64,000 bases of DNA from Thiobacillus sp. (lineage in GTDB: Bacteria > Pseudomonadota > Gammaproteobacteria > Burkholderiales > Thiobacillaceae): assembly GCA_019459055.1 (NCBI GenBank), contig JAIBEI010000015.1, positions 1 to 64,000 of the forward strand, given 5' to 3'. The position numbers and the translations under genes were made by a program. The notes below the pieces were generated by a model. The model did no database searches and had not been told where the DNA came from. It was given only the letters and a program-made list of their open reading frames with translations. Of this stretch, positions 1 through 64,000 are shown one piece after another (the first letter of the stretch is position 1; each line of letters opens with the position of its first letter).

Positions 1-18
1 GTTTGAAATCACCACCAG

Positions 19-165
19 TCAATCCTTGATGCCGAGCTCGGTGGCTGCGGTCTGGGGGCGGGGGTTGCCGTCGCGCGGCGGGGTGGCGCGCACGATGGTG
101 GTGTGGGTCTTGCGCATCATGCTCATGATGCGCTGTTCGTCGTGCAGGATTTTATCGGCGTCCAT
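19..165 (-). CDS. small conserved-looking protein, 48 aa, function unknown
   Basis: A short complete reading frame running from ATG (complement of 163-165) to TGA (complement of 19-21). A CCGGAG Shine-Dalgarno-like sequence sits seven bases upstream of the ATG. Almost every codon ends in G or C, as in neighbouring real genes, which argues for coding. The protein starts MDADKILHDEQ, has a Met- and Arg-rich middle and a Pro-rich tail, and no cysteines or membrane segment. I do not recognise a family. It is divergent from the GalT-like gene; the 173 bases between them show nothing I can name. Confidence 0.55.
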   Translation of the reverse strand: MDADKILHDEQRIMSMMRKTHTTIVRATPPRDGNPRPQTAATELGIKD

Positions 166-338
166 GGGGAGGCTCCGGAGGGTCGGAAAAGACCTGTCAT
201 TGTCTGCGCCGGCCGGGCCTTCGTCAACGCAAGGCCTTGGCGGCGGCAGGGATAAAAAGCCTGACTGGGGGCATAAGAATAAGTGAACCGACAGCGTGGT
301 CCGGCTGATTTAAGCTTGGCAGCCACAGGAGAAGCCGC

Positions 339-1430
339 ATGTCAGAACCAACCCCCCCCGAGACGAACGAAGTCCGCGAAATCCGCATCAATCCCGTCGT
401 GCCGAGCGAGTCGGTGCTGGTCGCCACGGCGCGCAGCATGCGTCCGAAAAAGGCCGAGGAACTGGCGCCGCGCGACACCCGTAAGCATGTGGAAACCTGC
501 CCGTTCTGCCGCGGCAACGAGCACAAGACGCCGCCGCTGATCCTGAGCTGGCCGGCGGAAGGCGACTGGCAGATCCGCATGGTGGAAAACCTCTACCCGG
601 TGCTGGGCGACGACCGCGAACAGGCCGGCTTCAATTTCGGCCTGCAGCAGACCATCGACGGCTACGGCCGGCACGAGGTCATCATCGATCATCATGAACA
701 CGGCATCGCCGTGCAGGACATGGCGGAAAGCCATCTGGCCGCGCTGTTCGGGGTCTACCAGATGCGCATGCGGCAGTTGTTCGAATCGGACAGTCGGTTG
801 AAATACGTGCTGGTGTTCAAGAACTTCGGCCCGGCGGCCGGGGCGTCGATTCCGCACACCCACAGTCAGGTGATCGCGATGCCGGTGGTGCCGGAAAACG
901 TCGACGCCGAGGTGAAGAATAGCGCGGCGCATTTCGCCAAGCATCACCACTGTATTTTCTGCGCGCTGATCGACGAAGCGCTGACCTTCGAGGCGACGAT
1001 CTACGACCGGACCTCGGGGGCGGTGCGACGCAAGATCAACGTCGGCCAGTACGTGGTCGAGCGCGGCGAAAAATTCATCGCCATCAAGCCCTTTGCCAGC
1101 CGCTACGAATGGGAAGTGCACATCCTGCCGCTGACGCACCAGGCGGACTTTCTCGACGTGCGCGCCGAGGACATGGCCGACCTGGCACGGGTGATGAAAC
1201 GCACCATGGCGCGGCTGGATGCGGTCATCGGCGGCGCGCAATACAACTTCTTTCTGCACTCGGTGCCGCACGATGCCCAGCGTGCCGCCCACGCGCCGAG
1301 CTACCACTGGCATCTCGAAATCTGTCCGCGCACCTCGATTCCGACCGGTTTCGAGCTGGGCTCGGGTTTGTTCGTCAACACCATCAATCCGGAACAGGCG
1401 GCCGAGCGCCTGCGAGCGGTGGAGTTGTAA
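339..1430 (+). CDS. GalT-like nucleotidylyltransferase (HIT superfamily)
   Basis: Likely a galactose-1-phosphate uridylyltransferase-type enzyme, transferring a nucleotidyl group between a nucleotide sugar and a sugar phosphate through a histidine intermediate. Visible features are a zinc-type CPFC at residues 54-57, a second CIFC at 205-208, the active-site triad HTHSQ at 173-177 (classical GalT has HPHGQ), and a C-terminal half with WEVHILP and YHWHLE, the second HIT-like repeat of the GalT fold. Length, 363 aa, is normal for GalT. There is no galK, galE or other Leloir gene nearby, so the sugar substrate is uncertain; an ADP-glucose or other sugar-phosphate specificity is equally possible. 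Family assignment is firm, substrate is not. Confidence 0.75.
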   Translation: MSEPTPPETNEVREIRINPVVPSESVLVATARSMRPKKAEELAPRDTRKHVETCPFCRGNEHKTPPLILSWPAEGDWQIRMVENLYPVLGDDREQAGFNFGLQQTIDGYGRHEVIIDHHEHGIAVQDMAESHLAALFGVYQMRMRQLFESDSRLKYVLVFKNFGPAAGASIPHTHSQVIAMPVVPENVDAEVKNSAAHFAKHHHCIFCALIDEALTFEATIYDRTSGAVRRKINVGQYVVERGEKFIAIKPFASRYEWEVHILPLTHQADFLDVRAEDMADLARVMKRTMARLDAVIGGAQYNFFLHSVPHDAQRAAHAPSYHWHLEICPRTSIPTGFELGSGLFVNTINPEQAAERLRAVEL

Positions 1431-1440
1431 AACGCGCCTT

Positions 1441-1456
1441 TGGCACTACTCTTGCG
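1441..1456 (+). promoter_or_regulatory. sigma-54 promoter upstream of hflX
   Basis: TGGCACTACTCTTGCG matches the sigma-54 consensus (TGGCAC..., N4, TTGC) at all core positions, with exact GG-N10-GC spacing. It lies ten bases after the stop of the GalT-like gene. Transcription would begin near 1468 and give hflX a leader of about 170 bases, with no recognisable ORF or structure in it. No inverted-repeat enhancer was identified. The motif is seen directly; activity is inferred. Confidence 0.5.
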
Positions 1457-1638
1457 TTCGGCTTGAAATGCTGAAATCGACCCCAAGCTGTGAAGCCGTA
1501 TGCACATCCAGCCACAGTCCTCCCGGTATTCTCTTTTGAACGCACAGCGCTGCGCGCGTATCCCCGCATCGCCCGGCCGTATCGAAGGCCTCAAGCGGCA
1601 GGCCCCGATGCGGTTGCCCCACATGCGGAGAGTCGCCG

Positions 1639-2823
1639 TTGTTTGAGCGGCACGCGGGCGGCGAGCGTGTCATCCTGGTGGCGCTCGATTTCGGGACCCC
1701 GGATTTTGCCGAAAGCGTGGCCGAATTGCGCCTGCTGGCAACGGGGGCGGGGCTCGACATCCGGGGGGAGGTGCAGGGCAAGCGCAGCCGTCCGGACGCC
1801 GCACTGTTTGCAGGCAGCGGCAAGGCCGATGAAATCGCGGCGCTGGTGGCCGCCACCGAAGCCGATGTCGTCATTTTCAACCATGAACTGTCGCCCGCGC
1901 AGGAACGCAATCTGGAGCGTCGCCTGCACTGCCGGGTGATCGACCGCGTCAGCCTGATCCTGGATATCTTTGCCCGCCGGGCGAGCAGTGCTGAGGGCAA
2001 ACTGCAGGTCGAACTGGCCCAGTTGCAGCATTTGTCGACCCGCCTGGTGCGCGGCTGGACCCACCTGGAGCGTCAGCGCGGCGGTGTCGGCATGCGCGGC
2101 CCGGGCGAGAAGCAGTTGGAAACCGACCGCCGCCTGATCGGGTTGCGGGTCAAGGCGCTGCGCGAACGACTCGCCAAACTGGGCAAGCAGCGCCGCACCC
2201 AGCGGCGTTCGCGCGCGCGCCAGAACGTGCTGGCGGTGGCGCTGGTGGGCTACACCAATGCGGGCAAGTCCACCTTGTTCAATGCATTGACGCGCGCCGG
2301 CGCCTACGCAGCCGACCAGCTGTTCGCCACGCTCGACACCACCACGCGTAAGATTTACCTGCCACGCCCGGCTGAATCAGCCGGTGGTGAACCGGCGGGT
2401 GGCGAGGTGGTGCTGTCGGATACGGTCGGTTTCATCACCCGCCTGCCGCATGACCTGGTGGCGGCCTTCCGTGCCACGCTGGAAGCCACGGCCGAGGCCG
2501 ATTTGCTGCTGCATGTGATCGATTCGTCCAGCCCTGGGCGCGAGCGTCAGATCGAGGCAGTCGAAAAGGTGTTGCATGAAATCGGCGCGGATGCCGTGCC
2601 GCAGCTTCGCGTCTACAACAAGCTCGATCTGACGGACGTGGCGCCGGGGGTTGGGCGCGACGAGTATGGTAGACTTCAAAGCGTGTATGTGTCCGCGCAA
2701 ACCGGCGCTGGACTTGAACTTTTACGTGAGGCGCTGTCGGAAATTCTTCGCGCTGGCCATGTTCGGCATGAAGCCAGGCTGCCAGACGACACCTCTCCTC
2801 GAACTGAAGTTATCTCTGAATAA
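1639..2823 (+). CDS. hflX: GTPase HflX
   Basis: Ribosome-associated GTPase of the OBG-HflX family that splits or rescues stalled 70S ribosomes under stress. The N-terminal HflX domain carries the conserved RGGVGMRGPGEKQLE segment around residues 145-160. The G domain has GYTNAGKS (G1), DTTTRK (G2), DTVGF (G3), NKLD (G4) and SAQTG (G5). The start is TTG, chosen because GGAG lies eight bases upstream and the protein then begins MFERHAGGERVILV, as beta-proteobacterial HflX usually does. It is followed six bases later by hflK, so hflX-hflK-hflC-DUF2065-hisZ looks like one transcription unit. The hfq gene that often precedes hflX is absent; a sigma-54 motif lies about 180 bases upstream instead. 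Confidence 0.95.
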   Translation: MFERHAGGERVILVALDFGTPDFAESVAELRLLATGAGLDIRGEVQGKRSRPDAALFAGSGKADEIAALVAATEADVVIFNHELSPAQERNLERRLHCRVIDRVSLILDIFARRASSAEGKLQVELAQLQHLSTRLVRGWTHLERQRGGVGMRGPGEKQLETDRRLIGLRVKALRERLAKLGKQRRTQRRSRARQNVLAVALVGYTNAGKSTLFNALTRAGAYAADQLFATLDTTTRKIYLPRPAESAGGEPAGGEVVLSDTVGFITRLPHDLVAAFRATLEATAEADLLLHVIDSSSPGRERQIEAVEKVLHEIGADAVPQLRVYNKLDLTDVAPGVGRDEYGRLQSVYVSAQTGAGLELLREALSEILRAGHVRHEARLPDDTSPRTEVISE

Positions 2824-2829
2824 ATCGAT

Positions 2830-4026
2830 ATGGCATGGAACGATCCCCAATGGGGCAACAACGGCAACCGCAACAAGAACAGCGGACCGCCTGACCTCGA
2901 CGAGGTCTGGCGCCGTATCAATCAGCGCCTCAATGGTCTGTTCGGCAAGAAGGATACCGGTGGCGGCAGTGGCGGCGGAGAGGGTTTTTCGCCCGAAGGC
3001 TTGCCGGGTGGCGGCAATCTGGTCGGCCTGCTGATTGGCGTGCTGGCGCTGGTCTGGGTGGCAAGCGGGTTTTACATCGTCGATACCGGCCAGCGGGGCG
3101 TGGTGCTGCGTTTCGGCCAATATGTCGAGACCACCGAGCCGGGTCCGCGCTGGCATCTGCCGTGGCCGATCGAGTCGCGTGAGATAGTCAACGTCGATCA
3201 GGTGCGCACCGTTGAAATCGGTTACCGCAGCGACGTCAAGAGCAAGGTGCTGAGGGAATCGCTGATGCTGACGGATGATGAGAACATCATCGATCTGCAG
3301 TTTGCCGTTCAATACATCCTGAAAGACCCGAAAGATTTTCTCTTCGTCAACCGTGGACCGGAAGAAACGGTGCTGCAAGTGGCCGAAACCGCGATGCGCG
3401 AAATCGTCGGCAAAAACAAGATGGACTTTGTTCTGTATGAAGGCCGCGCTGAAATTGCAGCGAGCGCCAAGTTGTTGCTGCAGCAGATTCTCGATCGCTA
3501 CAACACCGGCATCAGCATCAGCCAGGTGACCCTGCAGAACATCCAGCCGCCAGAGCAGGTGCAGGCCGCGTTCGACGACGCGGTGAAAGCCGGTCAGGAT
3601 CGAGAGCGCCTGAAAAATGAAGCCGAAGCCTATTTCAACGATGTCGTGCCGCGCGCTCGTGGTCTGGCGTCGCGTCTGACGGAAGAGGCCGAGGGCTACA
3701 AGCTGTCGGTGATTGCCAACGCCGAGGGTGAGGCCAGCCGCTTCGCGCAAATTTTTACCGAATACCAGAAGGCGCCTCAGGTCACGCGCCAGCGTATGTA
3801 TCTCGACACCATGCAGGCCGTAATGAACAACACCAGCAAAATATTGGTGGACCAGAAGGGCGGCAACAGCCTTCTGTATCTGCCGCTCGACAAACTGCAG
3901 CAGACCGTGAGCCAGCCCTATAGCGCCGGCCCGGAGGTGCAGTCGGCTCCGGCGTCGGCCGCCACGCCCTTGGACGCTCGCACGCGTGACGCTTTGCGCA
4001 ACCGCGACCGGGAGGCACGGCCATGA
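2830..4026 (+). CDS. hflK: FtsH protease modulator HflK
   Basis: SPFH/prohibitin-family membrane protein that, with HflC, forms the large HflKC assembly around the FtsH protease at the inner membrane. The 398-aa protein begins with a Gly/Asn-rich cytoplasmic segment (WNDPQWGNNGN), has a single membrane anchor at about residues 57-79 (LVGLLIGVLALVWVASG), then the SPFH domain (FYIVDTGQRGVVLRFGQY) and a long helical region ending in an Ala/Pro/Arg-rich tail. Its last four bases overlap hflC (ATGA), indicating translational coupling. Confidence 0.95.
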   Translation: MAWNDPQWGNNGNRNKNSGPPDLDEVWRRINQRLNGLFGKKDTGGGSGGGEGFSPEGLPGGGNLVGLLIGVLALVWVASGFYIVDTGQRGVVLRFGQYVETTEPGPRWHLPWPIESREIVNVDQVRTVEIGYRSDVKSKVLRESLMLTDDENIIDLQFAVQYILKDPKDFLFVNRGPEETVLQVAETAMREIVGKNKMDFVLYEGRAEIAASAKLLLQQILDRYNTGISISQVTLQNIQPPEQVQAAFDDAVKAGQDRERLKNEAEAYFNDVVPRARGLASRLTEEAEGYKLSVIANAEGEASRFAQIFTEYQKAPQVTRQRMYLDTMQAVMNNTSKILVDQKGGNSLLYLPLDKLQQTVSQPYSAGPEVQSAPASAATPLDARTRDALRNRDREARP

Positions 4027-4904
4027 GCAAGCATCTCGGTTTCATCCTGATTGCGCTGATTGCATTGCTGGTGGTGCTGAGCGCCAGCATGTTCACGGTG
4101 GACCAGCGGCAGAATGCCCTGGTGTTCCAGCTGGGTGAGGTGGTGTCGGTGAAGACTAAGCCCGGCCTCTATTTCAAGCTGCCGCTGGTGCAGAACGTGC
4201 GCTATTTCGATACGCGCATCCTGACGCTGGACTCAGCCGATCCCGAACGTTTCATCACCTCGGAAAAGAAAAACGTGCTGGTCGATTCGTTCATCAAATG
4301 GCGCGTGATCGATGCCAGGCAGTTCTATGTGTCGGTCGGCGGCGACGAGCGGCGGGCGGAGATTCGCCTGAACCAGACGGTCAACGACGGCCTGCGTGCC
4401 GAGTTCGGCAAACGCACCATCAATGCGGTGGTGTCGGGAAGTCGCGAGGAAATCATGAGCATCATCCGCGCCAAGGCAGACCAGGATGCGCGAACGATCG
4501 GCGTGCAGGTGGTGGACGTACGGATCAAGCGGGTCGATCTGCCCGAAGCGGTGTCGGAGAACGTCTATCGCCGGATGGAAGCCGAACGCAAGCAGGTGGC
4601 CAATGAGCTGCGTTCGACCGGCGCGGCCGAGGCCGAAAAGATCCGGGCCGACGCCGACAAGCAGAAGGACGTGATTGTTGCCGAAGCCTACCGCGATGCC
4701 CAGGGCGTCAAGGGCCAGGGCGACGCAAAGGCCTCTGCGCTGTATGCCGCCTCGTATGGCAAGAATGCCGAGTTTTATGCGTTCTACCGTTCGATGCAGG
4801 CGTATCGCGAAAGCTTCAAGAGCAAGAGCGACGTGATGGTGCTCGACCCCAGCGCAGACTTCTTCAAGTACATGAAGAATCCGCGCGCGGCCGGCGGTCA
4901 GTGA
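4023..4904 (+). CDS. hflC: FtsH protease modulator HflC
   Basis: Partner of HflK in the inner-membrane HflKC complex that regulates FtsH. At 293 aa it has the family length: an N-terminal anchor (residues 5-24), the SPFH domain beginning FTVDQRQNALVFQLGE, and an Ala/Glu/Lys-rich helical region (residues 180-240) typical of the coiled-coil part. The stop overlaps the GTG start of the next gene by four bases. Confidence 0.95.
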   Translation: MSKHLGFILIALIALLVVLSASMFTVDQRQNALVFQLGEVVSVKTKPGLYFKLPLVQNVRYFDTRILTLDSADPERFITSEKKNVLVDSFIKWRVIDARQFYVSVGGDERRAEIRLNQTVNDGLRAEFGKRTINAVVSGSREEIMSIIRAKADQDARTIGVQVVDVRIKRVDLPEAVSENVYRRMEAERKQVANELRSTGAAEAEKIRADADKQKDVIVAEAYRDAQGVKGQGDAKASALYAASYGKNAEFYAFYRSMQAYRESFKSKSDVMVLDPSADFFKYMKNPRAAGGQ

Positions 4905-5083
4905 GCGGTTCCGACTGGCTGGCTGCAATCGGATTGTTGTTGGTGATTGAAGGGATCCTGCCGTTTGCCGCGCCTGCCGTGTGGCGGGAGGGCTTTCGCA
5001 GGATGCTGGAACTTCGCGATGGCCAATTGCGTTTTATCGGCGCTGCCTCGATTATCGGCGGCGTTTTTTTGTTGCTGATCTGA
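4901..5083 (+). CDS. DUF2065 (YjeT-like) small membrane protein
   Basis: 60-aa protein with two hydrophobic segments (residues 6-24 and 43-60) separated by a short basic loop (WREGFRRMLELRDGQLRF). This matches the DUF2065/YjeT family, commonly found directly after hflC in proteobacteria. Start is GTG, overlapping the hflC stop. Function is unknown; the conserved position suggests a role linked to HflKC-FtsH. Confidence 0.8.
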   Translation: MSGSDWLAAIGLLLVIEGILPFAAPAVWREGFRRMLELRDGQLRFIGAASIIGGVFLLLI

Positions 5084-5089
5084 ACTGAA

Positions 5090-6055
5090 ATGACTGCCTG
5101 GTTATTGCCTGAAAACGTCGAGGATGTGCTGCCGCCGCAGGCCTGGCGCATGGAGGGCATGCGGCGCGCGCTGCTCGACTTGTTCCGCGATCGCGGCTAT
5201 CAGCTGGTGATTCCGCCGCTGATGGAATACGTCGATTCGCTGCTGACCGGAGTGGGGGCCGATCTCGACCTCAAAACCTTCAAGCTGGTCGACCAGCTCA
5301 GCGGACGCCTGATGGGCGTGCGCGCCGACATCACGCCGCAGGTGGCACGCATCGATGCGCACCTGCTGGCAGCCAATGCCGTCAATCGCCTGTGTTACGC
5401 GGGCAGCGTGCTGCACACCCAGCCCGACGGCTTTCATCGTTCGCGCGAACCGATCCAGATTGGCGCCGAGTTGTATGGCGAAGCCGGCCCCGAAGCGGAT
5501 CTCGAAATTCTCGGGCTGATGCTGCAGGGCCTCGCCGCATGCGGGGTGAAAACGCTGCAGCTCGACATCGGCCACGTCGGGGTTTACCGTGCGCTGGCGC
5601 AGGAAGCCCGTTTGAGCCGCGAGGTCGAACACCAACTGTTCGGAGCGCTGCAGGCCAAGGACAGCAGCGCCGTGGCGGTTCTTGCCGCCGGTCTGCCCAT
5701 CGCCTTGCGCGACGCCTTTGCCGCACTGCCGCGCCTGTATGGCGACCGCAGCGTGCTGGCCGAGGCGCGTGCATGCCTGCCGCAGCTGGCAGCAGTCGAG
5801 GCCGCACTGGATACCCTGGAGACGCTCGACCGCGGCCTTGTCAACGTCGAGGCGGCCTATGATCTGGCCGAGCTGCGTGGCTACGGCTATCACAGCGGGG
5901 TCGTGTTTGCCGCCTACACCGGCGGGCGCAGCCATGCGATTGCGCAGGGCGGACGCTACGACGAAGTGGGGCGGGTATTCGGCCGGGCGCGCCCGGCCAC
6001 CGGATTCAGTCTGGATTTGCGCGAACTGGTCATCGCCGGTTCCGATGCTCAATAA
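5090..6055 (+). CDS. hisZ: ATP phosphoribosyltransferase regulatory subunit HisZ
   Basis: HisRS-like paralogue without aminoacylation activity that forms the regulatory half of the short-form (HisG-HisZ) ATP phosphoribosyltransferase, first step of histidine biosynthesis. The sequence shows LLPENVEDVLPPQAWRMEG at the start, class II motif 2-like RADITPQVARID, and the C-terminal GGRYDEVG and RPATGFSLDLREL. At 321 aa it is shorter than the roughly 380-aa beta-proteobacterial proteins I know, ending soon after SLDLREL. It is followed 34 bases later by purA, the usual arrangement in this group. HisG is not in the window. Confidence 0.88.
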   Translation: MTAWLLPENVEDVLPPQAWRMEGMRRALLDLFRDRGYQLVIPPLMEYVDSLLTGVGADLDLKTFKLVDQLSGRLMGVRADITPQVARIDAHLLAANAVNRLCYAGSVLHTQPDGFHRSREPIQIGAELYGEAGPEADLEILGLMLQGLAACGVKTLQLDIGHVGVYRALAQEARLSREVEHQLFGALQAKDSSAVAVLAAGLPIALRDAFAALPRLYGDRSVLAEARACLPQLAAVEAALDTLETLDRGLVNVEAAYDLAELRGYGYHSGVVFAAYTGGRSHAIAQGGRYDEVGRVFGRARPATGFSLDLRELVIAGSDAQ

Positions 6056-6071
6056 AGTGGCAGCACAATAA

Positions 6072-7388
<1,317 letters not shown>

Positions 7389-7410
7389 TGTATAAAATAA
7401 AAACTGAAAA

Positions 7411-7443
7411 AGCAAAAAGCCGACACGGGGTCGGCTTTTTGCT
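7411..7443. terminator. bidirectional intrinsic terminator between purA and tRNA-Leu
   Basis: A 14-bp perfect stem (7411-7424 with 7430-7443) with a five-base loop ACGGG. Its core GCCGAC/GTCGGC is followed by TTTTT on the plus strand and, because the repeat is symmetrical, also by T5 on the minus strand. It can therefore stop purA transcription and also the convergent tRNA-Leu transcript, which ends ten bases away. Confidence 0.85.
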
Positions 7444-7452
7444 TACAACATT

Positions 7453-7537
7453 TGGTGCCCAGAAGAGGACTCGAACCTCCACACCTTGCGGCACACGGAC
7501 CTGAACCGTGCGCGTCTACCAATTCCGCCATCTGGGC
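7453..7537 (-). tRNA. tRNA-Leu (anticodon CAG)
   Basis: 85-nt class II tRNA with encoded 3' CCA. Acceptor arm GCCCAGA pairs with TCTGGGC. The anticodon stem-loop is CACGG-TTCAGGT-CCGTG, giving anticodon CAG. It has a long variable arm and a T arm GGAGG-TTCGAGT-CCTCT. A strong promoter reads into it from the rnr side and a terminator hairpin lies just past its 3' end, so it is a monocistronic tRNA gene. Confidence 0.97.
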
Positions 7538-7549
7538 AATAAGGCGCGC

Positions 7550-7578
7550 ATTCTAGAGAGCAGAGATTAAATTGTCAA
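7550..7578 (-). promoter_or_regulatory. sigma-70 promoter of tRNA-Leu
   Basis: On the minus strand: TTGACA (-35, 7573-7578), a 17-base spacer, and TAGAAT (-10, 7550-7555), followed by a GCGCGCC discriminator of the kind seen at stringently controlled stable-RNA promoters. The -35 box overlaps the TTG start codon of the divergent rnr gene. Confidence 0.88.
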
Positions 7579-9860
7579 CGACCAAATCGCGCAGCCGCGC
7601 AAACAAACACAAAATTCCGGCGATTCGCCAGGCCGATCCGTTCTACGAGCGTGAGATCGAACGCTACGAGTCGCCGCTGCCGAGCCGCGAATACATCCTG
7701 CAGCTGCTGACCGAGGCAGGCTGTCCGGTCGACGCCGACGCCTTTGCCGGGCAGCTGGAAATCACCGAGACGGAGCGCGAGCTGTTCCAGCGCCGCCTCG
7801 GCGCGATGCAGCGCGACGGCCAGCTGATGCTCAACCGCAAGCGCCAGCTGTGCCTGCCGGACAAGCTGGACCTGATCAAGGGCCGCGTCGAGGGCCATCC
7901 GGATGGCTTCGGCTTCGTGGTGCCGGAAGAGGGCGGCGACGATCTCTATCTGTCGCCTAAGGAAATGCACCGCGTGCTGCACGGCGACCGCGTGATGGTG
8001 CGCGTGGCGGGCCTGGACCGGCGCGGGCGGCGCGAGGCGAAGATCGTCGAGGTGCTCGAGCACGTCAACAAGTTCATCGTCGGCCGCTACTACCTCGAGG
8101 GGGGGGTCGGTTTTCTGATTGCGGAGAACCGCCGCATCAACCAGGATATTCTGGTGCCGACCGAGCACGCGGGATCCGCGCAGTCCGGTCAGGTGGTCAC
8201 GGTCGAAATCGTCACCCAGCCCGGTGCGCACAACGAGGCGATCGGGCGGGTGACCGAGGTCATCGGCAGCTTCACCGGGCCCGGCATGGAAATCGAGATC
8301 GCCCTGCGCAAGCACGATCTGCCGTACGTGTTCCCGCCGGACGTCGAGGCGCAGGCGTCCAAGCTGCCCGCAAAGGTGCAGAAAAAGGACATGGCCGACC
8401 GCGAGGACATCCGCCATCTGCCGCTCGTCACCATCGACAGCGAGACCGCGCGCGACTTCGACGACGCGGTGTACTGCGAGCCGCTCGGCCGTAGCGGCTA
8501 CCGGCTGGTGGTGGCGATCGCCGACGTCAGTCATTACGTGCAGCCGCGCGATGCGCTCGACAGCGAGGGCTTCAACCGCGGCAACTCGGTGTACTTCCCG
8601 CGCCGCGTCATCCCCATGCTGCCCGAGGCGCTGTCCAACGGCCTGTGTTCGCTCAACCCGGAAGTCGACCGACTGTCGATGGTGTGCGACATGCGCATCA
8701 CCAGTACCGGCAGTGTCAAGGAATACCGCTTCTATCCGGCGGTGATCTATTCGCACGCGCGCCTGACCTACAACCAGGTGTGGAACTGGCTTTCCGGTGC
8801 GGCCGAACCGGAGCAGAAACACGCCGCGATGATGCCGCACCTGCAGGCGCTGGATAAGCTGTTCCGCACCATGCTGAAGGCGCGCGCCAAGCGCGGCGCG
8901 ATTGATTTTGGTTCGACCGAAACGCAGATCATTTTCGACGACCAGGGCAAGATCAAGGACATCGTGCCGGTGGTCCGCAACGATGCGCACCGCATCATCG
9001 AGGAGTGCATGCTGGCGGCCAACGTTTGCGCATCGGATTTTCTGCAGGAGAACAAGCAGCCCGCGCTGTACCGTGTGCACGAAGGCCCGACCCCCGAGAA
9101 GCTCACTGCGTTGCGCAGTTTCCTGGCCGAATTCGGGCTCGACCTCGGCGGCGGCGACAAGCCGCACGCCAAGGATTACGCCGCGCTGCTGGAGAAGATC
9201 AAGGATCGTCCCGACCACGGCCTGTTGCAGACCGTGATGCTGCGCTCGCTCAGGCAGGCGGTGTACAGCCCGGACAACAAGGGCCACTTCGGCCTGGCGT
9301 ACGAGGCTTACACCCACTTCACTTCGCCGATCCGGCGCTATCCTGACCTGCTGGTGCATCGCGGCATCAAGGCGGTGTTGAACAGCGAGAAACTGCCCGT
9401 CAAGGGGCTGGCTGAAATCGGTGCCCACTGCTCGATGACCGAGCGCCGCGCCGACGACGCCACCCGCGACGTCGACGCCTGGCTGAAAACCTATTTCATG
9501 CGCGATCGCATCGGCGACGAATACAACGGCACCGTGAGCGCGGTCACCAGCTTCGGGATGTTTGTCGCGCTCGACGACCTTCTCATCGAGGGATTGGTCC
9601 ACGTGTCCGAACTCGGCCAGGATTATTTCCATTACGACCAGGCCAAGCACTTGATGCTCGGCGAGCGGACAGGGAAAAGATATCGCCTGGGCGACCGCGT
9701 GCGCATCAAGGTGATGCGCGCCGACATCGAGACCAGCAAGATCGACTTCAGTCTGGTTGAACAGGACAGCTCTGCGCACGACATGCAGCGCGCATTCGAG
9801 CAATCAGAGCCGAAAAAGAAAGCCGCCGGCAAATCCGGTTCCGGCCGCAAGAAGAAATGA
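7572..9860 (+). CDS. rnr: ribonuclease R
   Basis: Processive 3'-5' exoribonuclease able to degrade structured RNA. The 762-aa protein has an N-terminal helix-turn-helix-like and cold-shock region, the RNB catalytic domain with IDSETARDFDDAVY (the metal-binding aspartates), FTSPIRRYPDLLVHR, a C-terminal S1 domain (GTVSAVTSFGMFVALDD) and a basic tail (SGSGRKKK). The TTG start gives the expected beta-proteobacterial N-terminus (DPFYEREIERYESPLPSRE); it lies inside the -35 box of the opposite tRNA promoter. The stop overlaps rlmB by four bases, so the two are co-translated. Confidence 0.95.
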   Translation: MSTTKSRSRANKHKIPAIRQADPFYEREIERYESPLPSREYILQLLTEAGCPVDADAFAGQLEITETERELFQRRLGAMQRDGQLMLNRKRQLCLPDKLDLIKGRVEGHPDGFGFVVPEEGGDDLYLSPKEMHRVLHGDRVMVRVAGLDRRGRREAKIVEVLEHVNKFIVGRYYLEGGVGFLIAENRRINQDILVPTEHAGSAQSGQVVTVEIVTQPGAHNEAIGRVTEVIGSFTGPGMEIEIALRKHDLPYVFPPDVEAQASKLPAKVQKKDMADREDIRHLPLVTIDSETARDFDDAVYCEPLGRSGYRLVVAIADVSHYVQPRDALDSEGFNRGNSVYFPRRVIPMLPEALSNGLCSLNPEVDRLSMVCDMRITSTGSVKEYRFYPAVIYSHARLTYNQVWNWLSGAAEPEQKHAAMMPHLQALDKLFRTMLKARAKRGAIDFGSTETQIIFDDQGKIKDIVPVVRNDAHRIIEECMLAANVCASDFLQENKQPALYRVHEGPTPEKLTALRSFLAEFGLDLGGGDKPHAKDYAALLEKIKDRPDHGLLQTVMLRSLRQAVYSPDNKGHFGLAYEAYTHFTSPIRRYPDLLVHRGIKAVLNSEKLPVKGLAEIGAHCSMTERRADDATRDVDAWLKTYFMRDRIGDEYNGTVSAVTSFGMFVALDDLLIEGLVHVSELGQDYFHYDQAKHLMLGERTGKRYRLGDRVRIKVMRADIETSKIDFSLVEQDSSAHDMQRAFEQSEPKKKAAGKSGSGRKKK

Positions 9861-10609
9861 GCGAGAAAACCGCCGAAAAACTCATTTACGGTTTTCACCC
9901 CGTACTGGCCCGCCTGCGCCAGGATCCCTCGGGCGTTCTGGAAATCTATCTCGACCTCACCCGCCGCGACGCGCGCGCGCGCGACCTGGTGCATCAGGCC
10001 AAGGACAACGGGGTCAAACTCGCACAGGTCGAAGCGGACCGCCTGACCCGGCTGGTCGGCAAGGCCGCCAATCATCAGGGCGTGGTCGCCCGCGTCAAGC
10101 CGGTCGCGTTGACGCATTCGCTCGACGAAGTGCTGGAAAACATCAAGGGCCCGCCGCTGCTGGTCATTCTCGACGGCGTCACCGACCCGCACAACCTCGG
10201 CGCCATCATGCGCTCGGCCGACGCCTTCGGTGTGCACGCCGTCATCGCGCCGAAAGACAACGCCGTCGGCATCAACGCCACGGTGGAGAAAGTCGCCTCC
10301 GGCGCCGCCGAAACCGTGCCCTACATCATGGTCACCAACCTCTCGCGCACGATTGAAGAACTCAAGGAACACAACATCTGGGTCATCGCCGCCGACATGG
10401 ACGGCGATCAGCCGCTATCCCGCGTCGACGCCAAATCCGGCATCGCCTGGGTGCTCGGCGCCGAAGGCGCGGGCATCCGCCGCCTGGTCAAGCAAAACTG
10501 CGATCAGGTCGCGCGCATCCCCATCGGCGGCACCGTGGAAAGCCTCAACGTCTCGGTGTCGGCGGCGCTGTGCTTGTATGAGACGGTGCGGCAGCGCACG
10601 GCAGGCTAG
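9857..10609 (+). CDS. rlmB: 23S rRNA 2'-O-methyltransferase RlmB
   Basis: SpoU-family enzyme methylating G2251 of 23S rRNA. The 250-aa protein has the substrate-binding N-terminal domain (IYGFHPVLARLR), then the knotted SPOUT domain with motif 1 (DGVTDPHNLGAIMRSADAFG), motif 2 (VLGAEGAGIRRL) and motif 3 (IPIGGTVESLNVSVSAAL). The ATGA overlap with rnr is common in beta- and gammaproteobacteria. Confidence 0.95.
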   Translation: MSEKTAEKLIYGFHPVLARLRQDPSGVLEIYLDLTRRDARARDLVHQAKDNGVKLAQVEADRLTRLVGKAANHQGVVARVKPVALTHSLDEVLENIKGPPLLVILDGVTDPHNLGAIMRSADAFGVHAVIAPKDNAVGINATVEKVASGAAETVPYIMVTNLSRTIEELKEHNIWVIAADMDGDQPLSRVDAKSGIAWVLGAEGAGIRRLVKQNCDQVARIPIGGTVESLNVSVSAALCLYETVRQRTAG

Positions 10610-10650
10610 AATGAATGGCGTTTCAACGGGTTTTTCCAAGGAGCCACCCT

Positions 10651-10836
10651 ATGCAAACTGTCAAACAAATCGTCCACGATATCGCTGACCACTTGCCAGA
10701 CCAGGCAAGCTTCGACGATGCCATGTATGCTATTTACGTGCGCCAGAAACTGGAACGCTCGTTGAAGGCGGCGGAAGAAGGCAAGATTAGCTCACAGGAA
10801 GAAATGGAAAAACGCTATCTCAACCATGAAGGTTGA
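10651..10836 (+). CDS. antitoxin of a ParE/RelE-type module
   Basis: 61-aa acidic, helical protein (MQTVKQIVHDIADHLPDQ...). Start chosen at 10651 because AAGGAG lies nine bases upstream; an in-frame ATG at 10615 has no such site. It has no obvious DNA-binding ribbon-helix-helix motif. The C-terminal stretch KAAEEGKISSQEEMEKRYLNH resembles the toxin-wrapping tails of small antitoxins paired with ParE toxins. It overlaps the next gene by 11 bases, typical antitoxin-first order. Role is inferred mainly from the partner. Confidence 0.75.
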   Translation: MQTVKQIVHDIADHLPDQASFDDAMYAIYVRQKLERSLKAAEEGKISSQEEMEKRYLNHEG

Positions 10837-11134
10837 GTGGTCGGATTGCGCGCGGGACGATCTGGACGATCTTGTGCGCTATATCGGCCGGGATTCCGGA
10901 TTCTATGCCCGGCGCTTTGCCGAAAGAGTTGTCCTTGCTACCCGCCGGCTACAAACCTTTCCTGAGAGCGGTCGCACGATTCCCGAGGCGGAAGACAAAA
11001 CATTAAGGGAGGTCATCGTCCAGGGCTATCGGATCATGTACCGCCTCGAACCTGGACGTGTGCTCGTGCTCGCGGTGATGCACGGTAGCCGTGACGTTGA
11101 CGGGATGGCTGACAAGCCTTGGGATGAAAAGTAG
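10826..11134 (+). CDS. ParE/RelE-superfamily toxin
   Basis: 102-aa protein of the ParE/RelE fold: VEWSDCARDDLDDLVRYIG at the N-terminus, RRLQTFPESGRTIPE in the middle and the strand pattern REVIVQGYRIMYRLEPGRVLVLAVMHGSRD at the C-terminus, all typical of ParE-like gyrase or ribosome-directed toxins. It overlaps the antitoxin. The pair sits between rlmB and ycaO, where such modules are not conserved, consistent with acquisition. Target (gyrase versus mRNA) cannot be told from the sequence. Confidence 0.82.
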   Translation: MKVEWSDCARDDLDDLVRYIGRDSGFYARRFAERVVLATRRLQTFPESGRTIPEAEDKTLREVIVQGYRIMYRLEPGRVLVLAVMHGSRDVDGMADKPWDEK

Positions 11135-11135
11135 C

Positions 11136-11171
11136 CCGCGTAGGTTGAGCTGAATGAAATGAGGCTCAACG
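11136..11171 (+). repeat. REP-like palindromic element, copy 1
   Basis: CGCGTAGG followed by a 7-bp inverted repeat GTTGAGC/GCTCAAC around a 13-base loop, beginning immediately after the toxin stop codon. It shares its GTAGG-plus-palindrome design with the inverted copy at 11198-11228. Confidence 0.5.
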
Positions 11172-11197
11172 TATTTACCATATAGCTGGGCAAGCGC

Positions 11198-11228
11198 TAG
11201 TTGGGCTTTGCAGCCCAGCCTACCCGCG
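11198..11228 (-). repeat. REP-like palindromic element, copy 2 (inverted)
   Basis: Read on the minus strand it begins CGCGGGTAGGCTGGGCTG and contains the stem TGGGCT/AGCCCA with a four-base loop. It is opposite in orientation to copy 1, 26 bases away. The TAG within its GTAGG is the stop codon of ycaO. No U-tract follows, so it is a weak terminator at best. Confidence 0.5.
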
Positions 11229-12935
11229 CACCTTGCGATAGGCCTCCAGCAAGCGCTGGTGAATCGCGCTGCCCTCGAAGTCTCCGCCCAGTTTCGTCAA
11301 CCCGAAAAACCGCTCGTCCTGATTGAACAGCGCGAACGCCTGTTCCAGCGTCTCGCGGCCGTACATCAGGGCCAGCGCAGGCTCGAAGGGGCTGGGGTCG
11401 CCGAGTTGGGTGAGGTCGGCGATGCAGCGGTAGACCTTCAGGCGCGCGTCGCTGCGCTGGCCGTATTGGGCGATCCAGGCGCAGCCTTCGCGGATCGCGT
11501 CGTCGTCGCCGAGGGCGAGCGCGAGCAGCAGCTTCAGTTCGCCAACTCTTACATCGGTCCACGGCGAATCGGCATCCGGCGCGAGGCCGATCAACACCGT
11601 GACCAGGCGGTCGTCCGCCAGTTCCAGTTCGCCAATCAGGTCGAACAGCTCGGCACATTCTTCGTCGGTCAGCTCGGGCAGGCGCGCGAGCGTCGGGCGG
11701 ATCAGGTTGCCGATGCTGTTGTTCTCGAATTCGAGTTCCTCGACCGGGTAGATCTCGGAGACGCCGGGCACCAGGATGCGGCAGGCGTAGACGCCGAGGT
11801 GGGTGAAGTCGGCGATGTAGAGGTCATGCCCTTCGGCGTGCAGCGCATCGACCGACCACGCGTAATCCTCTTCGGTCGTGGTGCCGAAATTCCAGTCGAC
11901 GAATTCGAAGTCGGGGGTGTCGCGCAGGAATTGCCATGAAATCACGCCGCTGGAATCGACGAAGTGGATTTCCAGGTTCTGCGGGTCGGCGATTTCGGCT
12001 TCGTCGAAGCCGGGGGCGGGGAAACCCGCCAGCGAATCGAGCGCGCGGCCCTGCAGCAGTTCGGTCAGCGCGCGCTCCAGCGCCACCTCGAAGCGCGGGT
12101 GCGCGCCGAAGCTGGCGAAGCAGCCCTGGTCGTGGGGATGCAGCAGGGTGACGTTCATCACCGGGTACTGGCCGCCGAGCGAGGCGTCCTTCACCAGGAT
12201 GCCGAAGCCGGCGCTGCGCAACGCGCGGATGCCGGCGGCGATGTGCGGATAGCGCTCGATCACGGCTTCGGGCACGTCAGGCAGGCACAGGCCCTCCGCG
12301 ATGATGCGGAACTTGATGTGGCGCTCGAAGATTTCGGACAGCGCCTGGGTGCGCGCCTCCTTCAACGTGTTGCCGGCCGACATGCCATTGCTGACGTAGA
12401 GGTTGCCGATCAGGTTGACCGGGAAATACACGGTCTCGCCATCGCGCAATCGCTGGTAGGGAATGGCGCAGATGCCACGTTCGGCGTTGCCGGAATTCAG
12501 ATCGATCAGCTGGTCGGCGCGCACCCCGGCGTCGGGGTTGTAGTAGGCGTGCAGTTCAGGCGTGAGCAGTTTGGTCGGCCAGGCGTCGTCGTCCGAAGAA
12601 AACCAGCGCTCGTCGGGATGGTGGACGTAGCTGCGGTGGGCGATCGTTTCGCCCAGATAGAAGTGGGTCCAGAAATAATTGGTCGACAGCCGTTCGAAAT
12701 ACTCGCCCAGCGCGCTCGCCCGCGCGGCCAGCTCCGAGGCGCCCTTGCCGTTGGTGAACAGCAGGGGGCAGTCGCGGTCGCGGATGTGCACCGACCACAC
12801 GCCCTCTACCGGATTGAGCCAGGAGCGCTCTTCGATATGGAAATCGAGCGCTTCGAGCTTGGATTGCAGGGTGCGGATCGACGCTTCGAGCGAGGCGTCC
12901 TTGCCGGGGATGAAGCTTTCGGTGGTGGCGTGCAT
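11220..12935 (-). CDS. ycaO: YcaO (ribosomal protein S12 methylthiolation factor type)
   Basis: 571-aa YcaO-domain protein with the length and architecture of E. coli YcaO, which assists RimO-dependent beta-methylthiolation of ribosomal protein S12; other YcaO proteins activate peptide backbones with ATP. The ATP/Mg-binding glutamates are visible in ASALGEYFERLS (about residue 75) and KEARTQALSEIFERH (about residues 195-210). The C-terminal 170 residues form the helical, TPR-like extension of this subclass. No precursor peptide or dehydrogenase gene is adjacent, so a natural-product role is unlikely. It is convergent with the toxin gene. Confidence 0.88.
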   Translation of the reverse strand: MHATTESFIPGKDASLEASIRTLQSKLEALDFHIEERSWLNPVEGVWSVHIRDRDCPLLFTNGKGASELAARASALGEYFERLSTNYFWTHFYLGETIAHRSYVHHPDERWFSSDDDAWPTKLLTPELHAYYNPDAGVRADQLIDLNSGNAERGICAIPYQRLRDGETVYFPVNLIGNLYVSNGMSAGNTLKEARTQALSEIFERHIKFRIIAEGLCLPDVPEAVIERYPHIAAGIRALRSAGFGILVKDASLGGQYPVMNVTLLHPHDQGCFASFGAHPRFEVALERALTELLQGRALDSLAGFPAPGFDEAEIADPQNLEIHFVDSSGVISWQFLRDTPDFEFVDWNFGTTTEEDYAWSVDALHAEGHDLYIADFTHLGVYACRILVPGVSEIYPVEELEFENNSIGNLIRPTLARLPELTDEECAELFDLIGELELADDRLVTVLIGLAPDADSPWTDVRVGELKLLLALALGDDDAIREGCAWIAQYGQRSDARLKVYRCIADLTQLGDPSPFEPALALMYGRETLEQAFALFNQDERFFGLTKLGGDFEGSAIHQRLLEAYRKVRG

Positions 12936-13033
12936 GGGGTGACTCTTTTTTGAACAGCCAACAGCATAATCGATGCGTCAAGTGCGGCGTAAAATGACGG
13001 GCATCGATCCCTTACCTGTGGCAGCTGCAATCC

Positions 13034-13714
13034 ATGAATTCGCCCATGCCTGACCGTATCGCTTTACTCCCGCTGCTGCTTGCCCTTGCGTTTGCCGGCC
13101 CGGTGGCGGCTGCCGTCCAGACGTTTGGTCTGGATGCCAGCCAGACGGTGCTTGCGGCGCGTTCTCAGGCCGAGTGGGTGCGGCAGGCGCAGGTGCTCGA
13201 AAAACGCGCCGACTGGCCGGGCCTGCTGGCATGGGGGCAAACGTGGGCACAGGCCGATGCGAAGAATCCGCTGGCCTGGTTCGTCCAAGGGCGCGCGCTG
13301 GGCGAGCTGGGGCGGTTTGCAGAGGCCATCGCGGCGTATCAGCGGAATCTGCATTTCGCGCCCGGCGATGTCTATGCGCGCAACAATCTGGGCAACGCCT
13401 ACCGCGACAGCGGGCGTCCCCGCGAGGCGATGCAGGCGTATCGCGCGGCCGTGGAAACCGACCCCGACTACATTCAGGCCTGGCACAACCTGGGGCTGAC
13501 GTTCTATCTGACGAAGGGGCAGGCGGGGGTGACCCAGGCGCTGCAAAAGCTGCAGGCGTCCGACCCGGCGCTGGCCGATGTCTGGCGCACGCTGGCGATC
13601 GAATATTCGATCACGCGCGATGAACGGGTCGCGCGCCAGGCGGTGCGTGTGCTGCGCGGTTTGAGCGCGGCCGAACGCGCGCGCATGTTCGGCATCCTGT
13701 TCGACGAGGGGTGA
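13034..13714 (+). CDS. exported TPR-repeat protein
   Basis: 226-aa protein with a signal peptide (ALLPLLLALAFAGPVAA, cleavage near residue 27) and at least three tetratricopeptide repeats: PLAWFVQGRALGELGRFAEAIAAYQRNL, DVYARNNLGNAYRDSGRPREAMQAYR and DYIQAWHNLGLTFYL. It is probably a periplasmic scaffold; partner unknown. It is divergent from ycaO and convergent with the SenB-like gene. Confidence 0.75.
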   Translation: MNSPMPDRIALLPLLLALAFAGPVAAAVQTFGLDASQTVLAARSQAEWVRQAQVLEKRADWPGLLAWGQTWAQADAKNPLAWFVQGRALGELGRFAEAIAAYQRNLHFAPGDVYARNNLGNAYRDSGRPREAMQAYRAAVETDPDYIQAWHNLGLTFYLTKGQAGVTQALQKLQASDPALADVWRTLAIEYSITRDERVARQAVRVLRGLSAAERARMFGILFDEG

Positions 13715-13739
13715 ATCAATTGGCTGCGGCTCGCCGTGG

Positions 13740-14705
13740 TCACACCGCGCCTTGCTCTTGCTCGAACTCCGCCACGACCTGCCGCAGGCGGCTGGCTTCC
13801 TGCTCCGGTCGCATCAGCCCGCGACGCTGGCGGGCGTGGCTCAACAGATCGGCATAAAAATCGGGGTCGGTTTCGGCCCTCGACAAGAGCGTAGCCAGCT
13901 GTCGTTCGTCGCCCACCGGGAAATAGCCTGGATAGTCCTCGCCCAGCATGCCGATATTGCCGGGCATGTGCGAGGCCAGCACCGGCACATCCGCCGCCAG
14001 CGCCTCGCAGATGACGTTGGCGCCGCCTTCCATCACCGAGCTGATGACCATCAGGTGCGCGCGCGCCAGCCGCTTCAGCACCGTCCGGTGCGGTACCTCC
14101 CCGGCCCAGTGCCAGCGCGGCAGCTTGCTCTGCGCCATCTCCGCCGTTTCGGCCATCTCCCCGGAGAGGGCGCTGCCCAGATGCGTCACCTGGATTTGCG
14201 AATGCTCGGGCAGATAGGCCGTCGCCAGCGCCGCCCGGAAGGGATCCTTTTCTTCGCGCAGGTTGCCGATCACCAGCACCTCGAAGGCATGGGCAGGCGC
14301 GGGCAGGCGGGCAATGTCGGGCGACGACTGGTAGACCACCCGCGTCCTGGCCGCCAGATGCGCCGGCAGTTCGTCGACGCCGCGCGCCTGCAGCACGATC
14401 AGCCGGTGTGCGAGTTCCAGCGCCTGCTGGGCGTCGGCGTCCTGGTGAATGTCGCGATACAGGTCGGTGCCGGTCAGCGCCAGCAACAGGGGGCGGGTCG
14501 GGAAGCGCTCGGCAAAAGCGTGGATCGAGGCAAAGCTGCGCCGCGCATGCAGCGCCAGCATCAGGTCGGTGTTGCGGCCATCCCATTCCACCTGCGTCCG
14601 CACCGTATGGCCCGCCTCGCGCAGGAAGCGCGCCCAGCGCGCGGCCGTGTGCCAGTTGCCGTTGCGGTGTTCGCGGCCGTAGGGGGTGATGAGGGCGATG
14701 CGCAT
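13740..14705 (-). CDS. senB: SenB-like glycosyltransferase (selenosugar synthase family, TIGR04348)
   Basis: 321-aa GT4-like glycosyltransferase with the diagnostic N-terminal text of the SenB family: RIALITPYG, GNWHTAARWARFLREAGH, LMLALHARRS, LLLALTGTDLYRDI and RLIVLQARGVDELP. The C-terminal GT-B half has VSSVMEGGANVICEALAADVPVLAS. In selenoneine-producing bacteria SenB makes a selenosugar from a UDP-sugar and selenophosphate. The other pathway genes (SenA, an EgtB-like enzyme, and SenC, a SelD-like selenophosphate synthetase) are not within this window, so the product here is uncertain. ATG at 14705 was preferred over the GTG one codon upstream. It is divergent, by 44 bases, from the methyltransferase gene. 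Confidence 0.75.
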   Translation of the reverse strand: MRIALITPYGREHRNGNWHTAARWARFLREAGHTVRTQVEWDGRNTDLMLALHARRSFASIHAFAERFPTRPLLLALTGTDLYRDIHQDADAQQALELAHRLIVLQARGVDELPAHLAARTRVVYQSSPDIARLPAPAHAFEVLVIGNLREEKDPFRAALATAYLPEHSQIQVTHLGSALSGEMAETAEMAQSKLPRWHWAGEVPHRTVLKRLARAHLMVISSVMEGGANVICEALAADVPVLASHMPGNIGMLGEDYPGYFPVGDERQLATLLSRAETDPDFYADLLSHARQRRGLMRPEQEASRLRQVVAEFEQEQGAV

Positions 14706-14749
14706 CACTGGAGTGTAGCTTGCGATAGCGAAACGCGGATAATCCGGGC

Positions 14750-15538
14750 ATGACCGAAACGCCCATTTCTTCGCGCGACAATCCCCTGTTCAAGCGGCTG
14801 AAAAAGCTGTCCGAGTCCGCCCGTGCGCGCAGGGAAGCGCAGAGGACCCTGCTCGACGGCGAGCATCTGCTGATGGCGTATCTCGATGCGGGGGGGCAGC
14901 CGCATACCCTGGTGCGGGCCGCCTCGTTCGATGCCGCGCGGCTGACCCCGTTTGCCGCGCGCTGTTCGCAGGCCAAGGCCATCGTCCTGTCCGATGCATT
15001 GTTCGCCGAACTGGCCCCCGTCGCCACGCCGACCGGAGTGCTCGCCGAGGCCGCCTGGCTTGCGCCGGCGCTCCCCACGGCGACGCCGCTGGCGATTGCG
15101 CTGGAAGACATCCAGGACCCCGGCAATCTGGGCGCCATGCTGCGTACCGCGGCGGCGGCGGGCGCCACCCTGGCGGTGCTGTCGAAGGGCTGCCACGATC
15201 CCTGGTCGCCGAAGGCGCTGCGCGGCGGGCAGGGCGCGCAGTTCGTGCTGCCGATGCAGCTGGATGCCGATGTGCCGGCCTGGCTGGCGGCGTTCGACGG
15301 ACAAAGTGTGGCGCTGACGCTGGGTGAAGCGAGGGATTTCTATGCGGAGGACTACGCCGGCCCGACCGTGCTGGCGGTCGGCAACGAAGGCGCCGGCCTC
15401 AGCGCAGCGGCTGCACAGGCCGCACGGCTGCGGGTACAGATACCGATGCCGGGGCGGGTGGAGTCGCTGAATGCCTCAGCGGCACTCGCCGCGGCACTGT
15501 TCGAAGTGGTGAGGCAGCGCCGGATGGCGCGCGGCTGA
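14750..15538 (+). CDS. TrmH/SpoU-family RNA 2'-O-methyltransferase
   Basis: 262-aa SPOUT methyltransferase: N-terminal L30e-like substrate domain (SSRDNPLFKRLKKL...TLLDGEHLLMAYLDAG), then IALEDIQDPGNLGAMLRTAAAAGAT, VLAVGNEGAGLS and IPMPGRVESLNASAALAAALFE, the three motifs of the family. The N-terminal pattern resembles 23S rRNA methyltransferases of the TsnR/RlmB relatives. The exact modified base cannot be assigned. It is distinct from rlmB upstream. Confidence 0.85.
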   Translation: MTETPISSRDNPLFKRLKKLSESARARREAQRTLLDGEHLLMAYLDAGGQPHTLVRAASFDAARLTPFAARCSQAKAIVLSDALFAELAPVATPTGVLAEAAWLAPALPTATPLAIALEDIQDPGNLGAMLRTAAAAGATLAVLSKGCHDPWSPKALRGGQGAQFVLPMQLDADVPAWLAAFDGQSVALTLGEARDFYAEDYAGPTVLAVGNEGAGLSAAAAQAARLRVQIPMPGRVESLNASAALAAALFEVVRQRRMARG

Positions 15539-15640
15539 CGCGCTTCAGTGGCGCCTCCAGGAGCCTGTCGGACTTCCGGCGGTCTGCTTAAACGGGCGGA
15601 AAGCGGGAAGCTTGTGGAAAGACGGCCGTGCGGCGCAGCT

Positions 15641-16417
15641 TCAGGAATGCCGCAGGCGCGCCGCGATTTCCTCCACCGACATGCGGGTGGTGTCCAGCAC
15701 GGGCAGGCCATGCTGCCCGAATAGCCGCTCGGCGGTGGCAAGTTCGTCGCGGCATTGCTGCAGGCTGGCGTAGCGGCTGTCGGGATAGCGCGCCTGGCGG
15801 ATGGCGGCGAGGCGTTCCGCCGACAGGGTCAGGGCGCGCAGGCGCGGCAGGTGGGCGAGCAGGACGCCGGGGAGGCTGTTCTGCTCGAGGTCGTCCGGCG
15901 TCAGCGGATAGTTGGCGACGCGCAGTCCATATTGCAGAGCGAGGTAGAGCGCGGTGGGGGTTTTGCCGACGCGCGAGACGCCGACCAGGATCAGGTCGGC
16001 CTGGTCGAGCCGCTGCGGCTGCAGGCCGTCGTCCAGCGCCAGGCTGAAATTCACCGCATCCATGCGCGATTCGTAGTCGTTCGCCATGCCGTGGGTGCGC
16101 CCGCCGCTGGGGGTGGCGGCCAGGCCCAGCGCGGCTTCCACGGCGGGAGCGACGAGGTCGAAGACATCGAACAGGCTGGCGCGGCTGTCGCGCAGGACGG
16201 CGCGCAGGGCCGGGTCGGTCAGGGTGGAAAATACCAGCGCGCCGGGCGCGGCGGCAATCCGCGCCACGGCGGCCCGCGTCTTTTCCGGGCTGTCGATGAA
16301 AGGCAGCGCAATCAGGCTAAACTCAAGTGCAGGAAACTGCGCCAGCACGCTCTTCGCCACCGCCTCGACGGTGACACCGGTGTGATCGGATACGCAGAAA
16401 ACGCTGTAGCTTTTCAT
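15641..16417 (-). CDS. ppsR: PEP synthase regulatory protein PpsR (bifunctional kinase/pyrophosphorylase)
   Basis: 258-aa DUF299-family protein that inactivates PpsA by ADP-dependent threonine phosphorylation and reactivates it by phosphate-dependent dephosphorylation. Marks are [20 protein letters not shown] at the N-terminus, the P-loop [11 protein letters not shown] near residue 147, and [12 protein letters not shown] near the C-terminus. It is divergent from ppsA with only ten bases between the start codons. Confidence 0.93.
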
Positions 16418-16427
16418 GGAGTGGATT

Positions 16428-18770
16428 ATGCCGGCTTCAACTGACTATATCGTTCCGCTGGACAGTCTGTCGATGGTAGATGTGCCGCGCGTGGGCGGCA
16501 AGAACGCGTCGCTGGGCGAGATGATCGGCAATCTGTCCGGCGCCGGCGTCAAGGTGCCGGGCGGCTTCGCCACCACGGCGCAGGCGTTCTGGGATTTTCT
16601 CGACCACAACGATTTGCGCGCGCGCATTCATGCGCGGCTGGCGGCGCTCGACGTGGCGGACGTGACGGCGCTGGCCGCGGCGGGGGCGGAAATCCGCGCC
16701 TGGGTCGAGGCGGCCGCGTTGCCGGCCGCGCTCGAAGCCGGCCTGCGCACCGCCTATGCCGCGCTCGGTAGCAACGTGTCGGTGGCGGTGCGTTCGTCGG
16801 CCACCGCCGAGGACCTGCCCGACGCCTCGTTTGCCGGGCAGCAGGAAACCTACCTGCACGTGCGCGGCGCCGACGACCTGTTGCAGTACGTGAGGAAGGT
16901 CTTCGCTTCGCTCTACAACGACCGCGCCATTGCCTACCGCGTACATCACGGCTTCGCGCACGCCGACGTGGCGCTGTCGGCCGGTGTGCAGCGCATGGTG
17001 CGCTCCGACATCGCGTGTTCCGGCGTGCTGTTCACCCTCGACACCGAGTCCGGCTTCCGCGACGTGGTGTTCATCACCGCCGCCTATGGCCTCGGCGAAA
17101 CCGTGGTGCAGGGCTCGGTCAACCCGGACGAGTTCTACGTGCACAAGCCGAAACTGGCCGAGGGCTTTCCCGCCGTGGTGCGGCGCGAACTGGGCGAGAA
17201 AGCGACCCGCATGGTGTGGCGCGACGGCGCGACCGTGATCGAGGACACGCCGGCGGCGCTGCGGCGCCAGTATTCGCTGACCGACGCCGAGGTGCTGGAA
17301 CTGGCGCGCCAGGCCATGGCGATCGAGGCGCACTATCAGCGCCCGATGGACGTCGAGTGGGCGAAGGACGGCGAAACCGGCGAACTCTTCATCGTGCAGG
17401 CACGCCCGGAAACGGTGAAGGCGCGCGCCAACGGCGTCAGCGAACGCTATACGCTGGAAGCGCCCGGCGAGGTGCGTATCAGCGGCCGCGCCATCGGCCA
17501 GAAGATCGGCGCGGGCGTTGTGCGGCTGATCGCCAGCCCGGCCGAAATGAACCGGGTACAGCCGGGCGACATCCTCGTCACCGACATGACCGACCCCGAC
17601 TGGGAGCCGGTGATGAAGCGCGCGGCGGCGATCGTCACCAACCGCGGCGGGCGCACCTGCCACGCCGCCATCGTCGCGCGCGAGCTGGGCATTCCCGCCG
17701 TGGTGGGCACCGGCGAGGCGACCGCGGTGCTGAAGGACGGCGAGATGGTGACGGTGTCGTGCGCCGAGGGCGACACCGGCTTTGTCTACGCGGGCAAGCT
17801 GCCGTTCACGGTGGAGACGCTGGCAAGCGAGACCCTGGCCGAGCCGCCGGTGAAGCTGATGATGAACGTCGGCAACCCCGAACGCGCCTTCGAGTTCGCG
17901 CAGATTCCCAATCACGGCGTCGGTCTGGCGCGGCTGGAGTTCATCATCGCGCGCATGATCGGCGTGCATCCGCTGGCGCTGCTCGACCATGCCGGCCAGC
18001 CGCCGGACGTTCGCGCCGAGATCGATGCGCGCGCGGCGGGCTATGCCGACCCGGTATCGTTCTATGTGGACAAGCTGGCCGAGGGCATAGCCACCCTGGC
18101 CGCCGCGTTCTGGCCGCAGCCGGTGATCGTGCGACTGTCCGACTTCAAGTCCAACGAATACGCCAATCTGGTGGGCGGCGAGCGCTACGAGCCGAAGGAG
18201 GAAAACCCCATGCTGGGGCTGCGCGGCGCGGCGCGCTACATTTCGACCCTGTTCCGCCCGGCGTTCGAGCTGGAGTGCCGCGCGCTGAAACAGGTGCGCG
18301 AGACCCTGGGCTTTTCCAACGTCGAGGTGATGATTCCCTTCGTCCGCACGGTGGACGAATGCGCGGCGGTGGTGAAACTGCTGGAAGCAAACGGCCTCAA
18401 GCGCGGCGACCACGGCCTGCGCCTGATCATGATGTGCGAGATTCCGTCCAACGTGCTGCTCGCCGACGACTTTTTGCAGCACGTCGACGGCTTTTCCATC
18501 GGCAGCAACGACCTCACCCAACTGACGCTGGGCATCGACCGCGACTCCAGCCTGGTGGCCGAAAGCTTCGACGAGCGCAACCCGGCGGTGAAAAAGCTGC
18601 TGGCCGAAGCCATCGCCGCCTGCAAGCGGCAAGGCAAATACATTGGCATCTGCGGCCAGGGGCCGAGCGATCACCCCGATCTGGCCGACTGGCTGGTGGC
18701 GCAGGGAATCGGCTCGATGTCGCTCAATCCCGATACCGTGGTGGCAACCTGGCGGCGCCTGACTGCCTGA
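16428..18770 (+). CDS. ppsA: phosphoenolpyruvate synthase
   Basis: Converts pyruvate plus ATP to PEP, AMP and phosphate for gluconeogenesis. Domains in order are the ATP-grasp pyruvate-phosphate-dikinase N-domain ([34 protein letters not shown]), the phosphohistidine domain ([21 protein letters not shown], catalytic His), and the PEP-binding barrel ([28 protein letters not shown] with the catalytic Cys). The start at 16428 is preferred over the in-frame ATG at 16416 because GGAG sits six bases before it; this gives 780 aa. Confidence 0.95.
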
Positions 18771-19073
18771 TACCCGCGCCCTGACCGATGGGGCGAATTG
18801 CTCCCCCCATCAAAACGCGGCAGTCCAGCGTGTTGGCAAGCGGACATTCCTGGATGACTCGGATTTTCCATGGGCGGAGGCCACGTGGAACCGCATGCCG
18901 CGCCGCCGCGTGGCGAATTGATCGGTGCTCTCAAGTGCCTCGCCGCCAGCCTGGACGCTTTCCCGTTGCAAAAGACACCAGCGCCAAACCATAAAACCGG
19001 CGCTATTGCATTTTTCATTGGATGGAAACCCGTGAGTTGGAGTAACCATATGTTTACAAAAGACAAATCAATG
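18771..19073. other. non-coding leader region between ppsA and the sulfur cluster
   Basis: About 300 bases with no convincing gene; frames crossing it lack ribosome sites and family resemblance. It contains an inverted repeat AGCGCC-N13-GGCGCT (18980-19004) and, at 19005-19023, an imperfect ATTGCAT-N5-ATTGGAT. These lie roughly 90-110 bases before the predicted start of the sigma-54 transcript and could be activator sites; both are weak. No intrinsic terminator after ppsA was seen. Confidence 0.4.
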
Positions 19074-19089
19074 TGGCACGCAACGTGCT
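19074..19089 (+). promoter_or_regulatory. sigma-54 promoter of the tusA-yedE operon
   Basis: TGGCACGCAACGTGCT has the full -24 element TGGCACG and a -12 element GTGCT with exact GG-N10-GC spacing. The start point would be near 19100, just ahead of a GAAGGA ribosome site and GTG codon. It closely resembles the promoter at 25110-25125 (shared -12 GTGCTT). Confidence 0.6.
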
Positions 19090-19121
19090 TATTACTGCGG
19101 GTCGCCAAGCGAAGGATGCGC

Positions 19122-19451
19122 GTGCAAGTGAACAGTCTGTTCGATCGTTTTCATGACCGGCCAGCCGGTATGGCGAGCCTGGTGAACAAGGACATCGATG
19201 TTCCCGGTTTGGGGTGTGTCCATGTGGTGCGCTCGGTCGATTGCCTGGGCGCCATGTGTCCGCGGCCGCAGTTGCTGACCATGAAGGTGCTTGGCGAAGT
19301 CGGGTCGGGTGCGGCCATCGAAGTGGTGCTCGACAATCCCACGGCTGTCGAGGGGTTTCCTGCGCTGGCCCAGACGCTCGGCTGCGCGCATCTCGCCACG
19401 GTTCGGGAGCCTGATTGCTGGCGTGTGTACCTGCGCAAGGGGCTTTTTTAA
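19122..19451 (+). CDS. TusA-family sulfur carrier protein with N-terminal extension
   Basis: 109-aa protein whose last 75 residues form a TusA/SirA/YedF domain: VDCLGAMCPRPQLLTMKVLGEV, with the persulfide-accepting Cys of the CPRP motif at residue 46 and a second Cys at 41, then IEVVLDNPTAVEGFPALAQTLG. TusA proteins carry sulfane sulfur (or selenium) between enzymes. The GTG start at 19122 was chosen because GAAGGA is five bases upstream and the sigma-54 start point lies at about 19100; an upstream ATG at 19050 with GGAG would add 24 residues but lies before that promoter. It heads an operon with the YeeE/YedE transporter. Confidence 0.78.
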   Translation: MQVNSLFDRFHDRPAGMASLVNKDIDVPGLGCVHVVRSVDCLGAMCPRPQLLTMKVLGEVGSGAAIEVVLDNPTAVEGFPALAQTLGCAHLATVREPDCWRVYLRKGLF

Positions 19452-19507
19452 GCAATGCAATATGGGGCGGCCTGCCAGGTTCGCCGGTTTTACTGAGGAG
19501 AGTGTGA

Positions 19508-20956
19508 GTGAATGTGGCGTCGGCAAGTATCGCAACTGAAACACATTGGCTGTTTCGCAAAAGCAGTCTCCAGGCGATGGGGGTCTTCCTGCTCGTGGTC
19601 TCCGGTTCGCTGCTGGCCCTGGCGCAGGACACGCGCTTCGTCTACCTGCTGGTGTACGTCTGGTTTGGTCTCGCCTACGGCATCCTGCTGCAATACGGCC
19701 GTTTCTGCATGGCATCGGCGGTGCGCGACCTGTTCGCAGTGAAGGTGCCGCGCATGGCGGTCGGCGTGATGATCGCGGTGGCGCTGTACGCGGTCGTCGC
19801 CGCCATCGTCACCCTGGCAGGATTCAGTACATTCCATCCCAACGCGATGGGATGGCACATCGTCGTCGGCGCCGCAATTTTCGGCTTCGGCATCGTCTTT
19901 ACCGGCGGTTGCGCCTCGGGTTCGCTCTACAAGGCGGGCGAGGGAAACATGAACTCGATGCTGGTGATCCTGGCCATCTCGTTCTCTCAGGCGGTCGTTG
20001 TGACCGCCAGCGGCTGGTGGGACGCCCTGGTGCCGCAGTCGTGGATCGATTCCGCCGCGGCCAAGGACATGCCGGCCGAGCTGACCATCACGCAGGGCTG
20101 GTTTGATATCTTCACCGCGGGCTACATGTGGGATCTGAAGGGTTCCACCACCGCCGATGTGCTCGGCCAGAGCGGCGCTGCGAGCATCTTGCTGTACAAC
20201 ACCTTCCTGACCGCGATCCTGCCGGTCATCCTCATCCTGATCGCGCTGTATGTTTTCTACTACCGTAAGGGCTACCTGCGCCGTTCCGGCAAGGCCAGCC
20301 CGGCGCTGCGCGACGAGCTTGCAGGTATGTGGGCCATGTGCACGTCATCCAGGAATACCGCCCTGGCCGGTATCGGCCTTGGCATTCTCGCCGGCCTGCA
20401 CATGTACGTGACCGGCGCTTTGCGCGAGCACTACGACGTCTTCAACTTCGGCGAACTGCTGGTGGCGATGGGCTACACCGAGGGCCTGTCCATCCAGGAC
20501 ACCGTGTTCGACCCCGGCTACTGGTACATCACCACCCAGGAAGCGCAGTGGGGCGGCTGGGTCATGCAGAAGCTCGGCATCGACAACATGGACAGCATCT
20601 TCTTCGGTCTCGACAACGGCCTGCCGAACCCGCTGCTGAATGCGCCCGGTTTCATGTCGATCGGCATCATTCTCGGCGCCGCCATCATGGCGCTCTCCCG
20701 CCGCGAATTCAAATGGAAGCTGCCGAGCTGGGAAACGGCGTTCTTCGCCATCGTCGGCGGCACGCTGATGGGCATCGGCGCACGCCTGGCCATGGGCTGC
20801 AACATCGGCGCCTTCTTCGCCACCGTCACCAACGGCGACCCCAGCGGCTGGGTTTTCCTGGTCGGCATGGTGCTCGGCGCTTACGTCGGCGTGAAGGTCT
20901 TCACCTGGTACATGGACTGGAGCGACGCCCGCAAGACTTCGGAGTCCGGTCTCTAG
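19508..20956 (+). CDS. YeeE/YedE-family sulfur-species transporter
   Basis: 482-aa integral membrane protein with about ten to twelve hydrophobic helices. The conserved cysteine signatures of the family are present: YGRFCMASAVRDL, FTGGCASGSLYKAGEG and MGCNIGAFFATVTNGDPSGW. Characterised relatives import thiosulfate (TsuA), and YedE paralogues occur with selenium metabolism, usually beside a TusA/YedF protein, as here on both sides. The start is GTG at 19508 with GAGGAGA upstream. It probably delivers thiosulfate or another sulfur/selenium species into the cytoplasm for the TusA and DsrE-like carriers; substrate is not decided by sequence. Confidence 0.88.
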   Translation: MNVASASIATETHWLFRKSSLQAMGVFLLVVSGSLLALAQDTRFVYLLVYVWFGLAYGILLQYGRFCMASAVRDLFAVKVPRMAVGVMIAVALYAVVAAIVTLAGFSTFHPNAMGWHIVVGAAIFGFGIVFTGGCASGSLYKAGEGNMNSMLVILAISFSQAVVVTASGWWDALVPQSWIDSAAAKDMPAELTITQGWFDIFTAGYMWDLKGSTTADVLGQSGAASILLYNTFLTAILPVILILIALYVFYYRKGYLRRSGKASPALRDELAGMWAMCTSSRNTALAGIGLGILAGLHMYVTGALREHYDVFNFGELLVAMGYTEGLSIQDTVFDPGYWYITTQEAQWGGWVMQKLGIDNMDSIFFGLDNGLPNPLLNAPGFMSIGIILGAAIMALSRREFKWKLPSWETAFFAIVGGTLMGIGARLAMGCNIGAFFATVTNGDPSGWVFLVGMVLGAYVGVKVFTWYMDWSDARKTSESGL

Positions 20957-21007
20957 TCTTACTGTCCGGGAATTTCAGGCAAGCAATCATCATCAAGGAG
21001 TCGTGCT

Positions 21008-21259
21008 ATGGCAATGAGTTTCAACAAGATCGCCGATGGCGAATGGGAGCTGAACGTGTGCGGCTACGCCTGCCCGCACCCGCAGATGTACACCAAGAAA
21101 GCGCTGCAGAAGCTGGAAAGCGGCGATGTGCTGAGCCTGGTTTTCGATAACCCTTCCTCGGGCGAATCGATCATGGCCATGTGCGAAGCCGAGGGAAACG
21201 ACCTGATCGATCGCCAGGAGGGAAGCGGTTCCTTCACCTGGAAGATCAGGAAGGCCTGA
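21008..21259 (+). CDS. tusA: TusA-family sulfur carrier protein
   Basis: 83-aa TusA-like protein with NVCGYACPHPQMYTKKALQKLESGDVLSLVFDNPSS. The persulfide Cys is residue 22 in CPHP, with a further Cys at 18. AGGAG lies upstream of the ATG. It follows the transporter by 51 bases and precedes the DsrE-like gene by three, the order expected for importer, then carrier, then relay. Confidence 0.88.
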   Translation: MAMSFNKIADGEWELNVCGYACPHPQMYTKKALQKLESGDVLSLVFDNPSSGESIMAMCEAEGNDLIDRQEGSGSFTWKIRKA

Positions 21260-21262
21260 GTC

Positions 21263-21574
21263 ATGCAACTGGGTATCGTGATCACCGATGAATGTTTTCT
21301 GCCGCAGGCGAACGGCCTGATCGACGCGGCGACTGCGCGCGGTTGGAAAACCCTGAGCTTCCTGACCGACACCGGCGTCAATCTGCTTGCCGATGCAGGG
21401 TTTGTCGAGCGTGCGCGGGCGCGCCCGAACAGCGTCACCCTGTGCGAACACAGCGCCGAGCATTACGCCGCCGGCAGGTTTGACCTCAACACCCTCGCCG
21501 ACGTCGTCGTCGTCGGCGGCCAATACCAGGACGCCGAACTCGTGCGCACGTGCGACAAGGTGCTGGTCTTCTGA
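21263..21574 (+). CDS. DsrE-like sulfur-relay protein
   Basis: 103-aa protein with a DsrE/F-like Rossmannoid pattern: LGIVITDE, GLIDAATARGWKTLSFLTDTGVNLL, and VVVVGGQYQDAELVRTCDKVLVF. Cysteines at about 61 (LCEHS) and 97 could carry persulfide. Location three bases after tusA supports a role in the same sulfur-transfer chain. The family call rests on pattern, not on a search. Confidence 0.55.
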   Translation: MQLGIVITDECFLPQANGLIDAATARGWKTLSFLTDTGVNLLADAGFVERARARPNSVTLCEHSAEHYAAGRFDLNTLADVVVVGGQYQDAELVRTCDKVLVF

Positions 21575-21583
21575 GGACGGGAC

Positions 21584-21844
21584 ATGGCAGATCAAAAACA
21601 TATTCTGATGGTGGCCGTGCAGAAACCGGTCGAAGCGCTGCGCATGGCCAGCGGGCTCACCCTGCTCGACGACGCCGTCGCCATCGCCACCTGGGGCAGG
21701 CTGCCCGAAAGTGCCGACGTGGCGGAACAAATGGAAGCGCTGGCGTTCGCCGAGGTGCCCGTGGTGGAGCTCGACCCCGCCAGTGACGCCATGGCGGCCC
21801 TGGCGCGGCAGATCCTCGACCATGACGTGGTGTATTGCGTATGA
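21584..21844 (+). CDS. small DsrE/F-like protein of the sulfur operon
   Basis: 86-aa protein with a nucleotide-fold pattern HILMVAVQKPVEALRMASGLTLLDDAVAIATWGRLP. A single Cys is the penultimate residue (VVYCV), an exposed position that would suit persulfide transfer as the C-terminal cysteines of DsrC or TusE do. I cannot place it confidently in a named family. It overlaps the next small gene by four bases. Confidence 0.5.
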   Translation: MADQKHILMVAVQKPVEALRMASGLTLLDDAVAIATWGRLPESADVAEQMEALAFAEVPVVELDPASDAMAALARQILDHDVVYCV

Positions 21845-22026
21845 GCACGGAAAAACGGGTTTTGCTGATCAATCCCGCAGCGGTGCCGGCGATGCCGGGC
21901 CTGGCCGAAGCCTTGCGCGCCGCTGGCGCAGAAGTGCGGGAAATGAATACGGACGATTACGGCGCATTGCTCGATGCGCTGGAACAGGACTGGCTGCCGG
22001 TGGTGCTGAAAGCACCGACGGCCTGA
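21841..22026 (+). CDS. 61-aa protein of the sulfur operon, function unknown
   Basis: Small protein beginning MSTEKRVLLINPAAVPAMPGLAEALRAAG and ending VVLKAPTA, with no cysteine. The ATGA overlap with the previous gene fixes the start at 21841 and shows co-translation. It may be a partner subunit of the DsrE-like proteins, by analogy with hetero-oligomeric DsrEFH/TusBCD; that is inference only. A short GGTGCT/AGCACC hairpin lies at its 3' end without a U-tract. Confidence 0.5.
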   Translation: MSTEKRVLLINPAAVPAMPGLAEALRAAGAEVREMNTDDYGALLDALEQDWLPVVLKAPTA

Positions 22027-22045
22027 TGGGGTTTTGCCCGCGGCC

Positions 22046-22201
22046 ATGGTCGCGGTGGAGGTTGTGCATGGCTGGGACGGGCGGTTTTACCGCTGGCCTC
22101 TGGCGGGCCGGCCGCTATGGGTGCGCCGTCTTGCCGTCCGGCAAGGTGGGCGCGGGCTTGATAATGGATGGAGGATTCTCAATGAACAAGCAGATGAATA
22201 G
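22046..22201 (+). CDS. possible small ORF overlapping the rhodanese gene start
   Basis: A 51-codon frame (MVAVEVVHGWDGRFYRWPL...) filling most of the gap before the rhodanese gene and overlapping its start by 20 bases. The first half has G/C-ending codons like real genes; the second half does not, and the ribosome site is poor. It may be a decayed or spurious frame. The same gap holds a near-palindrome at 22038-22055 and a CTTGCC/GGCAAG hairpin. Confidence 0.2.
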   Translation: MVAVEVVHGWDGRFYRWPLAGRPLWVRRLAVRQGGRGLDNGWRILNEQADE

Positions 22202-23627
22202 GGGCTGGGCCGGCATGACCGCCCTGGCAATGGCGCTGGGCCTGCAGGGCTGCGGCGGCGGCGGTGAAGACACGACAGCGCTGGTGACACAAATCCCGGT
22301 GAATACGCCGGCGGCGATCGCCCAGGAGTCGGCTGCCAGCTACGATGACAACGTCAACGGCCTGATCACCGAATCGACGCTCAAGCGCTGGAAGGGTAAC
22401 TGGCTCAACCAGCGGCCTGCCGGCATCACCGGCAAGCTGGTCATCCTGCAGGTATCGGCCGGTCCGGCGGGCGCCGAATACATCAAGCCCAACGGCACCA
22501 ACGTGTTTACCTATCTGTCGCCGAGTAGCGAATGGATCCAGACCCGGACCAATGGCGTGATCGAGACGCCGAGCATGGTGCCGGACGGCGCGGCCATGGA
22601 CGCGTTGCTGAAGAAATACAACATCGACCCGCAAAACGACATGATCGTCGCCGCCATGGGCGAAGGCAACACTGGCAACGCGATGGCGCAGGGTCGCATC
22701 TGGTATGCCCTGCGCTACTGGGGCGTCGACAAGAAAAACCTGGCCATCCTCAACGGCGGCAACCAGTGGCTGGATGACGATCTGGGGCTGGCCGTCGAAC
22801 TGCTGCCTGCCGACTTCCAGGCGACCGCAAGCGCGGCGCCTAACAACGGTCACGCCACAGTCAGGGACCTGCTGGTCGACAACACCCAGCTGCAGGCGAC
22901 GGTGGGCGACATGCTCCGCATCCTGCCCGCGAGCGATACCAACGTGCTGAACGACGGCGTCTTCATCTGGGATGCGCGCAACACCTCGCAATACAGCGCC
23001 GGCGAAACCAGTACTGCGAACACGATCACCCCGGTCGCAAACTACATGACCACCTTCCAGAACGGCGGCTCGCGCCAGGGCCATCCGTGGGGCGCGTTGC
23101 AGCTCGACTTCACCAATATGCTGGATTCGGCAAAAGGGTGGGCCTACAAGAGCAAAGCCGAACTGCAGGCCTACCTGGACGGCAACGTCAGCGGCGCGGG
23201 CTTCATCGATGGAAGCTATCAGCACGTTGGCTTCGGCAATGCCTACCGGCCGGGCGACGTCATCTACACCTATTGCGAGACGACCTTCCGCGCGATGATC
23301 ACGGGCGTGGCCAGCACGGTGATCCTCGGCAAGCCGACCCGCTTCTACGACGGCGCGATGGTCGAGTGGAGTTCGCTGACCCCGGGAAGCGTCATCACCG
23401 ACGCGACCGGCAATGCGATCCTGCCCGAGGATTCGCCGTGGCGCACCGACGTGAAGTCCTTCTATCGTGCGGCATCGAGCCCGACCCAGGTGGCCCAGCG
23501 CTATATCACCGATGCGTATGCCAAGTCCTCCAACGCCATCATCGAGGCGGACAAGGCCTACAAATACGGCGAGGTGATCCCGACCGCCGGCACCAACGCC
23601 CCGCCCGCCAACCCGTGCGGCGGCTAA
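22182..23627 (+). CDS. rhodanese-family (thiosulfate sulfurtransferase-like) lipoprotein
   Basis: 481-aa exported lipoprotein: signal peptide with lipobox LQGC at residues 21-24, then two rhodanese-like domains. The N-terminal domain (about residues 60-220) lacks a catalytic Cys. The C-terminal domain (about 260-430) has WDARNTSQYSAGE, GHPWGALQLDF and the active-site loop YCETTFRA, a Cys-X4-Arg loop as in active rhodaneses. It would move sulfane sulfur outside the cytoplasm. Start at 22182 has GGAGG upstream. It lies between the sulfur-relay genes and the cytochromes, and Geobacter ExtH, as I recall, is also a rhodanese-like lipoprotein of a porin-cytochrome cluster. An intrinsic terminator follows. 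Confidence 0.82.
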   Translation: MNKQMNRGWAGMTALAMALGLQGCGGGGEDTTALVTQIPVNTPAAIAQESAASYDDNVNGLITESTLKRWKGNWLNQRPAGITGKLVILQVSAGPAGAEYIKPNGTNVFTYLSPSSEWIQTRTNGVIETPSMVPDGAAMDALLKKYNIDPQNDMIVAAMGEGNTGNAMAQGRIWYALRYWGVDKKNLAILNGGNQWLDDDLGLAVELLPADFQATASAAPNNGHATVRDLLVDNTQLQATVGDMLRILPASDTNVLNDGVFIWDARNTSQYSAGETSTANTITPVANYMTTFQNGGSRQGHPWGALQLDFTNMLDSAKGWAYKSKAELQAYLDGNVSGAGFIDGSYQHVGFGNAYRPGDVIYTYCETTFRAMITGVASTVILGKPTRFYDGAMVEWSSLTPGSVITDATGNAILPEDSPWRTDVKSFYRAASSPTQVAQRYITDAYAKSSNAIIEADKAYKYGEVIPTAGTNAPPANPCGG

Positions 23628-23658
23628 TTTCCGCCTGAACCTTGCTTTCTCCTATTCT

Positions 23659-23687
23659 GGCCCACGATACTCTCGTGGGCCTTTTTT
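23659..23687 (+). terminator. intrinsic terminator after the rhodanese gene
   Basis: Nine-bp perfect stem GGCCCACGA/TCGTGGGCC with loop TACTC, followed by six T residues. It ends 13 bases before the preferred start codon of the five-heme cytochrome, so it may limit rather than abolish transcription into that gene. Confidence 0.85.
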
Positions 23688-23700
23688 CATGGAGCTGGAT

Positions 23701-24927
23701 TTGAACCGTCTTTTTCAACCGTGGCAGTCGTGGCTGCTGCTGACCCTGCCGCTCCTGCTCGGGCTGCAGTCCGGTTGCGGCGAGAATCCTGCGCCTGCGG
23801 TCGAGGCCTTTTTAAGCAAGCACTGGACCGAACCGATGCCGCCGCAGGGTGCTCCGCCCGCCACGTTCTCGCCGCTGGAAGCCTCGCTCAGTCCTGAGGC
23901 CTGCGGGCAGTGCCATACCAAACAGCTTGCAGCCTGGCGCACTTCGCTGCACAGCAAGACAATGGGCCCCGGCCTGCGTTGGCAGCTCACATTGATGGAT
24001 CAGGATCAGGGCAACCGTTGCCTGCGCTGTCATGCGCCGCTGGCCGAGCAGAAAGCGCTGCTGGCGCTGGAGCACGGCTGGCCGAACGCGCCGAAGCAGC
24101 CGCCGCCGGACTATGTCGAAGCCGGCCTGGGGCATCAGGGCCTGGTTTGCGCGGCCTGCCACGTGCGCGGCCAGCAGCGCTTCGGGCCGCCGCCGCGCGG
24201 CGAGGTCGCCGCCGACATCCCGCATGGCGGCTTTACCGTATCCACGGCTTTCGGGGACAGCCGCTTCTGCGCGCATTGCCACCAGTTTCCGGATGACGGC
24301 CCGAGCATCGCCGGCAAATTGATGGAAGACACCTACCGGCAATGGCTTGCCAGTCCATACGCCAAGGAGGGGGGCGGCAAGCAAACCTGCCAGTCCTGCC
24401 ATATGCCGGATCGCCAGCACCTCTGGCGCGGTATTCACGATCCGGAGACGACGCGACGGGCGATCGATGTATCGCTGAAGCTGCATGCGCTTGGCGACGG
24501 CCGCTACGAGGCGCGGGCGAACGTTCGCAACAGCGGCGCGGGCCATCATTTCCCGACCTATATGGTGCCGAAGGTCGAACTCGCGTTTTACCGCCACGAT
24601 GCCGATGGCGGCATCTTCGAACTGGGGCGCCAAGTGATCGGCTGGCAGGTCGACACGCCGATTACGCGCGAGATTTTCGATACCCGCATCCCCGCCGGCG
24701 AGGCGCGCGATTTTCGGCAGCCCTTCACAGCGCCGGGCAGCGACTGGCGCGTGGTACTGGTCATGCGGGTGCTGCCGGCCGAGCATTACGAGCGCGTCTA
24801 CCGTGATAGCCTGAGCCGTGCCGACCAGTTGCCGGCTGCCGCGGTCCCGTTGTTGCGGCAAGCGCTCGCCGAGGCGGTAGCGGCACGCTATGAGTTGTTG
24901 CGTATGGAGGCGGGCGTGGATCGGTGA
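23701..24927 (+). CDS. five-heme c-type cytochrome lipoprotein
   Basis: 408-aa multiheme cytochrome with five CXXCH motifs (CGQCH, CLRCH, CAACH, CAHCH, CQSCH) in the first 240 residues. A beta-rich C-terminal domain begins near NSGAGHHFPTYMVPKVELAF, as in cytochrome c554-related proteins. The N-terminus is a lipoprotein signal (LLLTLPLLLGLQSGC). TTG at 23701 is preferred because GGAG is six bases upstream; an in-frame ATG at 23689 would overlap the terminator's U-tract. It is likely an electron carrier anchored to the outer or inner membrane, possibly working with the porin and three-heme cytochrome downstream. Confidence 0.85.
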   Translation: MNRLFQPWQSWLLLTLPLLLGLQSGCGENPAPAVEAFLSKHWTEPMPPQGAPPATFSPLEASLSPEACGQCHTKQLAAWRTSLHSKTMGPGLRWQLTLMDQDQGNRCLRCHAPLAEQKALLALEHGWPNAPKQPPPDYVEAGLGHQGLVCAACHVRGQQRFGPPPRGEVAADIPHGGFTVSTAFGDSRFCAHCHQFPDDGPSIAGKLMEDTYRQWLASPYAKEGGGKQTCQSCHMPDRQHLWRGIHDPETTRRAIDVSLKLHALGDGRYEARANVRNSGAGHHFPTYMVPKVELAFYRHDADGGIFELGRQVIGWQVDTPITREIFDTRIPAGEARDFRQPFTAPGSDWRVVLVMRVLPAEHYERVYRDSLSRADQLPAAAVPLLRQALAEAVAARYELLRMEAGVDR

Positions 24928-25035
24928 GATGCCAGGCTTCGGGCGGACCCGCAAGGCTGCTGAGGGACGCACGATTCATCCCGCTGTGAACTGCTGCCAT
25001 TCCGGGACCGATTGCAATTTGAAAGATCGCACTTC

Positions 25036-25054
25036 ATTGCACGTATTGTGCAAT
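25036..25054. promoter_or_regulatory. perfect inverted repeat, candidate NtrC-type activator site
   Basis: ATTGCACGTATTGTGCAAT: seven-base arms with a five-base spacer, centred about 90 bases before the predicted sigma-54 start point at about 25136. Position and symmetry fit an upstream activating sequence. The arms resemble NtrC half-sites (TGCAC/GTGCA) but the spacing is two bases shorter than the NtrC consensus. Confidence 0.6.
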
Positions 25055-25078
25055 CGAATCGGGCTTGCGGAATTGTTA

Positions 25079-25091
25079 TAAGTTCTTGATA
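25079..25091 (-). promoter_or_regulatory. IHF binding site
   Basis: Minus-strand TATCAAGAACTTA matches the IHF consensus WATCAANNNNTTR at every position. It lies between the inverted repeat and the -24/-12 promoter, where IHF would bend DNA to bring an activator to sigma-54 polymerase. Confidence 0.6.
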
Positions 25092-25109
25092 TGTATGGAT
25101 AATGATCTC

Positions 25110-25125
25110 TGGCATGGCTTGTGCT
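25110..25125 (+). promoter_or_regulatory. sigma-54 promoter of the cytochrome-porin operon
   Basis: TGGCATGGCTTGTGCT with exact GG-N10-GC spacing; -24 TGGCATG and -12 GTGCT. Its -12 element is the same as that of the promoter at 19074-19089. The start point would be near 25136, 15 bases before the first gene of the operon. Confidence 0.65.
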
Positions 25126-25150
25126 TTAGGAGAGTGTCGATAAGACAGAA

Positions 25151-25438
25151 ATGAACCGGAAACCCATGCGATCCACTGGCACAGTGACTTTGATGGCTCT
25201 TGCCCTGCTGTTGGCGGCACCGGCTGTTGCTGCGACCGAGCCGGGGCAGCCCAGACTCAAGTACCGCGGCAGTGGGCAGGCGTGTACCTGTGCTTCGAGT
25301 ACGAGCGAGGCGGAGATAAGCAAGGCATGGAATGACCGGTTTAAGCAATCGGAAGGCGCCCGTCTGGATAATCTGGACGGGCTTCCCGCAACTCGTGACG
25401 AGCAAAGGAGAAGGGTAGATGAAGCGCAACCAAGGTAA
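25151..25438 (+). CDS. small exported protein of the cytochrome-porin operon
   Basis: 95-aa protein with a signal peptide (VTLMALALLLAAPAVAA, cleavage near residue 28) and a short mature part of about 67 residues containing a CTC pair (QACTCASST) and a charged C-terminus. No family recognised. It is the first gene after the sigma-54 promoter and overlaps the three-heme cytochrome by 20 bases. ATG at 25166 is an alternative start. Its position corresponds to the small periplasmic protein of ext-type porin-cytochrome clusters; that is an analogy, not a homology claim. Confidence 0.65.
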   Translation: MNRKPMRSTGTVTLMALALLLAAPAVAATEPGQPRLKYRGSGQACTCASSTSEAEISKAWNDRFKQSEGARLDNLDGLPATRDEQRRRVDEAQPR

Positions 25439-25922
25439 GGGTGGTCTGTTGGGAAAAATCTGGCGCGGTGGTGTCATGCTGTCGCTGTTTGGCCTGGGTG
25501 TCGCAATGCTCACTGGCCTGGCTGGCAAGCACGCTGAAGATTCGACCGGGCTTGCGGCCACGGGTTGGGGCGGCGAGGCTACGGTGGCGCTGGCGGAAGG
25601 TGCGGCGCGGCTGTCGCCGATTTCTCTCGCCAATGCCTGCGGCCTGGGCGCTTCGAGTTGCTTCAAGTGCCACAACGGCAAGCGCGCAGCAGCGCCCGAA
25701 ATGGATGCCGCCAAGGCGCCCTGGCATGCGCAGCACTCCAAGGTGAACAACTCGTGTGTGGGTTGCCACAAGGGGAATTCGAGAATCATGAAGCAAGAAG
25801 TGGCGCACGCGAAGATGCTCGCCAAGCCTCGTGACAACACGGCTGACGCCTGCGGCAGCTGCCATAAGGGTGACCTGACCAAGGTGCAGGGCGCTTATCA
25901 CGCCATTCCAGGAGAGAAATAA
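25419..25922 (+). CDS. three-heme c-type cytochrome
   Basis: 167-aa protein with an uncleaved or signal-type hydrophobic N-terminus (GGVMLSLFGLGVAMLTGLAG) and three CXXCH motifs (CFKCH, CVGCH, CGSCH) in the last 95 residues, with additional histidines (WHAQH, EVAHAK) available as distal ligands. It is likely a periplasmic electron shuttle, membrane-anchored if the signal is not cleaved. It is translationally coupled to the preceding gene and followed by the porin after one base. Confidence 0.82.
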   Translation: MKRNQGKGGLLGKIWRGGVMLSLFGLGVAMLTGLAGKHAEDSTGLAATGWGGEATVALAEGAARLSPISLANACGLGASSCFKCHNGKRAAAPEMDAAKAPWHAQHSKVNNSCVGCHKGNSRIMKQEVAHAKMLAKPRDNTADACGSCHKGDLTKVQGAYHAIPGEK

Positions 25923-25923
25923 C

Positions 25924-27117
25924 ATGAAAATTCTGACTGTCCCGCGCAATACTGTTTCCCCGCTGTCCCGTGCCTGTGCTGTTGGCCTGCTCGCCGGTTT
26001 GCTGCCGCTGGGCGCAGTGGCTGGCCCCACCATCGAGTTCGGCGAGGAGGGTTCGCTCACCTTCACGTACGCGCTGCAGGGATGGTTGCAGCACAAAGGA
26101 TTCACTTCGGCAACCGATAACGGTTCGTCGAACGATGCTTTTTTGCGCCGCAACCGTCTGACCTTTTCCGGCCAGTACAACGACTTCGTGGGTTTTTATG
26201 CGCAGATCGAGGCTGGCAACGACAGCAAGCTCGGCGAGGACAACAAGAGCGTCTATTACCGCGACGCGTATGTGACCCTGGACTATCGCGATGAGGTGCG
26301 CTTCATTGCCGGCCGCTTCAAGAACACCTTCTCGCGGGAGAACCTGGAGGCGTGCCTGGAGCCGCTGACCCTGGACCGTGCCGAGGTGCTCTCCTACACG
26401 CCGTTCGGCGGCAGCCGCGATACCGGTCTGGCGGTCTGGGGCAACCTGTTGGATGCCAAACTCCAGTATCGCGTCATGATTGCCGACGGCCGCGAGGGCA
26501 ACGAAGTGGCCGAGGACAATCCCCGCCTGACTACCCGCGTGCATTACAGCTTCTGGGAGCCGGAATTCAACTACGGCTATCTGGGCACCTACCTGGGAAC
26601 GAAGAAGGTGCTGACCGTTGGCGCCGCCTACGATATGCAGGAAGGCGTCGCCTACGGCAACTATGTTGCGCGCAGCGACATCAAGGATTACAAGGCATGG
26701 ACGGTGGACGCGTTCATGGAGTACCCGACGGCGAGCGGGGTCTACACGCTGTCCGGCGCGGTCTTCGAGTACGACACCGGTGGCGCCACGAATATGAGTC
26801 CGGATCCCGCACTGCCTGTCAGCAGCGATCTCGAGGGCTATTACGTCAAGGCCGGCTACATGCTGCCCAACAAGATTGGCAAGGGTCGCCTGCAGTTCTT
26901 CGCTCGCCACGAGAAGTCCGATTACGGCGTTGAGACCGGCGGTGTCGAGTATTACGACCAGAACTGGAACAGCGTCGGTGCGAACTACTATCTGGACGGA
27001 CAGAAGTTGAAGGTCAGCTTCGAATACGCGGATATTTCCTTCGATACCGAACACCCGACCAACCCGGCGTTGCAGGATTATAATCAGGCCACGCTTGGCC
27101 TGCAGTTCGTCTTCTGA
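25924..27117 (+). CDS. outer-membrane porin (phosphate-selective porin O/P-like)
   Basis: 397-aa protein with a signal peptide (GLLAGLLPLGAVAG, mature from about residue 35), long alternating beta-strand pattern, and a C-terminal phenylalanine (LGLQFVF), all typical of beta-barrel porins. Strands such as FLRRNRLTFSGQYNDFVGFYAQIEAG match the OprO/OprP-like family. In a cluster with multiheme cytochromes it may be the barrel of a porin-cytochrome conduit, or a channel for an oxyanion such as thiosulfate, selenite or tellurite. A strong terminator follows. Confidence 0.85.
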   Translation: MKILTVPRNTVSPLSRACAVGLLAGLLPLGAVAGPTIEFGEEGSLTFTYALQGWLQHKGFTSATDNGSSNDAFLRRNRLTFSGQYNDFVGFYAQIEAGNDSKLGEDNKSVYYRDAYVTLDYRDEVRFIAGRFKNTFSRENLEACLEPLTLDRAEVLSYTPFGGSRDTGLAVWGNLLDAKLQYRVMIADGREGNEVAEDNPRLTTRVHYSFWEPEFNYGYLGTYLGTKKVLTVGAAYDMQEGVAYGNYVARSDIKDYKAWTVDAFMEYPTASGVYTLSGAVFEYDTGGATNMSPDPALPVSSDLEGYYVKAGYMLPNKIGKGRLQFFARHEKSDYGVETGGVEYYDQNWNSVGANYYLDGQKLKVSFEYADISFDTEHPTNPALQDYNQATLGLQFVF

Positions 27118-27139
27118 TCTGTCTCTTGCAGTGGTTCTG

Positions 27140-27174
27140 CACGGCCGCCCGGTGACTGGCGGCCGTGTTTTTTT
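27140..27174 (+). terminator. intrinsic terminator after the porin gene
   Basis: Ten-bp perfect stem CACGGCCGCC/GGCGGCCGTG with an eight-base loop and a run of seven T. It separates the porin operon from the two-component genes, which must be expressed by read-through or a promoter I cannot identify in the remaining 50 bases. Confidence 0.88.
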
Positions 27175-27226
27175 CCGTGTTGTGTCAATCAAGTAGTCAA
27201 GAGGTATTGCCATCAAATCGCTGAGT

Positions 27227-28672
27227 TTGCGGGGGACAGCCAACCGGCGCCCCTTCATTTCAATCTTTCCCGGCCACCTGCTGCTGGCTGCGATTGCATT
27301 GCTGGCTGGCCTGCTGTATGCCTTTTTTGGTCCTTTCTGGAACGAATCGCACCTTCTCTGGCTGTCCGGTTTCCTGCTGGCCGCCCTGTTCGCCTATCTG
27401 ATCGTGCGCCTGCTTGGCGAACGGGCCGCGCTGAGGCGACTTGAGCTTGGCATTCTTCACGCGCGTGAAGGTCTGCTGGAACCGACCTCGGCCGAGCCCT
27501 ACGCATGGACCAGCATCGGCCGCCTGATACCGGAATACAACACCACCATCACCACGCTGCGGATGATGTTCCAGACCGTGGAGGAATGTCAGGGGCGTTT
27601 CCTCAACGAGCGCAACCGCAGCAACACCATTCTGCAAAGCCTGCCGGGTGCCCTGCTGAGCCTTGCTGACGATTTGCGCGTCACCATCGCCAACCGCCAG
27701 GCGGATGCGCTGTTCGATGTCCGGCCGGGTGCGCTGATCGGCGCAAACCTGTTCGAACTGCTCGACGTCAACGAGCACGACCGTGAACTGCTGCGCGACG
27801 CCTTTCTCTACAAGCACATGATCCGAAACCAGGAAATTGCCCTCAACGTCGGTGGCGGCAAGCGTTTCTTTTCGCTCAACCTCGCCTTCTACAGCGATGA
27901 GGAAAACGACATGGGCGGCGTGCTGATCCTGCAGGACATCACCGAGCATCGCCAATTGATGGAAAGCGTTGCGACGCGCGAGAAACTGGTGGCGATGGGC
28001 CAGCTGGCAGCCGGCGTCGCGCACGAACTGAACACGCCCCTTGGCAATATACTTGGCTATGCGCAACTGCTCGACCGGGGCGCGGCCGAGCATCCAAAAC
28101 TGGCGGGCTATGCCCGCATCATCGTCGACGAGACGCAGCGCTGCTCGCGCGTGGTGCAGGAATTGCTCGACTACGCGCGCAAGGACAAGTGCAGCGGCGA
28201 GACCTGCGACCTGAACCAGCTGGCACAGGAGTTGATCGAGACATTCATCAACTGCAGGCTTAAACGCTACCGGATCGAAATCGTGCTGGACCTGTGCCCG
28301 GAAATGCTGGTGGTCGAGGGGGGATGCGGCCAGCTCGATATCGTCTTGAGCAACCTGCTGATCAATGCCATCGATGCGCTCGACAAAACGCCGTCGCCGC
28401 GCATCGTCGTGCGCACCTGGGCGGAAGACGCCAATGCCGCCATCGCCATTTCAGACAACGGCCCGGGCGTACCGCAGGATATCCGCAAGCGTTTGTTCGA
28501 TCCCTTCTTTTCCACCAAGGAAGTCGGGCAGGGCTCCGGGCTTGGCCTGTCCATCAGCCAGGCAATCGTTACAAAACGTGGCGGCTTTATTGCTTATGAT
28601 GCCGCGAATGGCGAAGGCGCGTGCTTCGTCGTCAAACTGCCGGCAGTCGACCTGGAACGAGCAAAATCATGA
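27227..28672 (+). CDS. NtrB-type sensor histidine kinase
   Basis: 481-aa membrane sensor: two N-terminal membrane helices (residues 17-35 and 43-62) with almost no periplasmic loop, a PAS domain (about 130-240, ILQSLPGALLSLADDLRVTIANRQA), HisKA with the phospho-His at about 266 (GVAHELNTPLGNILGY), and HATPase_c (NLLINAIDAL, ISDNGPGVP, STKEVGQGSGLGLSI). The lack of a periplasmic domain suggests an internal signal, for example redox or sulfur state. The start is unclear: TTG at 27227 has no ribosome site, whereas GAGG is seven bases before an in-frame ATC at 27212. Overlaps the regulator by four bases. Confidence 0.88.
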   Translation: MRGTANRRPFISIFPGHLLLAAIALLAGLLYAFFGPFWNESHLLWLSGFLLAALFAYLIVRLLGERAALRRLELGILHAREGLLEPTSAEPYAWTSIGRLIPEYNTTITTLRMMFQTVEECQGRFLNERNRSNTILQSLPGALLSLADDLRVTIANRQADALFDVRPGALIGANLFELLDVNEHDRELLRDAFLYKHMIRNQEIALNVGGGKRFFSLNLAFYSDEENDMGGVLILQDITEHRQLMESVATREKLVAMGQLAAGVAHELNTPLGNILGYAQLLDRGAAEHPKLAGYARIIVDETQRCSRVVQELLDYARKDKCSGETCDLNQLAQELIETFINCRLKRYRIEIVLDLCPEMLVVEGGCGQLDIVLSNLLINAIDALDKTPSPRIVVRTWAEDANAAIAISDNGPGVPQDIRKRLFDPFFSTKEVGQGSGLGLSISQAIVTKRGGFIAYDAANGEGACFVVKLPAVDLERAKS

Positions 28673-30087
28673 AACAGGATGCCTCCGCTCCACGCAGCAA
28701 TGACAAGGATGCCGGCACGGCCGATGCCGTCCCGACCATTCTGGTTACCGAGGATGACCGCAACATGCGTGAGCTGATCCTCGCCGTGCTGGCCGAGTCG
28801 TCGATGACGTTCAAGGTGGCCAGCGCCGAGAACGCGCACGAGGCGATGGATTTCCTCGGAAACAACGACGCCGCCGTTGTGATCTCCGATCTCCGCATGC
28901 CGGGCGCCGATGGTCTTGACCTGCTCAAGTTCGTGAAATCGCATGACCCGCAGACCCAGGTCGTGCTGGTCACCGGCCATGCCACCGTCGAGTCCGCCAT
29001 CGATGCCCTCAAGGAAGGCGCCTACGATTACGTGCAGAAGCCGTTCGACACCATCAAGCTGCGCTGCGTGGTGGAAAAGGCGCTCGGTTTCTACCTGCTT
29101 TCGACCGAGAACCAGCGCCTGCGTCGGCAAAGCCGTGCCTACGAGGAAAGCGGCGAGATCATCGGCCAGTCCCAGGCGAAGGAGCGGGTCGACCGCCTGA
29201 TCGATGCCGCCGCCGCCTACGACTCCAGTGTGTTGATCTTCGGTGAAAGCGGCAGCGGCAAAGAGCTGGTGGCACGTCAGATCCACCAGCGCGGCAAGCG
29301 CCGCGAGAAGTCCTTCGTCGCCATCAACTGCGCGGCGATCCCGGATAACCTGATCGAAAGCGAGCTGTTCGGCTTTCGCAAAGGCTCCTTTACCGGCGCC
29401 GAGCGCAACAAGCCGGGCCTGTTCGAGGTTGCCGATGGCGGTACCCTGTTCCTCGACGAAATCAACAATGCCCCGCTGGCGCTGCAGGCCAAGCTGCTGC
29501 GCGTGCTGCAGGACGGCAGTTTCTACCCGACCGGCGCCACCGAACCGGTTCATGTTGACGTCCGCGTGATCGCCGCCAGCAACCGGCCGATTCCCGAACT
29601 GGTGGAAAGTGGCCAGTTTCGCGAAGACCTCTTCTATCGTCTGTCGGTGATGGAGATCAGCGTCCCGCCGCTGCGCGAGCGGCGCGAGGATATCGCTCTG
29701 CTGACCTACTATTTGCTGAACAAACATTCGTTGCGCCTCGGCAAGCACATCAGCGGCGTCAGCACCGCCGTGCTCGGCGCGCTGATGCGTTATGACTGGC
29801 CCGGCAACGTGCGCGAACTGGAAAACATCATCCAGCGCATGATCATTCTTGCCGAGTCGGATCATATCGATGCCGACGTGCTGCCGCCGCGGCTGACCGA
29901 GCAGAAGGACCCGCGCGGACGCGCCCTCGACTATCTGCCACCGCAAAGCCTGGACGAAGTGGAGGCCTATTTCATCCGCAAGACCCTGCGCGAGACGCAC
30001 GGCGACCGTGCGCTGGCGGCGGAAATCCTCGGAATCGACAAATCGACCTTGTGGCGCAAGGTCAAGCGCTATGGCATTGAGGAATAA
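28669..30087 (+). CDS. NtrC-family sigma-54 response regulator
   Basis: 472-aa activator: receiver domain with phospho-Asp at residue 74 ([12 protein letters not shown]), AAA+ domain with Walker A GESGSGKE, the sigma-54-contacting loop written GSFTGA rather than the usual GAFTGA, Walker [10 protein letters not shown] and [10 protein letters not shown], then a Fis-type helix-turn-helix ([21 protein letters not shown]). It is co-translated with the kinase. It is the obvious candidate to act at the sigma-54 promoters at 25110 and 19074, through the inverted repeat at 25036-25054. No phosphotransfer or binding evidence is available from sequence. Confidence 0.93.
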
Positions 30088-30225
30088 TGCCGTCGGTCGA
30101 ACGCGCGTGTCGCGTTTCTTCCCGGCCGATGCCACTTGCTGCCCGGCGGAATTGCCGCGGTGCCCGGGCGCCTGGGCGGCCCGCCTAGTTGCGCCGCCAT
30201 GCCTTTTATAGGAAGCTTGAACGCG

Positions 30226-31011
30226 ATGTCGCTTGCCCCCCTTTTCGTCTCGTTGCGCCGCGCTTCCTGGTTGGGCGCACCGCTGAATCTTCTGTTGCTG
30301 CTGGCGCTGGCGGCCTTGCTGGCGCACTGGACCTGGCGCTTTGCCGCGCCTGTGCCGCCGCTGTCGGCAAGCGCCGCGCGCGCCGACATCAAGCCGGGCG
30401 AGCAACTGGCTTCGCTGCGTGCGGCGCATCTGTTCGGCGCGGCGCAGGGGGCGGCGGATCTGCGCGGTGAGCCGGTGACCTCGCTCAACCTGAAGCTGCG
30501 CGGGGTGTTCGCTGCACTGGGCGGCCAGCCGGCGATGGCGATTCTGGGCGTTGACGGGCAGGACCAGGCCGTTGCCACCGGTTATGAAATCGTGCCGGGA
30601 GTGGTGCTGGACTCGGTGGCCCCCGACCACGTGATTCTGCTCAATCGCGGGATGCGTGAGCGCCTCGACCTGGATGCGGTGGGGCAGCCGCTGGCGCTGG
30701 CTGGCGGCGACATTCCGGTCTCGCGCAATGAATTCAACCAGGCTTTGGCCAACCCGCAAAGTCTCGGGGTTCAGGCGAGCGCAGGGAGTGGCGCGCAGCC
30801 TGGCCTGGTGCTGACCGCGGTGGCGGCTGACGGGCTGGCTGCGCGGCTGGGCCTGCAGAGCGGGGACACGCTACGCATGGTCAATGGCATGCCGGTTGCC
30901 AATGTGCAGGACTTTGCGCAGCAGTTGTCCGGCACGGTGGGGGTGCAGAACCTCACCGTAGTGGGCGAACGCCAGGGCAAGCCGCTTACTCTTTCTTACA
31001 GGCTGCAGTAG
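30226..31011 (+). CDS. gspC: type II secretion protein GspC
   Basis: Inner-membrane clamp protein linking the secretin to the inner-membrane platform. It has one N-terminal membrane helix (LNLLLLLALAALLAHWTW), the HR domain (SLNLKLRGVFAALGGQPAMAILG...YEIVPGVVLDSVAPDHVILLNRG) and a C-terminal PDZ domain (VAADGLAARLGLQSGDTLRMVNG). ATG at 30226 was chosen, with AGGAAG ten bases upstream; ATG at 30199 is possible. First gene of a complete gspC-N operon placed just after the sigma-54 regulator. Confidence 0.9.
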   Translation: MSLAPLFVSLRRASWLGAPLNLLLLLALAALLAHWTWRFAAPVPPLSASAARADIKPGEQLASLRAAHLFGAAQGAADLRGEPVTSLNLKLRGVFAALGGQPAMAILGVDGQDQAVATGYEIVPGVVLDSVAPDHVILLNRGMRERLDLDAVGQPLALAGGDIPVSRNEFNQALANPQSLGVQASAGSGAQPGLVLTAVAADGLAARLGLQSGDTLRMVNGMPVANVQDFAQQLSGTVGVQNLTVVGERQGKPLTLSYRLQ

Positions 31012-31016
31012 AAACG

Positions 31017-33089
31017 ATGAACAACATGAAAAAAACACGATCGGGTTTCCCCCGCCGGCTGGCGTTGAGCGTCCTGTTGCTGGCGCTGGCGCTGCCGCCG
31101 TTGCAGACCCTGGCCCAGACCCAGACCCAGACTGGCCCGGTCGTTCTCAATTTCGTCAACGCCGATATCCCCTCGGTGATCAAGGCGGTGGGCGAACTCA
31201 CCGGCAAGAACTTCATCATCGATCCGCGCGTCAAGGGCACGGTGATCATCACTTCAGCGAGGCCGGTGCCGCGCGACCAGGTGTATCCGATCCTGCTGTC
31301 GGCGCTGCGCATGCAGGGCTTTTCGGCGATCGAGGGCCGCGGGGTGGTGAAGATCGTGCCGGAAGCGGAGGCGAAGCAGAATTACAGCGTGACCCGCGGC
31401 AAGCAGATCAACGAGAGCGGCGACCGGATCATCACCCAGGTCTACCCGCTGCAGCATGAGTCCGCCGCGCAATTGATGCCGGTGCTGCGGCCGCTGATTG
31501 GTCCCAACAACACCATCGCGGTGCTGCCCAGCAGCAACACGCTGGTGATTACCGATTATGCCGACAACGTGCGCCGGCTGAACGCGGTCATCGAGGCGGT
31601 CGACCAGCCGAGCGCAAACGACACCGCGTTGATCCGGCTGAACCATGTGTCGGCGGTGGACGTGGCGCAGTCGCTGGGGCGGCTGATGTCCGACGGTGCC
31701 GCCGCGGCGGGGCAGCCGGGCGGTGCGCGGCTGACGATCGTGCCGGATGTGCGCTCGAATTCGCTGCTGGTGCGCAGCGACAATCCCTCGCGCATCCAGA
31801 CGCTGCGCGGCCTGATCGCCGGGCTCGATGTGGCGGGCGTGGCGGGCGGCAACATTCATGTGGTGTATCTGCGCAATGCCGAAGCGGCGAAGCTGGCCGA
31901 GACGCTGCGCGGCGTTCTGACCGGCGAGGCGCCGAGCGGGCTGGCGACAGCGACCACGCCGGCCGCCAGCCAGACGGCCAGCGTCAACCCCGTATCCGGC
32001 GCCGCCGGCGGCAGCATGATCCTCGCCGATGCGGCGACCAACTCGCTCGTCATCAGCGCGCCGGACGTGACCTACAACGCACTGCGCGCGGTGATCGACA
32101 AGCTCGACGCGCGCCGTGCACAGGTGTTCGTCGAGGCACTGGTGGTGGAGATCACCGCCGAGAAAGCGGCCGAGTTCGGCATCCAGTGGCAGGACCTGCG
32201 CGGCATCGAGAAGAGCGGCACGAATTTTATCGGCGGCACCAACCTCGGCGGCCGCAATACCGGCAGCAACATCCTCGACGCCGCGGTCAACCTCGGCACC
32301 GTGGGGCAGGGGCTGAACATCGGCATCGTCAGCGGCACCATCAACATCCCCGGCCTCGGCGTGGTGACCAACCTCGGCGCGCTGGCGCGGGCGCTGGAAT
32401 CGGACGCCAACGCCAACATCCTGTCGACGCCCAACCTGCTGACCATGGACAACGAGGAGGCGAAGATCGTGATCGGCCAGAATGTGCCCTTCATCACCGG
32501 CCAGTATGCGCAGACCGGCTCCACCACCACGCCGAGCCCGTTTCAGACCATCGAACGCCGCGACGTCGGGCTGACGCTGAGGGTGCGGCCGCAGGTGTCG
32601 GAAGGCGGCTCGGTCAAGCTGGAGATCTATCAGGAGATTTCCAGCCTGCGTCCGACCACCACGGCGGCCGACATCATCACCGACATGCGCTCCATCGATT
32701 CCACGGTGCTGGTCGACGACGGCCGCATCATCGTCATCGGCGGGCTGATCCAGGACACCATGCAGGACGGTGTCGACAGGGTGCCGGTGCTGGGTGACAT
32801 CCCGCTGATCGGCCATCTGTTCAGGTCGGAAAAGCGCAAGCGCATGAAAACCAACCTGATGGTGTTCCTGCGACCGTACGTGCTGCGCGACACCAGCAGT
32901 TCGGACGTGCTGACCGGCGAGCGTTATGACTTCATCCGGCAGAAACAGGCCGAGTTCCGCATGCAGCCGCATTTTGCCCTGCCCGACATGCAGATGGAGC
33001 CGCTGCCCGAGCTGAAGAATCCGCCGCTGCCCCAGCGGGTCAACCAGCCGCCGCAGCCCGCCCAGAACTCGCCGCTGACCGCGCCCTGA
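31017..33089 (+). CDS. gspD: type II secretion secretin GspD
   Basis: Outer-membrane secretin, 690 aa. It has a signal peptide (LALSVLLLALALPPLQTLAQ), an N0 domain (VVLNFVNADIPSVIKAVGELTGKNF), N1-N3 repeats with an Ala/Gly-rich insertion near residue 310, and the secretin domain with VPFITGQYA and VPVLGDIPLIGHLFRSE. The C-terminus is Pro-rich (about 40 residues) and lacks a recognisable pilotin (GspS) partner in the window. Its stop overlaps gspE by one base. Confidence 0.95.
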   Translation: MNNMKKTRSGFPRRLALSVLLLALALPPLQTLAQTQTQTGPVVLNFVNADIPSVIKAVGELTGKNFIIDPRVKGTVIITSARPVPRDQVYPILLSALRMQGFSAIEGRGVVKIVPEAEAKQNYSVTRGKQINESGDRIITQVYPLQHESAAQLMPVLRPLIGPNNTIAVLPSSNTLVITDYADNVRRLNAVIEAVDQPSANDTALIRLNHVSAVDVAQSLGRLMSDGAAAAGQPGGARLTIVPDVRSNSLLVRSDNPSRIQTLRGLIAGLDVAGVAGGNIHVVYLRNAEAAKLAETLRGVLTGEAPSGLATATTPAASQTASVNPVSGAAGGSMILADAATNSLVISAPDVTYNALRAVIDKLDARRAQVFVEALVVEITAEKAAEFGIQWQDLRGIEKSGTNFIGGTNLGGRNTGSNILDAAVNLGTVGQGLNIGIVSGTINIPGLGVVTNLGALARALESDANANILSTPNLLTMDNEEAKIVIGQNVPFITGQYAQTGSTTTPSPFQTIERRDVGLTLRVRPQVSEGGSVKLEIYQEISSLRPTTTAADIITDMRSIDSTVLVDDGRIIVIGGLIQDTMQDGVDRVPVLGDIPLIGHLFRSEKRKRMKTNLMVFLRPYVLRDTSSSDVLTGERYDFIRQKQAEFRMQPHFALPDMQMEPLPELKNPPLPQRVNQPPQPAQNSPLTAP

Positions 33090-34603
33090 TGCCTGTCATG
33101 GATACGCCCGCGACCCACGTTCCGGATTCGCAGCTCGCCACACTGCTGCCCTACGGCTTTGCGCGCACCCGCGGGGTGCTGGTGGCGCGGCGCGTCGGCG
33201 ACGAGATGGAGGTGTGGCTGCGCGAGGGCGCCGAGCCCGCCACCCTGGCCGAGGTGCGGCGCATTCTCAAGTGCCCGCTGCAGACGCAGGTGCTGGCGCC
33301 GGAGCAGTTCGAGCGCGTCCTGACACTGGCCTATGCGCGTGGCGAGAACCAGGCGGCCAGCCTGGTCGACGACATGGCGCAGGGAATGGACCTGCAGCAG
33401 CTGGCGCAGGACATCCCCGAGGTGGCCGACCTGCTGGAAAGCGAGGACGACGCGCCGATCATTCGCCTCATCAATGCGCTCTTGACGCAGGCGCTGCGCG
33501 AAAATGCGTCCGATATTCATATCGAACCCTACGAGACGCGCTCGGTGGTGCGCTTTCGCATGGACGGCGCATTGCGCGACGTGATCGAGCCGAAGCGCGC
33601 GCTGCACGCGGCGATCGTTTCGCGCATCAAGGTGATGGCGCAGCTCGACATCGCCGAGAAGCGCCTGCCGCAGGATGGCCGCATCACCCTGCGGCTGGCC
33701 GGGCGGCCGGTGGATGTGCGGGTGTCGACGCTGCCCACCGGCCATGGCGAGCGCGTGGTGCTGCGTCTGCTCGACAAGCAGGCAGGGCGGCTGGAGCTGG
33801 GCCGACTCGGCATGAGCGAGCACACCCTGACCGGGCTTGACGAGCTGATCCGCCGCCCGCACGGCATCGTGCTGGTGACCGGGCCGACCGGCTCGGGCAA
33901 AACCACCACGCTCTATGCGGCGCTCTCAAGGCTGGACGCCAAGACGCTCAACATCATGACGGTGGAGGATCCGATCGAGTACGACCTCGACGGCATCGGC
34001 CAGACCCAGGCCAACCCGCGCATCGAGCTGACTTTTGCGCGCGCGCTGCGCTCCATCCTGCGGCAGGATCCGGACGTCATCATGATCGGCGAAATCCGCG
34101 ACCTGGAGACCGCGCAGATTGCGGTGCAGGCTTCGCTCACCGGCCATCTGGTGCTGGCGACGCTGCACACCAACGATGCTGCCAGCTCGGTGACGCGCCT
34201 GATCGACATGGGGATCGAGCCTTTCCTGCTGGCATCGAGCCTGCTGGGCGTGCTCGGCCAGCGCCTGGTGCGCAGGCTGTGCCCGCTGTGTCGCCAGCCG
34301 CACGCGGCGAGCGACAAAGAACGCGCGGCGATCGGCGAGCCTCGGCTGGACGGGCCGTTGTTCAGCGCGGTCGGCTGCCCGAGCTGCAATTCCACCGGCT
34401 ATCGTGGCCGTACCGGCATCTATGAATTGCTCGCGGTCGACGAGCCGCTGCGCCGCATGATCCACGACGGCGCGTCCGAACAGAACCTGCGCGGCCACGC
34501 CGTGGCGCAAGGCATGGCCAGCATGCGCCAGGACGGCATGCGCTGGGTGCGCGCCGGCAACACCGCACTGGAAGAAGTGCTGCGCGTGACGCGCGAAGCC
34601 TGA
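33089..34603 (+). CDS. gspE: type II secretion ATPase GspE
   Basis: Cytoplasmic ATPase that powers pseudopilus assembly. The 504-aa protein has an N1E/N2E region, Walker A GPTGSGKTTTLYAA, Asp box and Walker B (DPDVIMIGEIRDLETAQ), His box (TGHLVLATLHTNDA), and the zinc tetracysteine CPLC...CPSC near residues 405-435. An ATG three codons downstream (33098) is an alternative start. Confidence 0.95.
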   Translation: MPVMDTPATHVPDSQLATLLPYGFARTRGVLVARRVGDEMEVWLREGAEPATLAEVRRILKCPLQTQVLAPEQFERVLTLAYARGENQAASLVDDMAQGMDLQQLAQDIPEVADLLESEDDAPIIRLINALLTQALRENASDIHIEPYETRSVVRFRMDGALRDVIEPKRALHAAIVSRIKVMAQLDIAEKRLPQDGRITLRLAGRPVDVRVSTLPTGHGERVVLRLLDKQAGRLELGRLGMSEHTLTGLDELIRRPHGIVLVTGPTGSGKTTTLYAALSRLDAKTLNIMTVEDPIEYDLDGIGQTQANPRIELTFARALRSILRQDPDVIMIGEIRDLETAQIAVQASLTGHLVLATLHTNDAASSVTRLIDMGIEPFLLASSLLGVLGQRLVRRLCPLCRQPHAASDKERAAIGEPRLDGPLFSAVGCPSCNSTGYRGRTGIYELLAVDEPLRRMIHDGASEQNLRGHAVAQGMASMRQDGMRWVRAGNTALEEVLRVTREA

Positions 34604-34617
34604 ACGGCTGGATCGGC

Positions 34618-35835
34618 ATGGCTGCATTTCGCTACGAGGCTTACGACGCTGCCGGCCGCCTGAAGAAGGGCGTGCTGGAAGCCGACACTGCGCGCCAGTT
34701 GCGCGCCCGGCTGCGCGAACAGGGGCTGCTGGTGGCGGAAGTGGCGACGGTGTCCGAGGCCACCATGGCGCGCGGCAGCAACCGCTGGCACTGGCGGCGC
34801 GGCCTGTCCGGCACGCAACTGAGCCTGGTCACGCGGCAGTTCGCCACCCTGCTGGCCGCCGGCCTGCCGGTGGAGCAAACGCTCAACGCCCTGATCGAGC
34901 AGGCCGATACCGACTATCAGCGCCAGGTGCTGGCCGGGGTGCGCGGCGAGGTGCTGGCGGGACATTCGCTGGCGCGCGCGCTGCAGAAATATCCGCGCGT
35001 GTTCCCCGAGCTGTACGTCACCCTGGTCGCGGCCGGCGAGCAGTCCGGCCGTCTCGGCGAGGTGATGGAGCGGCTGGCCGACTACACCGAATCGCATCAG
35101 GCGCTGCGGCAGAAGGTCGGACTGGCCTTCATCTACCCGGCCATCGTTACGTTGGTGGCGGGCACCGTGGTGCTCGGCCTCTTGACCTACGTGGTGCCGC
35201 AGGTGGTGAGCGTGTTCCAGAACACCAACCAGACGCTGCCGTGGCTGACCCGCGCGCTGATCGGGCTGAGCGATTTTCTGCGCGCCAGCGGCTGGCTATG
35301 GCTGATCGCGATCGCCGTGGCGATCTGGGCGGCGCGGCGGGCGCTGCGCCTGCCGCCGACGCGTCTGCGTTTTCATCGCTGGCTGCTGCGGCTGCCGCTG
35401 GTGGGCGCGCTGGTGCGTGGCGTCAACAGCGCGCAGCTGGCGAGCACGCTGGCCATTCTGGTGGGCAGCGGGGTGCCGCTGCTGGCGGCGCTGCAGGCCG
35501 GCGCCGGGGTGGTGAACAATCTGCCGATGCGGCAGGCGGTGGAGGAGGCAGCGCGCAAGGTGCGCGAGGGCGGCAGCCTGAGCCGCGCACTTGCCGCCGC
35601 CAAGCTGTTCCCGCCGATGCTGGTGCACATGATCGCCAGCGGCGAGGCAAGCGGCCGCCTGGTGCACATGCTCGAACGCGCCGCCGCCCAGCAGAGCCGC
35701 GAAATGGAAAACCGTGTGATGGGGCTGACCAGCTTGCTGGAGCCGCTGCTGATCGTGGTGATGGGGGTTGTGGTGCTGGTGATCGTGCTGGCGATCCTGC
35801 TGCCGATTTTCGAGATGAACCAGTTGGTGCGCTGA
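34618..35835 (+). CDS. gspF: type II secretion platform protein GspF
   Basis: 405-aa polytopic inner-membrane protein with two homologous GspF/PilC domains (LSLVTRQFATLLAAGLPVEQTLNAL and VNSAQLASTLAILVGSGVPLLAALQAG) and three membrane helices (about 170-195, 220-240, 375-398). It connects GspE to the growing pseudopilus. The N-terminal FRYEAYDAAGRLKKGVLEAD is the family signature. Confidence 0.95.
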   Translation: MAAFRYEAYDAAGRLKKGVLEADTARQLRARLREQGLLVAEVATVSEATMARGSNRWHWRRGLSGTQLSLVTRQFATLLAAGLPVEQTLNALIEQADTDYQRQVLAGVRGEVLAGHSLARALQKYPRVFPELYVTLVAAGEQSGRLGEVMERLADYTESHQALRQKVGLAFIYPAIVTLVAGTVVLGLLTYVVPQVVSVFQNTNQTLPWLTRALIGLSDFLRASGWLWLIAIAVAIWAARRALRLPPTRLRFHRWLLRLPLVGALVRGVNSAQLASTLAILVGSGVPLLAALQAGAGVVNNLPMRQAVEEAARKVREGGSLSRALAAAKLFPPMLVHMIASGEASGRLVHMLERAAAQQSREMENRVMGLTSLLEPLLIVVMGVVVLVIVLAILLPIFEMNQLVR

Positions 35836-35886
35836 TGCGCCGGCCGATGCATGAATCCGCTGAACGCGCGACCCGGCCGTATCGCC

Positions 35887-35914
35887 TTGCGCACGCGCTG
35901 CAATTTTTTATAAC
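35887..35914 (+). promoter_or_regulatory. candidate sigma-70 promoter of gspG
   Basis: TTGCGC, 16-base spacer, TATAAC, in an AT-rich patch of the unusually long (123-base) gspF-gspG gap. It could give the major pseudopilin its own, higher expression. A weak CGGGC/GCCCG hairpin follows at 35916-35935. Confidence 0.4.
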
Positions 35915-35958
35915 GCGGGCTGTTTTTTGCGCCCGTTGATTTGATTGGAAGGATCGAC

Positions 35959-36405
35959 ATGAAATCCGCATCACACAAACCAGGCCTGGCCGCGCGCGGC
36001 TTCACCCTGATCGAGATCATGGTGGTGGTCGCGATTCTCGGCATTCTCGCGGCGCTGGTGGTGCCGAAAATCATGGGCCGGCCGGACGAGGCGCGCATCG
36101 TTGCCGCCAAGCAGGACATCGCCTCGATCAAGCAGGCGCTGAACCTCTATCGCCTCGACAATGCGCGCTATCCGGCCACCGATCAGGGCCTGCAGGCCCT
36201 GGTGGAAAAGCCGACTTCCGGGCCGATTCCCGGCAACTGGAAAGCCGGCGGCTATATCGAGCGCCTGCCCAACGATCCCTGGAATGCACCCTACCAGTAT
36301 CTGAATCCAGGGCTGCACGGCGAGATCGACGTTTTCAGCCTGGGCGCGGACGGCGCGGCAGGCGGCGAAGGCAACAACGCGGACATCGGTTCGTGGGAGC
36401 TGTAA
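35959..36405 (+). CDS. gspG: major pseudopilin GspG
   Basis: 148-aa major pseudopilin, main subunit of the type II pseudopilus. Prepilin peptidase site RG/FTLIE with Glu at +5, hydrophobic helix MVVVAILGILAALVVP, and the conserved C-terminal ALVEKPTSGPIPGNWKAGGYIERLPNDPWNAPYQY and calcium-site-like region. Start at 35959 has GGAAGGA upstream. The processing peptidase (GspO/PilD) is not in this window. Confidence 0.96.
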   Translation: MKSASHKPGLAARGFTLIEIMVVVAILGILAALVVPKIMGRPDEARIVAAKQDIASIKQALNLYRLDNARYPATDQGLQALVEKPTSGPIPGNWKAGGYIERLPNDPWNAPYQYLNPGLHGEIDVFSLGADGAAGGEGNNADIGSWEL

Positions 36406-36884
36406 GCCAGCGCGGCTTCACCCTGATCGAGGTCCTGGTGGTGCTGGTGATCATCGGCATCATGGTTGGATTGGTGGGCGTGCGTCTGATGCCGGACGAC
36501 GACCGCGTGCTGGCGAACGAGGTGCAGCGGCTGGCGCTGCTGCTGGAACAGACGCGCGACCAGGCGGTGGTATCGGGCGAGCCGATTGCGTTTACGGTGG
36601 AGCAGGGGGGCTATCGTTTCTGGGCGTTGGACGAGGACAACCAATGGGTGCCGCGCAGCGGCGACGATCTGCTGAAGGATCGAAGCTTGGCGAGCGGCGT
36701 GCGCCTGCTGGCACTGCGGGTGAATCAGGCCACTCTGGAGGCGGGCGAGCGCCTGCTGTTCCTGCCGTCCGGCAGCAGCGCGCCATTCACCGCCGACCTG
36801 GCGCTCAACGCGGCGCACGCGCGCATCCGTGGCGACAGCCTGGGCCGGGTACGCGTCGAGACGCAGCAGGATATGGCCGAATGA
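36393..36884 (+). CDS. gspH: minor pseudopilin GspH
   Basis: 163-aa minor pseudopilin with the processing site QRG/FTLIEVLVVLVIIG close to the N-terminus and a globular C-terminal domain. The GTG start overlaps gspG by 13 bases. It overlaps gspI by four. Confidence 0.88.
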   Translation: MGAVSQRGFTLIEVLVVLVIIGIMVGLVGVRLMPDDDRVLANEVQRLALLLEQTRDQAVVSGEPIAFTVEQGGYRFWALDEDNQWVPRSGDDLLKDRSLASGVRLLALRVNQATLEAGERLLFLPSGSSAPFTADLALNAAHARIRGDSLGRVRVETQQDMAE

Positions 36885-37261
36885 GCAGGCAGTCGGCGCG
36901 CGGCTTCACCCTGATCGAGGTGCTGGTGGCGCTGGCGATTCTGGCGATCGCGCTGGCCGCTGCCAGTCGCGCGTCGGCGATGATGGCCAACAGTTCGGCC
37001 GAGCTGCGGCAACGCCTGTTGGCCAGCTGGGTGGCGCAAAACCGTCTGGCCGAACTGCAGGCGCGGCGCGCCTGGCCCGATGCCGGCACCCGCGAAGGCG
37101 AGGTGGAGCAGGCGGGATTGAAACTGACCTGGCACGAAACCGTCAGCGCCACCCCCAACCAGGCGTTCCGCCGCGTTGAAATCCGTGTTGGCGCGGCGGG
37201 GCGCGACGCGCATGCACTGGCGCGGCTGACCGGCTACCTGGCACGGGCCGAGAGCAAATGA
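36881..37261 (+). CDS. gspI: minor pseudopilin GspI
   Basis: 126-aa pseudopilin, site ARG/FTLIEVLVALAILAIAL, with the family pattern LASWVAQNRLAELQ. Part of the GspI-J-K tip complex. Both ends overlap neighbours by four bases (ATGA). Confidence 0.92.
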   Translation: MSRQSARGFTLIEVLVALAILAIALAAASRASAMMANSSAELRQRLLASWVAQNRLAELQARRAWPDAGTREGEVEQAGLKLTWHETVSATPNQAFRRVEIRVGAAGRDAHALARLTGYLARAESK

Positions 37262-37848
37262 GGCAGCGCGGCTTCACCCTGGTGGAAATGTTGGTGGCGC
37301 TGACGATCTTCGCGCTGATGTCGGTGCTGGCCTACCGCGGGCTGACCGCGGTGCTGCAGACGCGCGAGCATCTCACCGAGGACAACCGGCGCTGGCGCGA
37401 CATTGCGCTGACGTTGGCGCAACTGGAGCAGGACATGAGCATGGCGGTGGACCGACCAGTGCGCGACAGCGGTGACCTGCCGCTGCCGGCGCTGGTCGGC
37501 AACCCGCAGGCCCTTGGCGCCAACGACGCGCAGCTGAGTTTCAGCCGCATGGGCATGGCGTGGCAGACCGGCGTGCTGGCGGATGTTCAGCGCCATGGCT
37601 ACAGGCTCAACAACGGCACGCTCGAGCAACTGGTGTGGCCGGTGCTGGACCGGGCGCCGCTCACCGAGCCCGTGGTGCATGCATTGCTGGAGCGGGTCAA
37701 CCGCTTCGAGTTGCGCTACCTCGACGGCAGTGGCAACTGGCAGCCGCGCTGGCCGCTGCCCGGGGTGGCGGCGCTGCCGGCGGCGCTGGAGGTGGTGCTC
37801 GAACTCGACGGCGGCGTCGCCGTGACGCGGGTTTTTGCCCTGCCATGA
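37258..37848 (+). CDS. gspJ: minor pseudopilin GspJ
   Basis: 196-aa pseudopilin beginning MRQRG/FTLVEMLVALTIFALMS, followed by the larger beta-rich domain of GspJ (YRGLTAVLQTREHLTEDNRRWRDIA). It binds GspI and GspK at the pseudopilus tip. Overlaps gspK by four bases. Confidence 0.92.
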   Translation: MRQRGFTLVEMLVALTIFALMSVLAYRGLTAVLQTREHLTEDNRRWRDIALTLAQLEQDMSMAVDRPVRDSGDLPLPALVGNPQALGANDAQLSFSRMGMAWQTGVLADVQRHGYRLNNGTLEQLVWPVLDRAPLTEPVVHALLERVNRFELRYLDGSGNWQPRWPLPGVAALPAALEVVLELDGGVAVTRVFALP

Positions 37849-38759
37849 GGCGCCAGCGCGGCATGGCCGTCATCACGGCCATCCTGGTCGTTGCGCTGGT
37901 GGCGAGCGCGGCGTCGTTCATGGCGTGGCAGCAGCAGTTGTGGGTGCGCCAGGTGGAAAACCTCAATGAACAGGCGCAAAGCAGGGTGGTGGTGCTGGCG
38001 GCGCTGCAGTGGGCGCGTTCGGTGCTGGCGCAGGACGCGCGCAACAACAGTGTGGACCATCTGGACGATGGCTGGGCGCAGGCGCTGGCGCCGCTGCCGG
38101 TGGAGGGGGGCGAACTGGCCGGCGAACTGACCGACCAGCAGGGGCTGTTCAACCTCAACAACCTGGTGCGCGGGGGCAAGGTCAGCGCGACCGATCTCGC
38201 GGTTTTTCGCAAGCTGCTGGAGCTGCTGCAATTGCCGTCCGAGCATGCTGCCGCCGTGGTCGACTGGATCGATCCCAATGCCGTGGTGACGCATCCGGGT
38301 GGCGCCGAGGACATGGATTATCTGGCACTGGATCCGCCTTACCGCGCCGGCAACCGTGCGCTGACGACGGTGGACGGGCTCGCCCGCCTGAAAGGCTTCG
38401 ACGCGGTGACGGTAGAGCGCTTGCGTCCCTTCGTGACGGCGTTGCCGCAAGCGACGCCGGTCAACGTCAACACCGCGCCGGCGGAAGTGCTGGCGGCGGT
38501 GATCGCCGACCTGCCGCTCGACCAGGCGCAGACGCTGGTGACGGCGCGCAAGGAGCAGCATTTCAAGGACATCGCCGATTTCCGTGCGCGGCTGCCGAAG
38601 ACGGTGATGCAGGTCAATGAGAGCCTGCTGAGTGTCGGCAGCCGCTATTTCCTGGTTACCGGCCACGCCCGCTTCGGCCGCGCGAAAGTCGGCTGCCAGG
38701 CCCTGCTGGAACGTGAAACGACCGCCTGGCCGAAGCTGGTGTGGCAAAAGAATATCTGA
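37845..38759 (+). CDS. gspK: minor pseudopilin GspK
   Basis: 304-aa tip pseudopilin. The processing site is QRG/MAVITAILVVALVAS; as in other GspK proteins the Glu at +5 is missing (Ile here). Typical LTDQQGLFNLNNL, DWIDPN and helix-hairpin regions (VNVNTAPAEVLAAV) are present. Confidence 0.93.
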   Translation: MRRQRGMAVITAILVVALVASAASFMAWQQQLWVRQVENLNEQAQSRVVVLAALQWARSVLAQDARNNSVDHLDDGWAQALAPLPVEGGELAGELTDQQGLFNLNNLVRGGKVSATDLAVFRKLLELLQLPSEHAAAVVDWIDPNAVVTHPGGAEDMDYLALDPPYRAGNRALTTVDGLARLKGFDAVTVERLRPFVTALPQATPVNVNTAPAEVLAAVIADLPLDQAQTLVTARKEQHFKDIADFRARLPKTVMQVNESLLSVGSRYFLVTGHARFGRAKVGCQALLERETTAWPKLVWQKNI

Positions 38760-38777
38760 TCCAATCGAACCCTGACC

Positions 38778-40019
38778 ATGAGCCTGCTGCGCATCCATAT
38801 CCCTTCTTCCTGGCCCGACACCGAGCCGGACGCTCCATTGCCCTGGTGCAATCTTGACACGCGCGGCGAGCGGCTCGCAGCCGGCAGTGCCACGCTCGCC
38901 AACCTGCCGCGCGCCGAGGCCTGCGAACTGGTGATTCCGGCCGAGGCGGTGCTGCTGACCCGTGCCACCCTGCCGCGCGGCAGCAAGCGTAAAATGCGGC
39001 AGTTTCTGGCGTACGTGATCGAAGACCGGCTGGTGGCCGAACCCGATGCGGTGCATGTGGCCGCCGGCCCCACGCTGGGTGACGGCCAGACTGCGCTGGC
39101 GGTGGTCGACAAGGCCTGGCTGGCGCGGGTGCTGGCGCGTTTGGACGGAGCCGGCCTGCGGCCGCGCAGCGCCTGGCCGGAAACCCTGCTGCCGGCGTTG
39201 CCGGCCGATGGTTGGGTGATGGTGTGGGATGGCCGTGGCGGCTTCCTGCGCAGCGGCGAGCATGCGGGCATGAGCCTGGACGGCGGCACGTCCACGCAGC
39301 CGCCCACCGCGCTCGTGCTGAGCGTGGCGGAAGCCCGTGCGGCGGCCGCCTTGCCGCATCACCTGCTGTTGCGTCTGCGCGAAGGCGCGTCGCCACCCGA
39401 CGTCGAAGCCTGGAGCCATGTGCTGGGCGTGGCGGTCGAGGTGGGGGTGGAATGGATGCCCTTGCAGCTTCCGGACGCCACCCATGGCGGCATCGATCTG
39501 CTGCAGGGCGCATTCGCACCATCGGGTGCGGGGCGGGACGGGTGGCCCAATTTGCGGCTGCCGCTGATTCTGGCCGGGCTGATCGCCTTGCTGCAGGTCG
39601 GGGCGACGACGACCGAGTGGTGGCTGTTGAGCCGTGAAAAGCAACACCTGCAGGCGGCGATGGAAGGGAGCTTCCGCGAGGCCTTCCCCGACGCGCGCGC
39701 GATCGTCGACGCGCCGCTCCAGATGCAGCGCAATCTGGCCGAACTGCGCGGCACGGCGGGCCAAATGTCGCCGTCTGATTTGATGCCCTTGCTGTCGCGC
39801 GTGGCGTCTGCGCTCGACGCCGACAGCCGCGGTAGCCTGCGCGCGATCCGCTACGAAACCAGCCAGCTCAGTCTGGAAGTGGCGGTGACCGACCAGGCGG
39901 CGGCCGAAAACTTGTTGAGGCGCCTGACCGATGCCGGCCTGGCCGGCCAGCTGCAAAGCGTCAGCGGCACGGCGCCGCAATCGCTGGCGCGTATCGCGAT
40001 TACGGGGAATACGCCATGA
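38778..40019 (+). CDS. gspL: type II secretion protein GspL
   Basis: 413-aa bitopic inner-membrane protein with an actin-like cytoplasmic domain that binds GspE (LLRIHIPSSW..., ATLPRGSKRKMRQFLAYVIEDRL), one membrane helix near residue 260 (LRLPLILAGLIALLQVG) and a ferredoxin-like periplasmic domain. Overlaps gspM by four bases. Confidence 0.9.
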   Translation: MSLLRIHIPSSWPDTEPDAPLPWCNLDTRGERLAAGSATLANLPRAEACELVIPAEAVLLTRATLPRGSKRKMRQFLAYVIEDRLVAEPDAVHVAAGPTLGDGQTALAVVDKAWLARVLARLDGAGLRPRSAWPETLLPALPADGWVMVWDGRGGFLRSGEHAGMSLDGGTSTQPPTALVLSVAEARAAAALPHHLLLRLREGASPPDVEAWSHVLGVAVEVGVEWMPLQLPDATHGGIDLLQGAFAPSGAGRDGWPNLRLPLILAGLIALLQVGATTTEWWLLSREKQHLQAAMEGSFREAFPDARAIVDAPLQMQRNLAELRGTAGQMSPSDLMPLLSRVASALDADSRGSLRAIRYETSQLSLEVAVTDQAAAENLLRRLTDAGLAGQLQSVSGTAPQSLARIAITGNTP

Positions 40020-40504
40020 AAGACCTGCTGGTTCAATTCTGGCGTACGCGCGTGCCGCGCGAACGCTTCGTCCTCGCCGGCGGTTCGGCGCTGCTGGTGC
40101 TGGCCCTGGGGTTTGCCTACGCCTGGCTGCCGATGCAGCGCGACGTGGTGCAGCTGCGGCAGGCGCTGCCGCAGCTGCGCGCCCAGGCCGGGCAGTTGCA
40201 GCAGGACGCGCAGGAAGTCGCCCGTCTCAAGGCGCAGCCCGCGGTGATCCGGGGGACGGGCAGCCTCGCACACGCAGTCGAGCAGAACGCAGTCGCCTCG
40301 GGCCTGGGCGAGCGTATCGAATCGATCACGCCGCAGGATGCCGGCCACGTGCGGGTGCTGCTGCCGCAGGTGGCGTTCGACGCGTGGATCGTCTGGGTCG
40401 GCGCCTTGCAGGCGAGCCACGGGGTGCGGGTGGAATCGGCCCGCATCGAAGCGACTGCCGCCGCCGGCATGGTCCGTGTCGACGCCGTGCTGGCGGGCGG
40501 ATGA
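40016..40504 (+). CDS. gspM: type II secretion protein GspM
   Basis: 162-aa bitopic inner-membrane protein with a short cytoplasmic N-terminus, one membrane helix (FVLAGGSALLVLALGFAYAWL) and a periplasmic coiled-coil plus ferredoxin-like domain. Partner of GspL. Overlaps gspN. Confidence 0.88.
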   Translation: MKDLLVQFWRTRVPRERFVLAGGSALLVLALGFAYAWLPMQRDVVQLRQALPQLRAQAGQLQQDAQEVARLKAQPAVIRGTGSLAHAVEQNAVASGLGERIESITPQDAGHVRVLLPQVAFDAWIVWVGALQASHGVRVESARIEATAAAGMVRVDAVLAGG

Positions 40505-41277
40505 TGGCGGATCGCGCGCCTTTCCGTTTGCGCGGGCCGCATTACCTGCTGGCTGCGCTGGTGTACCTGGCGCTGCTGCTGGCGTGGGCGCCGGCCAGTC
40601 TGCTGGCGTGGGCGCTGCCGCACTTCACCCAGCAGGCGATGTCGCTTGATCAGGCCGAAGGAAGCGTGTGGCGCGGCCAGGCCGCGGGGATTCGGGTGAA
40701 GGTTGCGGCGTCACCCGATTTGCAGCTGGGCCGCATTCGCTGGCAGTTGCGCCCGCTCGATCTCTTCGCCGGCCGCCTCGGCTATCGGCTGCACCTGACA
40801 GGCGCGGGCATTGATGCGCAGGGCGTGTTGCGCGCAGGGGCGAACAGCGGGGAGCTGCTGGAAACCCGGGTCGAACTGCCGGCAAAATGGCTGGAGCAAC
40901 TGTCACCCGACCTCGGTTTGTGGCAACCGGACGGCCGACTGGTTTTGCAAGCCGACCGCATCGCCTTCAGCCGAAGCGGCACCGAAGGCGATGCCACCCT
41001 GCGCTGGCTGGATGCCGTTTCGGGCCGGGTGCGGCCACGACTCGGCAGCTACCGCGCGGACGTCGAAGGGATGGAAAACGGCCTGAAATTCAAACTGTCG
41101 ACCGAATCGGGGCCGCTGTTCCTGCAGGGTTTGGGCAGTTGGGACCGCCGGCGCGGCACGGTTTTTAACGGTGTGGCCCGTGCCGCCCCGGATAGCCGGG
41201 TGGAACTGGATGGGCTTTTGAGTCTCATCGGTCCGGCCCAGCCGAATGGCGACCGCGTGATCCGCATCGCGGGTTGA
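40501..41277 (+). CDS. gspN: type II secretion protein GspN
   Basis: 258-aa protein with an N-terminal membrane helix (YLLAALVYLALLLAWAPASLLAWAL) and a periplasmic beta-rich domain (SLDQAEGSVWRGQAAGIRV, LQLGRIRWQLRPLDLFAGRLGYRL), the pattern of GspN. It closes the operon; GspN is present in only some systems and is often dispensable. Two adjacent ATGs (40501, 40504) are possible starts. The next 125 bases carry TTACA-N3-TGTAA (41314-41326) and no clear terminator. Confidence 0.85.
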   Translation: MMADRAPFRLRGPHYLLAALVYLALLLAWAPASLLAWALPHFTQQAMSLDQAEGSVWRGQAAGIRVKVAASPDLQLGRIRWQLRPLDLFAGRLGYRLHLTGAGIDAQGVLRAGANSGELLETRVELPAKWLEQLSPDLGLWQPDGRLVLQADRIAFSRSGTEGDATLRWLDAVSGRVRPRLGSYRADVEGMENGLKFKLSTESGPLFLQGLGSWDRRRGTVFNGVARAAPDSRVELDGLLSLIGPAQPNGDRVIRIAG

Positions 41278-41402
41278 TGCAGGTAACCCTCCGGGGCTCG
41301 TCGTTCTGCGCCTTTACAATCTGTAACATGAAACCATCGTGTTAAACGTCGCGTAGTAAGTTAAGCTCTGCGCCGATATTCCACGATGTATGCCACGATT
41401 GA

Positions 41403-42032
41403 ATGATGCCAAGTATGCTTTCTGCCAATGGACTGGCCTGCGAACGCGGCGAGCGCCTGCTGTTCAGAAACCTGGGTTTCGAGTTGGGGCGGGGCGAGGC
41501 TTTATTGGTGGTGGGGGGCAATGGTCGCGGCAAGACCAGCCTGCTGCGCATCCTCTGCGGCCTGTCTGCGCCTGTCGCCGGCGTTGTGCGCTGGCGTGGC
41601 GACCCCCTGAGCAAGGCGCACGAACAATATGGGCGGGAGATGGCCTATCTCGGCCATGCCAACGGCATCAAGGACGACCTCACCCCGATGGAGAATCTGC
41701 GTATCGCGGCGGCGCTGAACGGCCGTGAACTGGATATCGGGACCGCGACGGCTGCGCTGGAGCGGGTGGGCCTGTCGCGTTGCATGGATTTCCCTGCCCG
41801 CGTGCTGTCTTTCGGCCAGCGCCGGCGCGTTGCGCTGGCGGGGCTGATGACGGCCGGCGCGCTGCTGTGGATTCTCGACGAACCGCTGACCGGGCTCGAC
41901 GTCGAGGGGGTCGCGATGGTGGAGCGGATGATCCGCGATCACGTCGTGGCGGGTGGCCTGGCGATCATGACCACCCATCAGCCCCTGGCGCTCGACGGCC
42001 TGACCCCCCAAACCCTCTCGGTCGGCGAGTGA
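41403..42032 (+). CDS. ccmA: haem exporter ATPase CcmA
   Basis: 209-aa ABC ATPase of the CcmABCD complex that releases holo-CcmE during cytochrome c maturation. Walker A is GGNGRGKTSLL (Arg replaces the usual Ala), signature LSFGQRRRVALAGLM, Walker B LLWILDEPLTGLD. ATG at 41415 is an alternative start. First gene of a complete ccmA-I operon. Its stop codon abuts a duplicated 57-base repeat. Confidence 0.93.
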   Translation: MMPSMLSANGLACERGERLLFRNLGFELGRGEALLVVGGNGRGKTSLLRILCGLSAPVAGVVRWRGDPLSKAHEQYGREMAYLGHANGIKDDLTPMENLRIAAALNGRELDIGTATAALERVGLSRCMDFPARVLSFGQRRRVALAGLMTAGALLWILDEPLTGLDVEGVAMVERMIRDHVVAGGLAIMTTHQPLALDGLTPQTLSVGE

Positions 42033-42144
42033 GCGTGGTTCTTGACGCTTCAGCGGCTTTAGAACCACGGCCTACCCCTTGCGGGTGGAGCGTGGTTGTT
42101 GACGCTTCAGCGGCTTTAGTGCCACGGCCTACCCCTTGCGGGTG
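42031..42144 (+). repeat. tandem duplication of a 57-base palindromic repeat between ccmA and ccmB
   Basis: Two adjacent copies (42031-42087 and 42088-42144), identical at 54 of 57 positions. Copy 1 contains the inverted repeat GTGGTTCT/AGAACCAC around a GC-rich loop; in copy 2 two of three changes fall in one arm. On the minus strand each reads GGGTAGG followed by the palindrome, the same design as the REP-like elements at 11136-11228. The first two bases complete the ccmA stop codon. Confidence 0.8.
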
Positions 42145-42168
42145 GAGCCTATTCGCGCATGGACCACG

Positions 42169-42837
42169 ATGCTGAAATTCCTGTTCACCGTCATTCGCCG
42201 CGATGTGTTGTTGGCGGGGCGGCGCCGTGGCGACTGGCTGACCGCGCAATTCTTCTTCGTCATGGTGGTGAGCATGTTTCCGCTCGGCATCGGGCCAGAG
42301 CCGGGTATGCTGCGCACCATCGGGCCGGGGGTGGTGTGGGTGGCGGCGCTGCTGGCGTCGCTGCTGTCGCTGGATCGGCTGTTCGCCGACGATTATCGCG
42401 ACGGCACCCTGGAACAAATGCTGCTGTCGCCCAGTCCTATTGCCCTGCTGACCTTGGGAAAGGCGATCGCGCACTGGATCATCAACGGGATTCCGCTGCT
42501 GCTGATTGCGCCGCTGCTGGGGATCCAGTTCAATCTGCCGGCCGAGGCGCTGTGGATGCTCGTCCTGTCGCTGGCCATCGGCACGCCCATCCTGTCCCTG
42601 CTCGGCAGCATCGGCGCCGCGTTGACACTGGGCTTGCGTGGCGGCGGTGCGCTGGTCACCCTGCTGATCATGCCGCTTTATGTGCCGGCCCTGATTTTCG
42701 GTGCCGGCGCGGTGGAGGGCGTGCTCTCCGGCACCGGTTCGGAAGCGCACCTCTCGCTGCTGGGGGCGTTTTTGATGATGTCGCTGTTGCTGGCGCCGTG
42801 GGTCAGCGCCATGGCCCTTAGAGTTTCTGTGGAGTAG
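42169..42837 (+). CDS. ccmB: haem exporter permease CcmB
   Basis: 222-aa membrane protein with six hydrophobic helices, starting MLKFLFTVIRRDVLLAGRR. It has the CcmB pattern FVMVVSMFPLGIGPEP, LFADDYRDGTLEQMLLSP and LLIMPLYVPALIFGAGAV. Start chosen to match the family length; upstream in-frame codons lie in the repeat. Confidence 0.93.
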   Translation: MLKFLFTVIRRDVLLAGRRRGDWLTAQFFFVMVVSMFPLGIGPEPGMLRTIGPGVVWVAALLASLLSLDRLFADDYRDGTLEQMLLSPSPIALLTLGKAIAHWIINGIPLLLIAPLLGIQFNLPAEALWMLVLSLAIGTPILSLLGSIGAALTLGLRGGGALVTLLIMPLYVPALIFGAGAVEGVLSGTGSEAHLSLLGAFLMMSLLLAPWVSAMALRVSVE

Positions 42838-42841
42838 GCAT

Positions 42842-43576
42842 TTGAATTTGTACCACTACGCTTCGCCGTCAACCTTCTACCCCCTGGCCGGGAAGCTGAT
42901 CCCGTGGTTTGCGGCGCTGGCGTTCCTCCTGGCGATTGCAGGGCTCTACATCAGTTTCTTCGTGGCGCCCACCGACTTCCAGCAGGGCGAGGGCTATCGC
43001 ATCATTTTCATCCATGTGCCGGCGGCCTGGATGTCGATGTTCATCTATGTCGTCATGGCTTTCTGGTCGGCCATCGGTCTCGCCTGGAACACCCGATTGT
43101 CGTTCGTCATGGCGCGCGCGCTGGCGCCCACCGGCGCCATGTTCACTTTCGTCGCCCTGTGGACCGGCGCGTTCTGGGGCAAGCCGATGTGGGGCGCCTG
43201 GTGGGTGTGGGATGCCCGCCTCACCTCCGAGCTGATCCTGCTGTTCCTCTATGTCGGCGTCATGGCCCTGCAGGCCGCGATCGACGACCCGCGCCGCGCC
43301 GACCGCGCCGGTGCGCTGCTCAATCTGGTCGGCGTCATCAATGTGCCGATCATCTATTTCTCGGTCAAATGGTGGAATACCCTGCACCAGGGCTCCTCAG
43401 TCAGTCTCACCCGCGCCCCCTCAATGGCGCAGACCATGCTCTGGGGCATGCTCATCATGGCGCTCGCCGCCTGGATGTACACCATCGCCGTCGCCCTGGC
43501 GCGGGCCCGCACGCTGGTCCTCGAACGCGAGCGGCAGACCGAATGGGTGCGCGCCCAGCTGGAGGGACAGCCATGA
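42842..43576 (+). CDS. ccmC: haem-handling membrane protein CcmC
   Basis: 244-aa six-helix protein that loads haem onto CcmE. It has the tryptophan-rich WWD motif (WGAWWVWDARLTSELILL) and flanking haem-ligand histidines (FIHVPAAWMS and WWNTLHQGSS). The start is TTG, five bases after the ccmB stop. Confidence 0.95.
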   Translation: MNLYHYASPSTFYPLAGKLIPWFAALAFLLAIAGLYISFFVAPTDFQQGEGYRIIFIHVPAAWMSMFIYVVMAFWSAIGLAWNTRLSFVMARALAPTGAMFTFVALWTGAFWGKPMWGAWWVWDARLTSELILLFLYVGVMALQAAIDDPRRADRAGALLNLVGVINVPIIYFSVKWWNTLHQGSSVSLTRAPSMAQTMLWGMLIMALAAWMYTIAVALARARTLVLERERQTEWVRAQLEGQP

Positions 43577-43746
43577 TCTGGAATAGTTGGCAGGTCTTCT
43601 GGGCCATGGGCGGCTACGGCCTCTATGTCTGGGGGTCGTTCGGCGTGACGCTGCTCTGCGTCGTGGCTGAAGTCGGGCTGCTGCGCCGCCATCGCCTGCA
43701 GGTCTGGCGCCGGCTCAAGCGCATGAAATCATGGGATATCCAATAA
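43573..43746 (+). CDS. ccmD: CcmD
   Basis: 57-aa small membrane protein: one helix ([23 protein letters not shown]) followed by a basic cytoplasmic tail ([15 protein letters not shown]). Position, size and topology identify CcmD, which stabilises CcmC-CcmE. It overlaps ccmC by four bases. Confidence 0.92.
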
Positions 43747-43765
43747 TCCGTACTCTGGAAACAGC

Positions 43766-44218
43766 ATGGCAATGAAACCACGTCACAGAAAACTCGCCCT
43801 GATCGTCCTGGTCGTCGCCATCCTTGGGGTGGCGGTCGCGCTGGTGCTCAATGCCTTCAACAGCAATCTGGTGTTCTTCTTCTCGCCCACCCAGGTCGCC
43901 AATGGGGAGGCGCCGACCAGCCGCGCCTTCCGCATCGGCGGCCTGGTGGAGGAAGGCAGTATCCGGCGCGAGGCGGACGGGCTCACCACGCGTTTCGTCG
44001 TCACCGATACCGCCAAATCGATGCCGGTGACCTACACCGGCATCCTGCCCGACCTGTTCAAGGAAGGAAAAGGCGTGGTGGCCGAAGGCCGGCTCGGTTC
44101 CGACGGCCTGTTTGCTGCCACCCAGGTGCTGGCCAAGCACGACGAGAACTACATGCCGCCAGAAGCCGCCAGCGCGATCGAGCAGGCGCAGAAGGCGCAG
44201 CAGACGGTCGCGGAGTGA
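43766..44218 (+). CDS. ccmE: haem chaperone CcmE
   Basis: 150-aa periplasmic haem chaperone with an N-terminal anchor ([22 protein letters not shown]), beta-barrel core, and the covalent haem-binding histidine in [12 protein letters not shown] near residue 124. Confidence 0.96.
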
Positions 44219-44247
44219 GTGCGGTCCGGTCAACATTGAAACATTAC

Positions 44248-44267
44248 GTTCCTGCCATGGCAGGAAC
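44248..44267. repeat. perfect 20-bp palindrome between ccmE and ccmF
   Basis: GTTCCTGCCATGGCAGGAAC is a perfect self-complementary 20-mer with no loop in DNA, 26 bases before the ccmF ATG, in the only sizeable gap of the distal ccm operon. It could be a dimeric regulator site or an mRNA hairpin; no U-tract follows. Confidence 0.7.
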
Positions 44268-44293
44268 CCCGTGGTTTTCTTGAGGTAGCTACC

Positions 44294-46273
44294 ATGATTC
44301 CCGAACTCGGCCATTTCGCCCTGATTGTCGCGCTGCTGCTGGCGTTGACCCAGGCCATCCTGCCGCTCTACGGCGCGCAGCGCGGCAACCTCACGCTGAT
44401 GGCGGTGGCGCGGCCCGCCGCGCAGGGCCAGTTCGTGTTCGTTGCCCTTGCCTTTGCCAGCCTGGCGTATTCGTTTCTGACCAACGATTTCTCGGTCGAG
44501 AACGTGGCGCGCAACTCGTTCTCGCAGTTGCCCGAGGTCTACCGCCTCACCGCCACCTGGGGCTCGCACGAAGGCTCGCTGTTGCTGTGGGTGCTGATCC
44601 TCGCCTTCTGGAGCACCGCGGTATCGGTGTTCTCGCGCCACCTTCCGGAAGACATGGCGGCGCGCGTGCTTGGCGTCATGGGGCTGATCTCGGTCGGCTT
44701 CCTCGCCTTTTTGCTCACCACCTCCAGCCCGTTTGAGCGCCTGCTGCCCGCCGCCATGGACGGCAACGACATGAATCCGCTGCTGCAGGACTGGGGCATG
44801 ATCATCCATCCGCCGATGCTGTACATGGGTTACGTCGGCTTTGCCGTCGCCTTCGCCTTCGCCATCGCCGCGCTGCTTTCGGGCAAGATGGACGTCGCCT
44901 GGGCGCGCTGGTCGCGGCCGTGGACCACGGTGGCGTGGGCCTTCCTCACTCTCGGCATCGTGCTCGGCAGCTGGTGGGCCTACCGCGAGCTGGGCTGGGG
45001 CGGCTGGTGGTTCTGGGATCCCACCGAGAACGCCTCGTTCATGCCGTGGATCGCCGGCACTGCCCTGATGCATTCGCTCGCGGTCACCGAGAAGCGCGGC
45101 GCGTTCAAGGCCTGGACCGTGCTGCTGGCGCTGGTCGCCTTCTCGCTGTCGCTGCTCGGCACCTTCCTGGTGCGCTCCGGCGTACTGTCCTCGGTGCATG
45201 CCTTTGCCACCGACCCGGCGCGCGGCGCCTTCATCCTCGGCTTCCTCGCGGTGGTGATCGGCGGCTCGCTGGTGCTGTACGCCTGGCGCGCGCCGAAGAT
45301 GGTCACCGGCAGCGGCTTCACCTGGTTCTCGCGCGAGTCGCTCCTGCTCGCCAACAACGTGATCCTGATCGCGGCCCTGGGTTCGGTGCTGCTCGGCACC
45401 TTGTACCCGCTGTTCATGGACGCCATGGGGCTGGGCAAGATCTCCGTCGGCCCGCCTTATTTCAACGCGGTGTTCGTGCCGCTGATGGCGCCGGCGCTGT
45501 TCCTCATGGGCGTGGGTCCGCTGGCGCGCTGGAAGGAAGCCAGCCTGCCGGACATGGTCACCCGCCTGAAGTGGGCGCTCGGCGTGGCGCTCGCCACCGG
45601 CCTGCTGCTGCCGCTGGCGCTGGATGGTTTCAATGCCTGGGCGAGCCTGGGCTTCTTCCTCGCCGCCTGGATCACCCTGGCGGTGGTCGTGGCGTTCATC
45701 GACCGGCTCAAACATGGCCAGGGCGGCCTGCTGCAGAAACTGGCCACGCTGCCGCGCGGTTTCTGGGGTATGCAGCTGGCGCACTTCGGCATGGCCGTCG
45801 GTGTCGCCGGTATCGCCGTGGTCGCCAACTATTCGAGCGAGCGCGACGTGCGCATGGAAGTGGGAAGCTATGCCGAACTCGCCGGCTACAGCTTCACTTT
45901 CCGCGGCACCACCGCGCACGAAGGCCCCAACTACCGCGCCGCCCGCGGCACCGTGGAGGTCAGCCAGAACGGCAAGGCTGTGGCCACGCTGCACCCGGAG
46001 AAGCGCATCTACAACGCCTCCGGCACGGGGATGAGCGAGGCCTCGGTGCATCCGAATATCTTCCGCGACATCTACGTCGCCATGGGCGAGCCGCTCGACG
46101 ACCAGAGCGGCGCCTGGACTGTGCGCCTGTTCTACAAGCCCTTCATCAACTGGCTCTGGTTCGGCGCCCTGTTCATGGTGGCGGGCGGCTTCATGGCAGC
46201 CTCCGACAAGCGCTACCGCATCGCGCTGCGGCGCAGCGAAGTGCCGAAGAATCTTGCGGCGCAGGGGGCCTGA
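44294..46273 (+). CDS. ccmF: haem lyase subunit CcmF
   Basis: 659-aa polytopic protein of the CcmFGH module that attaches haem to apocytochromes. WWD motif (ELGWGGWWFWDPTENASFMPW) and conserved histidines (TWGSHEGSLLLW, HPPMLYMGYVG, TALMHSLAVTEKRG) are present. Confidence 0.96.
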   Translation: MIPELGHFALIVALLLALTQAILPLYGAQRGNLTLMAVARPAAQGQFVFVALAFASLAYSFLTNDFSVENVARNSFSQLPEVYRLTATWGSHEGSLLLWVLILAFWSTAVSVFSRHLPEDMAARVLGVMGLISVGFLAFLLTTSSPFERLLPAAMDGNDMNPLLQDWGMIIHPPMLYMGYVGFAVAFAFAIAALLSGKMDVAWARWSRPWTTVAWAFLTLGIVLGSWWAYRELGWGGWWFWDPTENASFMPWIAGTALMHSLAVTEKRGAFKAWTVLLALVAFSLSLLGTFLVRSGVLSSVHAFATDPARGAFILGFLAVVIGGSLVLYAWRAPKMVTGSGFTWFSRESLLLANNVILIAALGSVLLGTLYPLFMDAMGLGKISVGPPYFNAVFVPLMAPALFLMGVGPLARWKEASLPDMVTRLKWALGVALATGLLLPLALDGFNAWASLGFFLAAWITLAVVVAFIDRLKHGQGGLLQKLATLPRGFWGMQLAHFGMAVGVAGIAVVANYSSERDVRMEVGSYAELAGYSFTFRGTTAHEGPNYRAARGTVEVSQNGKAVATLHPEKRIYNASGTGMSEASVHPNIFRDIYVAMGEPLDDQSGAWTVRLFYKPFINWLWFGALFMVAGGFMAASDKRYRIALRRSEVPKNLAAQGA

Positions 46274-46276
46274 ATC

Positions 46277-46798
46277 ATGAAGCGCTGGCTGCCGCTTGTC
46301 CTCTTCGTCGTCCTCGTCGGCTTTTTCGCCAAGGGCCTGTTCCTCAACCCGCGCGAAGTGCCTTCGCCGTTCATCGGCCGCGTGGCGCCTGCCTTCACGC
46401 TGCCGCTGGTGGGGGATGCGAGCGCCACCTTCAGCCCGGCCGACATGAAGGGCCGGGTCTGGATGCTCAACATCTGGGCGCCCTGGTGCGTATCGTGCCG
46501 CCAGGAGCACGGTTTCCTGATGCAGCTGATGCAGAGCGGCCGCATTCCCATCGTCGGCCTCAACTGGAAGGACAAGGCGCGCGAGGCGGAAGCGCTGCTG
46601 GCACGCACCGGCAGCCCCTATGTGGCGGTGCCGGAGGATCTCGACGGCCGCGTCGGCATCGACTACGGCGTCACCGGCACGCCCGAGACCTACATCATCG
46701 ACCAGACGGGCATCGTGCGGCTGAAGCACATCGGCCCGATCGGCCCGGACGTATGGCAGACCAAGTTCGAACCGAAACTCAAGGAGCTGGGCGCATGA
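46277..46798 (+). CDS. ccmG: thioredoxin-like protein CcmG/DsbE
   Basis: 173-aa membrane-anchored periplasmic thioredoxin that reduces the apocytochrome CXXCH cysteines. N-terminal anchor (LPLVLFVVLVGFFAKGLFL), fold signature MLNIWAPWCVSCRQEHGFL with active-site WCVSC, and the cis-Pro loop GVTGTPETYIID. Confidence 0.95.
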   Translation: MKRWLPLVLFVVLVGFFAKGLFLNPREVPSPFIGRVAPAFTLPLVGDASATFSPADMKGRVWMLNIWAPWCVSCRQEHGFLMQLMQSGRIPIVGLNWKDKAREAEALLARTGSPYVAVPEDLDGRVGIDYGVTGTPETYIIDQTGIVRLKHIGPIGPDVWQTKFEPKLKELGA

Positions 46799-47274
46799 AA
46801 TCCGGTCGCATCAAGCCTGTCCTGCTGGCCTTCCTGCTGGCGATCACTCTGCCTGCGCTCGCCAATGAAGCGGCGCCAAAGGCGGCGCTGCCCAACGCGG
46901 AAGACCCCGTCATCGAGCAGCGCCTGGTCAACCTGGCGGAAGACCTGCGTTGTCTGGTCTGCCAGAACGAATCGCTGGCCGGCTCGCATGCCGAGCTGGC
47001 GGAAGACCTGCGGCGCGAGATCCGCACGCAGATGAAGGCCGGCAAGGACGATCGCGAGGTGATCGCCTACCTCACCGAACGCTACGGCGACTTCGTGCTG
47101 TATCGGCCGCCGTTCAAGCCGGTGACGTATCTGCTTTGGCTCGGCCCTCTGCTGTTCCTGGGGATCGGCGGCGGCGCCTGGGTGATGACGCTGCGTCGTC
47201 GCCGCGCCGTGCAGGCCGCCCCGGTGGACGAGAAAAAACTTGCCGCTGCTGCTCAACTTCTGGAAGAAAAATGA
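46795..47274 (+). CDS. ccmH: cytochrome c maturation protein CcmH
   Basis: 159-aa protein with a signal peptide, the redox motif LRCLVCQNESLAGSHAELA, and a C-terminal membrane helix (YLLWLGPLLFLGIGGGAWVM). Short form: the CcmI part is a separate gene. Overlaps ccmG and ccmI by four bases each. Confidence 0.94.
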   Translation: MKSGRIKPVLLAFLLAITLPALANEAAPKAALPNAEDPVIEQRLVNLAEDLRCLVCQNESLAGSHAELAEDLRREIRTQMKAGKDDREVIAYLTERYGDFVLYRPPFKPVTYLLWLGPLLFLGIGGGAWVMTLRRRRAVQAAPVDEKKLAAAAQLLEEK

Positions 47275-48545
47275 ACCCGTTCTGGACCGTATCCCTGTTC
47301 TGGATTGCCGCCGCCGTCTGCGTCGTCGTCGCCCTGGCCTTCGTGCTGCCTGCCTTGATGCGTACGCGAGGCGGGGCAGACAAGGCCGCCCGGCGTGACG
47401 TCAATATCGCTGTTTACCGCGACCAGATGAAGGAGATGGAAGCCGACCGCGTCAACGGCCTGCTTTCCGAGGCGCAGTTTCAAAGCGCCAGGCGGGAACT
47501 GGAAGCCCGCCTGGCCGATGATGCCCTGACTCCGGACGACACCCCCGAACCCGGCCGCGTCGGCAGCCGCAGGCTGGGGTACACCCTGGGCGCCGTTCTG
47601 CCCGTTGCCGCTTTTGCCCTCTACTTCCTGCTGGGCAGCCCCGCGTCCCTGGTTGCCGATGCGCAAACCGGCACGGCCCAATCCGCCATGGCCGGCGCCG
47701 CGGGTGAGCACGACTTCATGAGCATGATCCGGAAAGTGGAAGAACGGACCCAGGCCAATCCCGATGACGCCGAGGCGTGGACCATGCTGGCCAAGTCCTA
47801 CGCGGCGACGGAGCAATGGCCCAAGGCCCTGCAGGCGTACGAAAAGGCGGCCGGGCTGTTGCCGCGGGAAGCCTCGGTGCTGTCCGGCTATGCCGAGGCC
47901 CTGGCCATCACCGGCAATCTTGTGTTGACGGGCAAGCCGATGGAGCTGGTGCAGCAGGCGCTGGAGATCGATCCCGAAGACATAAAGGCGCTGGAACTGG
48001 CCGGAATCAATGCCTTTCGGGAAGGCGATTTTGCCCAGTCCAGCGCCTACCTGAAGCGCATGTATGGCTTGCTGCCGCCGGAATCGCCCTATGCCCAGGA
48101 CATCCTGGCCGCGCAGCAGGAGGCCGAACGTCTGGCCCAGCCGGGCGTGCCCGAGCTGTCCGCCTCGCCGCCCGCCGCCGACAGGACGGCGCCGATTGCC
48201 CCGGGCGCCACCATCCGCGGCAGCGTTGATGTCGCCCCGGCGCTCAAGTCCGGGCTGGCGGATACGGACGTGCTTTTTCTGTTCGCGCGCTCGGGCCCGG
48301 GTGGTCCGCCGGTTGCCGCGATCCGTGCCAGCGCCGGCCAGCTTCCGCTGGAATTCGTGCTGGACGACAGCACGGCGATGAACCCCGGCAACACCCTTTC
48401 GCAGCATAAGCAGGTGACGCTGGTGGCCCGCCTTTCCAAATCCGGCAACCCGATGGCCCAGCCGGGCGATCTGGAGGGCGCCGTCGCCAACGTGAAGGTG
48501 GGTGCGACCGGCGTGAAAATCATGATCGACCAGACCCGGCCCTGA
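47271..48545 (+). CDS. ccmI: cytochrome c maturation chaperone CcmI
   Basis: 424-aa apocytochrome chaperone. Two membrane helices frame a cytoplasmic leucine-rich loop (NIAVYRDQMKEMEADRVNGLLSEAQFQSARRELEARL). A TPR region follows (AWTMLAKSYAATEQWPKALQAYEKAAGLLP), then a beta-rich C-terminal domain (IRGSVDVAPALKSGL...DLEGAVANVKVGA). It ends the ccm operon. Confidence 0.93.
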   Translation: MNPFWTVSLFWIAAAVCVVVALAFVLPALMRTRGGADKAARRDVNIAVYRDQMKEMEADRVNGLLSEAQFQSARRELEARLADDALTPDDTPEPGRVGSRRLGYTLGAVLPVAAFALYFLLGSPASLVADAQTGTAQSAMAGAAGEHDFMSMIRKVEERTQANPDDAEAWTMLAKSYAATEQWPKALQAYEKAAGLLPREASVLSGYAEALAITGNLVLTGKPMELVQQALEIDPEDIKALELAGINAFREGDFAQSSAYLKRMYGLLPPESPYAQDILAAQQEAERLAQPGVPELSASPPAADRTAPIAPGATIRGSVDVAPALKSGLADTDVLFLFARSGPGGPPVAAIRASAGQLPLEFVLDDSTAMNPGNTLSQHKQVTLVARLSKSGNPMAQPGDLEGAVANVKVGATGVKIMIDQTRP

Positions 48546-48575
48546 ATGGGACGCAAGTAAAACCCGGTTACGAAT

Positions 48576-56092
<7,517 letters not shown>

Positions 56093-56117
56093 ACCAAATG
56101 ACTTACAGGAAAGAGAC

Positions 56118-56987
56118 ATGCAAAAAGTAAAAAAAGCCGTATTCCCGGTTGCCGGTCTGGGCACCCGCTTTCTGCCGGCCACCAAGGCCAGCCCCAAGGA
56201 AATGCTGCCCATCGTCGACAAGCCGCTGATCCAGTACGCAGTCGAAGAGGCGATGGCCGCAGGCATCACCGACATGATCTTCATCAGCAGCCGCACCAAG
56301 CGCACCGTCGAGGACCATTTCGACAAGGCCTACGAACTGGAAACCGAACTGGCCGCGCGCGGCAAGGATCGCGATCTGGAACTGGTGCAGTCGATCCGCC
56401 CGGCCGGCGTCAACTTCATCTACATCCGCCAGGCCGAAGCGTTGGGCCTGGGCCACGCCGTGCTGTGCGCGCAACCGGTGATCGGCAACGAGCCCTTTGC
56501 CGTCATCCTCGCCGACGACCTGATCGACGGCAGTCCGGCGGCAATGAAGCAGATGGTCGATCAATACGAGTATTACCAGTGCTCGGTGCTCGGGGTGCAG
56601 CAGGTGGCGCCCTCGGAAACCGCGTCCTACGGCATTGTCGACGCCAGCCCGATGGCCGAGCGCGTGTCGCGGGTGAACGCCATCGTCGAAAAACCGAAAC
56701 CCGAGGACGCACCGTCCAACCTCGGCGTGGTCGGTCGCTACATCCTCACCCCGCGAATTTTCCACCACATCCAGCACCTCAAGCCCGGCGCCGGCGGCGA
56801 ACTGCAACTGACCGACGCCATCGCCGCCCTGCTGAAGGAACAGCAGGTGCTGGCCTATGACTTCGCTGGTACCCGCTACGACTGCGGCAGCAAGCTGGGT
56901 TATCTGCAGGCGACGGTTGAATATGCGTTGAAGCACAGCGAGGTCAGCGAAGACTTCGCGGCCTACCTGAAGAAGCACGTTTGCTGA
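56118..56987 (+). CDS. galU: UTP-glucose-1-phosphate uridylyltransferase
   Basis: 289-aa GalU making UDP-glucose. [39 protein letters not shown] at the N-terminus is diagnostic, with [11 protein letters not shown] and [13 protein letters not shown] further on. Convergent with the GGDEF-EAL gene. Confidence 0.96.
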
Positions 56988-57054
56988 ATCGCGCCTGTTC
57001 GGCGTGCGTGAAGGGGGTGGGGGTGAATTTCGAACCTTGCGCTTTGACGCGCGC

Positions 57055-59046
57055 TCAGCATGCGGCAAGTTCGCTCGTGCAAACCCCGGACCACGCCGAC
57101 GTCTGCAGCCATGCCTCCAGTTTTTCCGCCGGCATCGGTTCGCCCATGAAGTACCCCTGTGAGCGGTCGCAGCCGAGGATCTCGAGCAGGTCCCAAACGC
57201 CCTGGGTTTCCACGCCTTCGGCGGTGACCTTGAGGCCCAGGTTGTGCGCCAGGTCGATGGTGGAGCGCACGATCACGGCGTCGTTATCGTTCTCTTCCAT
57301 GTCCGTCACAAAGGACTTGTCGATTTTCAGTTCGTCCACCGGCAGGCGCTTAAGGTAGGCGAGCGAGGAGTAGCCAGTGCCGAAGTCATCGATGGCGAGC
57401 GTCACGCCCATGCGGTCGAGCTGGGTGAGGATGGTCAGGCCGTCGCTGGGATTGGTCATCACCGCGCCCTCGGTGATTTCGAGGATGAGGTTTTGCGGGG
57501 CCACGCCGCTCTCGGCAAGCAGGGCGAGAATGCTGGCGGGAAGTTCCATGTCGTGCAGGTTACGCGCGGAGAGGTTGACTGCCATGGTCAGGTCGTAGCC
57601 CCTGTTCTGCAGAGCCACCAGCTGTGCCAGCGCGGCCTTCAGCACCCAGTGGGTGAGGGGGGCGATCAGCCCCGCACCTTCCGCCAGGGGGATGAACTGG
57701 TCGGGTGCGAGGAGACCGCGCGACGGATGGTTCCACCGCATCAGGGCCTCGAGGCCGGACACGCGCTGATTGCGATGATCGATTTGCGGCTGGTAGTACA
57801 GGCTCAACTGGTTCGACTGGATGGCTTCGCGCAACTCGCTCTTGAGCGAAAGATCGTCGCGACTGGTGTGTTCCTGATCCGGGGAATACAGCGCATAGCC
57901 CTGGCCGGAGCGCTTCGCCACATACATCGCGATGTCGGCGCACCGCAGCAGGCCACTGGCGTCATCGCACTGTGAAGGATAAAACGACAGCCCCAGGCTC
58001 GCGCCGAGGTCGATGCTCTGGTTTTGCCAGTGAAAGGGTTTGTCCAGGGCGGCAAAAATCTTGTTTGTGATCAATGCGGCGTCCTCTGGTTCCAGGTTGC
58101 GTATCAGCAAGACATACTCGTCGCCCCCCAAACGCGCCACCGTATCCTCGGCGCGTATCGCTTCCTTCAAGCGGCGCCCGACTTCACGCAGGACCTCGTC
58201 GCCCACGCCATGGCCGAGGGTATCGTTGATTTCCTTGAACCGGTCCAGATCCATCAGTACCACGCCAAACGACGCATGCTCGCGTTTGGACAACTCGGTC
58301 TCATGCTGGAGCCGGTCATGCAACAGCGAACGGTTGGGTAAGCCGGTCAGCAGGTCATACATGGCCTGGGTTTCGAGTTGCCTGGCCTGGCGCGTCACCC
58401 GTTGGGCGACAAAGCCGGCAATCGTTATTCCTGTCAGCAGTGCCGCGGTGCCCAACCCCAGCATCAGGTTGCGCACGCGGGAAAATGAGTCTTCCGCATC
58501 CTGCACCGCGGCGGCTGTCTGGCTGCGCTGCAGTTCGAGCATGAGGTTGACCTGTTCGGCGATGGCGCTTTGCCGCGGCATCGCCACGGTGCGTATCCAT
58601 TTGAAGATATCCGCCGGGTCGTCGATAAAGACGGACCTGTCCACGACCGCTTGCACATCGGATCCCGCTTCACGGGTCATCTTGAAGATTTTTGCCAGGA
58701 TCTCGCGTTCTTCCGGGCTGAGCGGCATGCTCTCTAGGCGGGCCCGCGCTTTGGCGTAGCGAGCGGCTTCGGCATTGAAGCGCTGGATCTCGTCATCCTT
58801 CTCGAAGGCATCGACGATGCTGGGGAGTGTGTGCATGGAGATCGCGCGCTCGCGCAGCGCACTGTGCATCTCCGTGGCGAGTTCGATCTTGACGTTATTG
58901 GTTTGGGCGATGTCCTTCAGGCGCTGGTTGGCTTCGGCCACATAACGCAGACCGATCGCGCCGAGCGCGACCATCAGGGCAAGCACGACGACAAAACCGC
59001 CCCCAATGCGGACGCCGATTCCCAGATGTCGGTTGTTATTATTCAT
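57055..59046 (-). CDS. membrane GGDEF-EAL cyclic-di-GMP protein
   Basis: 663-aa signalling protein. Two membrane helices (about residues 12-32 and 190-212) enclose a helical four-helix-bundle sensor region. The GGDEF domain follows (YDLLTGLPNRSLLHDRL; catalytic site written GGDEY), then an EAL domain with EALMRW, IDDFGTGYSSL and VTAEGVETQG intact. It is probably an active phosphodiesterase; the Phe-to-Tyr change leaves the cyclase activity uncertain. ATG at 59046 (MNNNNRHLG) was preferred to a TTG 37 codons upstream, because the extra residues look non-coding. Confidence 0.85.
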   Translation of the reverse strand: MNNNNRHLGIGVRIGGGFVVVLALMVALGAIGLRYVAEANQRLKDIAQTNNVKIELATEMHSALRERAISMHTLPSIVDAFEKDDEIQRFNAEAARYAKARARLESMPLSPEEREILAKIFKMTREAGSDVQAVVDRSVFIDDPADIFKWIRTVAMPRQSAIAEQVNLMLELQRSQTAAAVQDAEDSFSRVRNLMLGLGTAALLTGITIAGFVAQRVTRQARQLETQAMYDLLTGLPNRSLLHDRLQHETELSKREHASFGVVLMDLDRFKEINDTLGHGVGDEVLREVGRRLKEAIRAEDTVARLGGDEYVLLIRNLEPEDAALITNKIFAALDKPFHWQNQSIDLGASLGLSFYPSQCDDASGLLRCADIAMYVAKRSGQGYALYSPDQEHTSRDDLSLKSELREAIQSNQLSLYYQPQIDHRNQRVSGLEALMRWNHPSRGLLAPDQFIPLAEGAGLIAPLTHWVLKAALAQLVALQNRGYDLTMAVNLSARNLHDMELPASILALLAESGVAPQNLILEITEGAVMTNPSDGLTILTQLDRMGVTLAIDDFGTGYSSLAYLKRLPVDELKIDKSFVTDMEENDNDAVIVRSTIDLAHNLGLKVTAEGVETQGVWDLLEILGCDRSQGYFMGEPMPAEKLEAWLQTSAWSGVCTSELAAC

Positions 59047-59172
59047 TGATTCGGCATCTGCAACAGTCGTAAACCCATAAGTGAGAATGGGGTGTGACCG
59101 GAAGCATTCATATCGGCAAGGGGGGCAGTGTACTTTAATGATTGCGCGGGTTCGCAAAGCCTCGGGCGATTT

Positions 59173-60624
59173 TCAGGCCGGGTTGCCGTGAAGCCATACC
59201 GCAGCCTCCAATGCATCGCCCGTGGCCATTCCCTGGCTTAGCAGCGCGGCCACCATGCCGGTGAGGCGGTCGCCCGAGCCGGCCTGGGCGAGCCAGGGCC
59301 CTCCGCTGGTGTTGATGGCGTAGTGGCCGTCGGGGTGGGCGATGACGGTGCCGGCGCCCTTGAGTGCGACCTGCGCGTGATACTGCGCGCTCAGGCGCAG
59401 CGCGGCCTCGATGCGGTTCGCCTGGATGTCCGCCCCACTCACGCCGAGCAGGCGCGCGGCTTCGCCGGGGTGCGGGGTGAGCAGGGTGGGATGGCTGCGG
59501 CGGGCGGCGCGGGTGGCCAGATCCGGGCTGCCAGCCAGCAGGTTCAGCGCGTCGGCATCCAGCACCAGCGGGCAGGGCGCCGTCAGCGCCGCTTCCAGCA
59601 AGGCATGCGCGCGGGCACCCTGGCCCAGTCCCGGGCCGACCGCCAGCACGTCCGGATGCCTGCCAACCAGGTTTTCCGGCACGGCGAACATCAGCCGCGG
59701 TTCGCCGTAATCGACCGCGACGCGCTCGTCCAGCGCGCCCAACGTCACGCTGCCCGCGCCTTGCTGCAGCGCGGCGCGCCCGGCGAGCAGGCAGGCGCCC
59801 ACCATGCCGTGGCTGCCGCCGACGATGCCGACATGGCCGAACAGGCCTTTGTGGCTGTTCTGGGCGCGCGCGGGCAGGCGGTGGCGGCTTTCCAGTTGCG
59901 TCAGCGCGATGCCCGGCGCGGCGGGCAGGTCGGCCGGATCGACGCCGAGCATGTCGAGGTGCAACTGGCCGGCGCAATCCGGGCCGTCGGCGGTGAACAA
60001 GCCCGGCTTGAGAGCGATGAAGGTCAGCGTGTGGTCGGCGCGCAGGGCGAGGCCACGGATGCGGCCGCTGTCGCTGTCGAGGCCGCTCGGCACGTCGAGC
60101 GCGAGTTTCGGGCAGTCCATTTCGTTGGCCTGCTCGATCCAGTGCGCGTCTTCGCCGCCGATGTCGCGCTGCAGCCCCACCCCGAACAGGCCGTCAATGA
60201 CAAGGCTGTAGCGCCGCAACGGCGGGATATCCGCCAGGATCGTGCCGCCGTTTTCACGCCAGCCGGCCCAGGCGCGGGCGGCATCTGGCGGCAGGCGGGC
60301 GGGGGCGGCGCGGCTGACGACGTCGACGCGGAATCCCTGCGCCGTGAGCCGGCGCGCGGCGACCAGGGCATCGCCGCCGTTGTTGCCGGGACCGACCAGG
60401 ACCAGGACCGGCGGGCCCGATTCGCTGGCCAGCGTGCCGGCCAGTTCGGCCGCGTCCGCGCCCGCCCTCTCCATCAGCGAGGCGGCGGGGTGGCGGGCCG
60501 CCCACTGCCGGTCGATTTCCCGCATGGCGGCAGCCGTGAACAGTGGCGGGGAGACGAGGGTGCGGGGCGCGACCGGCAGGGGGGCGCAAGCGGCGGGATG
60601 GGCGGGGCGTTCAGGGTCGGCCAT
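59173..60624 (-). CDS. nnrD: bifunctional NAD(P)HX epimerase/dehydratase (NnrE-NnrD fusion)
   Basis: 483-aa metabolite-repair enzyme for hydrated NAD(P)H. N-terminal epimerase domain (LVLVGPGNNGGDALVAARRL, SLVIDGLFGVGLQRDI, LALDVPSGLDSDSG) and C-terminal ADP-dependent dehydratase domain (GHVGIVGGSHGMVGACLLAGRAAL, LTPHPGEAARLLG, and GSGDRLTGMVAALLSQG with the catalytic Asp). The protein stops at WLHGNPA, where relatives usually continue for about 20-30 residues. The start is uncertain: ATG 60624 or ATG 60660. Confidence 0.9.
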   Translation of the reverse strand: MADPERPAHPAACAPLPVAPRTLVSPPLFTAAAMREIDRQWAARHPAASLMERAGADAAELAGTLASESGPPVLVLVGPGNNGGDALVAARRLTAQGFRVDVVSRAAPARLPPDAARAWAGWRENGGTILADIPPLRRYSLVIDGLFGVGLQRDIGGEDAHWIEQANEMDCPKLALDVPSGLDSDSGRIRGLALRADHTLTFIALKPGLFTADGPDCAGQLHLDMLGVDPADLPAAPGIALTQLESRHRLPARAQNSHKGLFGHVGIVGGSHGMVGACLLAGRAALQQGAGSVTLGALDERVAVDYGEPRLMFAVPENLVGRHPDVLAVGPGLGQGARAHALLEAALTAPCPLVLDADALNLLAGSPDLATRAARRSHPTLLTPHPGEAARLLGVSGADIQANRIEAALRLSAQYHAQVALKGAGTVIAHPDGHYAINTSGGPWLAQAGSGDRLTGMVAALLSQGMATGDALEAAVWLHGNPA

Positions 60625-60729
60625 GCAGGGGAGTATCCGGTTCGGCGGTATCGCCGACATCTTAATCCCATGGCTGAAGCCGTGCGATTGGCTTACACTG
60701 AAACCGTCTGGTGATGCGAGGAATATCGT

Positions 60730-60936
60730 ATGAATAGCCCACACCACAACCCGGCGGGCGCGCCGGTGGCGCAATGTTCCGACGAAGAAGGCTGCACCCT
60801 GCTCAGCTGTGCGGTCTGCCTGAAGGAAGTGCCGGCCGATTCGGTCAACGTGACGGATGCGCAGGACTACGTCCATCATTTCTGCGGCCTCGACTGCCTC
60901 GAAGCCTGGCGAAAGCAGGCCGCCATTCGCCGGTAA
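60730..60936 (+). CDS. DUF3330-type small zinc-binding protein
   Basis: 68-aa protein with paired cysteines CAVCLKEVPADSV and HHFCGLDCLEAW, arranged as a probable zinc site and resembling the DUF3330 family of beta-proteobacteria. Function unknown. It is divergent from nnrD. A CGGAG/CTCCG hairpin lies just after the stop without a U-tract. Confidence 0.7.
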   Translation: MNSPHHNPAGAPVAQCSDEEGCTLLSCAVCLKEVPADSVNVTDAQDYVHHFCGLDCLEAWRKQAAIRR

Positions 60937-60971
60937 GCCGGTCCGGAGAAGGGCTCCGATCAGCTAAAATA

Positions 60972-60997
60972 GCGCCTTTGCCGTTCCGCAAAGGCGC
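60972..60997 (+). promoter_or_regulatory. hairpin covering the purL ribosome binding site
   Basis: Ten-bp perfect stem GCGCCTTTGC/GCAAAGGCGC with a six-base loop, ending two bases before the purL ATG. The only Shine-Dalgarno-like sequence (AAAGG, 60990-60994) is within the 3' arm. A TAAAAT -10-like box lies just upstream at 60965-60970. Confidence 0.6.
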
Positions 60998-60999
60998 AC

Positions 61000-63900
61000 A
61001 TGTCTGTCATTGTCCCGCTTCCCGGCGCCGCCGCGCTGTCTTCGTTCCGTCTCGATAAAATCCGCAGCGAGGCCGCGCAACTGGGCCTGGGCCTGGGCAC
61101 GCTGGCTGCGCGCCACTGGCATTTCCTGGAAGCCGACGCTGCGCTCGATGCCGCGCAAATGCGGCTGGTTGAGCAGGCGCTCGATTACGGCACGCCGACC
61201 GCCACACCCACGGCGAACGACCCGCTGATCCTCGTTACGCCGCGCCCCGGCACCATCTCGCCGTGGTCGTCGAAGGCGACCGACATCCTGAAAAACTGCG
61301 GCCTCGCCGGCTTCCGGAGGATCGAGCGGGCGGTGGCCTTTCATGTGCTGGACGCTGCCGGCCGGCCGCTGCCGGCCGAGGCGATGGCGCGCCTGTTGCC
61401 GCTGCTGCACGACCGCATGACCGAAGCGGTGATGACGCTGGCCGACGTGGAGCAATTGTTCCGCCACGTGCCGCCGCGCGAGCTGGCCCGCGTCGACGTG
61501 CTGGGCGGCGGTCGCCCGGCGCTGCAGGCCGCCAACCGCGAGCTCGGCCTCGCACTGTCGGACGATGAACTGGATTATCTGGTGGAGAACTTCGTCCGCA
61601 TCGGGCGCAACCCCACCGACGTCGAGCTGATGATGTTCGCGCAGGCCAACTCCGAGCATTGCCGCCACAAGATTTTCAACGCCTCGTGGGTGATCGACGG
61701 CGCGGCGCAGGCGAAAACGCTGTTCGGCATGATCCGCGACACCCACGCCGCCCATCCCGCGGGCACGGTGGTGGCGTATTCCGACAATTCGTCGGTGATC
61801 GAAGGCGCGACCATCGACCGCTTCTACCCGCGCGCCGACGGCGGCTACGCCTACGGCAGCGAGCTGACCCATGTGCTGATGAAGGTGGAAACGCACAACC
61901 ACCCGACGGCGATTTCGCCTTTCGCGGGCGCGGCCACCGGCAGCGGCGGCGAAATCCGCGACGAGGGCGCGACCGGCATCGGCTCGAAACCCAAGGCCGG
62001 CCTGTGCGGGTTTTCGGTGTCCAACCTCAATATTCCCGGCTTCGAACAGCCGTGGGAAACCGGCGCCTACGGCAAGCCGGCGCGCATCGTCACCCCGCTT
62101 GCGATCATGCTCGAAGGCCCGATCGGCGCGGCGGCGTTCAACAACGAATTCGGCCGCCCCAACCTGGCCGGCTATTTCCGCACCTTCGATGAAACGGTCG
62201 CCGGGCAGCGGCGCGGCTACCACAAGCCGATCATGCTGGCGGGCGGCGTCGGCAGCATCCGCGCCGACCATGTGGACAAGAAAATGCTGCCGGTCGGCAC
62301 CCTGCTGATCCAGCTGGGCGGCCCCGGCATGCTGATCGGGCTGGGCGGCGGCGCGGCGTCGTCGATGGACACCGGCGCCAACGCCGCCGACCTCGACTTC
62401 GACTCGGTGCAGCGCGGCAACCCGGAAATGGAACGGCGCGCGCAGGAGGTCATCGACCGCTGCTGGCAACTGGGCGAGGCCAATCCGATCCTGTCGATCC
62501 ACGACGTCGGCGCCGGCGGCCTGTCGAACGCGCTGCCCGAGCTGGTGCACGGCGGCGGCCGCGGCGGCCGCTTCGAACTGCGCGCCGTGCCGTCGGAGGA
62601 ATCCGGCATGTCGCCGCGCGAAATCTGGTGCAACGAGGCACAGGAGCGCTACGTGCTGGCGATCCCGCCTGCGCGGCTGGCCGAATTCCGCACCCTCTGC
62701 GAGCGTGAGCGCTGTCCGTTTGCGGTGCTGGGCGAAGCCACCGAGGACAACCACCTGCTGGTGGCCGACAGTCATTTCCAGAACGCGCCGGTGGACGTGA
62801 GCCTGGATGTGATCCTCGGTAAACCGCCGAAGATGACGCGTGATGTCACGCATCGGGCGACCGCGCTCGCGCCGCTGGCGCTCGACGGCATCGACCTCAA
62901 GGATGCCGCCTATCGCGTGCTGGCGATGCCGGGGGTGGCGTCGAAGATGTTCCTGATTTCCATCGGCGATCGCAGCGTCGGCGGCCTCACCGCGCGCGAC
63001 CAGTGCGTCGGGCCCTGGCAGGTTCCGGTGGCCGATTGCGCCGTCACGCTGGCGGGTTATCAGACCACGCACGGCGAGGTGTTTTCCATCGGCGAGAAGG
63101 CGCCGCTGGCGCTGATCGATGCGCCCGCATCGGGGCGCATGGCGATCGTCGAGGCGATCGCCAACCTCGCCGCCGCGCGCGTGGAGGGCCTGGGCGAGGT
63201 CAAGCTGTCGGCCAACTGGATGGCGCCCGCCGGCCACCCCGGCGAGGACGCCGCGCTGTTCGATACCGTGGCGGCGGTCTCGCAGTATTGCCAGGCACTG
63301 GGCGTCTCCATCCCGGTCGGCAAGGACTCGATGAGCATGAAGACCGTGTGGCAGGCCGACGGCGAGCAGAAGGCGGTGACCTCGCCGATCTCGCTGGTGA
63401 TTTCAGCATTCGCCAACACCCCCGACGCGACGCGGCACCTGACGCCGCAACTGCGCACCGACGCCGGCGATACCGATCTGGTGCTGATCGACCTGGGGCT
63501 GGGCAGGAACCGCCTCGGCGCATCGAGCTTTGCGCAGGCTTTCAAGCAGGTGGGCGACGACTGCCCGGACGCTCCCGAGGCCGCGGCGCTCATCGCGTTC
63601 TTCGACACCGTGCAGGCGCTGAACGCGGCCGGCAAGCTGCTGGCTTATCACGACCGCTCCGACGGCGGCCTGTTCGTCACGCTCGCCGAAATGGCGTTTG
63701 CCGGGCATTGCGGGGTGGATCTTGACGTGGACGAGTTGTGTCTCGACCAGATTCGCCACGAGGTCGAGGACGCGGGGCTGCCGGAACCGGAATTGCCGAG
63801 CGCGGGCGATGTCTCGCAGCGCATTTTCAATGTGCTGTTCAACGAGGAAGCCGGCGCGGTGCTGCAGGTGCGGCGCGACGACACGCAGACGGTGATGCAG

Positions 63901-64000
63901 GCCTTCATGAATGCCGGACTGCGCGGCGAACTCCATGTGATCGGCCAGCCCAATGCAGGTGACCGCCTGCGCCTGCTGCGCGGCGACCAGGCGTTCTTCG
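61000..64000 (+). CDS. purL: phosphoribosylformylglycinamidine synthase PurL (partial, C-terminus beyond window)
   Basis: Fourth step of purine synthesis (FGAR to FGAM with glutamine and ATP). The first 1000 codons are present of a protein usually near 1300 aa. Large-type PurL: N-terminal PurS-like domain, linker, then the first synthetase half ([70 protein letters not shown]) and the second half ([35 protein letters not shown]). The glutamine amidotransferase domain lies past the window edge. The ATG at 61000 fits the standard N-terminus. Confidence 0.96.

Follow-up and report, generated by a model that had tools for sequence, protein, structure and literature searches.

How sulfane sulfur crosses the outer membrane of neutrophilic sulfur oxidisers, and what the native role of the Geobacter proteins ExtH and ExtI is, are two questions on which a gene block of Thiobacillus sp. 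bears. The block was analysed within a window of 64,000 nucleotides (contig JAIBEI010000015.1), and both questions are tied by it to YeeE, TusA and DsrEFH type II through linkage, promoter and cysteine evidence, with the residues and sites concerned being named below.

Thirteen contiguous genes, all on the plus strand, occupy about 19.17 to 30.09 kb of the window, in the order tusA1, yeeE, a second tusA gene, three small open reading frames, and the genes for a rhodanese, a pentaheme cytochrome, a small exported protein, a triheme cytochrome, a porin, a sensor kinase and a regulator. That sulfur-relay, rhodanese, cytochrome, porin and NtrB/NtrC genes lie side by side here had been proposed in a sequence-only reading, and was confirmed by the ORF calls, the Pfam matches and the counts of CxxCH heme motifs. 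The left half of the block is the known YTD cluster (YeeE, TusA, DsrEFH type II-like), and the right half resembles, by sequence comparison, the ext genes of Geobacter. Among the papers listed by the literature searches, none joins the two. We lean towards the view that the block encodes a dedicated, self-regulated system for trans-envelope uptake and persulfide relay of thiosulfate or other sulfane sulfur, which would supply oxidation in the cytoplasm and in which the cytochromes would act as redox partners in the periplasm.

Linkage of the two halves

In the window, ppsA is located upstream of the block and gspCDE downstream; among the stretches read from six relatives, ppsA adjoins the block in four and gspC in five. 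The rhodanese gene was identified in 7 of 36 genomes of the genus, the present one included, and in none of the 24 genomes sampled from the order's other families. Because of this distribution, and because the six other carriers in the genus contain all 13 genes in unchanged order, the neighbourhood is not attributed to chance.

YeeE is present at 60 of 73 named beta- and gammaproteobacterial ExtI loci (counted as loci and not as independent events, since some named loci share their genomes with loci of the genome samples (L116 and L008) or represent one genome twice (L105 and L131)), and at the remaining 13 the sequence breaks off at a contig end no more than 5.2 kb upstream of the porin gene. 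The expected conserved co-occurrence was thus borne out. Since the two halves also have a common sigma-54/TTGCAA promoter type, described below, they belong together. The linkage of YeeE with ExtI is kept in the main, the divergent and the compact gene orders. In a sample of 369 genomes of the class, YeeE with at least 64% identity was identified in seven genomes besides the own one, all of them among the eight containing ExtI with at least 56% identity; in the eighth, G326, YeeE is split. The loci are present in Thiobacillus and Thiohalobacter, and also in Solimonas and Cellvibrio; named isolates with the locus are Thiohalobacter thiocyanaticus Hrh1, Hydrocarboniphaga effusa AP103 and Solimonas flava DSM 18980. 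Viral contigs gave 32 pattern matches, none of which is a relative, and four plasmid records showed 30% identity at best.

A constant pairing of YeeE with ExtI was rejected, as YTD genes without ExtI were identified in nine genomes of the same class. In the YeeE tree, these nine YTD-only sequences form one clade, apart from the ExtI-linked sequences. The YeeE sequences from Nitrospirota are placed on saturated branches, for which reason a single origin of the YeeE-ExtI association is not claimed. A clear YeeE was not found at 10 of the 13 Nitrospirota ExtI loci read, several of which are cut by contig ends; the loci L171, L175 and L176 contain YeeE, ExtH and ExtI, and no multiheme ORF. At 21 Geobacter-like ext loci, no match to YeeE, TusA or DsrEFH-like proteins was obtained.

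Sulfur carriers of the YTD half

The first TusA-like carrier is encoded by tusA1 (19170..19451; PF01206, 57.8 bits), the start of which is uncertain, with 19116 as a possible alternative; Cys29 of the product is kept in 51 of 51 alignment rows. It is followed by the gene for an inner-membrane sulfur transporter of the YeeE/YedE family (19508..20956; PF04143, Sulf_transp, 170 bits), with conserved residues Cys67 and Cys135 (58/59 rows each) and Cys431 (61/61). This YeeE scored below the cut-offs of all four NCBIfam models matched, the best score being 157 bits for the selenium YedE/FdhT model, with a cut-off of 350. The second carrier is TusA/YeeD-like (21008..21259; PF01206, 65.8 bits) and has an invariant Cys22 (61/61).

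None of the three small ORFs downstream has a Pfam match. For the first (21263..21574; Cys61 in 54/54 rows), an AF2 model with a pLDDT of 90.6 was obtained, the top fold matches of which include 2pd2, DsrH (2hy5_C) and DsrE (3pnx) with a best E value of only 2.4e-3, and sequence comparison with the PDB gave matches at chance level; the protein was assigned as a DsrE-like subunit of DsrEFH type II. The DsrF-like subunit (21584..21844; Chp of the YTD cluster), which is also without a PDB sequence match, was placed by position from the YTD content described in PMC13047784 and PMC13293266, and the DsrH-like subunit (21835..22026) likewise by position. Thus, YeeE, TusA, the DsrE-like protein and two adjacent small proteins constitute the YTD half. 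The genes for YeeE, TusA and the DsrE-like protein also support the suggestion that the ext-like set is attached to cytoplasmic persulfide carriers.

YeeE, TusA and three small DsrEFH-like proteins are common to the block and the YTD cluster (yeeE-tusA-dsrEFH type II), whereas the second TusA, the adjacent NtrBC pair, the sigma-54 promoters and the join to ExtH, ExtI and the cytochromes are particular to the arrangement found here. With the YeeE-YeeD (TsuA-TsuB) system for thiosulfate uptake and with SoxT import, the block shares a YeeE-type transporter, a TusA-like partner and conserved cysteines; its YeeE differs in falling below the cut-offs of the models matched. In the searched text of the YeeE-YeeD paper (PMC11582611), the terms porin and outer membrane have counts of zero.

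Rhodanese, porin and cytochromes of the ext-like half

The rhodanese gene (22182..23627) encodes a tandem-rhodanese lipoprotein, with a Pfam Rhodanese score of 23.8 bits (cut-off 22.2), a lipobox Cys24 (62/62 rows), a presumed active-site Cys365 in the motif CETTFR (63/63) and a C-terminal Cys479 (60/60). Against the ExtH model NF040901 it reached 110 bits (E 1.2e-31), below the curated cut-off of 200, so that by sequence the protein is rated a homologue of ExtH and not a member. Its profile matched thiosulfate sulfurtransferases in the PDB (1uar, E 2e-12, aligned over residues 69-279 of that protein) and other two-domain rhodaneses, and with the tandem-domain fold and the catalytic cysteine it has, as judged from these matches, the features of a thiosulfate sulfurtransferase.

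The porin (25924..27117; Porin_O_P, 56 bits) is a member of the ExtI family, with 340.7 bits against NF040900 (cut-off 150) over model positions 8-403 of 403. No PDB match was found by sequence; the structure model (mean pLDDT 71.6) is of the 16-strand OprO/OprP type, with Foldseek matches to OprO/OprP at an E value of about 1e-15. In PMC6148476, ExtI is instead described as a protein with 21 transmembrane domains. While the fold class is that of the OprO/OprP anion porins, ExtI differs in that the loop following strand 5 contains a cysteine. This Cys144 is placed by the model in a predicted constriction loop, itself modelled at low confidence. It is present in all 78 rows from named loci that have a residue there and in 49 of 49 further rows, of which the borderline sequence L169 (G468, 153 bits) has Thr in another alignment (L138), and in none of 30 rows from related porins (28 distinct), which have another residue. 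From these alignments, Cys144 is proposed as a feature of the ExtI family.

Loss of ExtI has been described to impair selenite and tellurite reduction in Geobacter (PMC5877670), and a system for uptake and reduction of chalcogen oxyanions would also agree with the selenium model as the best NCBIfam score of YeeE. However, the DsrE-like protein, TusA and the co-occurrence with dsrA reported below indicate sulfur, and the pore thiol might account for Se/Te effects as a side reaction, which leaves selenite/tellurite handling as a very remote prospect.

The pentaheme cytochrome (23689..24927; five CxxCH) is a homologue of ExtK, with a probability of 98.9% in hhalign; its score against the ExtKL model NF040886 is 47.7 bits, below the cut-off of 250. 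A lipobox-like Cys30 in 34 of 53 rows would be compatible with a cytochrome at the outer surface. The small exported protein (25151..25438) contains a CxC motif with the alignment consensus GPVCMCxxGLSExDI, Cys45 being kept in 65 of 66 rows and Cys47 in 66 of 66. The triheme cytochrome (25419..25922; three CxxCH) has an N-terminal hydrophobic segment and an additional Cys74 in 68 of 68 rows, and its profile weakly matched NrfA-type cytochromes in the PDB.

A likeness of the block to Geobacter extHIJKL had been noted earlier, and it holds for ExtI, ExtH and ExtK. It does not hold for ExtJ: the CxC protein was rejected as a candidate, with an hhalign probability of 2.3% against seven ExtJ rows from Geobacter-like loci. 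With other genes inserted, the extH-I-J-K(L) gene set of the Geobacter operon is not present as such. Compared to extHIJKLMNOPQS, the block shares an ExtI member, homologues of ExtH and ExtK and a rhodanese lipoprotein beside the porin; it lacks ExtJ, the 12- and 10-heme proteins and the LysR gene, and adds the CxC protein, the triheme cytochrome, YeeE/TusA/DsrEFH and NtrBC.

In porin-cytochrome conduits of the Mtr/Pcc type, a large barrel sheathes a multiheme cytochrome, and a further cytochrome is located at the outer surface. An extracellular conduit carrying electrons through the outer membrane, towards solids or away from them, by way of ExtI and the cytochromes, with the sulfur carriers supplying electrons, would be in line with the homology to ExtI, ExtH and ExtK, with the two multiheme proteins and the lipobox-like cysteine of one of them, and with the Nitrospirota locus L179, where three multiheme ORFs lie beside ExtI. 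In Geobacter, deletion of extHIJKL was described to reduce growth on Fe(III) citrate to 66% of the wild type (PMC6148476). We regard such a conduit as unlikely, since the porin model is of the OprO/OprP type and not a cytochrome-sheathing barrel, no gene for a large outer-surface cytochrome was identified in the block from the heme-motif counts, and a multiheme ORF is missing at 12 of the 13 Nitrospirota ExtI loci read.

Common promoters and proposed route of sulfur

The last two genes encode an NtrB-type sensor kinase (27227..28672; PAS, HisKA and HATPase domains) and an NtrC-type sigma-54 activator (28621..30087; Response_reg, Sigma54_activat and HTH_8), the Pfam domains supporting the pair as originally named. 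A regulator specific to the block across phyla was rejected: the regulator model gave 501-528 bits for L171, L175 and L176 and 506 for L231, and because these score alike, NtrC lineages are not separable by it.

Two promoters of the sigma-54 type were identified on the plus strand: TGGCACGCAACGTGCT (19074..19089) before tusA1, where 34 of 42 main-form loci have a site, and TGGCATGGCTTGTGCT (25110..25125) before the gene for the small exported protein, with a site in 26 of 41 loci. The 42 main-form loci contain 73 strict sigma-54 sites, none on the opposite strand; 70 precede tusA1, the small exported protein gene or the rhodanese gene by no more than 260 bp. A palindromic enhancer search gave nothing clear, and a subsequent spaced-word search identified the element TTGCAA, located on the plus strand at 18966..18971, 108 bp before the first sigma-54 box with the same spacing in relatives, and at 25012..25017, 98 bp before the second. 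It lies within 220 bp upstream of 66 of the 73 strict sites, with 86 copies compared to 2.6 expected from the remaining block sequence.

In the own genome of 2.93 Mb, the composite of TTGCAA and sigma-54 site occurs only at the two promoters of the block. It was identified in 36 of 42 main-form and 4 of 7 divergent or cut loci, and in none of eight compact loci (which are without NtrBC), eight Geobacter-like, nine YTD-only and ten scanned Nitrospirota ExtI loci; seven matches elsewhere were obtained in 5 of 32 genomes of the genus not known as carriers. The -24/-12 boxes, preceded at set distances by an upstream element as putative binding site, point to control of the sigma-54/NtrC type, and the common promoters would argue against an unrelated expression of the two halves.

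For the uptake of sulfane sulfur, the following route can be proposed. The lipid-anchored, two-domain ExtH, which resembles thiosulfate sulfurtransferases, would accept sulfane sulfur, with thiosulfate, polythionate or polysulfide as donor, and ExtI, a pore similar to the anion porins and bearing a thiol in the predicted constriction loop, would pass the sulfur compound across the outer membrane. In the periplasm, the CxC protein and the two cytochromes might set the redox state of this compound, make or release persulfide and deliver electrons to the periplasmic pool. YeeE would then move the sulfur over the inner membrane, and TusA with the DsrEFH type II-like complex would deliver it to the Dsr pathway. 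Both halves would be turned on from the TTGCAA-plus-sigma-54 promoters by the neighbouring NtrB/NtrC pair.

The use of the sulfur by the Dsr pathway is suggested because 18 of the 21 main-form genomes and all three Nitrospirota genomes examined contain dsrA, and because the compact-form loci are without DsrEFH genes and dsrA is present in 0 of 5 of their genomes. The same genomes bear on the possibility that excess sulfane sulfur is moved out, as extracellular S0, for detoxification. The parts could work in reverse, and besides the absence of dsrA, SoxB is over the cut-off in 0 of 7 compact-form genomes; however, characterised YeeE proteins are described to import thiosulfate (PMC13047784, PMC11582611), and with dsrA so frequent in main-form genomes, export appears quite improbable. 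Only a little more probable is a module for sulfur disproportionation, in which the YTD and ext parts take up and cleave S0 or thiosulfate. YTD proteins were described as more abundant during thiosulfate disproportionation (PMC9751629), and ExtI homologues are listed for Desulfurivibrio alkaliphilus and Desulfocapsa sulfexigens (PMC5877670), but the YTD link is termed poorly supported in PMC13293266, and neither the loci in Thiobacillus, Thiohalobacter, Solimonas and Cellvibrio nor the compact-form genomes without dsrA favour it.

A more specific version of sulfane sulfur uptake is put forward tentatively: a rhodanese at the cell surface would load the sulfur, the invariant pore thiol would guide or gate its entry, and a chain of cysteines in ExtH, ExtI, the CxC protein, YeeE, TusA and DsrE would relay persulfide inward. 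If this is true, Geobacter ExtH and ExtI, together with the Se/Te phenotype, would derive from a sulfur-uptake device. Near-invariant thiols are present in the porin, the rhodanese, the CxC protein, the triheme protein, YeeE, TusA and the DsrE-like protein, and the position of the invariant porin cysteine in the modelled constriction loop would be compatible with an uptake relay.

Organization of the block and its two halves

The window is located on contig C48 of a genome of 2.93 Mb (51 contigs). Open reading frames, Pfam matches and heme counts identified a block of 13 genes on the plus strand (~19.17 to 30.09 kb), consisting of tusA1, yeeE, tusA2, three small DsrEFH-like open reading frames and the genes for a rhodanese lipoprotein, a pentaheme cytochrome, a small exported CxC protein, a triheme cytochrome, a porin and an NtrB/NtrC pair. 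The block is flanked by ppsA on the upstream side and, directly downstream, by gspC, gspD and gspE for type II secretion (30136-34603). GspD was identified at E 1e-100 or better in 10 of 40 genomes of the genus, namely the 8 known block carriers and the incomplete genomes G025 and G845. Type II secretion could be the route of ExtH or the cytochromes to the surface; alternatively, GspD and the block may overlap simply because the carriers form one clade.

The left half comprises YTD-type sulfur genes. Among the four phyla covered by PMC12998232, complete YTD clusters were reported for Desulfobacterota and Nitrospirota only; PMC13293266 places some in Pseudomonadota, as in the window. The first small DsrEFH-like protein gave a good model (pLDDT 90.6), with DsrE/DsrH-type structures (2pd2, 2hy5_C and 3pnx) among its top structural neighbours at probabilities of 0.89-1.00 and a best E value of only 2.4e-3; its Cys61 is kept in 54/54 aligned sequences. 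The second and third small proteins were assigned as DsrEFH-like subunits solely by position. YTD genes without ExtI were identified in nine genomes of the class, the YeeE proteins of which form their own clade in the YeeE tree. Gammaproteobacterial YTD-only clusters (L240-L242, L246 and L247) are adjoined by a protein starting like MKC..(P/H)(A/P)W.PE.IF and by an NAD(P)-binding-oxidoreductase-like protein (families guessed by eye); the same two types adjoin ExtI in L166 and L173. In G326, the loci L051 and L104 contain a YeeE broken into weak fragments beside the remaining block genes, and TusA2 was not found in L051.

The right half was compared to NCBIfam models of the Geobacter ext proteins with their curated cut-offs (ExtI 150, ExtH 200 and ExtK-type pentaheme protein 250 bits). 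The window porin, which is 97% identical to a Thiobacillus sp. porin, is above the ExtI cut-off with 340.7 bits; the rhodanese (110 bits) and the pentaheme protein (47.7 bits) are under theirs. By profile comparison, the pentaheme protein was identified as an ExtK homologue (98.9%). An assignment of the small CxC protein as ExtJ was ruled out by the same approach (2.3%).

Linkage of sulfur and ext genes in other genomes

The rhodanese is present in 7 of 36 genomes of the genus, all 7 with the full block. In a sample of 369 genomes of the class, ExtI of at least 56% identity was identified in 8 besides the own genome, the next best porin having 32%; the block lies on a single contig in 6 of these and is divided over contig ends in 2 (G085 and G392). 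A named scan of 255 relatives retained 78 loci. YeeE is encoded in 60 of 73 beta- and gammaproteobacterial ExtI loci, and the remaining 13 end at most 5.2 kb upstream of the porin gene. Thiohalobacter thiocyanaticus, listed among the bearers of ExtI homologues in PMC5877670, has one ExtI above cut-off, located in a full block. Besides the main gene order, a divergent one is present in L083, L087, L090 and L092, and in L091 the sulfur genes are placed after the regulator. Eight loci, including those of Solimonas, Hydrocarboniphaga, Cellvibrio and Rubrivivax gelatinosus, follow a compact arrangement (rhodanese, CxC, triheme, porin, YeeE, TusA, pentaheme) in which DsrEFH and NtrBC are missing; in R. 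gelatinosus, TusA is located elsewhere and the porin frame is broken.

In Nitrospirota, ExtI is above cut-off in 16 of 198 genomes, and 13 loci were read. An ExtH-like protein is encoded in 10 of them, and 12 are devoid of any open reading frame with at least two CxxCH motifs, L179 having three. L171, L175 and L176 combine ExtH-like, YeeE and NtrB/NtrC-type genes, with TusA identified by profile in L175 and L176 and by eye only in L171; among these three, DsrE- and DsrF-like matches are restricted to L175, and L176 has a second YeeE. A clear YeeE was not found in the other 10 loci read, several of which are cut by contig ends.

In the Geobacter-like locus L163, ExtI (717 bits) is encoded beside 5-, 12- and 10-heme proteins, with a divergent gene where the published Geobacter ext locus has its LysR gene. 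Within the taxonomic order of the L163 genome, ExtI is above cut-off in 27 of 58 genomes. No match to YeeE, TusA or DsrEFH-like proteins was found in any of the 21 Geobacter-like loci read. One Geobacter-like genome (G818) also contains an ExtI paralogue (L231, 275 bits), in the vicinity of which an NtrB/NtrC-type pair and a protein with 9 hemes are encoded. Among the papers listed in a search short on subscription literature, none was found to join ExtI or ExtH with YedE, YeeE, YTD, TusA or DsrEFH, and the available parts of PMC12545173 and PMC13186404 do not describe the join of the two halves.

Conserved cysteines and a proposed role in sulfur uptake

The ExtI model is a barrel of 16 long strands, closest to OprO and OprP (mean pLDDT 71.6, pTM 0.71). 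Cys144 lies in a 31-residue loop after strand 5, modelled at low confidence, which by analogy is presumably the constriction loop of OprO/OprP-like porins. This cysteine is present in 78/78 and 49/49 aligned ExtI sequences, one borderline sequence being alignment-dependent, and an equivalent is present in 0/30 related porin sequences (28 distinct). Near-invariance also extends to the CxC motif, to Cys74 in the triheme cytochrome and to cysteines of YeeE, TusA and the DsrE-like protein. For the pentaheme protein, which may be periplasmic or at the surface, a lipobox-like cysteine (Cys30) was seen in 34/53 sequences. ExtH matches two-domain thiosulfate sulfurtransferases. In PMC6148476, ExtI was described as a 21-transmembrane-domain protein.

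dsrA was identified in 18 of 21 main-form genomes (missing from G085, G295 and G395), in 3/3 Nitrospirota and in 0/5 compact-form genomes; SoxB is above cut-off in 5/6 (missing from G395), 3/3 and 0/7, respectively. This distribution implied that the DsrEFH part accompanies the Dsr pathway, while ExtH, ExtI, YeeE and TusA can occur without Dsr. Genome G000 has two dsrA copies above cut-off, on contigs C28 and C51. Uptake of thiosulfate by YeeE relatives and of zero-valent sulfur by similar proteins has been reported (PMC13047784 and PMC11582611). On this basis we favour, with moderate confidence, sulfur uptake over electron export as the function of the block.

Sigma-54 boxes and the TTGCAA element

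A strict sigma-54 pattern matched 73 sites in 42 main-form loci, located before tusA1 (34), the CxC gene (27), the rhodanese gene (9) and elsewhere (3), and 0 on the minus strand; mononucleotide shuffling gave ~1 site per strand over the full loci. TTGCAA accompanies 66 of the 73 sites, lying no more than 220 bp upstream (86 copies observed versus 2.6 expected); most copies are 106-110 bp away at the tusA1 sites and 97-100 bp away at the remaining ones. When the pattern was relaxed slightly, this composite was identified in 36/42 main-form loci, in 23 of them at two or more places. In the own genome it is confined to the two block sites. Among 40 genomes of the genus, it occurs 15 times in the 8 block carriers (the 7 with the rhodanese, and G843 with ext genes in its locus L269), every time inside the block. 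It occurs a further 7 times in 5 of the 32 other genomes, all of which except G842, G844 and G845 were searched for the block; no ext or sulfur gene was identified beside these 7 matches, and their flanks gave only generic hits to kinases or regulators, at two of the places. The reversed pattern, used as a control, gave 1 match in the 40 genomes. The composite is absent from 8/8 compact, 9/9 YTD-only, 8/8 scanned Geobacter-like (of 21) and 10/10 scanned Nitrospirota loci (of 13). Among divergent or cut loci, it was identified in 4/7 (present in L083, L087, L090 and L093, absent from L091, L092 and L119), and in L087 it is oriented both ways, one toward each half.
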